A stretch of DNA of 64,000 nt from Nymphaea colorata. Its lineage: Eukaryota > Streptophyta > Magnoliopsida > Nymphaeales > Nymphaeaceae. The translations under genes were made by a program, and so were the position numbers. Positions 1 to 64,000 of this stretch are shown one piece after another (the stretch's first letter is position 1; each line of letters opens with the position of its first letter). The stretch spans positions 23,685,300-23,749,299 of the forward strand of contig NC_045142.1 of the NCBI RefSeq assembly GCF_008831285.2. Direction: 5' to 3'. Under the pieces are notes generated by a model. The model ran no database searches. It was not told the DNA's origin and worked only from the letters and a program-made list of their open reading frames with translations.

Positions 1-3000
1 CTTCTTGCAGACAACGAATCTGCTCATCTTCATCTTCCCCTAGCTCATATCTGCAACAAAATGGAGAAAGCAACGAAAAGAAGAACTGGATAAGCATGAC
101 AATAACTTTTCAAGGGTGCAAGCAACCAAAAATCAGAACCAATGACAGACGAAAAGCATCAGAGATATATGTTAGAAGGAAAAACTTAAAGTGGTCCTAG
201 TTGAGGAGTCAACAAACATAGACAGTCAAAAGCTGATGACTTTATTTCCACAAAATCACTTCTATTAGGGCCCAAAATTTGGTCATAACTGAATTTCCTG
301 ATTCAGGGTCAAACTTCGCAGAAATTTCACAGATATGGGAATATCTTTATCAATTGGCCCAAATTTCAAGTTAAAGCCTCTCTTTAGCTATGTGAAACAC
401 AATATATGTTTCCCTTTATTCATGGGATACAACATATGATCTTTAATTTTAAAGGGAAAACATAAAATTTTTTTAAAGGGAAAACATAAAATTTCCATTT
501 CCAAACACAATAAAATTTCTTTTTGATGGTTGTCAGCAAAAGTGAAGCTTATATCAGAAAATTCACCAACACAAAGCTCTTTCGAAGGTACAGAGACAGA
601 TTAGTAAGACAAGAACACATGTAAAATAATAATATTCTTTTCTCTATCCGTACATTTAATGCAATTTTAGTATAGCACTTCTTCTTCAAAGGTAAAAGTG
701 GCAATGCATGAGTCTTTAATCTGAAGACACACACACACACATACATCAGGCATGTAGGAGGTGTCCACATAAATTGATTAGTAACTGATATATAATCTGT
801 CATATTTAATGGTTTAAACGATCATCCTTTAATAAGTTTTCACTTGAAGAGACCCAGAAAAGATATAAACCTTTGTTACCATATTTGTCAATATACAAAA
901 TTCGTAATCAATATCTCAATGGTATATTTAGGAATTTTTAAATATAAAACCCAAACCGTAATTAAAAATTTACTACTAATCTAATCTACTTTGTTAATTG
1001 AACAATGTCTAACCATATGTATTGAGGAAAAAAGATAGAAGTTTGTGGCCGTTAAGACGTGTTTATATTCAGTATTAGGCTTGAGAGGGCACTTGTGTAA
1101 TAATGTTTCTTTTTAATGACTTTCTTGTAACTTTTCCCTCTCCTCTAGTCTATATAAGGAGGAGTTAGGGATTCCTTCGAGGTTAATCAAAATTAGTTCT
1201 CTTAAATTTATCATGGTATCAGAGCCCCAGCCGTCTCCTCCTGAGCGAGTTGTCGCCGACTGAGCGGCGCCAACCGCCGCCTGATCGGCGTCAGCTGCCG
1301 CCGCCCGACCCAGCCCTGCCCATTGCCGCCCGACCCATCCCTGCTGCCCCTCGTCGCCCTGCCCATTGCCGCCTGCCGCCGTCCTGCCCATCGCCGCCGT
1401 CCGATCGTTTGTTGTTGTCCGACCGTCGCCTCAGCCTGCCTGTCTGCTATCCCTCAGCCCGCCTGCGCCTCCTCCGCCGTCCGCCTGCGCCGCAGCCGCG
1501 TGTGCACTCTGCCGTTGCTCCGCCCAGCAGACTGAACGCCTGCGCCCGTTGCTGCTTCGCCTGTTCTGCCCGCATCCTTCTGTTGTTTCTTTCGTTCAGT
1601 CTGCTCTCTTTTACACAGCCGCCTTCTCGTTCAGGTCAACATGTCTCGTCTGATTGAGTATTGGTTGCTATCATCTTTATGATCTGTTCGTAGTTATATA
1701 CATGTGATTGTATATTTCTACGCTTCTTATTCCATGGCTCGGTTTCCTCCTTTTTTTTTGAGTTCAAAGATGTTTGAAATTAGTAGTGGAGCTAACACCT
1801 CTTCCTTTGTATCGTCGGGAGAGATGAAGAGTTCCCCATTTTCCAGCATTATCACCAAAATGGATGGGGGTAATTACAAGATGTGGGCCATGCAAGTAAA
1901 AAGAACCTTGATCGCTCATGACAAGGAATATCTCATATTGGAGCCCGAGCCCGTACAGAAGGTTGGAAGATATACTACTTGGTTCAAAGATAATTCGTTG
2001 GTTATGGTATGGATTGTTGGTACTCTCTCTCAAGAAATTGCAAATGAAGTCTTGCACAAGGACAGTGCAAAGGATATGTGGGATTCCCTTGCTGCCACGT
2101 ATTCACAGGCGAGAAATGAAACGCGCATTATGCAGCTTCATCATGATATTCATCAGATGCGACAAGATGGCCGACCTCTTCACACTTATTATTCTAGTCT
2201 CAAGTCCATGTTTGAGAGACTGAATAGCTACTTTCCCGCATGCAAGTGTGAACAACAAAAGGCATACAGAGATATGCTTATGGTAGGGGTCTTTCTTTCT
2301 GGTTTAGACTCTGTTTATGAATCCGCAAAGAACCAAATGCTTACTAGTCCCTCGATTCCTCCTATTGATGAGGCTTACAGTAGGCTCAGCAGAATTCCGA
2401 TCTCTGCATCGACTGTTCCTGATACCACTTCTGCTATGCTTGCTACTCGTGGCAGAGGTGGACCCTTTTTTGCCAGAGGACGAGGGGGCCGTGGCCGTGG
2501 CAATACCCCTTCGCGCCCTGTATGTCAGTTTTGTCACCGCATTGGTCATACTGTGGATAAGTGTTGGCAGAAACATGGCCGTCCAGCTTTTGCAAATCAG
2601 ACTGTATCTACTGATTCTCCTGAGCAGCCTAAGCCTCAGCACACTGCCTCCTCCAGTGAGCTGAGCTGCATGTAGATGACATTCTCTCTCAGTTGAGGAA
2701 CTTGATTGGCGACAGAGCCCATCAAGCCCCTGGTCTGACCACTTCTACTGTTCCTACCGCTGCGAGTGCTTCTTCATCTGGTATGTATTTTGCCTGTACA
2801 GTCTGCTCTGCTACTGACACTACAGATTGGCTTATTGATTCTGGTGCATCGACACATCTCTGTGGGGATAAGGCGCAATTCACCTCTTACATCCCTACTC
2901 CACCGGGTCGTTCGGTTATTCTAGCAGATGGAAAATATTCACCAATTGTTGGACATGGAGAGGTCCAACTTACTTCATCATTGCCGCTGCAGCACGTTCT

Positions 3001-6000
3001 TCATGCACCAGAATTCCCCCATAGCCTACTTTCTATCAGTCAAATTACCAGAGAATTAAATTGTCGTGCTATATTTGACTCTTCCTCTCTTGTGTTTCAG
3101 GATATACTGACGGGCAGGGTGATTGGCAGTGGCCGTGAACAGGGAGGTCTCTAAAGGCTAGTGCATTGCTTTCCCTTTGCTGGATCTACCTCGTCGGGGT
3201 CGTCCTCATCCTCGGCTTATACTTGGCATTTACGTTTTGGACATCTCCCGTTTCATAAACTGCTGCATGTTCTCCCTCAGCTGTCTCATAAGTCGTCTTT
3301 TCAATGTGAGTCTTGTCAGTTAGGCAAACACCATCGGTCATCCTTTCCTCCGCGGTCCAGTAGAAGTAGCCACTCTGTGTTCGAGTTACTTCATTTTGAT
3401 GTTTGGGGCCCGAGTAGTACTCCTGACCTTCAGGATCATCGGTATTATCTTGTTGTTGTTGATGATTACAGTCGTGTTAGTTGGGTTTTTCTTATGAAAC
3501 ACAAATCTGAAGCGGGTCATGTAATAAAAAAATTTATCAATGAAATTCTGACTCAGTTTGATACTTGTGTCAAGATTGTGCGCTCTGACAATGCTCTTGA
3601 ATTATGTGCTTCCTCTTTAGAACAATTTTTCAGGGATAAGGGTATCATTCACCAAACTTCTTGTGCCTATACCTCTCAACAAAATGGGGTTGCTGAAAGA
3701 AAACACCGCCATATTCTTGATGTCGCCAGAACCATTATCATACACAGCCATGTTCCCCATTCTTACTGGGGAGATGCTGTTCTTACAGCATGCTATCTTA
3801 TTAATCGCATGCCGTCATCTGTGTTGGGAGATCTTATTCTTTTCTCTGTTCTTTTTCCTGACAGAGAATTGTTTTCTGTTGCCCCTCGTATTTTTGGCTG
3901 TGTTGCCTTTGTTCAGTTGCTTGGTCCTGGGAGAGATAAGTTATCTCCTCGGGTTATCAAAACGATCTTTGTTGGTTATTCCCGCACTCAAAAGGGATAT
4001 CACTGTTATGATCCTTCTACTCGTCGATATTATGTGAGTGCTGATGTTACATTTTTTGAGTCAACCTCTTATTTCTCTCCAAATGGAACTCAATTAAGGG
4101 TGCCTGAATTTAGTGATGAAGTCCACCTTCCTTTACCTCTCATGAGTTATCCACAACCCGTTGCTTCGCGTTTTGGGGCTATCTACAACGTCGCACTAAA
4201 CCTGTTCAACCTACCCACTGTGCTCCTGTGCCTTCACCCAGCACGCCCAAGGTACTTCCTGAACACACAAGTCCTGCTGACAATTCTTTATGTGATGATG
4301 ACACAGGGGACTCTCCAGAGCATGCTCCTGGTCCTCATATTAATGAACTTGATATGCCCATTGCTCAAAGGAAAGGCAAACGCAGTTGCACTTTGCATCC
4401 TCTCTCTGGTCATTTATCCATGGATAGACTTACTCCTACTTACCGACAGTTTGTCAAGGGACTGTCGGCTGTAGCTCTTCCACAGACTCCCATGGACGCT
4501 CTTTCTGATCCCAAATGGGTCGCAGCAATGCAAGAAGAGATGGATGCTCTTCAGTCTAGAGGCACCTAGACACTAGTTACTCCTTCATCTGATGCAGCTA
4601 TTGTTGGTTGCAGATGGGTATTTACTGTTAAATACAGAGCAGATGGCAGCATTGAGATATATAAGGCTCGCCTGGTTGCTAAAGGCTATACTCAGACTTA
4701 TGGGGTTGATTATTATGATACCTTCTCTCCTGTGGCACGACATGCTTCTTTACGGGTTCTTCTCGCTGTTGCAGTCAGCAAGAATTGGTCTCTATCACAG
4801 CTTGATGTCAAAAATGCCTTTCTGTATGGTGACCTACATGAAGAAGTGTATATGCAGCAACCACCAGGGTTTGTTGCTGAGGGGGAGTGTCAGAAAGTGT
4901 GCAGATTGAGAAAGGCAATTTATGGTCTGAAACAAAGTCCTCGAGCTTGGTTCCAAAAATTATCAGAGAATATTGAGAATGAAGGCTTCAGACGTTCTTC
5001 GACCGATCATTCCCTTTTTGTCAAGAAAACTTCTACAGGTACAGTGATAGTTCTTGTCTATGTTGATGATATCATTGTTACAGGGGATGATATTCAGGGA
5101 ATTTCCAACATCAAGGACATCCTTGGACGACACTTTGTCACCAAGGATCTTGGTGAGCTACGCTATTTCCTAGGTATTGAGTTTGCCAGAAATCAGAAGG
5201 GTCTTATCATGTGTCAAAGGAAATACGTTACTGATGTTTTGCAAGAGACAGGTATGCTAGGATGTCGACCTGCCTCTACACCCATGGACATCAATACTCG
5301 CTTGTATGATGATGATACTGAAGATGTTGATGCTAAACAATATAGAGGGATTGTTGGGAAGCTCCTATATATCACTGTTACTCGACCTGATATTGCCTAT
5401 GCTGTCAGCAGAGTGAGTCAATTTATGGATAAGCCCAAGAAAGTCCATTGGGATGCTGCTATGATGATTCTCAGGTATCTAAAAAATTCACCAGGAACAG
5501 AACTCTTCTTTCAAAATGGTACATCTCTCACTATATCTGTGTATGTTGATGCTGATTATGCGGGATGTCACCTTGACAGAAAATCCACTACTGGATTTTG
5601 TGTGTTTATTGGATCCAACTTGGTCACATGGAAGAGTAAGAAGCAGACTGTGGTTGCCAGATCAAGTGCAGAATCTGAGTATAGAGCTATGGCTCAGGCT
5701 ACTGCTGAAGTTATGTGGGTTAGATCTCTGATGTTGGATCTTACTGTGGAAGTGCCTCTTCTTATGCAATTGTTAGGTGATAACAAAGCTGCTCTGTTTA
5801 TTGCTAATAATCCTGCTTTCCATGAGAGAACCAAGCATGTTGAAGTAAATTGTCACTATACCAGAGACATGATTCAAAAGGGGTTTGTAAGTACCTCCCA
5901 TATTTCAACTACAGGGCAAACTGCTGATATTTTTACTAAAGCTCTTGCAAGAGGACCATTCCAAAGTTGTTGTTCCAAGTTGACCTTGTTTGACATATAC

Positions 6001-9000
6001 GCTCCAACTTGAGGGGAAGTGTTAAGACATGTTTATATTCAGTATTAGGCTTGAGAGGGCACTTGTGTAATAATGTTTCTTTTTAATGACTTTCTTGTAA
6101 CTTTTCCCTCTCCTCTAGTCTATATAAAGAGGAGTTAGGGATTCTTTCGAGGTTAATCAAAATTAGTTCTCTTAAATTTATCAGTGGCCTCACTTTATTT
6201 CATTTTCATGCTTAAATATGTCCTTGATAGTTTAATCCAACACCAGACTTCATTAACAACATATAGTGATCAGTTTAAGAAAGCAGTGCATTTGAACTGT
6301 GAATTTACATTGATGATATAAAGGCAACCGCAATGTTAAAAAATATGTATCACTTGCTGATGATCATGGTGTCACATCTGTAGGCTTGATACTTTCCTGA
6401 TCTAGGAGTGAGAAGGAAATTATAAAGTTGTGAATTCTGGAATAAAGAGTAAGAAATAAATCCTGTTGGCATCTGTCAATAAATTTTACTAAGTATGAAC
6501 ACAGTTTCGATGGATCTCCTGACAAGCATGGCATGTGAACGGTCCTCAGATGACAATACTTTGGAAGTCACACACATTCTTTATAAAGCAAATATATAAT
6601 CTCTTCCAAGTAACTTGATAGAATGAGAAAGCAGATTCAACCAAAAATCGGAAAATCAACCTATATAACTGAGAATTATCTGCCCCTATTGCTACAAGTT
6701 GAAGCAAAGCCAGTTCTACTTTTTTCCATCTTATTTATTTACCATCCAGGGTCTCTCATCTCATGCCAAATGATAGCAACTAAAGTAGAAAAAAATGAAA
6801 TTGAACACATACTCCTCATATCTTTTCTTAGAATGAGTAATGGACATTGCTTCCAAGAATGTGTCTGCCAACAAGCCCGCTTTCATTGCCCTGAACCCTG
6901 TATAAGAAATAGGGAGAAAAATTCCAGAGATTTCGACCACATCACCAGGCCCAACCTGAGAGGAAAAGCAATTAACTATTCAGAAACCAAGAAAAAAAAC
7001 ATTCTATGCCAACTACTTTCTATTTACCAAAGCCACAGAAATCAAACCTTTCTAGTTAGTTCTCCTCTTATATGAATAGTCAAAGATCGTGGCAGACAGC
7101 CTTTTGGAACATGTTGAGATAACTCTTGGATTTTTGCCTACAATAATGAGAAATGTCAAAGTGAAAGTAACCAATGTGAGATGAATAGTCATCTCAAACA
7201 TTAATTATGATCATATTCAAATCTCTGTTTTATTTTCCATTGTTCAGTGTACAGCTAGTCCCTTAAATTTGCATTTATTGGGTATGTCATAGTAAAAGCA
7301 AAGTACTGAATGCTTCTTAGATTCCTCAAGGTTTTTGAAACCCTGAAAGACAAATTTCATCAAGTATATAAAGAGATCACGATCAATCACTCACAGTGAA
7401 GGTGGTCCAGCAAGCCATCAAGTTCATTTAGTAAACCAAATTAATTTAGGTAAAGATTCAAGAACACAAGGAAAAGAGAAAACTGTAAAGATCTTAAAAA
7501 GGAAGCAGTTACAGCCTTTAGCCAATGTAATCTGCTTCTGAGTTTTTTGTATATAAAGTTCAACAGTGGAAAAATCATTCAATTCCTTGCACTGTGGAGC
7601 TTCCAGTGGCTGAGGCTTCACGGAATTTGATTATTGTGCTTGAACAAGCTAAATTCTACTGACAAATGCATGATTAATATCCTTTCCTGCAGAGTTTCAA
7701 AAAGGAACTCGGTAGTGATTGCATACCTCTTGAAACTTCATGAACTTCGAAGCTCTCAGCTGAAGGATTAAATTACCCTTTGCCTTGTTTGTTTTGCACT
7801 GGTTAGATGGACATTCAAATAGTGGCATGTAAACTCTAGCAGTGACCTCCTGTTTGTCCATAAAAAAGTTATTTTAAGAATAAGTCACAAGAGTATGCAA
7901 TGTGCATCATACTTTCTGAATACCAACCCACTGCTGGGTAGAGGTGCTAGTCAACCAATGTATCAGGCTATATAAGAATTTTAAGGCAAGATTCAGTTAA
8001 ATCCACATCAGAAAAGCCTCAGAGGGTTATTTATGAGTTACTAGAGAAGAGTCAAATGATAAACGGGGAAGAAATGCAAGAAAAGAATTCACAGCATCCT
8101 TGACCAAATCAGGCACCCAACTAACATGATCAACCACCTAATTACCATGGTAAATGCAGAAAAAAAATTGAACCTTGAAGAGGACATGTACCTGATAAAT
8201 TTCAAAGCCACATTCCTCACAAGTATAGACAGCAACTTGCATCAAAGGTTTCACATTTGAGCAACGTGTTACAAGGCCAGATACCTTTACTAGTTGACCA
8301 ATATATGAGGAATTAACCTCCCGTATAGTAAATGCCTTCTCCTTAGAGAAGGGCTTTATGGACACCTCACTGCAGCCAATGGACAAGCAAATCAGAACCT
8401 GTGTTGATATTCTAGTACTCGCAGCAACAGAAAAAGTGCAAACTCACCACATATTATTTTACAGTTCAACATGGATAAACATTAGGTTCACTAAATTTCT
8501 CAAAAAGGTAATTCAGAAAAAAATAACGTGCAATGCAGAAAAAGACAATATAATTACAAAAAGTACAGATGCACACTCTAATACAATAAGAAAAAATAAA
8601 AAATATATTTGGAAAGGGAAAATGGAGAAAGAAGTGAAAGCTTTGGAGCTGCAAAGGGTCAACTGCCGACTCACAATGTGAAGACCTATGACAACCCTAG
8701 AACATGTCTCAGGCAAAAAACCTTCAGCAAGCTTCCACCTGTAAAAGGCTTAGGCCTCTATTGATCAGATACCACAGCTTTCATGATAGTAAAAATGAAA
8801 GTCCTAGAGAATTATTTTCAAACATTACGTTTTTTCATTTTTTCCTAGTCAATTTTAATTATGACATTGAAGAAGCTTTTACTAGTTTAACTTGCTGAGG
8901 TAGGTTTCGGAAGAAAACTCATTCTTCAGAAATTTTAAAAGAGAAAACAGTTGCATGTCAGGAGAAGCACTTTAAAGAAATAAACACTCTCATTTGATTT

Positions 9001-11645
9001 AACACTTTGAGAAAATGAAGGACCTACTATGTCTACCCTAATGCCTGGTTTCACACAACAGATTCGCTGAAGAGTTGACAAAGAAATAGTCACCGACAAT
9101 CTACAAAACAAACTTAACAACCATTCAGATGAGCAGAGAATTTAGTGTAACTCCAGTAACAACCGGTGGCGTTTTTTTTTTTTTTTTATAACTGATGAAA
9201 CTGCAACTAATTCAGGTGAACAACAAGAAAGCTTGTGACGAACATGCCATATTCATTGTTTCATTTGGGAATGCTGAGACACCATCGTTACCTATTGGAT
9301 GTCTATCTAATTTGGTTTCCTGGATGTGGGCCTAGGTCATGCAGTCTTAACATCTAGATCCAACAGAGCTGCAGTTTTAAACATAGCTACCAATTCAATG
9401 AATAAAATCCAAATAATTGGATAGAAAAATGTGCCTTTCATTTTAATTTTTGTCCAGCAAAAAATAGAACCACCAGTCACCATGGTAAGCCAAAAAAATT
9501 GTCGCCTATGAAACAAAGTTGCAATCATCATAAGTTCAACCAACAAAATGTGGTGGAAGTAAATGACGTCAGTTGACAATTTATTTTTCCCAATAAAACA
9601 AATTTTTGTGATTGTTTTACATGCTTGTGTTAAAAGAAATATGAGATTGTAAAAGAAAATGAAAATATGTGTTAAGCATGCTAAGTCAATATATAATCTA
9701 TTTGCATCAGTGTAAATTTCCTATCATGGTATAATAAAAGAGCCAGAACATCCTGTAATTTTATTTTCCTTTTGATCTGCATAATTTTGACCACCTTCAA
9801 CCAGAATATACTTACAAGAGACGCTTTATCTCAGGAGGCATTTTCCTAAATGGGTCTGTGTTGTCCATATTTTCTGTGTCTTCTTCCAACCTTTGAGTCA
9901 TTAATATATCAACATCATCATCCCCTGGATAAGGTACTGTTGGTTCTGGCAGAAGTTCATCCACAGCTTCTGCAAAAATAATAATATATCTGCGTGTATT
10001 TGTCCGGACACGCTGAAGAAGTTCTTCAGAATCCTTGAACTGCCAAGAAGAAGGCATTCTATGTCACATGTACTACTATGTAGGATCAGCCAAAATTACA
10101 AGGCAGGCAAAAGGAATTACCGTATCAAGGTCATCCAGTTCAATTTCAATGACACGCAGTGTTCGATTAGCAACATCTTGCTGTATACAGTGTCATGACA
10201 GTGAATAGAAAATAGTCAGCAACAAACTAATATCAACATTTTATAATAAGAAGTGAAAGGAAAACCACTAGGAAAGTTATATCAAGTTATCAGCATTTCT
10301 TAAGCTCCTTGAGTGCAACCAATTTTTCCATAGGAACTACATACAAGGAAGACAGTGATTTTGAATTTGTGTGTCACATTTTATATCAGCAATAATTTGA
10401 AGCTTTCCCTAACTAGCTTCAAAGCTTTAATTTTTTTTTTCTTTTAATAGGGTATGTGAAACATGACTGCACTTCAAGGGAAATAGATTTGCAGTATTGG
10501 TTTGCACGTTCAAAAGTATAACTGTTTAACTGCAGGCATCGAGCAGCCCATTAACAATACAACCAATTTTCAAATATAAAACACTAAAAAAATACATTAA
10601 AATAAAAACAAGCTTTCCAGGAAGAACGATCACAAGCAAGGAAAATAAACCAGGAGGAATCAAGAAGCGTGATACATACATAATTAGTGCTTCATGGTAA
10701 AATAGACTTTGTGAACCCAATCTGTCATTTTTGAGCCAGACATAGCAAAAAGTGAAACAAAAAGAAAAATCTAAAGCCATCATTAAAGATAGGAAGTTCT
10801 GAACTGGATTTTAATTGGGATTTAGAAATGCCAAAATAGACCAACTAGCAAGAAGGACAAGATCATAGTTCTGAACATTGAAAACCCAAAGTTTGGGCGT
10901 AACAATAATGACTTAATAAGTAAACCATCACACCTCTGCAAAATCTCTTTATCTCATTCCCGTTTCATTCTCGTAGTGTATCAAATATCAATCATCGACC
11001 ATCTAACCATGGAAGGTGAAACAGAGGGTCATGACCCATTAGATACTATTGTTCACGACAACCGAGTCAAAAAAACACCATTGAACATAAGGTCTGCCTC
11101 ATGCTACGATTTCAACATGGCAACAATAATAACGAGTAATTTTTCATTTCCTTTCAGCGTAGCAAAAGAACAGCGATACCATCTTCACATGCCTCTCCGT
11201 CCCACATCACTCATAGCATACTATCAACAACTACTGAAGATATTTTGTTTCACAGATAAACGACAAAGGACAAACAAGTAAAACTGCACGAGTATTATCT
11301 CCCAATCATCCGAACTATTACCGACAAATGCTCAAGATAGAGGAAATAAAGAACGGGAGAGAGATCCAGACCAGGATGTTCATGTACTTGCGTTCTCCAT
11401 TAGCGTCAACGAAATTTCTCAAAAACTCCTTGCAGAATTCTACAAGAGGAAAAAGAAAGAAACCCAAATATCAAAACCAGCAAAGGGAAGTGGATCCCTG
11501 TGTCTCCCATCTAGACGGGGAAACAAAACACGGAAAAATTTAGACAAAAACGGGAACGAGGAAGAAGGGTAGGGAGATCTAGTGAAGAATCCAAGGTTTA
11601 GCTTGAAGGCTTACCCTTGTCGCCTTTGTAATCGGGGCCCGGCAT
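1..11645 (-). CDS. MCM7: MCM7 DNA replication licensing helicase subunit, exons 1-9 (3' end off window)
   Basis: MCM7 is a subunit of the MCM2-7 replicative helicase, loaded on origins in G1 and active at forks in the nucleus. Exons read by eye: 11615-11645, 11372-11439, 10121-10180, 9816-10039, 8192-8369, 7727-7849, 7048-7137, 6813-6955 and 1-50 (continuing left). All junctions are GT-AG and the phases join without a break, giving about 320 N-terminal residues. The product starts [10 protein letters not shown], contains [10 protein letters not shown] and DILMTQR, then the OB-fold segment with [13 protein letters not shown] and [14 protein letters not shown], and the second zinc pair in CPSNQC. 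It continues with [12 protein letters not shown] and [13 protein letters not shown]. These match plant MCM7 (PROLIFERA). The AAA+ ATPase half lies beyond the left edge, so integrity cannot be judged. Intron 8 (51-6812) carries a Copia element. Confidence 0.93.
51..1044 (-). other. MCM7: MCM7 intron 8, part downstream of the Copia insertion
   Basis: AT-rich intron sequence between the exon 9 acceptor (TTGCAG, at 51-56 on the minus strand) and the retrotransposon. It contains a short CA microsatellite near 727-741 and a local duplication near 455-500. I see no coding exon or RNA gene here. Confidence 0.8.
1050..1213 (+). repeat. Copia 5' LTR
   Basis: A 164-bp repeat matching 6020-6183. It contains a TATA-like TCTATATAAG near 1149-1158, the likely promoter, and ends TTTATCA directly before the primer binding site. 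Confidence 0.9.
1214..1226 (+). other. Primer binding site (initiator-Met tRNA type)
   Basis: TGGTATCAGAGCC directly follows the 5' LTR. This is the standard plant Copia primer binding site complementary to the 3' end of initiator tRNA-Met. Confidence 0.9.
1227..1660 (+). repeat. GC-rich CCGCC-type leader of the Copia element
   Basis: Between the primer binding site and gag lies a strongly C-rich, imperfectly repetitive stretch (many CCGCC and CTGCC words), open in several frames and encoding only proline/alanine/arginine-rich low-complexity peptides. It contrasts sharply with the AT-rich element body. I read it as untranslated leader rather than a gene. Confidence 0.6.
1734..2675 (+). pseudogene. 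Copia gag (capsid/nucleocapsid), frame-broken from pol
   Basis: About 313 residues from the ATG at 1734; the frame is also open upstream. The N-terminal half has the Copia gag-type helical region. Near the C terminus is an RGRGG-rich stretch and one CCHC zinc knuckle, [14 protein letters not shown] (C-x2-C-x4-H-x4-C), as expected for nucleocapsid RNA binding. The frame ends at TAG 2673-2675, while protease lies in another frame, so an indel near a short local duplication at about 2655-2670 has separated gag from pol. Plant Copia elements normally carry gag-pol as one frame. Confidence 0.85.
2676..3154 (+). pseudogene. Copia aspartic protease segment
   Basis: In frame 2, with the protease active-site motif [13 protein letters not shown] near 2830. 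The downstream SPIVGHGEV and [11 protein letters not shown] segments are typical of Copia protease. The frame stops at TAA 3152-3154, but the continuing sequence in the same frame is the pre-integrase region, so this is a nonsense mutation rather than a natural end. Confidence 0.85.
3155..4227 (+). pseudogene. Copia integrase segment
   Basis: The GAG-pre-integrase zinc-binding region ([22 protein letters not shown]) is followed by the DDE integrase core. Acidic positions are visible in [16 protein letters not shown] and [10 protein letters not shown], and the C-terminal KTIFVGYS and GYHCYDP segments follow. Similarity is lost near 4150-4230, where the rest of pol continues in a different frame; an indel there breaks the polyprotein. 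Confidence 0.85.
4228..6012 (+). pseudogene. Copia reverse transcriptase and RNase H segment
   Basis: Begins in the linker ([18 protein letters not shown]), is interrupted by TAG at 4567-4569, then continues in frame with [19 protein letters not shown] and the catalytic YVDD box near 5060. The RNase H domain follows, with [19 protein letters not shown] and [11 protein letters not shown]. The stop at 6010-6012 is immediately before the polypurine tract. From 4570 on the frame is uninterrupted, so RT/RNase H residues are present but not connected to gag. Confidence 0.9.
6011..6019 (+). other. Polypurine tract
   Basis: GAGGGGAAG directly before the 3' LTR, the plus-strand primer site of the element. 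Confidence 0.8.
6020..6183 (+). repeat. Copia 3' LTR
   Basis: Matches the 5' LTR with differences at about three internal sites, all G/A or C/T, plus the first base. It is followed by the target-site copy GTGGC at 6184-6188. Confidence 0.9.
6189..6812 (-). other. MCM7: MCM7 intron 8, part next to exon 8
   Basis: AT-rich intron sequence between the Copia element and the exon 8 donor (GTATGT on the minus strand at 6812). No further exon was found, which fits direct joining of exon 8 to exon 9 at the left edge. Confidence 0.75.
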
Positions 11646-11730
11646 TCTTCCGCTTCTTCCTTTCCTCCTTCCCGCAGAAATGAATACACCTAGAGGGAGA
11701 GAGAGAGAGAGAGGAAATAGTCTGATCTAG

Positions 11731-11752
11731 GGCGGGAAATTTTGGCGGGAAC
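11731..11752 (+). promoter_or_regulatory. Two E2F-type sites in the MCM7 promoter
   Basis: GGCGGGAAA at 11731 and TTTGGCGGGAA at 11741 are two tandem matches to the E2F/DP site, 90-105 bp upstream of the MCM7 ATG. Plant MCM genes are known to be induced at G1/S through E2F, so the position and sequence fit. A GA-rich tract lies between the sites and the ATG. Binding itself is inferred. Confidence 0.75.
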
Positions 11753-12739
11753 ACTTATGCCACAAAAGCCCCTACGCAACTTACGGTTTTACAATTGTAA
11801 GAAGACACAGATTTCTGTCAAGCTTTCCGGGGCCAGGATGGGTCCGTTTATTAGGCGAGCAAACGGATCGGATACGTTCCGGATCCTTTTAGGTATAAAA
11901 GTCCGCATCAGATAGTTCAGAATAGAAATCCGGATCCGAACAAGATCCGAATAACGAGTCGGATCTGAATTTGAAATTTATATGAATTTCTACAAGTACA
12001 AGCCGGATCTGATTTATATAAACCCCCACATCTACATGCAACCGGTATCTCTAAATGGATTTGGATCCCAATCGACCTAGATCAAATGGGAACAAAATAT
12101 AACAGGCTCTTGAATAGACGTGGCTGAGACTATCCAATACACACTACAGCGAGTCCTAGACCCGATAAGGACTCGGTCGAGCCGTCTCAAGCTCGTTGCT
12201 CTTGTCGAAACCAAATGGATCTCAAACAAGAGCGAAGGTAGGTGTGGGCATTGTGTGGGCAATTGATCACATAGACTCACACATTTATTATCGTATTAAA
12301 ATTTCATAGTAGTTTTTTTTTTTTTTTGTTACATACACATGCTTGTTAAACATTTAAAACCATATAACTAGTGTCCCTTAGCCTAAATTTTGTAGTTTCA
12401 CCGTTTATCACATAATGACATGAGGTCCCAAATCTGAATTTGAAAGTAGCGGACATGACCTGAACTTGACCGGATAAGTTACAATTCAGGCCGGCGACCG
12501 CCAGAATGAGCCGGACCTACCAATTTAGCCATACATTCAGAACCCAAAAGCTTTAACAGATCCAACACGTTTTGACTCCTCCCATATTTGCACACAGTAT
12601 TTTGGATTTGAGAAAGATCCAGGATGAAACTCCACCGCAGGCTCGAATTGTACAAACGAATTTATTGGTTTGAATTTGGACCCGACCCGTAAAGTACCGC
12701 TATGAAAGGGAGAAGCATAACAAGAAAGAAAAGAAAAAG
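11753..12739. other. MCM7 upstream intergenic region
   Basis: No gene seen. The stretch 11860-12070 is rich in GGATC/GATCCG words (for example CGGATCCGAA repeated), suggesting an old degenerate repeat. A related copy of this whole region recurs at 20410-21300. Confidence 0.6.
12735..12739 (-). terminator. Pol III terminator of tRNA-His
   Basis: Five T residues on the minus strand, directly after the discriminator base of the tRNA. Confidence 0.75.
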
Positions 12740-12811
12740 TGTGGCTGCTGGGATTCGAGCCCAGGTCTCTACGGCCACAACGTAGAATTCTTACCACTAA
12801 ACTACAGCCAC
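12740..12811 (-). tRNA. tRNA-His (anticodon GTG)
   Basis: On the minus strand a 72-nt cloverleaf folds. The acceptor stem is GTGGCTG with CAGCCAC. The anticodon arm is CTACG-TTGTGGC-CGTAG with anticodon GTG. The T arm is CTGGG-CTCGAAT-CCCAG. Internal promoter boxes A and B are normal. There is no intron. A T5 run just downstream (complement of 12735-12739) is a Pol III terminator. The extra 5' G of tRNA-His is not encoded, as usual in eukaryotes. Confidence 0.93.
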
Positions 12812-13170
12812 ATTTTGTATTAGTGATCGTCTCTTTAATTACTTAATAGTTCGATAACTCTGTTCATACATTTACTAATTCAGCTGTCGGTTTCGAAGCA
12901 TTATTCAGTTCGCTTATTTAGATCTTTCCTCCCCATGTGCCTGTCTAATTGAAGAAATCTGACTTAAGGGGACTCGTATTGCCATCTCAAATAAAAACAT
13001 GAAATACATGACTTTCTTCTACAACCCATATTTTTCTTTCACAGACTTGTCTATTTTTTTGTGAACCATTTATTTCAATTGTCACCTTTGCCTCATATGT
13101 ACATATAAATCTGTTTGTAGCAGTGTTTGAGGATGACCCTTCTGCATTGCATCATGTATTTTTTCATTAA

Positions 13171-13373
13171 GGGGGCATAGGATTATTTGGGATTTAAAAT
13201 CCAATAATACAATGTAGATACGACGTGACATGTTTTTGTTAATATGACAAACGATTTGTGGTAAAATAAAGTATTCATCAAATTAAACATAAGACCCACA
13301 TTTGAGATTTTTATTTGTAGTTTTCAAATCTCATATTATGAGATGTCAAATCTAAAGCTATCAAACGCCCCCC
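13171..13373. mobile_element. MITE-like element with GGGGGC termini
   Basis: About 203 bp, AT-rich, starting GGGGGCATAGGAT and ending in the complement of GGGGGGCGTTTGAT, an imperfect terminal inverted repeat. It has no coding capacity. Subterminal ATTTAAAATCC and internal AAATCTC/GAGATTT pairs allow hairpins. A target-site duplication is not clear. Copies at 23670-23860, 30280-30480, 37840-38050, 40160-40350, 46800-47000 and 49120-49310 keep the left end but have lost the right end, because the array was joined inside it. Confidence 0.5.
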
Positions 13374-14709
13374 AAGTGATCGCCGGACATGGCATTCATC
13401 GTTAGGAAGCATGAGAATGAGACGGCGGCAACGTGGAAGTGCCGGTGTCTGGACGGCTGCTCTTGGAAGTTACTGCGACCAACTTCGTTTTAATGAATGC
13501 AAGGAACAAACTGCTAGAAGAGAGCACTGCTAGAAGAGAGCACCCACATGCTCCCCACCTCCAGGGACACATGGTGTTTTCCGTGAAGAAGACAACATGA
13601 GTACTCAATCTAAGCAACAGAGCTCGGAGATTTTGTCCCTTTCATCCTTCCGTCGCCACTGTAACATGACAACTGTTGGAAAAAGAATTCTGGAGACTCT
13701 TCTTTCCGAGTTGTGGACGTGTTAAAATCCGATAGTTGAAAACGGAAATCAAACAATTCGGATTCTCAATTCAATCAGAAAACCCGGCCGTTAACTCTGG
13801 TGGGAGGAAGACATTTTTCAGAAAGATGATTAATCCTATATATTGTCAGCAATTTTTTCTGAAGAATCTGTGTCAGAGTGAAAATCTTGTCTTTCTGATT
13901 CTGAGGAAGGGCACTTTGCTTCGGCTTCCGCAAGAAAATGACAGCATAAGCATTAGCAGTTGCGCTGCCTCTCGCCATGCCATTTCCTTTGAGTCTAGCT
14001 ATATCATTATTTTTCGCTGGATGATGCAGCTGATATATGCGGGTGAATTGGAAAGGATCTGGGAGTTGCCAATTTCATTCATCAATTTTTTGTTGGCACA
14101 ACGATTGTGGGGTACGTTTATCACACGTCAACTTTCCTTTCATTTGAACATGGCTGTTTGGGAGGTGGAAGTCGGCAGAGAGATCCTAACTGCTGCTGGC
14201 TATGCGAGGTTCAGCATGCTCCAGAGTTTAAAATGTACTATTTTTTTAAAAATAATCATAAGGTTTGGCGTTTCATTGTCAATATTACAGTCAACAGAAA
14301 ATGAGAAAGATGAAGAAAAAAATACGTTAAAAATATTTCATGCTATACTGCTGTCCAAGCTTCAAAAAATACATTAAAAAATTTACTGTGGGGCATGAAA
14401 CCCAATTATCAGTCACTAATGCACCATGGAGAACAAATGAAAAGAGCACCAAATTATGGAGCTAAACTTCCTAAGACCCACAAATCTGTGGCAACAAAAA
14501 AATTATAACTGAATCTTGACAAAATGAAAATGCGGAAGCAACGGCTAGTTGTAATGTCGCCAACAAAAATGGATAATCCAGAAACAGAATGGGAAGTCGA
14601 AACATCAAAATGTTGTATGTGTCTCGGCATTTGATGTCAAGTTAAATGAAGCCAACTCTGCAAGGTGAACTCTGCTGCCCGGACTAACAAAAGAGAAAAA
14701 CCGACTCAG
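13374..14709 (-). other. 3' flank block of copy A
   Basis: This block lies downstream of each TRF2/HOY1-like copy and recurs at about 21560-22862, 23880-25575, 30480-31761, 32077-33112, 38050-39351, 40370-42065, 47005-48307, 49330-50589 and 57766-58868. It comes in a short form (here, B, D, F, H and I) and a long form with about 350 extra bases (C, E, G, J). I see no convincing gene: open frames exist, but they break between copies. Confidence 0.6.
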
Positions 14710-17232
14710 TCAATATGATGGCACACCATAGACATTATTCTGCAACTCTGCTCCAGGCATTGACCCCACTAAATGACTGGATGTTCCCCAGGATGATGGA
14801 ACTATGTGTGCGTCTGAAGAGAGAGTTCCTGTAGCGTCTGGATTTTCAGAGACAATTTGGTACAGTGGGTAACAGTCTCCTTGCTGGGATGCATTCATGG
14901 AGGCACCAGTTGCACCAATGAGGGAACTCAGTGAATTCATTCCCATGATCATTTGCTGATTCTGATTGTTGCAGGATTCAGAGACAAGAGGTTCACAAAA
15001 CAAATGTCTGGCAATGCTTTCCAGAACTTCTTGATTTGCAGATATGTTCTCGGCCCTGTTTGTTGGAAAGGAGGGATAACAGGGAATGACATGTCCTTGA
15101 GAGAAATGGTTGACTTGGTTGCCAAATGTGATATTGCTTGGCATATTCAAGTATGAACCTTGAAAAGAATCGTGAATGTTACTGTAAGCTGGTTCATAAT
15201 ATTGTTCACATCCGCCCATGTACCCATCATCAGAATTACTGATACCCTGTTCTTCACTGTTAGGAGAATCCACCACTGCAATAATGGAGAAAGATATAAT
15301 GAAATCCTTGTTCTTTACATGTATGCAGGAAAAATGCAAAATGGACAAACAAATATATCGACTACGAGTCAGATGTCTCTGGCCTTTTTCCTAATTCTGA
15401 TCCTCCAGATGTGGACAGCGTGGCTATATTTTTCATGAAGAAGGCACAAATTTTGAGCCCCGAAATATGTATAAAAGTTCCAACTGATGTCTCAGGCCCC
15501 AAAACAGCAAGGTTGATTATTCGAGAAGAAATGCATGTAGATCCCATCAAATATAGCCACTGGTGTAGACCAGGTTTAGTAATCCAGACAAATAAATTGT
15601 TCCCCTTATAAACAACACTATTATATATAGTCAACATCTGAAACAGCTACTTGCGTACAATCAAAGTTTAATACCTGAACTTGGAGAAGCAGGGTCAAAA
15701 TCAAATGCAGATCTGACATGCTGAAAGTCTCCTTGATTGAATGAACTGCTTGCTCTTTGAGCTTGGACACACAACTGAACTGGTGGATGAAAAATCTCGT
15801 TTGAGATTTTTCTCCGAGTGTATGGAATAGTTGAATTATTCTGCAGCAGTAAATCGGAAAGATGACCTCCATGATCTCGATACTCCTGATTGCCTGTTTC
15901 AAAATATGGAGAAACAGAACTTGGAAAGTTGGCCTTAGATAACATATGCAGCCGTGAGTCACACTGTAGCATCTTTTCATAATGCTTCTCAAGAGTTCCT
16001 TCAGCAAATTGAATTAAGTGTCTCCTGTAGGAAGAAATTAAGAATATAGGCATCAGGAGAAACCAAACAAACGTATGAACACATTCACAGCAATATGCAA
16101 AGATCAAGTGCACAGAGATCAAAGTGCATGAAAAAGCACAAACTAACATACAAAGAAAAAGCTTATCGTGCATCACTTAAATGAAAATATTGAAAAGCGA
16201 TGTGTGACTTAACTTTTGCCATATTTACGCCTCTGAATGTTTTATGAGAAAAAGATGATGAAGGCAGACTAATACTAGCAACACTGAATGATAAATGTTC
16301 AACATGCACATGCTATATACCTGTACGTAACAGCTTGACCTCCTGTGAAATCATTTGCTGCTTGCCACAAAGTGTGCTTTCTAGGTTGAGGCTTTGTCTC
16401 ACTAAAGAAGTGGGGCACCTTAGACAGCTGAATTGAACAATATAACCCAAAGAATAAGATTTCTGTGGAAGTCCAATATGAAAGTTGCATATAGAGAAGC
16501 ATTTCATAAAAATGTCCAATACTAACCTCAATTTCCAACTGATCAGGATGATTTTGACGATATATAGTTCTAAGCGAAGTTATATCAGACCATTGGATCT
16601 CAATTTTACTTTTCAATCCTCCTTCCAGAACCTCCCATACAAGCTTGCGCTTAGCAAAGTAGCACTTAGCCACTAAGTCTCCGTCATACCTTGAAACCCG
16701 CTGTAACCATAAAATGTATAATAGTTCAGTAATCTGTCTGTTCAGCTAGCTGCTGTGTATAGAGACAAATAATAATCTGGGTTTCAAATTTTAGGGAGCT
16801 GACAACTTGGGTATTACCTCCCATGAACCTATTTTGAGAAAAGTTGCAGCGAAATTTGAAGCCTTCATCTTTTCTGCACTTGGAGTATTCAGAACTGCAT
16901 TGACTACCTTATCCATTACCATCTCATGTTGCAGACTCTGTTTTTCATCAGACTCTGGCGGTTGTTCTTGAGGTAGCTTTGCTTGAATGAGTTCCATAAA
17001 GGATGGTGTTATTGTCAATTTCAAACCGAGGGGACCTGGCTGAGTTGGTTCTTTCTCCACATCCAATTTTATCCGCTGCAAATTTAAATTCGAAAATCAA
17101 CTGCAGGTCATGTATTGGCAAAAATAAATTCAGCAATAAAGATGGCAAACTTGATATTTCAATTAATGCCAAACTTGTCAGCTTGAGGTGATGATCATCA
17201 AAGATACCAAAGTCCTCAATGGTATTTTCGTT
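14710..17232 (-). pseudogene. TRF2/HOY1 PH-like domain gene, copy A (no own first exon)
   Basis: Exons by eye: 17232 to about 17120 (exon 2, end uncertain), 16818-17075, 16527-16700, 16321-16427, 15675-16024 and 14710-15275. Exons 3-7 are open and join in phase. The PH-like core runs GSWE, then YDGDLVAKCYFAKRKLVWEV, KIEIQWSDITSLR, KPQPRKHTLWQAANDFTGGQ and RRHLIQFAEGTLEKHY; the tail is Ser/Asn/Gln-rich and ends YGVPSY. This matches a plant nuclear-type family of unknown biochemical role annotated with a TRF2/HOY1 PH-like domain (name from memory). Oddities: the original first exon is absent, and about 20 bp covering the exon 2 donor are deleted. The first codon of exon 3 is CGG where other copies have TGG, and Ser replaces Arg in the RET.PQPRKH motif. 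Possibly transcribed as a chimera; probably not a normal product. Confidence 0.65.
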
Positions 17233-18146
17233 CTGTTGCAGAAGGCACGTGCATGTTTCATTGCCAGGAGTAAGAAAAAAATGAAAACAGGGGCTAAGCA
17301 GGACTCTATTTTGTACTAGAAATACGCTGAAATGTTCAAATTCAATTCTCTCAATTTGTGAGTCATTGCATTTGGTCTTAGTCTGTATGAACAGCTAGAT
17401 CAGGTTATCCTACCAGCAGAGGGCAAGGACACTACTCATGAACTGTCTTTTTTTCCTTAAAAAAATCTAAACAGTAGGCCATCTTAACAATTACAGACCA
17501 GTCATCTTGCATGCAACTGATAAAAAATAACTCCTTATTGAGTTCAAGTTTTAATAGCACAGCAGAAGCTCTGCTATTATGGAAGCAATAAAAAATTGAC
17601 ACTGTCCACCAATCTCTTAGCATGCAACTGAGAGCCATTGTGCCCAAAAATCATGCAGCAAAAGCCTGCCATAGCTCCCAATTGAGAGCCATCGTGCCCA
17701 AAAGTCATGCAGCAGAAGCTTGTATAACCTACACATTTAAAAATTTAATATTCTCATCAGCTTCAGTTTTAGGGTGGAGAGGACAGCTATGCAAAGACAG
17801 ATGGTAAAGAAGAAAGATGATTCATAAAATGTAGAAACCTCCTAAGAAACACAAGAAGCCGAAGCAGGAACATTTTTATTTTCACAGGTGTAGGCTCAAA
17901 ATGGAATTTTATGAAATGATAGTGTCCACGAAGTGCACTGATTGACTAATTAAAGTCGGAAAAAGCCAGTTACAAGATATTTAGTTCAATCTTGTCTCTC
18001 TGATAAGCATGCATGGTATGAGCATTAAACCATTTGGATAGATCCGGCATAAGGTCACCAGCACAAATCTTCACAAAACTTCAGCAATAGCGTAACTCCT
18101 CAAATTATAGACAACCACACGCTAAATGTTAATGCATCAGCCATAC
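17233..18146 (-). other. Upstream segment of copy A between exon 2 and the methyltransferase fragment
   Basis: Shared by copies C, E, G and I, and by J as far as about 61750. The AT-rich, intron-like sequence includes a small local duplication (GAGAGCCATnGTGCCCAAAA at about 17630 and 17684) present in A only. A 71-codon minus frame at 17432-17647 is conserved between copies, but only as expected for recent duplicates. Confidence 0.5.
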
Positions 18147-18320
18147 CTTCAGCTGATTACCAAAACCACTCCCCTGGAAGCGTCTCTTCAACTCCAAAGC
18201 CATGCGGGGATCCATCTCAACAGCGATGACTGTCTTTGCAACATTCAGAAGCTTACTTGTAAGATTTCCAGTACCAGGACCAATCTCTAAAATAACATTA
18301 AATTTGATACAGTATAGAAA
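18147..18320 (-). pseudogene. KsgA/Dim1-type rRNA adenine dimethyltransferase exon fragment, copy A
   Basis: The minus strand encodes VILEIGPGTGNLTSKLL followed by VIAVEMDPRMALELKRRFQG. This is the S-adenosylmethionine-binding motif I region (E-I-G-P-G-T-G-N-L) and motif II acidic residue of the Dim1/KsgA family, which dimethylates two adenines near the 3' end of small-subunit rRNA. It ends at a good donor (NQLK then GTATGG). No catalytic NIPY motif or other exon is present, so this is a captured single exon. The exact 5' boundary is unclear. Its donor is in phase 0, the same phase as exon 2 of the downstream gene. Confidence 0.8.
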
Positions 18321-19339
18321 AGGTACAACCTACAAGTTTACAACCCCAATGACTTGTATGTGGATAATTATTCTAGATGAACATAAGCTTGTTAAAGTAA
18401 CGAAGAGGAGAAGCCTCCAGCACCAGACAACAACATAAGATGCATGATGATAAAACAACCCAACTAAGAACAATGAATTTAGCAATGTAAAGCAAAATAA
18501 GCACTATATATCCCATAAAACTCTCTTATTCCCTTTCTTCTGCAGAAAACTGTACAACTAAAAGAAAGGAACAATTCTGGACAGCATTCGTTGTTTCTTT
18601 TTCACGAGCTACAAGTTCACTCGAAAATCACAAAATAACCTTGTTCGAACCTTTCGAGCTATGCTAATCAACCTACCAAATTAAACAAATACCATTGATG
18701 CTCAACCAAACGCCTACCGCCAAATTAAGCAAATACAATTGATGCTCAACCAAACACCTACTACCATCAGCAAGAACAATGTTTTCCTACTCCTCCATGT
18801 TGAGCAATAGCGAGAGCAAGCAATCGAGATAGAGAGAGAAAGAGGGTGAGAGTGACGAAGGTCCGCCGCCAGCCCTTACGCACAAAGCGAAGGAGAGGGC
18901 CAACGGCCCTTCGTCAAAGGCGGGAGAGAGAGAGAGATAACCACGCATAGAAAGAGAAAAGGAAGCGAAGGCTGCCGGCGGCCGGCCCTCAAGCGAGAGA
19001 GAGAGATACCTGAGCGGCGCCGGCGGCCAGAATCAAGAGCGAGGGGGCGTCGCGCGTCAGCCGTGGAATCAAGAGAGAGGGAGGAAGAGAGATGCCTGGA
19101 GAGATGCAGGGTTTCTTAACAGAAATCCGTTTGGGTCGGTGACAGTTACTCTTTTAAACCTTTTAACAAATGAAAAAAATTATAAAAAGCCCCCTGACAA
19201 CTACAAAAATATCACATGGGCGCCTAAGAATTTCCAACTAATTCTCAAACAGCCTTCACACTTGTCTTTCTTATAGCACAGCACTTATATGAATAGATTT
19301 TTGCCGCGCGCCTAGCAATATCAAAACTGAAGGTTAGAG
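18321..19339 (-). other. 5'-end-like region of copy A with GA-rich tracts
   Basis: Holds GA microsatellites (18820-18960), an inverted repeat GGGCCAACGGCCC near 18896, CCGGCGGCCGGCC near 18974 and a possible non-coding first exon at about 19008-19120. That exon has no ATG on the minus strand and ends GCCGCTCAG before GTATCTC. Copy A keeps about 590 bp (18310-18895) that C, E, G and I have lost by one shared deletion. At 19262-19370 lies a single copy of the sequence later amplified into the satellite at 54.5 kb. Confidence 0.45.
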
Positions 19340-20410
19340 TTCTTACTCTCAATTCCCAGTTCCAAGGCTGAGGCTTCATGGACTTTGATTATTGTGCTTG
19401 AACAAGCTAAATTCTACTGACAAATAAATAATTAACATTCTTTCCTGCAGAGTTTCAAAAGGAATTCGGTAAATGAAAAGAGAAAACTGTAAAGATCTTA
19501 AAAAGAAAGCAGTCACAGCGTTTAGCCAATGTTGTCTGCTTCTGAGTTTTTTGTATATAAAGTTCAACAGTGGAAAAATCATTCCATTCCTTGCACTGTG
19601 GAGCTTCCAAGGCTGAGGCTTCACGGACCTTGATTACTGTGCTTGAACAAGCTAAATTCTACTGACAAATGCATAATTAATCTTCTTTCCTGCAGAGTTT
19701 CAAAAAGGAACTCGGAAATGATGACATACCTCTTGGAACTTCATGAACTTCGAAGCTCTCAGCTGAAGGATCAAATTACCCTTTGCCTTGTTTGTTTTTG
19801 CACTGGTTAGATGGACACTCAAACAGTGGCTCTAGCAGTGACCTCCTGTTTGTCCATAAAAAGGTTATTTTAAGAACAAGTCACAAGAGTATGCAATGTG
19901 CATCATACTTTCTGGATACCAACCCATTGCTGGGGAGAGGTGCTAGTTAACCAATGTATCAGGCTATATAAGAATTTTAAGGCAAGATTCAGTTAAATCC
20001 ACATCAGAAAAGCCTCAGAGGGTTATTTATGAGTTACTAGAGAAGAGTCAAATGATAAACAGGGAAGAAATGCAAGAAAAAAAATTCACAGCATCCTTAA
20101 CCAAATCAGGCACTCCAGTAACATGATCAGCCACCTAAGTACCATGGTAAATGCAGAAACAAATTGAAGCTTGAAGATGACAAGTACCTGATAAATTTCA
20201 AAGCCACATTCCTCACAAGTATAGACAGCAACTTGCATCAAAGGCTTCACATTTGAGCAACGTGTTACAAGGCCAGATACCTTCACTAGTATGAGGAATT
20301 AACCTCCCGGATAGTAAATGCCTTTTCCTTGAGAAGGGCTTGATGGTCACCTCACTGCAGCCAACGGACAAGCAAATCAGAACCTGCACTCGCAGGCAAA
20401 TCAGAACCTG
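19340..20410 (-). pseudogene. MCM7: MCM7 fragment (exons 5 and 6 with introns), degenerate
   Basis: Closely matches 7600-8400. An exon 6 copy lies at about 19732-19846 and exon 5 at about 20190-20350, including [20 protein letters not shown]. Exon 6 has an 8-base deletion and an added T; exon 5 lacks about 7 bases in the GQLVKVSG region, so both are frameshifted. The intron 6 part is itself duplicated (19360-19470 and 19615-19700). At about 20410 the copy jumps to the MCM7 promoter, with all of exons 1-4 deleted. Confidence 0.88.
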
Positions 20411-21560
20411 TGTTGGCGGGAAATGTTGGCGGGAAACAATTCTACCAAAAATGCCCCTACACAACTTACGGTTTTACGATTGTAGGAAGAGAGAGATTTC
20501 CGTCATAGTTTTCGGGGCCAGGGTGGGTCCGTCCGTTTATTAGGCGAGCAAACGGGTCGGATACGTTTCGGGTCTTTTTAGGTATAAAGGTCCGCATCAG
20601 ATAGTTAAGAATGGAAATCCGGGTCCGAACAAGATCTGATATCGGGCAACTGAAATGTCAAAATTGTCACTTGTTAAACCTGAGGCCTAGTGGAATTTGA
20701 TCTGGACCGAATCAGATCTGCCTTAAACTACTGAACCGAATCTGATGTATTCCATCCAATACGACAGATCCGGACCTCATATAATCCAACTTTTCCACTG
20801 ATCCAACACCACGAATAACGAGTCTGAATTGAATTTGAAATTTATGTGGATTTCTCCAAATACAAGCCGGATCACATCTTCCAGGCCTAGATCTGAAACT
20901 GGTATCTCTAAATGGATTTGGATCCCAGTCGACCTACATCAAGTGGGAACAAAATATAACAGGCTCTTTAATAGACATGGCTGAGACGATCCAATGCAAG
21001 CGTCAGCGAAGGTAGGTGTGGGGGAATGGTGTAGGCAACTGCTCACATGAGCTCACACATTTATTACCATACTAAAATTTCATGGTAGATTTTTTCTTTT
21101 TTTCTTTGCATACAAATACTTCTTAAGATTTTGAAACTATATGACTAATGCCCCTTAGCCAAAATTCTGTGGTTCAACCTTTTATATGAACTTGAAAGTA
21201 ACGGACCTGAACTGAACTTGACCGGATAAGTTACAATTCAGGCCGGAGGCGGCCAGAACAAGCCGGACATACCAATTTAGCCATACATTCAGAACCCCAA
21301 AAGTTTTAACAGATCCAACATGTTTTGATTACTTATCAGATGTCCATGACTATGTTCATGTACTTATGAATTCAGCTCTAGAGCACAACTCCATAGAGGA
21401 GTAAGATTTCTACACGATGTGCACTTTTAGAAGCATGTCTAACAGCCATTTGTGATATATATGCCACGATTCACAACAGATCAATATTCATATGGTTATG
21501 CATACGGAGGGAGATAAAAATAATGAAATGGGTTTATAGAGAGGAGTCTTCCATTTTCAA
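20411..21560. other. Duplicate of the MCM7 promoter and intergenic region
   Basis: Similar to 11730-12540 and beyond. It keeps both E2F-type words (TTGGCGGGAAA at 20413 and 20424) but drives only the MCM7 fragment. It carries degenerate GGATC/CCGAATC-rich sequence at 20560-20800 that is reused in the array modules at 29500, 37070 and 46020. No gene is seen; the tRNA-His gene is not retained. Confidence 0.65.
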
Positions 21561-22862
21561 ACAAATTTTGGGATCAAATTGAAACGTGCAAGTTCCGGTG
21601 TCTGGACGGCTGCTCTTGGAAGTTACTGCAACCAACTTTGTTTTAATGAATGCATGCTAAGATTCAAAGGAACAAACTGTTATAAGAGAGCACCCACATG
21701 CTCCCCACCTTTAGGGACACATGGTGTTTTCCGTGAAGAAGACAACATGAGTACCCAATCGAAGCAACAGCGCTCGGAGATTTTGTCCCTTTCATTCTTC
21801 CGTCGCCATTGTAACACGACAACTGTTGGAAAAAGAATTCTGCAGACCCTTCTTTCCGAGTTGTGGACGTGTTAAAATCCGATAGTTGAAAACAGAAATC
21901 AAACAATTCGGATTCTCAATTCAATCAGGAAACCCGGCCGTTAACTCTGGTGGGAGGAAGACATTTCTCAGAAAGATGATCAATCCTAGATATTGTCAGA
22001 AACTTTTTCTGAAGAATCTGTGTCGGAGTGACAATGTCGTGTCTTTCTGATTCTCAGGAAGGGCACTTTGCATCGGCTTCCGCAAGAAAATGACAGCATA
22101 AGCATTAGCAGTTGCGCTGCCTCTCGCCATGCCATTTCCTTTTGAGTCTAGCTATATCATTCCTTTTCGCTGGATGATGCAGCTGATATATGCGGGTGAA
22201 TTGGAAAGGATCTGGGAGTTGCCAATTTCATTCATCAATTTTTTGTTGGCACAACGATTGTGGGGTACGTTTATCATATCTCAACTTTCCTTTCATTTGA
22301 ACATGGCTGTTTGGGAGGTGGAAGTCGGCACAGAGATCCTAGCTGCTGCTGGCTATGCGTCGTTCAGCATGCTCCAGAGTTTAAAATGTACTATTTTTTT
22401 AAAAATAATCATAAGGTTTGGCGTTTCATTGTCAATATTACAGTCAACAGAAAATGAGAAAGATGAAGAAAAAAATACGTTAAAAATATTTCATGCTATA
22501 CTGCGGTCCAAGCTTCAAAAAATACATTAAAAAATTTCCTGTGGGGCATGAAACCCAATTATCAGTCACTAACCCACCATGGAGAACAAATGAAAAGAGC
22601 ACCAAACTATGGAGCTAAACTTCCTAAGACCCACAAATCTGTGGCAACAAAAAAATTATAACTGAATCTTGACAAAATGAAAATGCGGAAGCAACGGCTA
22701 GTTGCACTGTCGCCAACAAAAATGGATAATCCAGAAACAGAATGGGAAGTCGAAACATCAAAATGTTGTATGTGTCTCGGCATTTGATGTCAAGTTAAAT
22801 GAAGCCAACTCTGCAAGGTGAACTCTGCTGCCTGGACTAACAAAAGAGAAAAACCGACTCAG
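21561..22862 (-). other. 3' flank block of copy B (short form)
   Basis: Near-identical to 13400-14709. No gene supported. Confidence 0.6.
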
Positions 22863-23428
22863 TCAATATGATGGCACACCATAGACATTATTCTGCAACT
22901 CTGCTCCAGGCATTGACCCCACTAAATGACTGGATGTTCCCCAGGATGATGGAACTATGTGTGTGTCTGAAGAGAGAGTTCCTGTAGCGTCTGGATTTTC
23001 AGCGACAATTTGGTAGAGTGGGTAACAGTCTCCTTGCTGGGATGCATTCATGGAGGCACCAGTTGCACCAATGAGGGAACTCAGTGAATTCATTCCCATG
23101 ATCATTTGCTGATTCTGATTGTTGCAGGATTCAGAGACAGGAGGTTCACAAAACAAATGTCTGGCAATGCTTTCCGAAACTTCTTGATTTGCAGATATGT
23201 TCTCGGCCCTGTTTGTTGGAAAGGAGGGATAACAGGGAATGACATGTCCTTGAGAGAAATGGTTGACTTGGTTGCCAAATGTGATATTGCTTGGCATATT
23301 CAAGTATGAACCTTGAAAAGAATCGTGAATGTTACTGTAAGCTGGTTCATAATATTGTTCCCATCCGCCCATGTACCCATCATCAGAATTACTGATACCC
23401 TGTTCTTCACTGTAAGGAGAATCCACCA
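22863..23428 (-). pseudogene. Last exon only of the TRF2/HOY1-like gene, copy B
   Basis: The complete 566-nt exon 7 with open frame and stop (ends GVPSY). It is followed by about 160 bp of intron 6, then an abrupt switch at about 23590 to intergenic/MITE sequence. Exons 1-6 are absent, so no normal protein is possible. F and H share the same junction, which arose once and was then amplified. Confidence 0.85.
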
Positions 23429-23590
23429 CTGCAATAAGGGAGAAAGATATAATGAAATCCTTGTTCTTTACATGTATGCAGGAAAAATGCAAAATGGACA
23501 AACAAATATATCGACTACGAGTCATATGTCTCTGGCCTTTTTCCTAATTCTGATCCTCCAGATGTGGACAGTGTGGCTATATTTTTCATA

Positions 23591-23880
23591 TTTGCCTTTA
23601 TATACACATAAATCTGTTTGTAGCAGTGTTTGAGGATGACCCTTCTGCATTGCATTATGTATTTTTTCATTAAGGGGGCATATGATTATTTGGGATTTAA
23701 AATCCAATAATACAATGTAGATACGACGTGACATGTTTTTGTTAATATGACAAACGATTTGTGGTAAAATAAAGTATTCATCAAATTAAGATATTGGGTT
23801 AGACATAAGACCCACATTTGAGATTTTTGTTTGTAGTTTTCAAATCTCATATTATGAGGACATGGCATTAATCGTTAGGA
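23591..23880. other. Intergenic/MITE junction module after copy B
   Basis: Matches 13085-13340 and carries the left part of the MITE-like element; the right terminus is missing and the sequence runs directly into the next 3' flank block. Confidence 0.6.
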
Positions 23881-25575
23881 AGCATGAGAATGAGACGGCG
23901 GCAACGTGGAAGTGCCGGTGTCTGGAAGGCTGCTCTTGGAAGTTACTGCGACCAACTTCGTTTTAGTGAATGCAAGGAACAAACTGCTAGAAGAGAGCAC
24001 CCACATGCTCCCCACCTCTAGGGACACATGGTGTTTCCCGTGAAGAAGACACCATGAGTACTCAATCTAAGCAACAGAGCTCGGAGATTTTGTCCCTTTC
24101 ATCCTTCCGTCGCCACTGTAACACGACAACTGTTGGAAAAAGAATTCTGGAGACCCTTCTTTCCGAGTTGTGGACGCGTTAAAATCCGATAGTTGAAAAC
24201 AGAAATCAAACAATTCGGATTCTCAATTCAATCAGAAAACTCTGGTGGGAGGAAGACATTTTTCAGAAAGATGATCAGTCCTAGATATTGTCAGAAACTT
24301 TTTCTTAAGAATCTGTGTCAGAGTGAAAATCTCGTGTCTTTCTGATTCTCAGGAAGGGCACTTTGCTTCGGCTTCCGCAAGAAAATGACAGCATAAGCAT
24401 TAGCAGTTGCGCTGCCTCTCGCCATGCCATTTCCTTTTGAGTCTAGCTATATCATTCCTTTTCGCTGGATGATGCAGCTGATATATGCGGGTGAACTGGA
24501 AAGGATCTGGGAGTTGCCAATTTCATTCATCAATTTTTTGTTGGCACAACGATTGTGGGGTACGTTTATCATATCTCAACTTTCCTTACATTTGAACATG
24601 GCTGTTTGGGAGGTGGAAGTCGGCAGAGAGATCCTAACTGCTGCTGGTTATGCGAGATTCAGCATGCTCCAGAGTTTAAAATGTATTATTTAAAAAAAAA
24701 AAAAACAATCATAAGGTTTGGCGTTTCATTGTCAATATTACAGAACCGAAAATGAGAAGGATGAAGAAAGCAATACGTAAATGAAAAGAAGGGAAGCAAA
24801 ACATTTCAGTAAAAATATTTCACGATATACTGCGTTCAAAGCTTCAAAAATTTCGGAGCTCTACAAAAATTATGGATAAGCCATAGGACACCTTATAAAA
24901 CAGGGAAAAGAGGAGGGGGAGGAATTTTTGCAACATTTTACAGTATTTGATGGCTTCAGGTACAGTGGTTGAATTTTTTCACGAAAAAGGGTACCCACTG
25001 AAAGATTTTCAATTGCCTCTCCAATACCAAACAAACTGCATAATAGGTGACTCAAAGGAGCTATGGCTGTTCAGAGAGACGGTCATGGTTCAATTTCCAT
25101 AGCCAGTGACCATTTGTACGTGCATGTAAGACTCCAGTTGTATTTCACTTCTAAACCTGCTAATGAATCTATGATAATTATTGTTCACTAGTGGAACAAT
25201 AAGGTTAACATGGCACAATCAATGGTCTTAAAATTTACTGTGGGGCATGAAACCCAACTGAATTTTGCATCTCTGTCAGTCACTAATGCACCACGGAGAA
25301 CAAATGAAAAGAGCACCAAATTATGGAGCTAAACTTCCTAAGACCCACAAATCTGTGGCAACAAAAAAATTATAACTGAATCTTGACAAAATGAAAATGC
25401 GGAAGCAACGGCTAGTTGCACTGTCGCCAACAAAAATGGATAATCAAGAAACAGAATGGGAAGTCGAAACATCAAAATGTTGTATGTGTCTCGGCATTTG
25501 ATGTCAAGTTAAATGAAGCCAACTCTGCAAGGTGAACTCTGCTGCCTGGACTAACAAAGAGAAAAACCGACTCAG
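23881..25575 (-). other. 3' flank block of copy C (long form)
   Basis: Long form, with the extra segment at about 24850-25230 that is missing from the short forms. No gene supported. Confidence 0.55.
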
Positions 25576-28114
25576 TCAATATGATGGCACACCATAGACA
25601 TTATTCTGCAACTCTGCTCCAGGCATTGACCCCACTAAATGACTGGATGTTCCCCAGGATGATGGAACTATGTGTGCGTCTGAAGAGAGAGTACCTATAG
25701 CGTCTGGATTTTCAGAGACAATTTGGTACAGTGGGTAACAGTCTCCTTGCTGGGATGCATTCATGGAGGCACCAGTTGCACCAATGAGGGAACTCAGTGA
25801 ATTCATTCCCATGATCATTTGCTGATTCTGATTGTTGCAGGATTCAGAGACAAGAGGTTCACAAAACAAATGTCTGGCAATGCTTTCCAGAACTTCTTGA
25901 TTTGCAGATATGTTCTCGGCCCTGTTTGTTGGAAAGGAGGGATAACAGGGAATGACATGTCCTTGAGAGAAATGGTTGACTTGGTTGCCAAATGTGATAT
26001 TGCTTGGCATATTCAAGTATGAACCTTGAAAAGAATCGTGAATGTTTACTGTAAGCTGGTTCATAATATTGTTCACATCCGCCCATGTACCCATCATCAG
26101 AATTACTGATACCCTGTTCTTCACTGTAAGGAGAATCGACCACTGCAATAAGGGAGAAAGATATAATGAAATCCTTGTTCTTTACATGTATGCAGGAAAA
26201 ATGCAAAATGGACAAACAAATATATCGACTACGAGTCAGATGTCTCTGGCCTTTTTCCTAATTCTGATCCTCCAGATGTGGACAGTGTGGCTATATTTTT
26301 CATGAAGAAGGCACAAATTTTGAGCCCCGAAATATGTATAAAAGTTCCAACAGATGTGTCAGGCCCCAAAACAGTAAGGTTGATTATTCGAGAAAAAATG
26401 CATGTAGATCCCATCAAATATAGCCACTGGTGTAGACCAGGTTTAGTAATCCAGACATATAAATTGTTCCACTTATAAACAACACTATTATATATAGTCA
26501 ACATCAGAAACAGCTACTTGCGTACAATCAAAGTTTAATACCTGAACTTGGAGCAGCAGGGTCAAAATCAAATGCAGATCTGACATGCTGAAAGTCTCCT
26601 TGATTGATTGAACTGCTTGCTCTTTGAGCTTGGACACACAACTGAACTGGTGGATGAAAAATCTCGTTTGAGATTTTCTCTGAGTATATGACATACTTGA
26701 ATTATTCTGGTGCAGTAAATGGGAAAGATGACCTCCATGATCTCGATACTCCTGATTGCCTGTTTCAAAATATGGAGAAACAGAACTTGGAAAGTTGGCC
26801 TTAGATATCATACGCAGCCGTGAGTCACACTGTAGCATCTTTTGATAATGCTTCTCAAGAGTTCCTTCAGCAAATTGAATTAAGTGTCTCCTGTACGAAG
26901 AAATTAAGAATATAGGCATTAGGAGAAACCAAACAAACGTATGAACACATTCACAGCAATATGCAAAGATCAAGTGAACAGAGCTCAAAGTGCATGAAAA
27001 AGCACAAACTAACATACAAAGAAAAAGCTTATCGTGCATCACTTAAAATGAAAATATTGAAAAGCGATGTGTGACTTAACTTTTGCCATATTTACGCCTC
27101 TGAATGCTTTATGAGAAAAAGATGATGAAGGCAGACTAATACTAGCAACACTGAATGATAAATGTTCAACATGCACACGCTATATACCTGTACGTAACAG
27201 CTTGACCTCCTGTGAAATCATTTGCTGCTTGCCACAAAGTGTGCTTTCTAGGTTGAGGATTTGTCTCACGAAAAAAGTGGGGCACCTTTGACAGCTGAAT
27301 TGAACAATATAACCCAAAGAATAAGATTTCTGTGGAAGTCCAATATGAAAGTTGCATACAGAGAAGCATTTCATAAAAATGTTCAATACTAACCTCAACT
27401 TCCAACTGATCAGGATGATTTTGACGATATATAGTTCTAAGCGAAGTTATATCAGACCATTGGATCTCAATTTTACTTTTCAATCCTCCTTCCAGAACCT
27501 CCCATACAAGCTTGCGCTTAGCAAAGTAGCACTTAGCCACTAAGTCTCCGTCATACCTTGAAACCCGCTGTAACCATAAAATGTATAATAGTTCAGTAAT
27601 CTGTCTGTTCAGCTAGCTGCTGCGTATAGAGACAAATAATAATCTGGGTTTCAAATTTTAGGGAGCTGACAACTTGGGTATTACCTCCATGAACCTATTT
27701 TGAGAAAAGTTGCAGCGAAATTTGAAGCCTTCATCTTTTCTGCACTTGGAGCATTCAGAACTGCATTGACTACCTTATGCATTACCATCTCATGTTGCAG
27801 ACTCTGTTTTTCATCAGACTCTCGTGGTTGTTCTTGAGATAGATTTGCTTGAATGAGTTCCATAAAGGATGGTGTTTTTGTCAATTTCAAACCGAGGAGA
27901 CTTGGCTGAGTTGATTCTTTCTCCACATCCGATTCTATCCACTGCAAATTTTAAATTCGAAAATCAACTGCAGGTCATGTATTGGCAAAATTAATTCAGG
28001 ACACTGACCAAAATGAAGTATAAAGATGGCAAACTTGATATTCAATTAATGCCAAACTTGTCAGCTTGAGGTGATAATCATCAAAGATACCAAAGTCCTC
28101 AAAGGAATTTCGTT
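25576..28114 (-). pseudogene. TRF2/HOY1-like gene, copy C
   Basis: Exons at 28009-28114, 27685-27941, 27394-27567, 27188-27294, 26542-26890 and 25576-26142. Compared with copy G it has a one-base insertion in exon 7 (near 26047) and one-base deletions in exon 6 (near 26675) and at the exon 3 donor (near 27688), giving three frameshifts. Some may be sequence errors, since quality appears to fall from about 27.6 kb onward. There is no own exon 1. Confidence 0.75.
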
Positions 28115-28950
28115 CTGTTGCAGAAGGCACGTGCATGTTTCATTGCCAGGAGTAAGAAAAAAATGAAAACAGGGGCTAAGGAGGACTCTATTTTGTACTA
28201 GAATACGCTGAAATGTTCAAATTCAATTCTCTTACTTTGTGAGTCATTGCATTTGGTCTAGTCTGTATGAACAGCTAGATCAGGTTATCCTACCACAGAG
28301 GGCAAGGACACTACTCATGAACTGTCTTTTTTTCCTTAAAAAAATCTAAACAGTAGGCATCTTAAGAATTACAGACCAGTCATCTTGCATGCAACTGATA
28401 AACAATAACTCCTATAGAGTTCAAGTTTTAATAGCACAGCAGAAGCTCTGTTATTATGGAAGCAATCGAAAATTGACACTGTCCACCAATCTCTTAGCAA
28501 TGCAACTGAAGCCATCGTGCCCAAAAATCATGCAGCAGAAGCTTGTATAACCTACACATTTAAAATTTAATATTCTCATCAGCTTCAGTTTTAGGGTGGA
28601 GAGGACAGCTATGCAAGACAGATGGTAAAGAAGAAAGATGATTCATAAAATGTAGAAACCTCCTAGAAACACAAGAAGCCGAAGCAGGAACATTTTATTT
28701 TCACAGGTGTAGGCTCAAAATGGTACTTTATGAAATGATAGTGTCCACGAAGTGCACTGATCGACTAATTAAAGTAGGAAAAAGCCAGTTACAAGATATT
28801 TAGTTCAATCTGTCTCTGATAAGCATGCAGGTATGAGCATTAAACCATTTGGATAGATCCGGCATAAGGTCACCAGCACAAAACTTCAGCCATAGCGTAA
28901 CTCATCAAATTATAGACAACCGCACGCTAAATGTTAAGCATTAGCCATAC

Positions 28951-29112
28951 CTCCAACTGACTACAAAAACATCCCCTGGAAGCGTCCTGCAACTCCAAAA
29001 CCACGCGGGGATCCATCTCAACAGCGATGACTGTCTTTTCGACATTCAGAAGCTTACTGGTAAGATTTCCAGTACCAGGACCAATCTCCAAAATAACTTT
29101 AAAGTTGATACA
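28951..29112 (-). pseudogene. Dim1-type methyltransferase exon fragment, copy C
   Basis: Contains EIGPGTGNLTSKLL and VIAVEMDPR, with one-base losses relative to E and G. The region between this fragment and the GA-rich 5' segment is deleted compared with copy A. Confidence 0.75.
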
Positions 29113-29489
29113 GTAAAGAAAGAGAGGGCCAACGGCCCTTCGTCAAAGGGGGCAGAGAGAGAGATTGAGAGAGAGATAACCACTCATATAAAGAGAAAAG
29201 GAAGCGAAGGCTGCCGGCGGCCGGCCCTCAAGCGAGAGAGAGAGATACCTGAGCTGCGCCGGCGGCCAGAATCGAGAGCAAGGGGACTTTCACGCGTCAG
29301 CCGTGGAATCGAGAGAGAGGGAGAAAGAAGATTTCTGGAGAGATGCACTAACAGAAATTCTTTGGGTCGGTGACAGTTACTCTTTTAAACAAATGAAAGA
29401 AATTATAACAAGCCCCCTGACAACTACCAAATAGCACATGGGCGCCTAAGAATTTCTCACACACCCTTCACACTTGTCTTTCTTATAGC

Positions 29490-30480
29490 ATGGCACTTAT
29501 ATGAAACCTGAGGCCTAGTGCAATTTGATCCGGACCGAATCAGATCTGCCTTAAAATACGGAACCGAATCTGATGTATTCCATCCAATACGACAGATCCG
29601 GACTCTATAATAACCATATAATAATGCCCCTTAGCCTGAATTTGTAGTTTAACATTTTATCACATGAGGTCCCATATCTGAATTTGAAAGTAGCGGACCT
29701 GACCTGAGCTTGACCGGATAAGTTACAATTCAGGCCGGCGACGGCCGGAATGAGACGGACCTACCAATGTACTGATGGTCGTCTCTTAATTACTTATCAG
29801 AGTTTCATGACGATGTTCACGTACTTAGAATTCAGCTGTCTGTTTTGAAGCATTATTCAGTTCGTTTATTAGATCTTTCCTCCCCATGTCCCTGTCTTAA
29901 GATTCTACTCGATGTGCACTTTGAGAAGCATGTCTAACAGCGATTTGGTGAATTATATATATATTATATACATATATGCCGCGATTCCACAACAGATCAA
30001 CATTTATATGGTTATGCACATGGAGGGAGATAAAAAATAATGAAATGGGTTATAGAGAGGAGTATTCCATTTTCAAACAAATTTTGGGATCATATTGCAA
30101 TTTCAAATAAAAACATGAAGTACAAGAATTTCTTCTACAACCCATATTTTCTTTCACAGGCTTGTTTTTTGTGAGCCATTTATTTCATTTGTCATCTTTG
30201 CTTTGATATACATATAAATTTCTTTGTAGCAGTGTTTGATGATGACCTTCTGCATTGCAGTAAGACTTTTTCCGTTTAGGGGGCATATGGTTGCTTAGGA
30301 TTTAAATCCAATAATGTGATGTAGATCTGACGTGACATTTTTTTTGTTGATATGACAAAAATTTGTGGTAAAATATAAGTATTCATCAAACTAAGATCTT
30401 AGTTTGACGTAAGACCCACATTTGAGATTATTATTATAGTTTTCAAATCAATCATGAGATGTCAAATGTGAGGCATCAAC
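29490..30480. other. Mosaic intergenic module, unit 1
   Basis: Composed of pieces resembling 20670-20780, 21140-21290, 12810-12900, 21400-21560 and 13000-13360. It carries a short TA microsatellite near 29955 and a right-truncated MITE-like element. No gene. Near-identical modules lie at 37060-38050 and 46015-47005. Confidence 0.6.
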
Positions 30481-31761
30481 TAATCGTTAGGAAGCATGAG
30501 AATGAGACGGGTAACGTGGAAGTGCCGGTGTCTGGGACGGCTGCTCTTGGAAGTTGCTGCGACAACTTCGTTTTAATGAATGCAAGGAAGAAACTGCTAG
30601 AAGAGAGCAGCCACATGCTCCCACTCTAGGGACACATGGTGTCTTCCGTGAAGAAGACTACACGAGTACTCAATCCAAGCAACAGAGCTCGCAGATTTGT
30701 CCCTTTCCGTCGCCATTGTAACATGACAACTGTTGGAAAAAGTATTCTGGAGACTCTTCTTTCCGACTTTTGGACGTGTTAAAATCCGATAGTTGAAAAC
30801 GGAAATCAAACAATTCGGATTCTCATTCAATAGAAAAACCGGCCGTTAAAATCTGGTGGGAGAAAGACATTTTTCAGAAGATGATTAATCCGACGAAAAG
30901 AAAGCAAAATTAGATCTTGTCAGCAACTTTTTCTGAAGAATCTGTGACAGTGTGAAAATCTTGTGCCTTCTGATTCTCAGGAAGGGCACTTGCTTCTCGG
31001 CTTCCACAGAAAAATGACAGCATAAGCATTAGCAGTTGCGCTGCCTCTCGACATGTCATTTCCTTTGAGTCTAGCTATATATTCTTTTTCGATAGCTGAT
31101 GCAGCTGATATATGCGGGTGAATTGGAAGTGATCTAGGAGTTGCAATTTCATTCATCAAATTTTTGTTGGCACAACGATTGTGGGGTATGTTCATCATCT
31201 GTAAACTTTCTTTCATTTGAACATGGCTGTTTGGGAGTGGAAGTCCTAACTGCTGCTGGTTATGCGAGGTTCAGCATGCACTAGAGCTTAAAATGTACTT
31301 TTTTTTTAAAAATAATCATAAGGTTTTGGCGTTTCATTGTCAATATGTCAACAGAAATTGAGAAAGATGAAGAAAAAATACGTTCAAAATATTTCATGCT
31401 ATACTGCGGTCCAAGCTTCAAAAAATACATTAAAAAATTTCCTGTGGGGCATGAAACCCAATTATCAGTCACTAATGCACCATGGAGAACAAATGAAAAG
31501 AGCACCAAACTATGGAGCTAAACTTCCTAAGACCCACAAATCTGTGGCAACAAAAAAATTATTAACTGAATCTTGACAAAATGAAAATGCGGGAAGCAAC
31601 GGCTAGTTGCACTGTCGCCAACAAAAATGGATAATCCAGAAACAGAATGGGAAGTCGAAACATCAAAATGTTGTATGTGTCTCGGCATTGATGTCAAGTT
31701 AAATGAAGCAACTCTGCAAGGTGAACTCTGCTGCCTGGACTAACAAAAGAGAAAAACCGAC

Positions 31762-31976
31762 TCAGTCATATGATGGCACACCATAGACATTATTCTGCAA
31801 CTCTGCTCCAGGCATTGACCCCACTAAATGACTGGATGTTCCCAGGGATGATGGAACTATGTGTGTGTCTGAAGAGAGAGTTCCTGTAGCGTCTGGATTT
31901 TCAGCGACAATTTGGTAGAGTGGGTAACAGTTCCTTGCTGGGATGCATTCATGGAGGCACCAGTTGCACAATGAGG
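31762..31976 (-). pseudogene. Last exon of TRF2/HOY1-like gene, copy D, cut by the gap
   Basis: Only the 3' part of exon 7 is present before the run of N. Several single-base deletions against F and H disturb the frame, including one at the stop codon. It is the expected partner of F and H in unit 1. Confidence 0.75.
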
Positions 31977-32076
31977 NNNNNNNNNNNNNNNNNNNNNNNN
32001 NNNNNNNNNNNNNNNNNNNNNNNNNNNNNNNNNNNNNNNNNNNNNNNNNNNNNNNNNNNNNNNNNNNNNNNNNNNN
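31977..32076. other. Assembly gap, 100 N
   Basis: Exactly 100 N, the conventional length for a gap of unknown size. It falls within the tandem array. By alignment to unit 2, roughly 1.5 kb should lie here: the rest of copy D exon 7, intron 6, the MITE junction and the start of a 3' flank block. Confidence 0.95.
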
Positions 32077-33112
32077 TTGGCACAACGATTGTGGGGTACG
32101 TTTATCATATCTCAACTTTCCTTACATTTGAACATGGCTGTTTGGGAGGTGGAAGTCGGCAGAGAGATCCTAACTGCTGCTGGTTATGCGAGATTCAGCA
32201 TGCTCCAGAGTTTAAAATGTATTATTTAAAAAAAAAAAAAACAATCATAAGGTTTGGCGTTTCATTGTCAATATTACAGAACCGAAAATGAGAAGGATGA
32301 AGAAAGCAATACGTAAATGAAAAGAAGGGAAGCAAAACATTTCAGTAAAAATATTTCACGATATACTGCGTTCAAAGCTTCAAAAATTTCGGAGCTCTAC
32401 AAAAATTATGGATAAGCCATAGGACACCTTATAAAACAGGGAAAAGAGGAGGGGGAGGAATTTTTGCAACATTTTACAGTATTTGATGGCTTCAGGTACA
32501 GTGGTTGAATTTTTTCACGAAAAAGGGTACCCACTGAAAGATTTTCAATTGCCTCTCCAATACCAAACAAACTGCATAATAGGTGACTCAAAGGAGCTAT
32601 GGCTGTTCAGAGAGACGGTCATGGTTCAATTTCCATAGCCAGTGACCATTTGTACGTGCATGTAAGACTCCAGTTGTATTTCACTTCTAAACCTGCTAAT
32701 GAATCTATGATAATTATTGTTCACTAGTGGAACAATAAGGTTAACATGGCACAATCAATGGTCTTAAAATTTACTGTGGGGCATGAAACCCAACTGAATT
32801 TTGCATCTCTGTCAGTCACTAATGCACCACGGAGAACAAATGAAAAGAGCACCAAATTATGGAGCTAAACTTCCTAAGACCCACAAATCTGTGGCAACAA
32901 AAAAATTATAACTGAATCTTGACAAAATGAAAATGCGGAAGCAACGGCTAGTTGCACTGTCGCCAACAAAAATGGATAATCAAGAAACAGAATGGGAAGT
33001 CGAAACATCAAAATGTTGTATGTGTCTCGGCATTTGATGTCAAGTTAAATGAAGCCAACTCTGCAAGGTGAACTCTGCTGCCTGGACTAACAAAAGAGAA
33101 AAACCGACTCAG

Positions 33113-35653
33113 TCAATATGATGGCACACCATAGACATTATTCTGCAACTCTGCTCCAGGCATTGACCCCACTAAATGACTGGATGTTCCCCAGGATGAT
33201 GGAACTATGTGTGCGTCTGAAGAGAGAGTACCTATAGCGTCTGGATTTTCAGAGACAATTTGGTACAGTGGGTAACAGTCTCCTTGCTGGGATGCATTCA
33301 TGGAGGCACCAGTTGCACCAATGAGGGAACTCAGTGAATTCATTCCCATGATCATTTGCTGATTCTGATTGTTGCAGGATTCAGAGACAAGAGGTTCACA
33401 AAACAAATGTCTGGCAATGCTTTCCAGAACTTCTTGATTTGCAGATATGTTCTCGGCCCTGTTTGTTGGAAAGGAGGGATAACAGGGAATGACATGTCCT
33501 TGAGAGAAATGGTTGACTTGGTTGCCAAATGTGATATTGCTTGGCATATTCAAGTATGAACCTTGAAAAGAATCGTGAATGTTACTGTAAGCTGGTTCAT
33601 AATATTGTTCACATCCGCCCATGTACCCATCATCAGAATTACTGATACCCTGTTCTTCACTGTAAGGAGAATCCACCACTGCAATAAGGGAGAAAGATAT
33701 AATGAAATCCTTGTTCTTTACATGTATGCAGGAAAAATGCAAAATGGACAAACAAATATATCGACTACGAGTCAGATGTCTCTGGCCTTTTTCCTAATTC
33801 TGATCCTCCAGATGTGGACAGTGTGGCTATATTTTTCATGAAGAAGGCACAAATTTTGAGCCCCGAAATATGTATAAAAGTTCCAACAGATGTGTCAGGC
33901 CCCAAAACAGTAAGGTTGATTATTCGAGAAAAAATGCATGTAGATCCCATCAAATATAGCCACTGGTGTAGACCAGGTTTAGTAATCCAGACATATAAAT
34001 TGTTCCACTTATAAACAACACTATTATATATAGTCAACATCAGAAACAGCTACTTGCGTACAATCAAAGTTTAATACCTGAACTTGGAGCAGCAGGGTCA
34101 AAATCAAATGCAGATCTGACATGCTGAAAGTCTCCTTGATTGATTGAACTGCTTGCTCTTTGAGCTTGGACACACAACTGAACTGGTGGATGAAAAATCT
34201 CGTTTGAGATTTTTCTCTGAGTATATGACATACTTGAATTATTCTGGTGCAGTAAATGGGAAAGATGACCTCCATGATCTCGATACTCCTGATTGCCTGT
34301 TTCAAAATATGGAGAAACAGAACTTGGAAAGTTGGCCTTAGATATCATACGCAGCCGTGAGTCACACTGTAGCATCTTTTGATAATGCTTCTCAAGAGTT
34401 CCTTCAGCAAATTGAATTAAGTGTCTCCTGTACGAAGAAATTAAGAATATAGGCATTAGGAGAAACCAAACAAACGTATGAACACATTCACAGCAATATG
34501 CAAAGATCAAGTGAACAGAGCTCAAAGTGCATGAAAAAGCACAAACTAACATACAAAGAAAAAGCTTATCGTGCATCACTTAAAATGAAAATATTGAAAA
34601 GCGATGTGTGACTTAACTTTTGCCATATTTACGCCTCTGAATGCTTTATGAGAAAAAGATGATGAAGGCAGACTAATACTAGCAACACTGAATGATAAAT
34701 GTTCAACATGCACACGCTATATACCTGTACGTAACAGCTTGACCTCCTGTGAAATCATTTGCTGCTTGCCACAAAGTGTGCTTTCTAGGTTGAGGATTTG
34801 TCTCACGAAAAAGTGGGGCACCTTTGACAGCTGAATTGAACAATATAACCCAAAGAATAAGATTTCTGTGGAAGTCCAATATGAAAGTTGCATACAGAGA
34901 AGCATTTCATAAAAATGTTCAATACTAACCTCAACTTCCAACTGATCAGGATGATTTTGACGATATATAGTTCTAAGCGAAGTTATATCAGACCATTGGA
35001 TCTCAATTTTACTTTTCAATCCTCCTTCCAGAACCTCCCATACAAGCTTGCGCTTAGCAAAGTAGCACTTAGCCACTAAGTCTCCGTCATACCTTGAAAC
35101 CCGCTGTAACCATAAAATGTATAATAGTTCAGTAATCTGTCTGTTCAGCTAGCTGCTGCGTATAGAGACAAATAATAATCTGGGTTTCAAATTTTAGGGA
35201 GCTGACAACTTGGGTATTACCTCCCATGAACCTATTTTGAGAAAAGTTGCAGCGAAATTTGAAGCCTTCATCTTTTCTGCACTTGGAGCATTCAGAACTG
35301 CATTGACTACCTTATGCATTACCATCTCATGTTGCAGACTCTGTTTTTCATCAGACTCTGGTGGTTGTTCTTGAGATAGATTTGCTTGAATGAGTTCCAT
35401 AAAGGATGGTGTTTTTGTCAATTTCAAACCGAGGAGACTTGGCTGAGTTGATTCTTTCTCCACATCCGATTCTATCCACTGCAAATTTAAATTCGAAAAT
35501 CAACTGCAGGTCATGTATTGGCAAAATTAAATTCAGGACACTGACCAAAATGAAGTATAAAGATGGCAAACTTGATATTTCAATTAATGCCAAACTTGTC
35601 AGCTTGAGGTGATAATCATCAAAGATACCAAAGTCCTCAAAGGAATTTTCGTT
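33113..35653 (-). pseudogene. TRF2/HOY1-like gene, copy E
   Basis: Exons at 35546-35653, 35221-35478, 34930-35103, 34725-34830, 34078-34427 and 33113-33678. It matches copy G exon by exon except for a one-base deletion in the T run of exon 5 (near 34808), which shifts the frame inside the PH-like domain. There is no own exon 1. The deletion could be real or a homopolymer error. Confidence 0.78.
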
Positions 35654-36503
35654 CTGTTGCAGAAGGCACGTGCATGTTTCATTGCCAGGAGTAAGAAAAA
35701 AATGAAAACAGGGGCTAAGGAGGACTCTATTTTGTACTAGAAATACGCTGAAATGTTCAAATTCAATTCTCTTACTTTGTGAGTCATTGCATTTGGTCTT
35801 AGTCTGTATGAACAGCTAGATCAGGTTATCCTACCAGCAGAGGGCAAGGACACTACTCATGAACTGTCTTTTTTTCCTTAAAAAAATCTAAACAGTAGGC
35901 CATCTTAAGAATTACAGACCAGTCATCTTGCATGCAACTGATAAACAATAACTCCTTATAGAGTTCAAGTTTTAATAGCACAGCAGAAGCTCTGTTATTA
36001 TGGAAGCAATCGAAAATTGACACTGTCCACCAATCTCTTAGCATGCAACTGAGAGCCATCGTGCCCAAAAATCATGCAGCAGAAGCTTGTATAACCTACA
36101 CATTTAAAAATTTAATATTCTCATCAGCTTCAGTTTTAGGGTGGAGAGGACAGCTATGCCAAGACAGATGGTAAAGAAGAAAGATGATTCATAAAATGTA
36201 GAAACCTCCTAAGAAACACAAGAAGCCGAAGCAGGAACATTTTTATTTTCACAGGTGTAGGCTCAAAATGGTACTTTATGAAATGATAGTGTCCACGAAG
36301 TGCACTGATCGACTAATTAAAGTAGGAAAAAGCCAGTTACAAGATATTTAGTTCAATCTTGTCTCTCTGATAAGCATGCATGGTATGAGCATTAAACCAT
36401 TTGGATAGATCCGGCATAAGGTCACCAGCACAAAACTTCAGCCATAGCGTAACTCATCAAATTATAGACAACCGCACGCTAAATGTTAATGCATTAGCCA
36501 TAC

Positions 36504-36670
36504 CTCCAACTGACTACAAAAACCACTCCCCTGGAAGCGTCCCTGCAACTCCAAAACCACGCGGGGATCCATCTCAACAGCGATGACTGTCTTTTCGACA
36601 TTCAGAAGCTTACTGGTAAGATTTCCAGTACCAGGACCAATCTCCAAAATAACTTTAAGTTTGATACAGT
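36504..36670 (-). pseudogene. Dim1-type methyltransferase exon fragment, copy E
   Basis: Open frame with VILEIGPGTGNLTSKLL and VIAVEMDPR, ending SQLE at a GTATGG donor. It differs from copy A by several substitutions (for example Arg-to-Gly in the RRFQG segment). Single captured exon with no catalytic region. Confidence 0.78.
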
Positions 36671-37059
36671 AAAGAAAGAGAGGGCCAACGGCCCTTCGTC
36701 AAAGGGGCAGAGAGAGAGATTGAGAGAGAGATAACCACTCATATAAAGAGAAAAGGAAGCGAAGGCTGCCGGCGGCCGGCCCTCAAGCGAGAGAGAGAGA
36801 TACCTGAGCTGCGCCGGCGGCCAGAATCGAGAGCAAGGGGACTTTCACGCGTCAGCCGTGGAATCGAGAGAGAGGGAGAAAGAAAGATTTCTGGAGAGAT
36901 GCACTAACAGAAATTCGTTTGGGTCGGTGACAGTTACTCTTTTAAACAAATGAAAGAAATTATAACAAGCCCCCTGACAACTACACAAATAGCACATGGG
37001 CGCCTAAGAATTTCTCACACACCCTTCACACTTGTCTTTCTTATAGCATGGCACTTATA

Positions 37060-38050
37060 TGAAACCTGAGGCCTAGTGCAATTTGATCCGGACCGAATCA
37101 GATCTGCCTTAAAATACGGAACCGAATCTGATGTATTCCATCCAATACGACAGATCCGGACCTCATATGAAACCATATAACTAATGCCCCTTAGCCTGAA
37201 TTTTGTAGTTTAACATTTTATCACATGAGGTCCCATATCTGAATTTGAAAGTAGCGGACCTGACCTGAGCTTGACCGGATAAGTTACAATTCAGGCCGGC
37301 GACGGCCGGAATGAGACGGACCTACCAATGTACTGATGGTCGTCTTCTTAATTACTTATCAGAGTTTTCATGACGATGTTCACGTACTTATGAATTCAGC
37401 TGTCTGTTTTGAAGCATTATTCAGTTCGTTTATTTAGATCTTTCCTCCCCATGTCCCTGTCTTAAGATTTCTACTCGATGTGCACTTTGAGAAGCATGTC
37501 TAACAGCGATTTGTGATATATATATATATATATATACATATATGCCGCGATTCACAACAGATCAACATTTATATGGTTATGCACATGGAGGGAGATAAAA
37601 ATAATGAAATGGGTTATAGAGAGGAGTATTCCATTTTCAAACAAATTTTGGGATCATATTGCAATTTCAAATAAAAACATGAAGTACAAGAATTTCTTCT
37701 ACAACCCATATTTTTCTTTCACAGGCTTGTTTTTTTGTGAGCCATTTATTTCATTTGTCATCTTTGCTTTGATATACATATAAATTTCTTTGTAGCAGTG
37801 TTTGATGATGACCCTTCTGCCATTGCAGTAAGACTTTTTCCGTTTAGGGGGCATATGGTTGCTTAGGATTTAAAATCCAATAATGTGATGTAGATCTGAC
37901 GTGACATTTTTTTGTTGATATGACAAAAATTTGTGGTAAAATAAAGTATTCATCAAACTAAGATCTTAGTTTAGACGTAAGACCCACATTTGAGATTATT
38001 ATTTATAGTTTTCAAATCAAATCATGAGATGTCAAATGTGAGGCTATCAA
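37060..38050. other. Mosaic intergenic module, unit 2
   Basis: Same composition as the unit 1 module, with a TA microsatellite at about 37516-37545 and a right-truncated MITE-like element. No gene. Confidence 0.6.
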
Positions 38051-39351
38051 CTAATCGTTAGGAAGCATGAGAATGAGACGGCGGTAACGTGGAAGTGCCG
38101 GTGTCTGGACGGCTGCTCTTGGAAGTTGCTGCGACCAACTTCGTTTTAATGAATGCAAGGAAGAAACTGCTAGAAGAGAGCAGCCACATGCTCCCCACCT
38201 CTAGGGACACATGGTGTCTTCCGTGAAGAAGACTACACGAGTACTCAATCCAAGCAACAGAGCTCGCAGATTTTGTCCCTTTCCGTCGCCATTGTAACAT
38301 GACAACTGTTGGAAAAAGTATTCTGGAGACTCTTCTTTCCGACTTTTGGACGTGTTAAAATCCGATAGTTGAAAACGGAAATCAAACAATTCGGATTCTC
38401 ATTCAATCAGAAAAACCGGCCGTTAACTCTGGTGGGAGAAAGACATTTTTCAGAAAGATGATTAATCCGACGAAAAGAAAGCAAAATTAGATCTTGTCAG
38501 CAACTTTTTCTGAAGAATCTGTGACAGTGTGAAAATCTTGTGCCTTTCTGATTCTCAGGAAGGGCACCTTGCTTCTCGGCTTCCACAAGAAAATGACAGC
38601 ATAAGCATTAGCAGTTGCGCTGCCTCTCGACATGTCATTTCCTTTGAGTCTAGCTATATCATTCTTTTTCGATAGCTGATGCAGCTGATATATGCGGGTG
38701 AATTGGAAGTGATCTAGGAGTTGCCAATTTCATTCATCAAATTTTTGTTGGCACAACGATTGTGGGGTATGTTCATCATCTGTAAACTTTCTTTTCATTT
38801 GAACATGGCTGTTTGGGAGGTGGAAGTCCTAACTGCTGCTGGTTATGCGAGGTTCAGCATGCACTAGAGCTTAAAATGTACTTTTTTTTAAAAATAATCA
38901 TAAGGTTTGGCGTTTCATTGTCAATATTACAGTCAACAGAAAATGAGAAAGATGAAGAAAAAAATACGTTCAAAATATTTCATGCTATACTGCGGTCCAA
39001 GCTTCAAAAAATACATTAAAAAATTTCCTGTGGGGCATGAAACCCAATTATCAGTCACTAATGCACCATGGAGAACAAATGAAAAGAGCACCAAACTATG
39101 GAGCTAAACTTCCTAAGACCCACAAATCTGTGGCAACAAAAAAATTATAACTGAATCTTGACAAAATGAAAATGCGGAAGCAACGGCTAGTTGCACTGTC
39201 GCCAACAAAAATGGATAATCCAGAAACAGAATGGGAAGTCGAAACATCAAAATGTTGTATGTGTCTCGGCATTTGATGTCAAGTTAAATGAAGCCAACTC
39301 TGCAAGGTGAACTCTGCTGCCTGGACTAACAAAAGAGAAAAACCGACTCAG

Positions 39352-39917
39352 TCAATATGATGGCACACCATAGACATTATTCTGCAACTCTGCTCCAGGC
39401 ATTGACCCCACTAAATGACTGGATGTTCCCCAGGATGATGGAACTATGTGTGTGTCTGAAGAGAGAGTTCCTGTAGCGTCTGGATTTTCAGCGACAATTT
39501 GGTAGAGTGGGTAACAGTCTCCTTGCTGGGATGCATTCATGGAGGCACCAGTTGCACCAATGAGGGAACTCAGTGAATTCATTCCCATGATCATTTGCTG
39601 ATTCTGATTGTTGCAGGATTCAGAGACAGGAGGTTCACAAAACAAATGTCTGGCAATGCTTTCCGAAACTTCTTGATTTGCAGATATGTTCTCGGCCCTG
39701 TTTGTTGGAAAGGAGGGATAACAGGGAATGACATGTCCTTGAGAGAAATGGTTGACTTGGTTGCCAAATGTGATATTGCTTGGCATATTCAAGTATGAAC
39801 CTTGAAAAGAATCGTGAATGTTACTGTAAGCTGGTTCATAATATTGTTCACATCCGCCCATGTACCCATCATCAGAATTACTGATACCCTGTTCTTCACT
39901 GTAAGGAGAATCCACCA
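39352..39917 (-). pseudogene. Last exon only of TRF2/HOY1-like gene, copy F
   Basis: Intact 566-nt exon 7 of the B type (EVSESIARHLFCEPPVSES). It joins at about 40078 to intergenic/MITE sequence, as in B and H. Confidence 0.85.
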
Positions 39918-42065
39918 CTGCAATAAGGGAGAAAGATATAATGAAATCCTTGTTCTTTACATGTATGCAGGAAAAATGCAAAATGGACAAACAAATATAT
40001 CGACTACGAGTCATATGTCTCTGGCCTTTTTCCTAATTCTGATCCTCCAGATGTGGACAGTGTGGCTATATTTTTCATATTTGCCTTTATATACACATAA
40101 ATCTGTTTGTAGCAGTGTTTGAGGATGACCCTTCTGCATTGCATTATGTATTTTTTCATTAAGGGGGCATATGATTATTTGGGATTTAAAATCCAATAAT
40201 ACAATGTAGATACGACGTGACATGTTTTTGTTAATATGACAAACGATTTGTGGTAAAATAAAGTATTCATCAAATTAAGATATTGGGTTAGACATAAGAC
40301 CCACATTTGAGATTTTTGTTTGTAGTTTTCAAATCTCATATTATGAGGACATGGCATTAATCGTTAGGAAGCATGAGAATGAGACGGCGGCAACGTGGAA
40401 GTGCCGGTGTCTGGAAGGCTGCTCTTGGAAGTTACTGCGACCAACTTCGTTTTAGTGAATGCAAGGAACAAACTGCTAGAAGAGAGCACCCACATGCTCC
40501 CCACCTCTAGGGACACATGGTGTTTCCCGTGAAGAAGACACCATGAGTACTCAATCTAAGCAACAGAGCTCGGAGATTTTGTCCCTTTCATCCTTCCGTC
40601 GCCACTGTAACACGACAACTGTTGGAAAAAGAATTCTGGAGACCCTTCTTTCCGAGTTGTGGACGCGTTAAAATCCGATAGTTGAAAACAGAAATCAAAC
40701 AATTCGGATTCTCAATTCAATCAGAAAACTCTGGTGGGAGGAAGACATTTTTCAGAAAGATGATCAGTCCTAGATATTGTCAGAAACTTTTTCTTAAGAA
40801 TCTGTGTCAGAGTGAAAATCTCGTGTCTTTCTGATTCTCAGGAAGGGCACTTTGCTTCGGCTTCCGCAAGAAAATGACAGCATAAGCATTAGCAGTTGCG
40901 CTGCCTCTCGCCATGCCATTTCCTTTTGAGTCTAGCTATATCATTCCTTTTCGCTGGATGATGCAGCTGATATATGCGGGTGAACTGGAAAGGATCTGGG
41001 AGTTGCCAATTTCATTCATCAATTTTTTGTTGGCACAACGATTGTGGGGTACGTTTATCATATCTCAACTTTCCTTACATTTGAACATGGCTGTTTGGGA
41101 GGTGGAAGTCGGCAGAGAGATCCTAACTGCTGCTGGTTATGCGAGATTCAGCATGCTCCAGAGTTTAAAATGTATTATTTAAAAAAAAAAAAAACAATCA
41201 TAAGGTTTGGCGTTTCATTGTCAATATTACAGAACCGAAAATGAGAAGGATGAAGAAAGCAATACGTAAATGAAAAGAAGGGAAGCAAAACATTTCAGTA
41301 AAAATATTTCACGATATACTGCGTTCAAAGCTTCAAAAATTTCGGAGCTCTACAAAAATTATGGATAAGCCATAGGACACCTTATAAAACAGGGAAAAGA
41401 GGAGGGGGAGGAATTTTTGCAACATTTTACAGTATTTGATGGCTTCAGGTACAGTGGTTGAATTTTTTCACGAAAAAGGGTACCCACTGAAAGATTTTCA
41501 ATTGCCTCTCCAATACCAAACAAACTGCATAATAGGTGACTCAAAGGAGCTATGGCTGTTCAGAGAGACGGTCATGGTTCAATTTCCATAGCCAGTGACC
41601 ATTTGTACGTGCATGTAAGACTCCAGTTGTATTTCACTTCTAAACCTGCTAATGAATCTATGATAATTATTGTTCACTAGTGGAACAATAAGGTTAACAT
41701 GGCACAATCAATGGTCTTAAAATTTACTGTGGGGCATGAAACCCAACTGAATTTTGCATCTCTGTCAGTCACTAATGCACCACGGAGAACAAATGAAAAG
41801 AGCACCAAATTATGGAGCTAAACTTCCTAAGACCCACAAATCTGTGGCAACAAAAAAATTATAACTGAATCTTGACAAAATGAAAATGCGGAAGCAACGG
41901 CTAGTTGCACTGTCGCCAACAAAAATGGATAATCAAGAAACAGAATGGGAAGTCGAAACATCAAAATGTTGTATGTGTCTCGGCATTTGATGTCAAGTTA
42001 AATGAAGCCAACTCTGCAAGGTGAACTCTGCTGCCTGGACTAACAAAAGAGAAAAACCGACTCAG

Positions 42066-44607
42066 TCAATATGATGGCACACCATAGACATTATTCTGCA
42101 ACTCTGCTCCAGGCATTGACCCCACTAAATGACTGGATGTTCCCCAGGATGATGGAACTATGTGTGCGTCTGAAGAGAGAGTACCTATAGCGTCTGGATT
42201 TTCAGAGACAATTTGGTACAGTGGGTAACAGTCTCCTTGCTGGGATGCATTCATGGAGGCACCAGTTGCACCAATGAGGGAACTCAGTGAATTCATTCCC
42301 ATGATCATTTGCTGATTCTGATTGTTGCAGGATTCAGAGACAAGAGGTTCACAAAACAAATGTCTGGCAATGCTTTCCAGAACTTCTTGATTTGCAGATA
42401 TGTTCTCGGCCCTGTTTGTTGGAAAGGAGGGATAACAGGGAATGACATGTCCTTGAGAGAAATGGTTGACTTGGTTGCCAAATGTGATATTGCTTGGCAT
42501 ATTCAAGTATGAACCTTGAAAAGAATCGTGAATGTTACTGTAAGCTGGTTCATAATATTGTTCACATCCGCCCATGTACCCATCATCAGAATTACTGATA
42601 CCCTGTTCTTCACTGTAAGGAGAATCCACCACTGCAATAAGGGAGAAAGATATAATGAAATCCTTGTTCTTTACATGTATGCAGGAAAAATGCAAAATGG
42701 ACAAACAAATATATCGACTACGAGTCAGATGTCTCTGGCCTTTTTCCTAATTCTGATCCTCCAGATGTGGACAGTGTGGCTATATTTTTCATGAAGAAGG
42801 CACAAATTTTGAGCCCCGAAATATGTATAAAAGTTCCAACAGATGTGTCAGGCCCCAAAACAGTAAGGTTGATTATTCGAGAAAAAATGCATGTAGATCC
42901 CATCAAATATAGCCACTGGTGTAGACCAGGTTTAGTAATCCAGACATATAAATTGTTCCACTTATAAACAACACTATTATATATAGTCAACATCAGAAAC
43001 AGCTACTTGCGTACAATCAAAGTTTAATACCTGAACTTGGAGCAGCAGGGTCAAAATCAAATGCAGATCTGACATGCTGAAAGTCTCCTTGATTGATTGA
43101 ACTGCTTGCTCTTTGAGCTTGGACACACAACTGAACTGGTGGATGAAAAATCTCGTTTGAGATTTTTCTCTGAGTATATGACATACTTGAATTATTCTGG
43201 TGCAGTAAATGGGAAAGATGACCTCCATGATCTCGATACTCCTGATTGCCTGTTTCAAAATATGGAGAAACAGAACTTGGAAAGTTGGCCTTAGATATCA
43301 TACGCAGCCGTGAGTCACACTGTAGCATCTTTTGATAATGCTTCTCAAGAGTTCCTTCAGCAAATTGAATTAAGTGTCTCCTGTACGAAGAAATTAAGAA
43401 TATAGGCATTAGGAGAAACCAAACAAACGTATGAACACATTCACAGCAATATGCAAAGATCAAGTGAACAGAGCTCAAAGTGCATGAAAAAGCACAAACT
43501 AACATACAAAGAAAAAGCTTATCGTGCATCACTTAAAATGAAAATATTGAAAAGCGATGTGTGACTTAACTTTTGCCATATTTACGCCTCTGAATGCTTT
43601 ATGAGAAAAAGATGATGAAGGCAGACTAATACTAGCAACACTGAATGATAAATGTTCAACATGCACACGCTATATACCTGTACGTAACAGCTTGACCTCC
43701 TGTGAAATCATTTGCTGCTTGCCACAAAGTGTGCTTTCTAGGTTGAGGATTTGTCTCACGAAAAAAGTGGGGCACCTTTGACAGCTGAATTGAACAATAT
43801 AACCCAAAGAATAAGATTTCTGTGGAAGTCCAATATGAAAGTTGCATACAGAGAAGCATTTCATAAAAATGTTCAATACTAACCTCAACTTCCAACTGAT
43901 CAGGATGATTTTGACGATATATAGTTCTAAGCGAAGTTATATCAGACCATTGGATCTCAATTTTACTTTTCAATCCTCCTTCCAGAACCTCCCATACAAG
44001 CTTGCGCTTAGCAAAGTAGCACTTAGCCACTAAGTCTCCGTCATACCTTGAAACCCGCTGTAACCATAAAATGTATAATAGTTCAGTAATCTGTCTGTTC
44101 AGCTAGCTGCTGCGTATAGAGACAAATAATAATCTGGGTTTCAAATTTTAGGGAGCTGACAACTTGGGTATTACCTCCCATGAACCTATTTTGAGAAAAG
44201 TTGCAGCGAAATTTGAAGCCTTCATCTTTTCTGCACTTGGAGCATTCAGAACTGCATTGACTACCTTATGCATTACCATCTCATGTTGCAGACTCTGTTT
44301 TTCATCAGACTCTGGTGGTTGTTCTTGAGATAGATTTGCTTGAATGAGTTCCATAAAGGATGGTGTTTTTGTCAATTTCAAACCGAGGAGACTTGGCTGA
44401 GTTGATTCTTTCTCCACATCCGATTCTATCCACTGCAAATTTAAATTCGAAAATCAACTGCAGGTCATGTATTGGCAAAATTAAATTCAGGACACTGACC
44501 AAAATGAAGTATAAAGATGGCAAACTTGATATTTCAATTAATGCCAAACTTGTCAGCTTGAGGTGATAATCATCAAAGATACCAAAGTCCTCAAAGGAAT
44601 TTTCGTT
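42066..44607 (-). CDS. TRF2/HOY1-like gene, copy G (exons 2-7 open)
   Basis: Exons at 44500-44607, 44175-44432, 43884-44057, 43678-43784, 43031-43380 and 42066-42631, all GT-AG and joining in phase (lengths 108, 258, 174, 107, 350, 566). About 520 residues: acidic ENSFEDFGIFDDYH, then LGLKLTKTPSFMELI, the PH-like core (VAKCYFAKRKLVWEVLEGG, QWSDITSLR, RETNPQPRKHTLWQ) and a Gln/Asn/Ser-rich tail ending YGVPSY. It is the cleanest array copy. The family exon 1 is missing; the nearest upstream phase-0 exon is the methyltransferase fragment at 45458, so a product would have a foreign or shortened N terminus. No promoter is evident beyond GA-rich sequence. The family name is from memory, and its role is unknown to me. 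Confidence 0.6.
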
Positions 44608-45457
44608 CTGTTGCAGAAGGCACGTGCATGTTTCATTGCCAGGAGTAAGAAAAAAATGAAAACAGGGGCTAAGGAGGACTCTATTTTGTACTAGAAATAC
44701 GCTGAAATGTTCAAATTCAATTCTCTTACTTTGTGAGTCATTGCATTTGGTCTTAGTCTGTATGAACAGCTAGATCAGGTTATCCTACCAGCAGAGGGCA
44801 AGGACACTACTCATGAACTGTCTTTTTTTCCTTAAAAAAATCTAAACAGTAGGCCATCTTAAGAATTACAGACCAGTCATCTTGCATGCAACTGATAAAC
44901 AATAACTCCTTATAGAGTTCAAGTTTTAATAGCACAGCAGAAGCTCTGTTATTATGGAAGCAATCGAAAATTGACACTGTCCACCAATCTCTTAGCATGC
45001 AACTGAGAGCCATCGTGCCCAAAAATCATGCAGCAGAAGCTTGTATAACCTACACATTTAAAAATTTAATATTCTCATCAGCTTCAGTTTTAGGGTGGAG
45101 AGGACAGCTATGCCAAGACAGATGGTAAAGAAGAAAGATGATTCATAAAATGTAGAAACCTCCTAAGAAACACAAGAAGCCGAAGCAGGAACATTTTTAT
45201 TTTCACAGGTGTAGGCTCAAAATGGTACTTTATGAAATGATAGTGTCCACGAAGTGCACTGATCGACTAATTAAAGTAGGAAAAAGCCAGTTACAAGATA
45301 TTTAGTTCAATCTTGTCTCTCTGATAAGCATGCATGGTATGAGCATTAAACCATTTGGATAGATCCGGCATAAGGTCACCAGCACAAAACTTCAGCCATA
45401 GCGTAACTCATCAAATTATAGACAACCGCACGCTAAATGTTAATGCATTAGCCATAC

Positions 45458-45622
45458 CTCCAACTGACTACAAAAACCACTCCCCTGGAAGCGTCCCTGC
45501 AACTCCAAAACCACGCGGGGATCCATCTCAACAGCGATGACTGTCTTTTCGACATTCAGAAGCTTACTGGTAAGATTTCCAGTACCAGGACCAATCTCCA
45601 AAATAACTTTAAGTTTGATACA
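45458..45622 (-). pseudogene. Dim1-type methyltransferase exon fragment, copy G
   Basis: Same sequence as the copy E fragment, with SAM motif EIGPGTGNL and a phase-0 donor toward exon 2 of copy G, 851 bp further down the minus strand. Confidence 0.78.
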
Positions 45623-46014
45623 GTAAAGAAAGAGAGGGCCAACGGCCCTTCGTCAAAGGGGGCAGAGAGAGAGATTGAGAGAGAGATAACCACTCATATA
45701 AAGAGAAAAGGAAGCGAAGGCTGCCGGCGGCCGGCCCTCAAGCGAGAGAGAGAGATACCTGAGCTGCGCCGGCGGCCAGAATCGAGAGCAAGGGGACTTT
45801 CACGCGTCAGCCGTGGAATCGAGAGAGAGGGAGAAAGAAAGATTTCTGGAGAGATGCACTAACAGAAATTCGTTTGGGTCGGTGACAGTTACTCTTTTAA
45901 ACAAATGAAAGAAATTATAACAAGCCCCCTGACAACTACACAAATAGCACATGGGCGCCTAAGAATTTCTCACACACCCTTCACACTTGTCTTTCTTATA
46001 GCATGGCACTTATA

Positions 46015-47005
46015 TGAAACCTGAGGCCTAGTGCAATTTGATCCGGACCGAATCAGATCTGCCTTAAAATACGGAACCGAATCTGATGTATTCCATCCAA
46101 TACGACAGATCCGGACCTCATATGAAACCATATAACTAATGCCCCTTAGCCTGAATTTTGTAGTTTAACATTTTATCACATGAGGTCCCATATCTGAATT
46201 TGAAAGTAGCGGACCTGACCTGAGCTTGACCGGATAAGTTACAATTCAGGCCGGCGACGGCCGGAATGAGACGGACCTACCAATGTACTGATGGTCGTCT
46301 TCTTAATTACTTATCAGAGTTTTCATGACGATGTTCACGTACTTATGAATTCAGCTGTCTGTTTTGAAGCATTATTCAGTTCGTTTATTTAGATCTTTCC
46401 TCCCCATGTCCCTGTCTTAAGATTTCTACTCGATGTGCACTTTGAGAAGCATGTCTAACAGCGATTTGTGATATATATATATATATATATACATATATGC
46501 CGCGATTCACAACAGATCAACATTTATATGGTTATGCACATGGAGGGAGATAAAAATAATGAAATGGGTTATAGAGAGGAGTATTCCATTTTCAAACAAA
46601 TTTTGGGATCATATTGCAATTTCAAATAAAAACATGAAGTACAAGAATTTCTTCTACAACCCATATTTTTCTTTCACAGGCTTGTTTTTTTGTGAGCCAT
46701 TTATTTCATTTGTCATCTTTGCTTTGATATACATATAAATTTCTTTGTAGCAGTGTTTGATGATGACCCTTCTGCCATTGCAGTAAGACTTTTTCCGTTT
46801 AGGGGGCATATGGTTGCTTAGGATTTAAAATCCAATAATGTGATGTAGATCTGACGTGACATTTTTTTTGTTGATATGACAAAAATTTGTGGTAAAATAA
46901 AGTATTCATCAAACTAAGATCTTAGTTTAGACGTAAGACCCACATTTGAGATTATTATTTATAGTTTTCAAATCAAATCATGAGATGTCAAATGTGAGGC
47001 TATCA
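46015..47005. other. Mosaic intergenic module, unit 3
   Basis: As in unit 2; TA microsatellite near 46470-46500. No gene. Confidence 0.6.
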
Positions 47006-48307
47006 ACTAATCGTTAGGAAGCATGAGAATGAGACGGCGGTAACGTGGAAGTGCCGGTGTCTGGACGGCTGCTCTTGGAAGTTGCTGCGACCAACTTCGT
47101 TTTAATGAATGCAAGGAAGAAACTGCTAGAAGAGAGCAGCCACATGCTCCCCACCTCTAGGGACACATGGTGTCTTCCGTGAAGAAGACTACACGAGTAC
47201 TCAATCCAAGCAACAGAGCTCGCAGATTTTGTCCCTTTCCGTCGCCATTGTAACATGACAACTGTTGGAAAAAGTATTCTGGAGACTCTTCTTTCCGACT
47301 TTTGGACGTGTTAAAATCCGATAGTTGAAAACGGAAATCAAACAATTCGGATTCTCATTCAATCAGAAAAACCGGCCGTTAACTCTGGTGGGAGAAAGAC
47401 ATTTTTCAGAAAGATGATTAATCCGACGAAAAGAAAGCAAAATTAGATCTTGTCAGCAACTTTTTCTGAAGAATCTGTGACAGTGTGAAAATCTTGTGCC
47501 TTTCTGATTCTCAGGAAGGGCACCTTGCTTCTCGGCTTCCACAAGAAAATGACAGCATAAGCATTAGCAGTTGCGCTGCCTCTCGACATGTCATTTCCTT
47601 TGAGTCTAGCTATATCATTCTTTTTCGATAGCTGATGCAGCTGATATATGCGGGTGAATTGGAAGTGATCTAGGAGTTGCCAATTTCATTCAACAAATTT
47701 TTGTTGGCACAACGATTGTGGGGTATGTTCATCATCTGTAAACTTTCTTTTCATTTGAACATGGCTGTTTGGGAGGTGGAAGTCCTAACTGCTGCTGGTT
47801 ATGCGAGGTTCAGCATGCACTAGAGCTTAAAATGTACTTTTTTTTAAAAATAATCATAAGGTTTGGCGTTTCATTGTCAATATTACAGTCAACAGAAAAT
47901 GAGAAAGATGAAGAAAAAAATACGTTCAAAATATTTCATGCTATACTGCGGTCCAAGCTTCAAAAAATACATTAAAAAATTTCCTGTGGGGCATGAAACC
48001 CAATTATCAGTCACTAATGCACCATGGAGAACAAATGAAAAGAGCACCAAACTATGGAGCTAAACTTCCTAAGACCCACAAATCTGTGGCAACAAAAAAA
48101 TTATAACTGAATCTTGACAAAATGAAAATGCGGAAGCAACGGCTAGTTGCACTGTCGCCAACAAAAATGGATAATCCAGAAACAGAATGGGAAGTCGAAA
48201 CATCAAAATGTTGTATGTGTCTCGGCATTTGATGTCAAGTTAAATGAAGCCAACTCTGCAAGGTGAACTCTGCTGCCTGGACTAACAAAAGAGAAAAACC
48301 GACTCAG

Positions 48308-48873
48308 TCAATATGATGGCACACCATAGACATTATTCTGCAACTCTGCTCCAGGCATTGACCCCACTAAATGACTGGATGTTCCCCAGGATGATGGAAC
48401 TATGTGTGTGTCTGAAGAGAGAGTTCCTGTAGCGTCTGGATTTTCAGCGACAATTTGGTAGAGTGGGTAACAGTCTCCTTGCTGGGATGCATTCATGGAG
48501 GCACCAGTTGCACCAATGAGGGAACTCAGTGAATTCATTCCCATGATCATTTGCTGATTCTGATTGTTGCAGGATTCAGAGACAGGAGGTTCACAAAACA
48601 AATGTCTGGCAATGCTTTCCGAAACTTCTTGATTTGCAGATATGTTCTCGGCCCTGTTTGTTGGAAAGGAGGGATAACAGGGAATGACATGTCCTTGAGA
48701 GAAATGGTTGACTTGGTTGCCAAATGTGATATTGCTTGGCATATTCAAGTATGAACCTTGAAAAGAATCGTGAATGTTACTGTAAGCTGGTTCATAATAT
48801 TGTTCACATCCGCCCATGTACCCATCATCAGAATTACTGATACCCTGTTCTTCACTGTAAGGAGAATCCACCA
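48308..48873 (-). pseudogene. Last exon only of TRF2/HOY1-like gene, copy H
   Basis: Intact exon 7 of the B/F type with the same upstream junction to MITE sequence at about 49034. Confidence 0.85.
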
Positions 48874-50589
48874 CTGCAATAAGGGAGAAAGATATAATGA
48901 AATCCTTGTTCTTTACATGTATGCAGGAAAAATGCAAAATGGACAAACAAATATATCGACTACGAGTCATATGTCTCTGGCCTTTTTCCTAATTCTGATC
49001 CTCCAGATGTGGACAGTGTGGCTATATTTTTCATATTTGCCTTTATATACACATAAATCTGTTTGTAGCAGTGTTTGAGGATGACCCTTCTGCATTGGAT
49101 TATGTATTTTTTCATTAAGGGGGCATATGATTATTTGGGATTTAAAATCCAATAATACAATGTAGATACGACGTGACATGTTTTTGTTAATATGACAAAC
49201 GATTTGTGGTAAAATAAAGTATTCATCAAATTAAGATATTGGGTTAGACATAAGACCCACATTTGAGATTTTTGTTTGTAGTTTTCAAATCTCATATTAT
49301 GAGGACATGGCATTAATCGTTAGGAAGCATGAGAATGAGACGGCGGCAACGTGGAAGTGCCGGTGTCTGGAAGGCTGCTCTTGGAAGTTACTGCGACCAA
49401 CTTCGTTTTAGTGAATGCAAGGAACAAACTGCTAGAAGAGAGCACCCACATGCTCCCCACCTCTAGGGACACATGGTGTTTCCCGTGAAGAAGACACCAT
49501 GAGTACTCAATCTAAGCAACAGAGCTCGGAGATTTTGTCCCTTTCATCCTTCCGTCGCCACTGTAACACGACAACTGTTGGAAAAAGAATTCTGGAGACC
49601 CTTCTTTCCGAGTTGTGGACGTGTTAAAATCCGATAGTTGAAAACAGAAATCAAACAATTCGGATTCTCAATTCAATCAGAAAACTCTGGTGGGAGGAAG
49701 ACATTTTTCAGAAAGATGATCAGTCCTAGATATTGTCAGAAACTTTTTCTTAAGAATCTGTGTCAGAGTGAAAATCTCGTGTCTTTCTGATTCTCAGGAA
49801 GGGCACTTTGCTTCGGCTTCCGCAAGAAAATGACAGCATAAGCATTAGCAGTTGCGCTGCCTCTCGCCATGCCATTTCCTTTTGAGTCTAGCTATATCAT
49901 TCCTTTTCGCTGGATGATGCAGCTGATATATGCGGGTGAACTGGAAAGGATCTGGGAGTTGCCAATTTCATTCATCAATTTTTTGTTGGCACAACGATTG
50001 TGGGGTACGTTTATCATATCTCAACTTTCCTTACATTTGAACATGGCTGTTTGGGAGGTGGAAGTCCTAACTGCTGCTGGTTATGCGAGGTTCAGCACGC
50101 TCTAGAGCTTAAAATGTACTTTTTTTTAAAAATAATCATAAGGTTTGGCGTTTCATTGTCAATATTACAGTCAACAGAAAATGAGAAAGATGAAGAAAAA
50201 AATACGTTCAAAATATTTCATGCTATACTGCGGTCCAAGCTTCAAAAAATACATTAAAAAATTTCCTGTGGGGCATGAAACCCAATTATCAGTCACTAAT
50301 GCACCATGGAGAACAAATGAAAAGAGCACCAAACTATGGAGCTAAACTTCCTAAGACCCACAAATCTGTGGCAACAAAAAAATTATAACTGAATCTTGAC
50401 AAAATGAAAATGCGGAAGCAACGGCTAGTTGCACTGTCGCCAACAAAAATGGATAATCCAGAAACAGAATGGGAAGTCGAAACATCAAAATGTTGTATGT
50501 GTCTCAGCATTTGATGTCAAGTTAAATGAAGCCAACTCTGCAAGGTGAACTCTGCTGCCTGGACTAACAAAAGAGAAAAACCGACTCAG

Positions 50590-53131
50590 TCAATATGATG
50601 GCACACCATAGACATTATTCTGCAACTCTGCTCCAGGCATTGACCCCACTAAATGACTGGATGTTCCCCAGGATGATGGAACTATGTGTGTGTCTGAAGA
50701 GAGAGTTCCTGTAGCGTCTGGATTTTCAGCGACAATTTGGTAGAGTGGGTAACAGTCTCCTTGCTGGGATGCATTCATGGAGGCACCAGTTGCACCAATG
50801 AGGGAACTCAGTGAATTCATTCCCATGATCATTTGCTGATTCTGATTGTTGCAGGATTCAGAGACAGGAGGTTCACAAAACAAATGTCTGGCAATGCTTT
50901 CCGAAACTTCTTGATTTGCAGATATGTTCTTGGCCCTGTTTGTTGGAAAGGAGGGATAACAGGGAATGACATGTCCTTGAGAGAAATGGTTGACTTGGTT
51001 GCCAAATGTGATATTGCTTGGCATATTCAAGTATGAACCTTGAAAAGAATCGTGAATGTTACTGTAAGCTGGTTCATAATATTGTTCACATCCGCCCATG
51101 TACCCATCATCAGAATTACTGATACCCTGTTCTTCACTGTAAGGAGAATCCACCACTGCAATAAGGGAGAAAGATATAATGAAATCCTTGTTCTTTACAT
51201 GTATGCAGGAAAAATGCAAAATGGACAAACAAATATATCGACTACGAGTCAGATGTCTCTGGCCTTTTTCCTAATTCTGATCCTCCAGATGTGGACAGTG
51301 TGGCTATATTTTTCATGAAGAAGGCACAAATTTTGAGCCCCGAAATATGTATAAAAGTTCCAACTGATGTGTCAGGCCCCAAAACAGTAAGGTTGATTAT
51401 TCGAGAAAAAATGCATGTAGATCCCATCAAATATAGCCACTGGTGTAGACCAGGTTTAGTAATCCAGACATATAAATTGTTCCCCTTATAAACAACACTA
51501 TTACATATAGTCAACATCTGAAACAGCTACTTGCGTAGAATCAAAGTTTAATACCTGAACTTGGAGAAGCAGGGTCAAAATCAAATGCAGATCTGACATG
51601 CTGAAAGTCTCCTTGATTGAATGAACTGCTTGCTCTTTGAGCTTGGACACACAACTGAACTGGTGGATGAAAAATCTCGTTTGGGATTTTTCTCTGAGTA
51701 TATGACATACTTGAATTATTCTGCTGCAGTAAATGGGAAAGGTGACCTCCATGATCTCGATACTCCTGATTGCCTGTTTCAAAATATGGAGAAACAGAAC
51801 TTGGAAAGTTGGCCTTAGATAACATATGCAGCCGTGAGTCACACTGTAGCATCTTTTGATAATGCTTCTCAAGAGTTCCTTCAGCAAATTGAATTAAGTG
51901 TCTCCTGTACGAAGAAATTAAGAATATAGGCATTAGGAGAAACCAAACAAACGTATGAACACATTCACAGCAATATGCAAAGATCAAGTGAACAGAGCTC
52001 AAAGTGCATGAAAAAGCACAAACAAACATACAAAGAAAAAGCTTATCGTGCATCACTTAAAATGAAAATATTGAAAAGCGATGTGTGACTTAACTTTTGC
52101 CATATTTACGCCTCTGAATGCTTTATGAGAAAAAGATGATGAAGGCAGACTAATACTAGCAACACTGAATGATAAATGTTCAACATGCACACGCTATATA
52201 CCTGTACGTAACAGCTTGACCTCCTGTGAAATCATTTGCTGCTTGCCACAAAGTGTGCTTTCTAGGTTGAGGATTTGTCTCACGAAAGAAGAGGGGCACC
52301 TTTGACAGCTGAATTGAACAATATAATCCAAAGAATAAGATTTCTGTGGAAGTCCAATATGAAAGTTGCATATAGAGAAGCATTTCATAAAAATGTCCAA
52401 TACTAACCTCAACCTCCAACTGATCAGGATGATTTTGACGATATATAGTTCTAAGCGAAGTTATATCAGACCATTGGATCTCAATTTTACTTTTCAATCC
52501 TCCTTCCAGAACCTCCCATACAAGCTTGCGCTTAGCAAAGTAGCACTTAGCCACTAAGTCTCCGTCATACCTTGAAACCCGCTGTAACCATAAAATGTAT
52601 AATAGTTCAGTAATCTGTCTGTTCAGCTAGCTGCTGCGTATAGAGACAAATAATAATCTGGGTTTCAAATTTTAGGGAGCTGACAACTTGGGTATTACCT
52701 CCCATGAACCTATTTTGAGAAAAGTTGCAGTGAAATTTGAAGCCTTCATCTTTTCTGCACTTGGAGTATTCAGAACTGCATTGACTACCTTATCCATTAC
52801 CATCTCATGTTGCAGACTCTGTTTTTCATCAGACTCTGGTGGTTGTTCTTGAGATAGCTTTGCTTGAATGAGTTCCATAAAGGATGGCGTTTTTGTCAAT
52901 TTCAAACTGAGGGGACCTGGCAGAGTTGATTCTTTCTCCACATCCAATTCTATCCACTGCAAATTTAAATTCGAAAATCCACTGCAGGTCATGTATTGGC
53001 AAAGTTAAATTCAGGACACTGACAAAAATGAAGTATAAAGATGGCAAACTTGATATTTCAATTAATGGCAAACTTGTCAGCTTGAGGTGATGATCATCAA
53101 AGATACCAAAGTCCTCAAAGGTATTTTCGTT
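50590..53131 (-). CDS. TRF2/HOY1-like gene, copy I (recombinant, exons 2-7 open)
   Basis: Exons at 53024-53131, 52699-52956, 52408-52581, 52202-52308, 51555-51904 and 50590-51155, all open and in phase. The 3' flank and exon 7 are of the B/F/H type (EVSESIARHLFCEPPVSES, short flank). From intron 6 onward the copy continues as a multi-exon gene, with substitutions shared with A and J (for example the codons around SPSSG in exon 6). It is therefore an exchange product between the two copy classes. One Glu-to-Lys change (RAKNISANQ) is unique to it. There is no own exon 1; a methyltransferase fragment is upstream as in the other array copies. Confidence 0.6.
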
Positions 53132-53958
53132 CTGTTGCAGAAGGCACGTGCATGTTTCATTGACAAGAGTAAGAAAAAAATGAAAACAGGGGCTAAGGAG
53201 GACTCTATTTTGTACTAGAAATACGCTGAAATGTTCAAATTCAATTCTCTCACTTTGTGAGTCATTGCATTTGGTCCTAGTCTGTATGAACAGCTAGATC
53301 AGTTTATCCTACCAGCAGAGGGCAAGGATACTACTCATGAACTGTCTTTTTTTCCTTAAAAAAATCTAAACAGTAGGCCATCTTTAGAATTACAGACCAG
53401 TCATCTTGCATGAAACTGATAAACAATAACTCCTTATTGAGTTCAAGTTTTAATAGCACAGCAGAAGCTCTGCTATTATGGAAGCAATCGAAAATTGACA
53501 CTGTCCACCAATCTCTTAGCATGCAATTGAGAGCCATCGTGCCCAAAAATCATGCAGCAGAAGCTTGTATAACCTACACATTTAAAAATTTAATATTCTC
53601 ATCAGCTTCAGTTTTAGGGTGGAGAGGACAGCTATGCAAAGACAGACGGTAAAGAAGAAAGATGGTTCATGAAGCCGAAGCAGGAACATTTTTATTTTCA
53701 CAGGTGTAGTCTCAAAATGGTACTTTATGAAATGATAGTGTCCACGAAGTGAACTGATCGACTAAATAAAGTAGGAAAAAGCCAGTTACAAGATATTTAG
53801 TTCAATCTTGTCTCTCTGATAAGCATGCATGGTATGAGCATTAAACCATTTGGATAGATAATAAGGTCACCAGCACAAATCTTCACAAAACTTCAGCAAT
53901 AGCGTAACTCATCATATTATAGACAACCACACGCTAAATGTTAATCCGTTAGCCATAC

Positions 53959-54122
53959 CTTCAACTGATTACCAAAACCACTCCCCTGGAAGCGTCTCTG
54001 CAACTCCAAATCCAAGCGGGGATCCATCTCAACAGCGATGACTGTCTTTGCGACATTCAGAAGCTTACTGGTAAGATTCCCAGTACCAGGACCAATCTCC
54101 AAAATAACATTAAGTTTGATAC
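53959..54122 (-). pseudogene. Dim1-type methyltransferase exon fragment, copy I
   Basis: Best-preserved copy: KLNVILEIGPGTGNLTSKLL, VIAVEMDPRLDLELQRRFQG and GNQLK before GTATGG. The reading frame extends upstream of the position that looks like an acceptor in copy A, showing that A's acceptor-like TTTTAG is probably a codon change and not a splice site. Confidence 0.8.
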
Positions 54123-54523
54123 AGTAAAGAAAGAGAGGGCCAACGGCCCTTCGTCAAAGGGCGCAGAGAGAGAGAGATAACCACTCATATAAAGAGAAAA
54201 GGAAGCAAACGCTGCCGGCGGCCGGCCCTCAAGCGAGAGAGAGAGATACCTGAGCTGCGCCGGCGGCGAGAATCGAGAGCGAGGGGGCGTCACGCGTCAG
54301 CCGTGGAATCAAGAGAGAGGGAGAAAGAGAGACGCCTGGAGAGATGCAAGGTTTCTTAACAGAAATCCGTTTGGCTCGGTGACAGTTACTCTATTAACCT
54401 TTTAACAAATGAAAAATATTATAAAAAGCCCCCTCACAACTACACAAATAGCACATGGGCGCCTAACAAGTAACTATCTCCAACTAATTCTTAAACGGCC
54501 TTGGCTGTCTTTCTTATAGAATA
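54123..54523 (-). other. GA-rich 5' segment of copy I
   Basis: Same CCGGCGGCCGGCC and GA-repeat block as in copy A (18890-19260), ending at the point where the 202-bp satellite starts. No coding exon supported. Confidence 0.5.
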
Positions 54524-55735
54524 GCACTTATATGAATAGATTTTACCGCGGATCTAGCAAGATCAAAACTGAAGGTTAGAGTTCTTACTCTCAATACTCG
54601 ATTTACCAAGAGAGTAAAAACTGAAGGTTAAGAGTTCTTACTCTCAATACTCGATTTACTAAGAGAGTAAAAACTGAAGGTTAAGAATTCTTATTCTCAA
54701 TACTCGATTTACTAGGAGGGTTAATGCACTTATATGAATAGATTTTGCCGCGGATCTAGCAGGATCAAAACTGAAGGTTAGAGTTCTTACTCTCAATACT
54801 CGATTTACCAAGAGAGTAAAAACTGAAGGTTAAGAGTTCTTACTCTCAATACTTGATTTACTAAGAGAGTAAAAACTGAAGGTTAAGAGTTCTTATTCTC
54901 AATACTCGATTTACTAGGAGGGTTAATGCACTTATATGAATAGATTTTGCCGCGGATCTAGCAGGATCAAAACTGAAGGTTAGAGTTCTTACTCTCAATA
55001 CTCGATTTACCAAGAGAGTAAAAACTGAAGGTTAAGAGTTCTTACTCTCAATACTCGATTTACTAAGAGAGTAAAAACTGAAGGTTAAGAGTTCTTATTC
55101 TCAATACTCGATTTACTAAGGGGGTTAATGCACTTATATGAATAGATTTTGCCGCGGATCTAGCAAGATCAAAACTGAAGGTTAGAGTTCTTACTCTCAA
55201 TACTCGATTTACCAAGAGAGTAAAAACTGAAGGTTAAGAGTTCTTACTCTCAATACTCGATTTACTAAGAGAGTAAAAACTGATGATTAAGAGTTCTTAT
55301 TCTCAATACTCGATTTACTAGGATGGTTAATGCACTTATATGAATAGATTTTGCCGCGGATCTAGCAGGATCAAAACTGAAGGTTAGAGTTCTTACTCTC
55401 AATACTCGATTTACCAAGAGAGTAAAAACTGAAGGTTAAGAGTTCTTACTCTCAATACTCGATTTACTAAGAGAGTAAAAACTGAAGGTTAAGAGTTCTT
55501 ATTCTCAATACTCGATTTACTAGGAGGGTTAATGCACTTATATAAATAGTTTTTGCCGCGGATCTAGCAGGATCAAAACTGAAGGTTAGAGTTCTTACTC
55601 TCAATACTCGATTTACCAAGAGAGTAAAAACTGAAGGTTAAGAGTTCTTACTCTCAATACTCGATTTACTAAGAGAGTAAAAACTGAAGGTTAAGAGTTC
55701 TTATTCTCAATACTCGATTTACTAAGAGGGTTAAT
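54524..55735. repeat. Satellite, 6 x 202 bp higher-order period
   Basis: The word GCACTTATA recurs at 54524, 54726, 54928, 55130, 55332 and 55534, and the partial word GC at 55736: an exact 202-bp period with no length drift. Each period has a spacer of about 47 bp containing CCGCGGATCTAGCA and three sub-repeats of 51-52 bp (AAAACTGAAGGTTA... ending at ...GAGAGT). Copies differ by only a few substitutions. Single-copy ancestral sequence is visible at 19285-19370 in copy A, so the satellite expanded locally. Confidence 0.95.
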
Positions 55736-55741
55736 GCTTCT

Positions 55742-55806
55742 GAGATTCAAACCCGTGACTGGCCTCATACCAGTCATTGGATCAACCAATTACACCAGAC
55801 GACCCT
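55742..55806 (-). mobile_element. tRNA-derived SINE-like head
   Basis: The minus strand has box A-like TGGTGTAATTGG and box B-like GGTTTGAATCT at tRNA spacing, plus an anticodon-arm-like hairpin GACTGG/CCAGTC. The ends do not form an acceptor stem, so it is not a functional tRNA gene. On the minus strand the satellite begins right after box B. Could also be a decayed tRNA pseudogene. Confidence 0.45.
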
Positions 55807-55810
55807 CGTG

Positions 55811-56972
55811 CGAAAGATAAACAGCTCTCCGTCACAAAAAACTTGTTATTTAAAAAAAAACGTGAGAAAATGAAATGCCATTTAAAACTTAAAAAAACAC
55901 ATTTTTCTTAAACAAAAATGAAAAACGAGTGTTTGTTCACTTTTTTTTTCATTTTTTAACAAATCTATTTACCCTTTGATGTTTGTGCTATTATTTTCTC
56001 ACTTATTTTATTATTATTTTCTCATTTTTAGTTTTTTATTTTTTTTAAATACCATTTTTTTTCCATATTTTTTAACCTCACGTATTATACTCGAGAATAA
56101 CCTCGCCGTTTACAATTCCGAGACGTTATTTGTGAAATGGAGTGCAAAATGAACTGTTTTATGTTTTGTGTTGACCTTGTTTTGAGGGGAAGTTTGTTTG
56201 TTCCAATAATTAATTCGTGAAGAAACTTTGCATGCTACTAGTGTTAATGGATTTTTGTCAGACTTAAAGGGCTGGATTGGAAATTCAAAGGTTTGTCTTT
56301 AAGCAATCAAACTTTGACCAGACTGATAGTTTTGACTGCAGGATATTTACCATAGATTTGTTAATCTAGAAGCAAAATTTTTGAGATTTTTTATGGACCC
56401 CTCCAAGTTGGACAAATATTTACCTCATGACATACCATCCAGGATCATTCTGCCAGTGTTTGAACGGCTCTTGTACGACACAAACACCTCGTCTTCATAG
56501 ACAAGTTATCCAGTTACCAAACTTCCTCTTGCGTTTATGGTTCTTTTTCTTCTGCAGAAATGGTGGATTGGGTTTTGGATTTTATATATAGCTATTACCA
56601 ATTAAGAGAGAGAGAGAGAAAGAGGGAATATACAACGAGAGGATTTTGGAGAAAAAAGTCACATTTTGGTAGTCTTTGATATGAGATTTGAAAGTACACC
56701 CATGAAACCAAAGTACATCGTAAAATAACTTAATGCAGCAGGAACATCATTCTTCCCACCATTCTACCATGAATCATCCCTAATACCAACTGCAAGTTTC
56801 TCCCTTATAGCATAATCTACTAGGCATTAACCTGTCCCCGTCTTCCCAATCCCCCAAAAAATTGAAAAAATCCATCTCCTGAAGGAAAATTAGAAGAAAC
56901 CACAGGCAGAGAGATTTAATTAGTGCATGCGGAGATGCTGCTCTTTTGTAATATACAAGGAACGAATACAAT
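55811..56972. other. Single-copy AT-rich DNA downstream of the MCM7 fragment
   Basis: Poly-A/T-rich at 55850-56080, with a short GA microsatellite at 56606-56625. I recognise no exon or RNA gene. The part nearest 56972 is presumably the old MCM7 3' flank. Confidence 0.5.
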
Positions 56973-57765
56973 CTAAAATGCGTCAATGAACCGAACATCG
57001 AATGTCCGAGGATGAATCTGCCGCACGTTAAGTGATGCATACTCTTCTAAGCATTCTTTCAGCTGAGCTTCACTGTAGCCATGCAAAATTCAATTATAAA
57101 GACATAATTTCACCAGCGTGTTAAAATTATTACCATGAAAAGGGAAAAGACGTTAGTCTATTCAACCTTGATTGCTCGATATCATGGCCCATATCATCAT
57201 AACGATCTTTTAAAATCCATTGGGACCTCATTTGTCAAAGTTTGATCATTGGACAAAAATTTATTGTGATAAATGCTCTCCAGGAGGGAAAAAGACTTAA
57301 TAATCATCATGGGCACTCCACAATCCTGGAGGCTATGTAGGGATCGAACTTGATTTTCAAAAATGCAGGATGAAGATTTTCCCTATAGTTAATGTCTGGG
57401 GTTACATAAACTATGATTACCTTTCTTGAGATCCAGTTAAGTGCATGGGCATATCTCACATCCATGGCGTTCATCCTTGCAGCTTCCTCCCTAATGATCG
57501 AACAGATGTCAGAGATGGCATCTAAACCTGACCTCCTCCTTTCAACTGAATAAAGTGAGAACTTCGACATTCTCATCAACCTCAAAGCCTCATCAACATC
57601 ACTTTGAGCGACAAACTTCGATGGCCGGAGCCTTGCAAGTGCCTGGAACAGCATATACAAAAACGCTGTTGTATAAGAGTGAGGAGTGCTGGTTTTTGCC
57701 TCATCTTGCCTCATGCTGCCATAAACGCTGGCCATGTATTCTGTGAGGTCATCAGGGAGAGCGCA
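56973..57765 (-). pseudogene. MCM7: MCM7 3'-terminal fragment (last exons), decayed
   Basis: The last exon at 56973-57080 encodes [20 protein letters not shown] and ends DVRFIDAF plus TAG, the MCM7 C terminus. The penultimate exon region, 57421-57765, contains [53 protein letters not shown] and [11 protein letters not shown] with a GTAATC donor. Defects: the base before GGC in the last exon gives AT in place of the AG acceptor; sequence between HSYTT and ALARLR is replaced by intron-like DNA; and the 5' end stops abruptly at 57765 against the repeat block. It is on the same strand as the main MCM7 gene but lies upstream of it, so it is a separate duplicate. Confidence 0.88.
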
Positions 57766-58868
57766 GCCTCTCGCCATGCCATTTCCTTTGAGTCTAGCTA
57801 TATCATTCTTTTTCGATAGCTGATGCAGCTGATATATGCGGGTAACTTGGAAGTGATCTAGGAGTTGCCAATTTCATTCATCAATTTTTTGTTGGCACAA
57901 CGATTGTGGGGTACGTTCATCATCTGTCAACTTTCTTTTCATTTGAACATGGCTGTTTGGGAGGTGGAAGTCGGCAGAGAGATCCTAACTGCTGCTGGTT
58001 ATGCGAGGTTCAGCATGCTCTAGAGCTTAAAATGTACTTTTTTTTAAAAATAATCATAAGGTTTGGCGTTTCATTGTCAATATTACAGTCAACCGAAAAT
58101 GAGAAAGATGAAGAAAGCAATACGTTGAAAATATTTCATGCTATCGAAGCTTCAAAAAATTCGGATCTCTACAAAAATTATGGATAAGCCATAGAACACC
58201 TTATAGAACAGGGAAAAGACGAGGGGAGTGGGGAGGAAGAGGGGGAGGAATTTTTGAAATATTTTTGCAGTATTGGATGGCTTCAGGTACAGTGGTTGAT
58301 TTTTTCCACAAAACAGGGTACACCCTGAAAGATTTCAATTGCCTCTCCAATAGCAAACAAGCTGCATAATGGGTGACTCAAATGAGCTATGGCTGTTCAG
58401 AGAGACGGTCATGGTTCAATTTCCATAGCCAGTGACCATTGATACGTGCATGTAAGGCTGCAGTTGTTTTTAACTACTCAACCTGCTAATGAATCTATGA
58501 TAATTATTGTTCACTAGTAAAACAATAAGGTTAACAAGGAACAATCAATAGTATTAAAATTTACTGTGGGGCATGAAACCCAACTGAATTTTGCACCTCT
58601 ACCAGTCACTAATGCAACACGGAGAACAAATGAAAAGAGCACCAAATTATGGAGCTAAACTTTCCAACACCCAAAAATCAGTGGCAACAAAAAAATGCGG
58701 AAGCAACGGCTAGTTGCACTGTCGCCAAATAAAATGGATCATCCAGAATGGGAAGTCGAAACATCAAAATGTTGTATGTGTCTCGGCATTTGATATCAAG
58801 TTAAATGAAGCCAACTCTGCAGGGTGAACTCTGTTTCCTGGACTAACAAAATAGAAAAAATGACTCGG
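57766..58868 (-). other. 3' flank block of copy J (long form, truncated)
   Basis: Matches the long form of the array 3' flank but begins at CTCTCGCCATGCC, fused to the MCM7 fragment. No gene supported. Confidence 0.6.
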
Positions 58869-59004
58869 TCAATATGATGGCACACTATAGACATTATTCT
58901 GCAACTTTACTCCAGGCATCGAATCGACTAAATGACTGGATGTTCCCCAGGATGATGGAACTATGTGTGTGTCTGAAGAGAGAGTTCCTGTAGCGTCTGG
59001 ATTT
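58869..59004 (-). pseudogene. Out-of-frame C-terminal remnant of copy J
   Basis: Continues homology to the ends of the other copies (NPDATGTLSSDTHIVPSSW ... VPSY) in a shifted frame after the 2-base deletion near 59010. Confidence 0.8.
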
Positions 59005-62000
59005 TCAGTGAATTTGGTACAGTGGGTTAAAGTCTCCTTGCTGGGATGCATTCATGGAGGCACCAGTAGCACCAATGAGGGAACTCAGTGAATTCATTCC
59101 CATGATCATTTGCTGATTCTGATTGTTGCAGGATTCAGAGACAAGAGGTTCACAAAACAAATGTCTGGCAATGCTTTCCAGGACTTCTTGATTTGCAGAT
59201 ATGTTCTCGGCCCTGTTTGTTGGAAAGGAGGGATAACAGGGAATGACATGTCCTTGAGAGAAATGGTTGACTTGGTTGCCAAGTGTGATATTGCTTGGCA
59301 TATTCAAGTATGAACCTTGAAAAGAATCGTGAATGTTACTGTAAGCTGGTTCATAGTATTGTTGACATCCGCCCATGTACCCATCATCAGAATTACTGAT
59401 ACCCTGTTCTTCGCTGTTAGGAGAATCCACCACTGCGATAATGGAGAAAGATATAATGAAATCCTTGTTCTTTACATGTATGCAGGAAAAATGCAAAATG
59501 GACAAACAAATATATTGACTACGAGTAAGATGTCTCTGGCCTTTTTCCTAATTCTGATCCTCCAGATGTGGACAGTGTGGTCATATTTTTCATGAAGAAG
59601 GCACAAATTTTGAGCACCGAAATATGTATAAAAGTTCCAACTGATGTCTCAGGCCCCAAAATAGTAAGGTTGATTATTCGAGAAGATATGCATGTAGATC
59701 CCATCAAATATAGCCACTGGTGTAGACCAGGTTTAGTAATCCAGACATATAAATTGTTCCCCTTATAAACAACACTATTATATATAGTCAACATCTGAAA
59801 CAGCTACTTGCGTACAATCAAAGTTTAATACCTGAACTTGGAGAAGCAGGGTCAAAATCAAATGCGGATCTGACATGCTGAAAGTCTCCTTGATTGAATG
59901 AACTGCTTGCTCTTTGAGCTTGGACATACAACTGAACTGGTGGATGAAAAATCTCGTTTGAGATTTTTCTCTGAGTATATGGAATTGTTGAATTATTCTG
60001 TAGCAGTAAATGGGAAAGATGACCTCCATGATCTCGATACTCCTGATTGCCTGTTTCAAAATATGGAGAAACAGAACTTGGAAAGTGGGCCTTAGATAAC
60101 ATATGCAGCCGTGAGTCACACTGTAGCAACTTTTGATAATGCTTCTCAAGAGTTCCTTCAGCAAATTGAATTAAGTGTCTCCTGTACGAAGAAATTAAGA
60201 ATATAGGCATAAGGAGAAACCAAACAAACGTATGAACACATTCACAGCAATATGCAAAGATCAAGTGAACAGAGCTCAAAGTGCATGAAAAAGCACAAAC
60301 TAACATACAAAGAAAAAGATTATCGTGCATCACTTAAATGAAAATATTGAAAAGCGATGTGTGACTTAACTTTTGCCATATTTACGCCTCTGAATGTTTT
60401 ATGAGAAAAAGATGATGAAGGCAGACTAATACTAGCAACACTGAATGATAAATGTTCAACATACACATGGTATATATACCTGTACGTAACAGCTTGACCT
60501 CCTGTGAAATCATTTGCTGCTTGCCACAAAGTGTGCTTTCTAGGTTGAGGATTTGTCTCACGAAAGAAGAGGGGCACCTTTGACAGCTGAATTGAACAAT
60601 ATAATCCAAAGAATAAGATTTCTGTGGAAGTCCAATATGAAAGTTGCATATAGAGAAGCATTTCATAAAAATGTCCAATACTAACCTCAACCTCCAACTG
60701 ATCAGGATGATTTTGACGATATCTAGTTCTAAGCGAAGTTATATCAGACCATTGGATCTCAATTTTACTTTTCAATCCTCCTTCCAGAACCTCCCATACA
60801 AGCTTGCGCTTAGCAAAGTAGCACTTAGCCACTAAGTCTCCGTCATACCTTGAAACCCGCTGTAACCATAAAATGTATAATAGTTCAGTAATCTGTCTGT
60901 TCAGCTACCTGCTGCATATAGAGACATAATAATAATCTGGGTTTCAAATTTTAGAGAGCTGACAACTTGGGTATTACCTCCCATGAACCTATCTTGAGAA
61001 AACTTGCAGCGGAATTTGAAGCCTTCATCTTTTCTGCACTTGGAGTATTCAGAACTGCATTGACTACCTTATCCATTACCATCTCATGTTGGAGACTCTG
61101 TTTTTCGTCAGACTCTGGTGGTTGTCCTTGAGATAGCTTTGCTTGAATGAGTTCCATAAAGGATGGTGTTTTTGTCAATTTCAAACCGAGGGGACTTGGC
61201 TGAGTTGATTCTTTCTCTACATCCAATTCTATCCACTGCAAATTTAATTTCGAAAATCAACTGCAGGTCATGTATTGGCAAAATTAAATTCAGGACACTA
61301 ACCAAAATGAAGTGTAAAGATGGCAAATTTGATATTTCAATTAATGCCAAACTTGTCAGCTTGAGGTGATGATCATCAAAGATACCAAAGTCCTCAAAGG
61401 TATTTTCGTTCTGTTGCAGAAGACACGTGCATGTTTCGTTGCCAGGAGTAAGAAAAAAATGAAAACAGGGGCCAAGCAGGACTCTATTTTGTACTAGAAA
61501 TACGCTGAAATGTTCAAATTCAATTCTCTCACTTTGTGAGTCATTGCATTTGGTCTTAGTCTGTATGAACAGCTAGATCAGGTTATCCTACCAGCAGAGG
61601 GCAAGGACACTACTCATGAACTGCCTTTTTTTCCTTAAAAAAATCTAAACAGTAGGCCATCTTAAGAATTACAGACCAGTCATCTTGCATGCAACTGATA
61701 AACAATAACTCCTTATTGAGTTCAAGTTTTAATAACACAGCAGAAACTATGCTAAACTCTAGAACTTTGAATTAATAGAACACAAATAATGCAGGGAATC
61801 CAAGATTGAGGGAACATCCAAAAAGAAACAGAAAAACCAAAGAAAACGATAAAAGATAAAAGAAAAGCAAACCTTTTGATCGGTAGCCATTAATCTAGGG
61901 CGCTTGCAAGCAGGCGCCTCCTTCTCCCGATAATAATCCACTGAAGCAGGACCAACAAACTGAACCCCATCACAGCAGCCAGAACCAACCTCCCCTTCTC

Positions 62001-62043
62001 TGCCGCCCACATCTTCCATCCCACGACGCAAGCTACCCATCAT
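59005..62043 (-). CDS. TRF2/HOY1 PH-like domain gene, copy J (only copy with its own first exon; C-terminal frameshift)
   Basis: Exons: 61873-62043 (57 codons from ATG ATG GGT), 61303-61410, 60978-61235, 60686-60859, 60480-60586, 59832-60181 and 59005-59432. All are GT-AG and in phase; about 531 residues as read. Exon 1 encodes MMGSLRRGMEDVG and the basic KRPRLMATDQK. Then come the acidic ENTFEDFGIFDDHH, LGLKLTKTPSFMELI, the PH-like core (DLVAKCYFAKRKLVWEV, QWSDITSLR, LFFRETNPQPRKHTLWQ) and a polar tail. A 2-base deletion near 59010 causes an early stop (QIH). The homologous frame and stop (58869) persist beyond it, so about 46 residues are lost. The unique upstream DNA, promoter and exon 1 mark it as the likely parental locus. 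The exon 2 end is less certain. The family name is from memory; function unknown to me, nuclear by the basic patch (inference). Confidence 0.7.
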
Positions 62044-62295
62044 CACCACCAAATAGAAGAAAACAAGAACAACCACATAAGAAGATCAAACAAAAGTAAG
62101 TCATCTGTAATTCTAGCAAAGAAGAGTTGATCCTGTAAACCTCCCCATAGCTTCCACCCCGCCAAGAAAGCACCAATTTTCAAAAACAAAGTGAAAGACC
62201 GACTTTGGTGGTCTGGAGGGAGAAAGTGAGGAGGTGAAAAAGAAAGACTCCAGAAATGGGCATGAAGACCTTCAACGGAGGAGTCCTTCCAATAC

Positions 62296-62304
62296 ATATA
62301 TATA
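62296..62304 (-). promoter_or_regulatory. TATA-box candidate of copy J
   Basis: TATATATAT about 250 bp upstream of the ATG, followed by pyrimidine-rich leader DNA. None of the array copies has this sequence. Confidence 0.4.
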
Positions 62305-62405
62305 GAGGGAGAGAAACAGGGAGAGAAATCGATACTCGAGAAAAAAATATGCATTTGTAGATTCAACGTGACAAAAACCATGTGACGTAACGGCCGCTGA
62401 CATAC

Positions 62406-62569
62406 CTTTGAAGTCCATCTTCAGGCTTAAGGACCCATATGTCCCTGTCAGGAACCGTGTGAATGGGAGAAGCCATGTAGTCAAGGAGAGAGGGTGCCCA
62501 TGATTTGGATTTTCTCATGAATTTAGTTTTTGGTGGTTTGGACACGTTGTAATTTTTCTCTAGCTTCAT
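62406..62569 (-). CDS. Unrecognised exon-like ORF upstream of copy J
   Basis: From ATG at 62567-62569 the frame is open for 54 full codons, containing SWAPSLLDYMASPIHTVPDR and WVLKPEDGLQ, and ends at a good donor, AAAG then GTATGT. Composition looks like ordinary protein, unlike the surrounding AT-rich DNA. I do not recognise the family and found no matching next exon. It could be a captured exon fragment, an alternative first exon of copy J, or chance. Confidence 0.3.
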
Positions 62570-63270
62570 ATTTGTGTTTGGATTGAATGTTAATTATCAC
62601 ATTTTATATACACATTTGCTGATTTTCGCATAAAAAACATTCATGTTGATCGAGAGAAACTCATTATTTGTTAGTTTATAGTTAATTCAACAAGTGTGTC
62701 TTTAGCATCAGGAACATTAACGTGATGTTCTATAAATTGTAGTAGATTATTCTATTTATCAGATTTGCTTTGATATTTTTCATAGTGTTGTCTAGGAAAA
62801 CTTGAGGATCCAAACTCTCGATTTGACTTTTAATGCACGACAATAATATTATAAAAATCGGTGCGTGAATTGAATCAAGCTACCAATTTGTTGAATCGGC
62901 CAAATAATAAGAGACTAATTTAAGATAAATAAAAAATTTAAACTTCTTTTTAGTTAACATTTTATAAAAACAAGTGAAAACTCAATATGTTACACTCTTG
63001 AATCAGCAATTGATTCGATTCAAATATACTAAATCCAATAAACTAGATCATCAATATTTACTCCATGTGTGGAAGTGACGTCGGTATTCTCAGGGTCTCC
63101 ACGTCATTTTTTTAAAAAGACAAGGGCATCGACCAAATTTTATGTGAAGGTTCCAAATTTTATTAAAGACTGACCCTTCGTGTTGACGTCCTCTCATTTC
63201 CTCTTAATTCCACGAAACATTCTTATCCACTTAAAAAGCAACCATAGGTCTCTAATAATAGTAAGCACTA

Positions 63271-63274
<4 letters not shown>
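62570..63274. other. AT-rich intergenic DNA
   Basis: No gene, RNA or clear repeat recognised. Confidence 0.6.
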
Positions 63275-63306
<32 letters not shown>

Positions 63307-63338
63307 CATAGATATATTATATATGTAGAAACAGAAAT

Positions 63339-63418
<80 letters not shown>
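63275..63418. repeat. (AT)n and (GA)n microsatellites
   Basis: AT tracts at about 63275-63304 and 63342-63381, the second passing directly into a GA tract to about 63418. Confidence 0.95.
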
Positions 63419-63423
<5 letters not shown>

Positions 63424-63581
63424 CATGCAATGAAGAAAAACTCAATTTCACATTGAGCATTTTGATAAGAGCAACAAACGAAGCTGGAGCTAAGGACTCC
63501 ACGAGCAAAAACAAAAGCCACGAAAGAAAGCAACAAAAAAAAAAAAACAGGGGATAAAACAAAGGAGAATACGGGGAGCAC

Positions 63582-63683
63582 CTGTACAGCGGCGGGATTG
63601 AGACGCTTCCTGCACAAGAAGCAACGCTCAAGAAAACTTCACAATCCCCTCCATCGATGGTCGCCGACATAGGGCTCCTCCAT
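63582..63683 (-). pseudogene. Possible FLZ-type zinc-finger gene fragment
   Basis: From ATG at 63681-63683: 14 codons, an in-frame TGA at 63639-63641, then SFLERCFLCRKRLNPAAVQ and a GTGCTC donor. FLERCFLCRKRL resembles the first half of the plant FLZ (DUF581) finger, with its C-x2-C pair. The second cysteine pair was not found within the next few hundred bases, which are microsatellite. Either a broken remnant or a chance match. Confidence 0.25.
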
Positions 63684-64000
63684 CTTCTTAGGCTCGTGGA
63701 CTGAGGTAAAAGAAGGGTAACTCGAGGCGCCGTCTCACTGAGGTGAGGGCCTGACATATTCCGTGTTGAGTTCCGCCATGGTTCCCAGCTCTCCAATGTT
63801 GGGGGAGAGAGAGACAGAAGACTCGAGAGAAGAGACGGGTAAGGCAGAAGAGATTGGAGAAAAAGAGAGTAGAGAACTATCGAAACAAGAAGAGATTGCA
63901 GAAGAAACAAGAACCAGCAACAGAATCAAAACAGGAAGATGGACAGAGGAGACGACCAAAAGAGAGGGGGAGCGAAGGCTGCAGGTCCCACTATTCCCAG

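Follow-up and report, generated by a model that had tools for sequence, protein, structure and literature searches.

Tandem duplication across neighbouring TRF2/HOY1-like and DIM1 genes in Nymphaea colorata: an array of probably decaying chimeras

Chimeric genes formed by duplication across two neighbours have been described in Drosophila. In Sdic of Drosophila melanogaster, a segmental duplication across the adjacent genes sw and AnxB10 was followed by fusion via deletions and by tandem expansion, and the resulting genes impact sperm competition (PMC7475035). In D. yakuba, tandem duplication of two neighbours was likewise the cause of chimeras, which were surveyed in population lines with RNA-seq (PMC5460883). 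The array that we describe here, from a 64,000-nucleotide window of the Nymphaea colorata genome (C5:23685300-23749299), resembles Sdic and is of a kind already known: a duplication extended over two adjacent genes, with fusion through deletions and tandem expansion, as in Sdic (PMC7475035). Unlike Sdic, it involves other genes in a plant-type genome, its substitution patterns look neutral, and it is known from DNA alone; compared with the D. yakuba survey, it is a multi-copy array read in one assembly. A literature search on tandem duplication and chimeric genes in Nymphaea colorata found no paper on this locus, as judged by titles and the starts of abstracts.

At the DNA level the two neighbouring genes are indeed fused, in five copies. 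With a probability of about 0.78, we propose that a tandem duplication joined the neighbours, that the start codon of the DIM1 part was deleted, that the fused units were re-duplicated, and that the DIM1 remnant is now at most a leader in copies that evolve without detectable constraint and are most likely decaying. The locus offers a clean case of tandem duplication joining neighbours: the two parents remain at the ends of the array, and there is an internal contrast in that the parental J lineage shows constraint while the fused copies do not detectably do so. It also carries a warning: an intron phase that fits and a frame that is open are weak grounds for inferring a new chimeric protein.

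Read as it is transcribed, on the minus strand, the array runs J, I, G, E, C, A and then the native DIM1 gene. J encodes a TRF2/HOY1 PH-like protein, as do the downstream parts of the chimeric copies (PF24818, E 8.9e-58 for exons 3-6 of copy G). J exon 1 (61873-62019) has 49 codons, or 8 more with an upstream in-frame ATG, and a phase-0 donor (AAG/GTTTGC; in nucleotide motifs, the slash marks the splice site). That the chimeric copies lack a J-type exon 1, as originally predicted, is borne out: this exon matches only itself in the array and its left flank, and a 346-bp stretch around it has a single match in our genome searches, which covered 407.8 Mb in 783 contigs. Exons 2-7 lie at 59005-61410 in J, 14710-17232 in A, 42066-44607 in G and 50590-53131 in I; the frame is open to a stop at 42066 in G and at 50590 in I, and in A exons 3-7 are open and the exon-2 donor of the J model is missing through an 18-bp gap. 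The C-terminal frame of J is shifted by 2 nt near 59005-59030 (minus strand) relative to A, G and I, so that J ends early and a longer C-terminus is common to the other three. Among the 33 matches listed for a 295-residue genome query, all of at least 83% identity fall in the array, and paralogous TRF2/HOY1-like loci on C3 and C9 have 35-71% identity. A search of these paralogues for exons 1 and 2 found no clear match, so J, G and I are the basis of the exon-2 model (108 nt), the donor of which is missing in A. A literature search on the HOY1/TRF2 PH-like domain in plants found no paper.

Where J has exon 1, the five chimeric copies have a DIM1-type exon, and here the original prediction holds in most particulars. 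The exon reads EIGPGTGNLTSKLLN...EMDPR...QLK/E on the minus strand of the window in five of five copies, at 18147-18287 in A, 28951-29088 in C, 36504-36644 in E, 45458-45598 in G and 53959-54099 in I. In A it comprises 47 codons from EIGPGTGNL, with its phase-0 donor at 18147 and an RrnaAD match in the genome search; I also has 47 codons, E is identical to G, and C has 46 codons and indels that are probably assembly noise. The identification as DIM1 is supported by colinearity with the native gene and by the Pfam RrnaAD match of the copy G peptide (E 9.2e-9). The frame holds up to the donor ([AG]AG/GTATGG) in all five copies, the indels of C summing to -3 nt; the exon is thus open in four copies and net in frame in the fifth, in keeping with the predicted open or nearly open state. 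With exons placed as in the J gene model, the phase-0 start of exon 2 lies at 17232 (A), 28114 (C), 35653 (E), 44607 (G) and 53131 (I), and the distance from donor to exon 2, predicted as about 0.9 kb, measures 828-915 bp; the splice originally given as an example joins 45458 to 44607 in copy G.

The full-length donor gene, which the original prediction had left to be located, is found on the same strand some 6 kb to the left of the window. A genome search with Pfam RrnaAD gave 10 matches, including a fuller gene that is matched at C5:23678361-23678810 and 23679249-23679461. In our own two-exon model read from the DNA (C5:23679524-23678058, minus strand), its frame is open over 348 aa, and the single TAG within its RrnaAD match is the acceptor TAG at the border of exon 3. 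Among PDB sequences the gene best matches 6w6c, a dimethyladenosine transferase (residues 18-250 of that entry, E 9.8e-113), placing the source of the array's 5' part among the DIM1/DIMT1 rRNA dimethyladenosine transferases. The exon-2 donor, AATCAGTTGAAG/GTATGG, is that of the array copies. A DIM1 paralogue on C6 was rejected as donor, as its sequence differs and the C5 neighbour is colinear with the array (574 bp at 93.7%). Compared with DIM1/DIMT1 proteins, the array fragment lacks a start codon, the NIPY motif and the C-terminus; it holds no complete methyltransferase domain, its 47 codons (46 in C) beginning at motif I. NIPY, which like motif I we take to be a methyltransferase motif, is encoded in native exon 3, of which the array keeps 8 nt.

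DIM1 similarity does not end at the exon donor. When native DIM1 is aligned in six rows with the five chimeric copies, colinearity begins in the 5' flank and continues as far as GTTATACA, taking in the 5' UTR with its donor (CAG/GTATCT), the truncated exon 2, intron 2, the intron-2 acceptor and 8 nt of exon 3. The DIM1 piece is the 5' part of the neighbouring complete DIM1 gene and not an isolated captured exon, and the idea of a "captured" SAM-binding exon is not supported. In copy A, where an interval of 18147-19120 had been proposed for that exon, 18147-18287 is coding-like and the remainder corresponds to DIM1 intron 1 and 5' UTR; the whole upstream piece (18288-19293) includes a TATA-like element near 19190, a 5' UTR donor (CTCAG/GTATCT) and intron 1, with putative promoter and transcript limits. 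Intron 2 of A spans 17729-18146, and its acceptor precedes the exon-3 base at 17728 (GTTATACA). In copy G, the 5' flank and 5' UTR segment aligned with native DIM1 lies at 45628-46018, and intron 2 (45050-45457, 408 bp) retains the DIM1 acceptor, with 45049 as the next base. All five copies share a 345-bp deletion that has taken away the start codon and N-terminal part of the native coding sequence, and C, E, G and I have a further loss in common (572 bp when measured on A, 638 bp on DIM1). Downstream of the exon-3 remnant stand about 95 bp with no match to either J or native DIM1, followed by J intron 1, so that the breakpoint is not placed to the base; a 113-bp query across this junction has six matches in the genome search, all in the array.

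Colinearity shows how the array arose. The ancestral order, in the direction of transcription, was the TRF2/HOY1-like gene (J), a spacer and DIM1. A tandem duplication with its ends in J intron 1 and about 8 nt inside DIM1 exon 3 set J exons 2-7 behind the 5' part of DIM1, which comprises the promoter side, the 5' UTR, exon 2 and intron 2 with its acceptor; a single 345-bp deletion removed the start codon and N-terminus; and the unit was afterwards re-duplicated, with C, E, G and I losing their further 572 bp and the full DIM1 gene persisting as the last array member. At each junction, such a duplication brings the beginning of the downstream gene in front of the end of the upstream one; it also leaves both parents at the ends and makes the spacers between units related. 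The array has this form. The 5' part of one neighbour is joined to the 3' part of the other in the predicted order, J with its exon 1 stands at one end and full DIM1 at the opposite end, and the spacer between A and DIM1 matches that between I and J (for example, 1,117 bp at 93%), that between A and C (936 bp at 92.5%) and that between G and I (177 bp at 87%).

The assembly limits how far the five copies can be counted separately. A 100-N gap (31977-32076) lies between C and E, and array length around it is uncertain. Over 3.5 kb, copy C differs from G by 30 one-base deletions and 12 substitutions, and copy E differs from G by 2 one-base gaps and 0 substitutions. With such differences on either side of a gap, the independence of all five copies is not assured, and we set C and E aside as independent evidence; from their sequence, the frame breaks of C resemble assembly noise, and E could be a false duplicate or one of very recent origin. 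The solid chimeric copies are A, G and I. We also observed that the C side of the gap is a noisy stretch (26511-31976 compared), with near-identical sequence on the E side, and that the exon 7 side, the 3' end of the gene, is re-duplicated within units (39020-40078 and 41719-42792, 97% alike); these duplicates probably belong to the copies first labelled B, D, F and H.

Substitutions in the DIM1 exon resemble those of unselected sequence. Relative to native DIM1, synonymous and nonsynonymous changes number 3 and 2 in A, 0 and 6 in G, and 1 and 2 in I, or 4 and 10 in sum, with C left out for its indels and E counted once with the identical G. Under neutrality, nonsynonymous changes are expected to make up 0.71-0.77 of non-stop changes, which the 10 to 4 ratio fits; omega is about 0.85, with an interval (0.24-3.70) that means low power. 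In simulations the exon stays open in 94% of cases with 2 random substitutions and in 83% with 6, and we accordingly rejected the open frame as coding evidence, such frames being expected by chance.

Exons 3-7 afford more sites. We counted singletons at 53 of the 62 variable sites, setting aside 9 non-singletons and leaving out C and E (four of six copies used), and found 10 synonymous and 9 nonsynonymous changes in J (a count that includes the stem between J and the chimeras), 3 and 7 in I, 1 and 9 in G, and 3 and 11 in A. Silent changes are in excess in J (one-sided p 0.009 against 0.25), and no such excess appears in these exons of A, G and I taken together (7 silent and 27 nonsynonymous, p 0.78); the J lineage differs from A+G+I by Fisher's test (p 0.030), with omega estimates of about 0.30 (0.11-0.83) and 1.31 (0.56-3.55), respectively. 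Pairwise dN/dS is 0.46 for J-I and 0.55 for J-G, both of which include the J branch, and 1.15 for I-G. Exons change about as fast as introns in the six pairs among J, I, G and A, as in J-I (3.09% in exons and 3.16% in introns) and I-G (2.10% and 1.58%). The 439 codons of exons 3-7 stay open in A, G and I; in G and I, exon 2 is open too, and the splice dinucleotides expected from the J model are present. These open frames are compatible with chance, the probability of no stop in 34 random substitutions being about 0.17 if each has a stop chance of 0.05, a value that makes weak constraint possible as well. Neither constraint nor adaptive change is detected in the DIM1 exon or in exons 3-7 of A, G and I, within omega intervals that are wide for both. 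The proposed young chimeric gene family stands as chimeric DNA in a tandem family whose members have diverged little; what it lacks is detectable constraint, and the copies are probably decaying chimeras.

If the units are transcribed at all, the DIM1 promoter and 5' UTR may drive RNA through them, the DIM1 remnant would be at most a 5' leader with short upstream ORFs, and any protein would be an N-terminally truncated TRF2/HOY1-like product, possibly begun at MELIQ, whose Met lies in exon 3 and ahead of the PH-like domain. A promoter swap with function would go further: the DIM1 promoter and 5' UTR would drive a working truncated protein, the DIM1 coding remnant being incidental. In its favour are the TATA-like element in all five copies, the retained 5' UTR donor, the intact PH-like domain in G and the open exons 3-7 in A, G and I, together with the finding, in D. 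yakuba, that tandem-duplication chimeras often change expression (24 of 76 upregulated; PMC5460883). We nonetheless consider functional promoter capture unlikely, given the 27 nonsynonymous to 7 silent changes in A, G and I, exon rates near intron rates, the I-G dN/dS of 1.15 and a 5' flank that has diverged from native DIM1 by 11% in A, 14% in E and G and 27% in I (where it is partly poorly aligned).

Under the original prediction, the DIM1 exon would be spliced in phase to exon 2 to give a chimera possibly starting at EMDPR; in its full form, this reading has the protein made and used. The phases do match, the exon is open in every chimeric copy but C, where it is net in frame, and a frame of 498 codons without a stop results in G and I. 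By the general rule for the strength of start contexts, EMDPR is well placed (G at -3, G at +4). Splicing is an obstacle: in G the proposed splice covers 850 bp and passes the native acceptor at 408 bp, so that a nearer, retained DIM1 acceptor must be skipped. Normal DIM1 splicing to that acceptor yields GTT ATA CAA GCT TCT GCT GCA TGA, or VIQASAA followed by a stop, in five of five copies. Translation initiation raises further difficulties. Among A, E, G and I, the copies read for AUGs and start contexts, none has an in-frame Met before EIGPGTGNL without an intervening stop; the first usable one is that of EMDPR, downstream of EIGPGTGNL, so that a product begun there lacks this motif. Directly upstream in the same four copies, an AUG (CTGAATG) opens an overlapping ORF in another frame, although its weak context and the strong one at EMDPR would make leaky scanning possible. 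The modelled frame ends after 97 codons in A, 39 in C and 241 in E; those of C and E perhaps reflect assembly noise, and that of A depends on the exon-2 model. A Pfam scan of the modelled G product found PF24818 only (E 2.9e-57), with no RrnaAD match up to E 0.1, and the changes in the DIM1 exon are 10 nonsynonymous to 4 synonymous. The fit of phases is supported, and a translated SAM-binding exon is not: its start codon is deleted in all copies, its native splice leads to a stop and its first Met lies beyond EIGPGTGNL. On this sequence evidence an in-frame chimeric protein is doubtful and its use by the cell quite improbable; nothing found suggests that the methyltransferase piece is part of a working protein.

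Still less probable is a young, expressed plant family of the Sdic type in which the DIM1 5' part would supply both a new promoter and a fast-changing N-terminal tail. Such a tail would accord with the 6 nonsynonymous and 0 synonymous changes in 141 bp in the G/E lineage and with an A-G divergence that reaches 11/141 in the DIM1 exon and exceeds the 9/408 of intron 2 (p 0.007, uncorrected and on few sites). With counts entered by hand, 6/141 vs 3/408 gives a Fisher p of 0.011, and polarised counts for G are 5/141 (plus 2 multiply changed sites) vs 2/375. No such excess appears for A-I (p 0.62) or G-I (p 0.21), and the A-G excess supports only this reading.

Capture of the exon by a transposable element or retrogene insertion is scarcely credible, and was rejected, because, despite a Copia-like element nearby, the DIM1 introns are still there, the segment has the order and orientation of the neighbouring gene, the spacers match, and the junction piece has no match elsewhere in the genome search. 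That element (1051-6183, plus strand), which we assign to Copia from its motifs, has 163-bp terminal repeats 98% alike and reverse transcriptase-like ORFs, and it interrupts the spacer between copy A and native DIM1. A tRNA-His(GTG), perhaps organelle-derived, is predicted at 12739-12811 (minus strand) by ARAGORN with the bacterial code. The J-I spacer holds a fragment at about 57421-57720 (minus strand) that resembles the C-terminal part of an MCM helicase, presumably MCM7 (MCM_lid, 23.8 bits, below the cut-off of 27.4), and the DNA of this spacer also occurs upstream of native DIM1. Directly upstream of the DIM1 segment of copy I are six 202-bp direct repeats with 98% matches (54524-55737), and related sequence (about 69%) is likewise present upstream of native DIM1.
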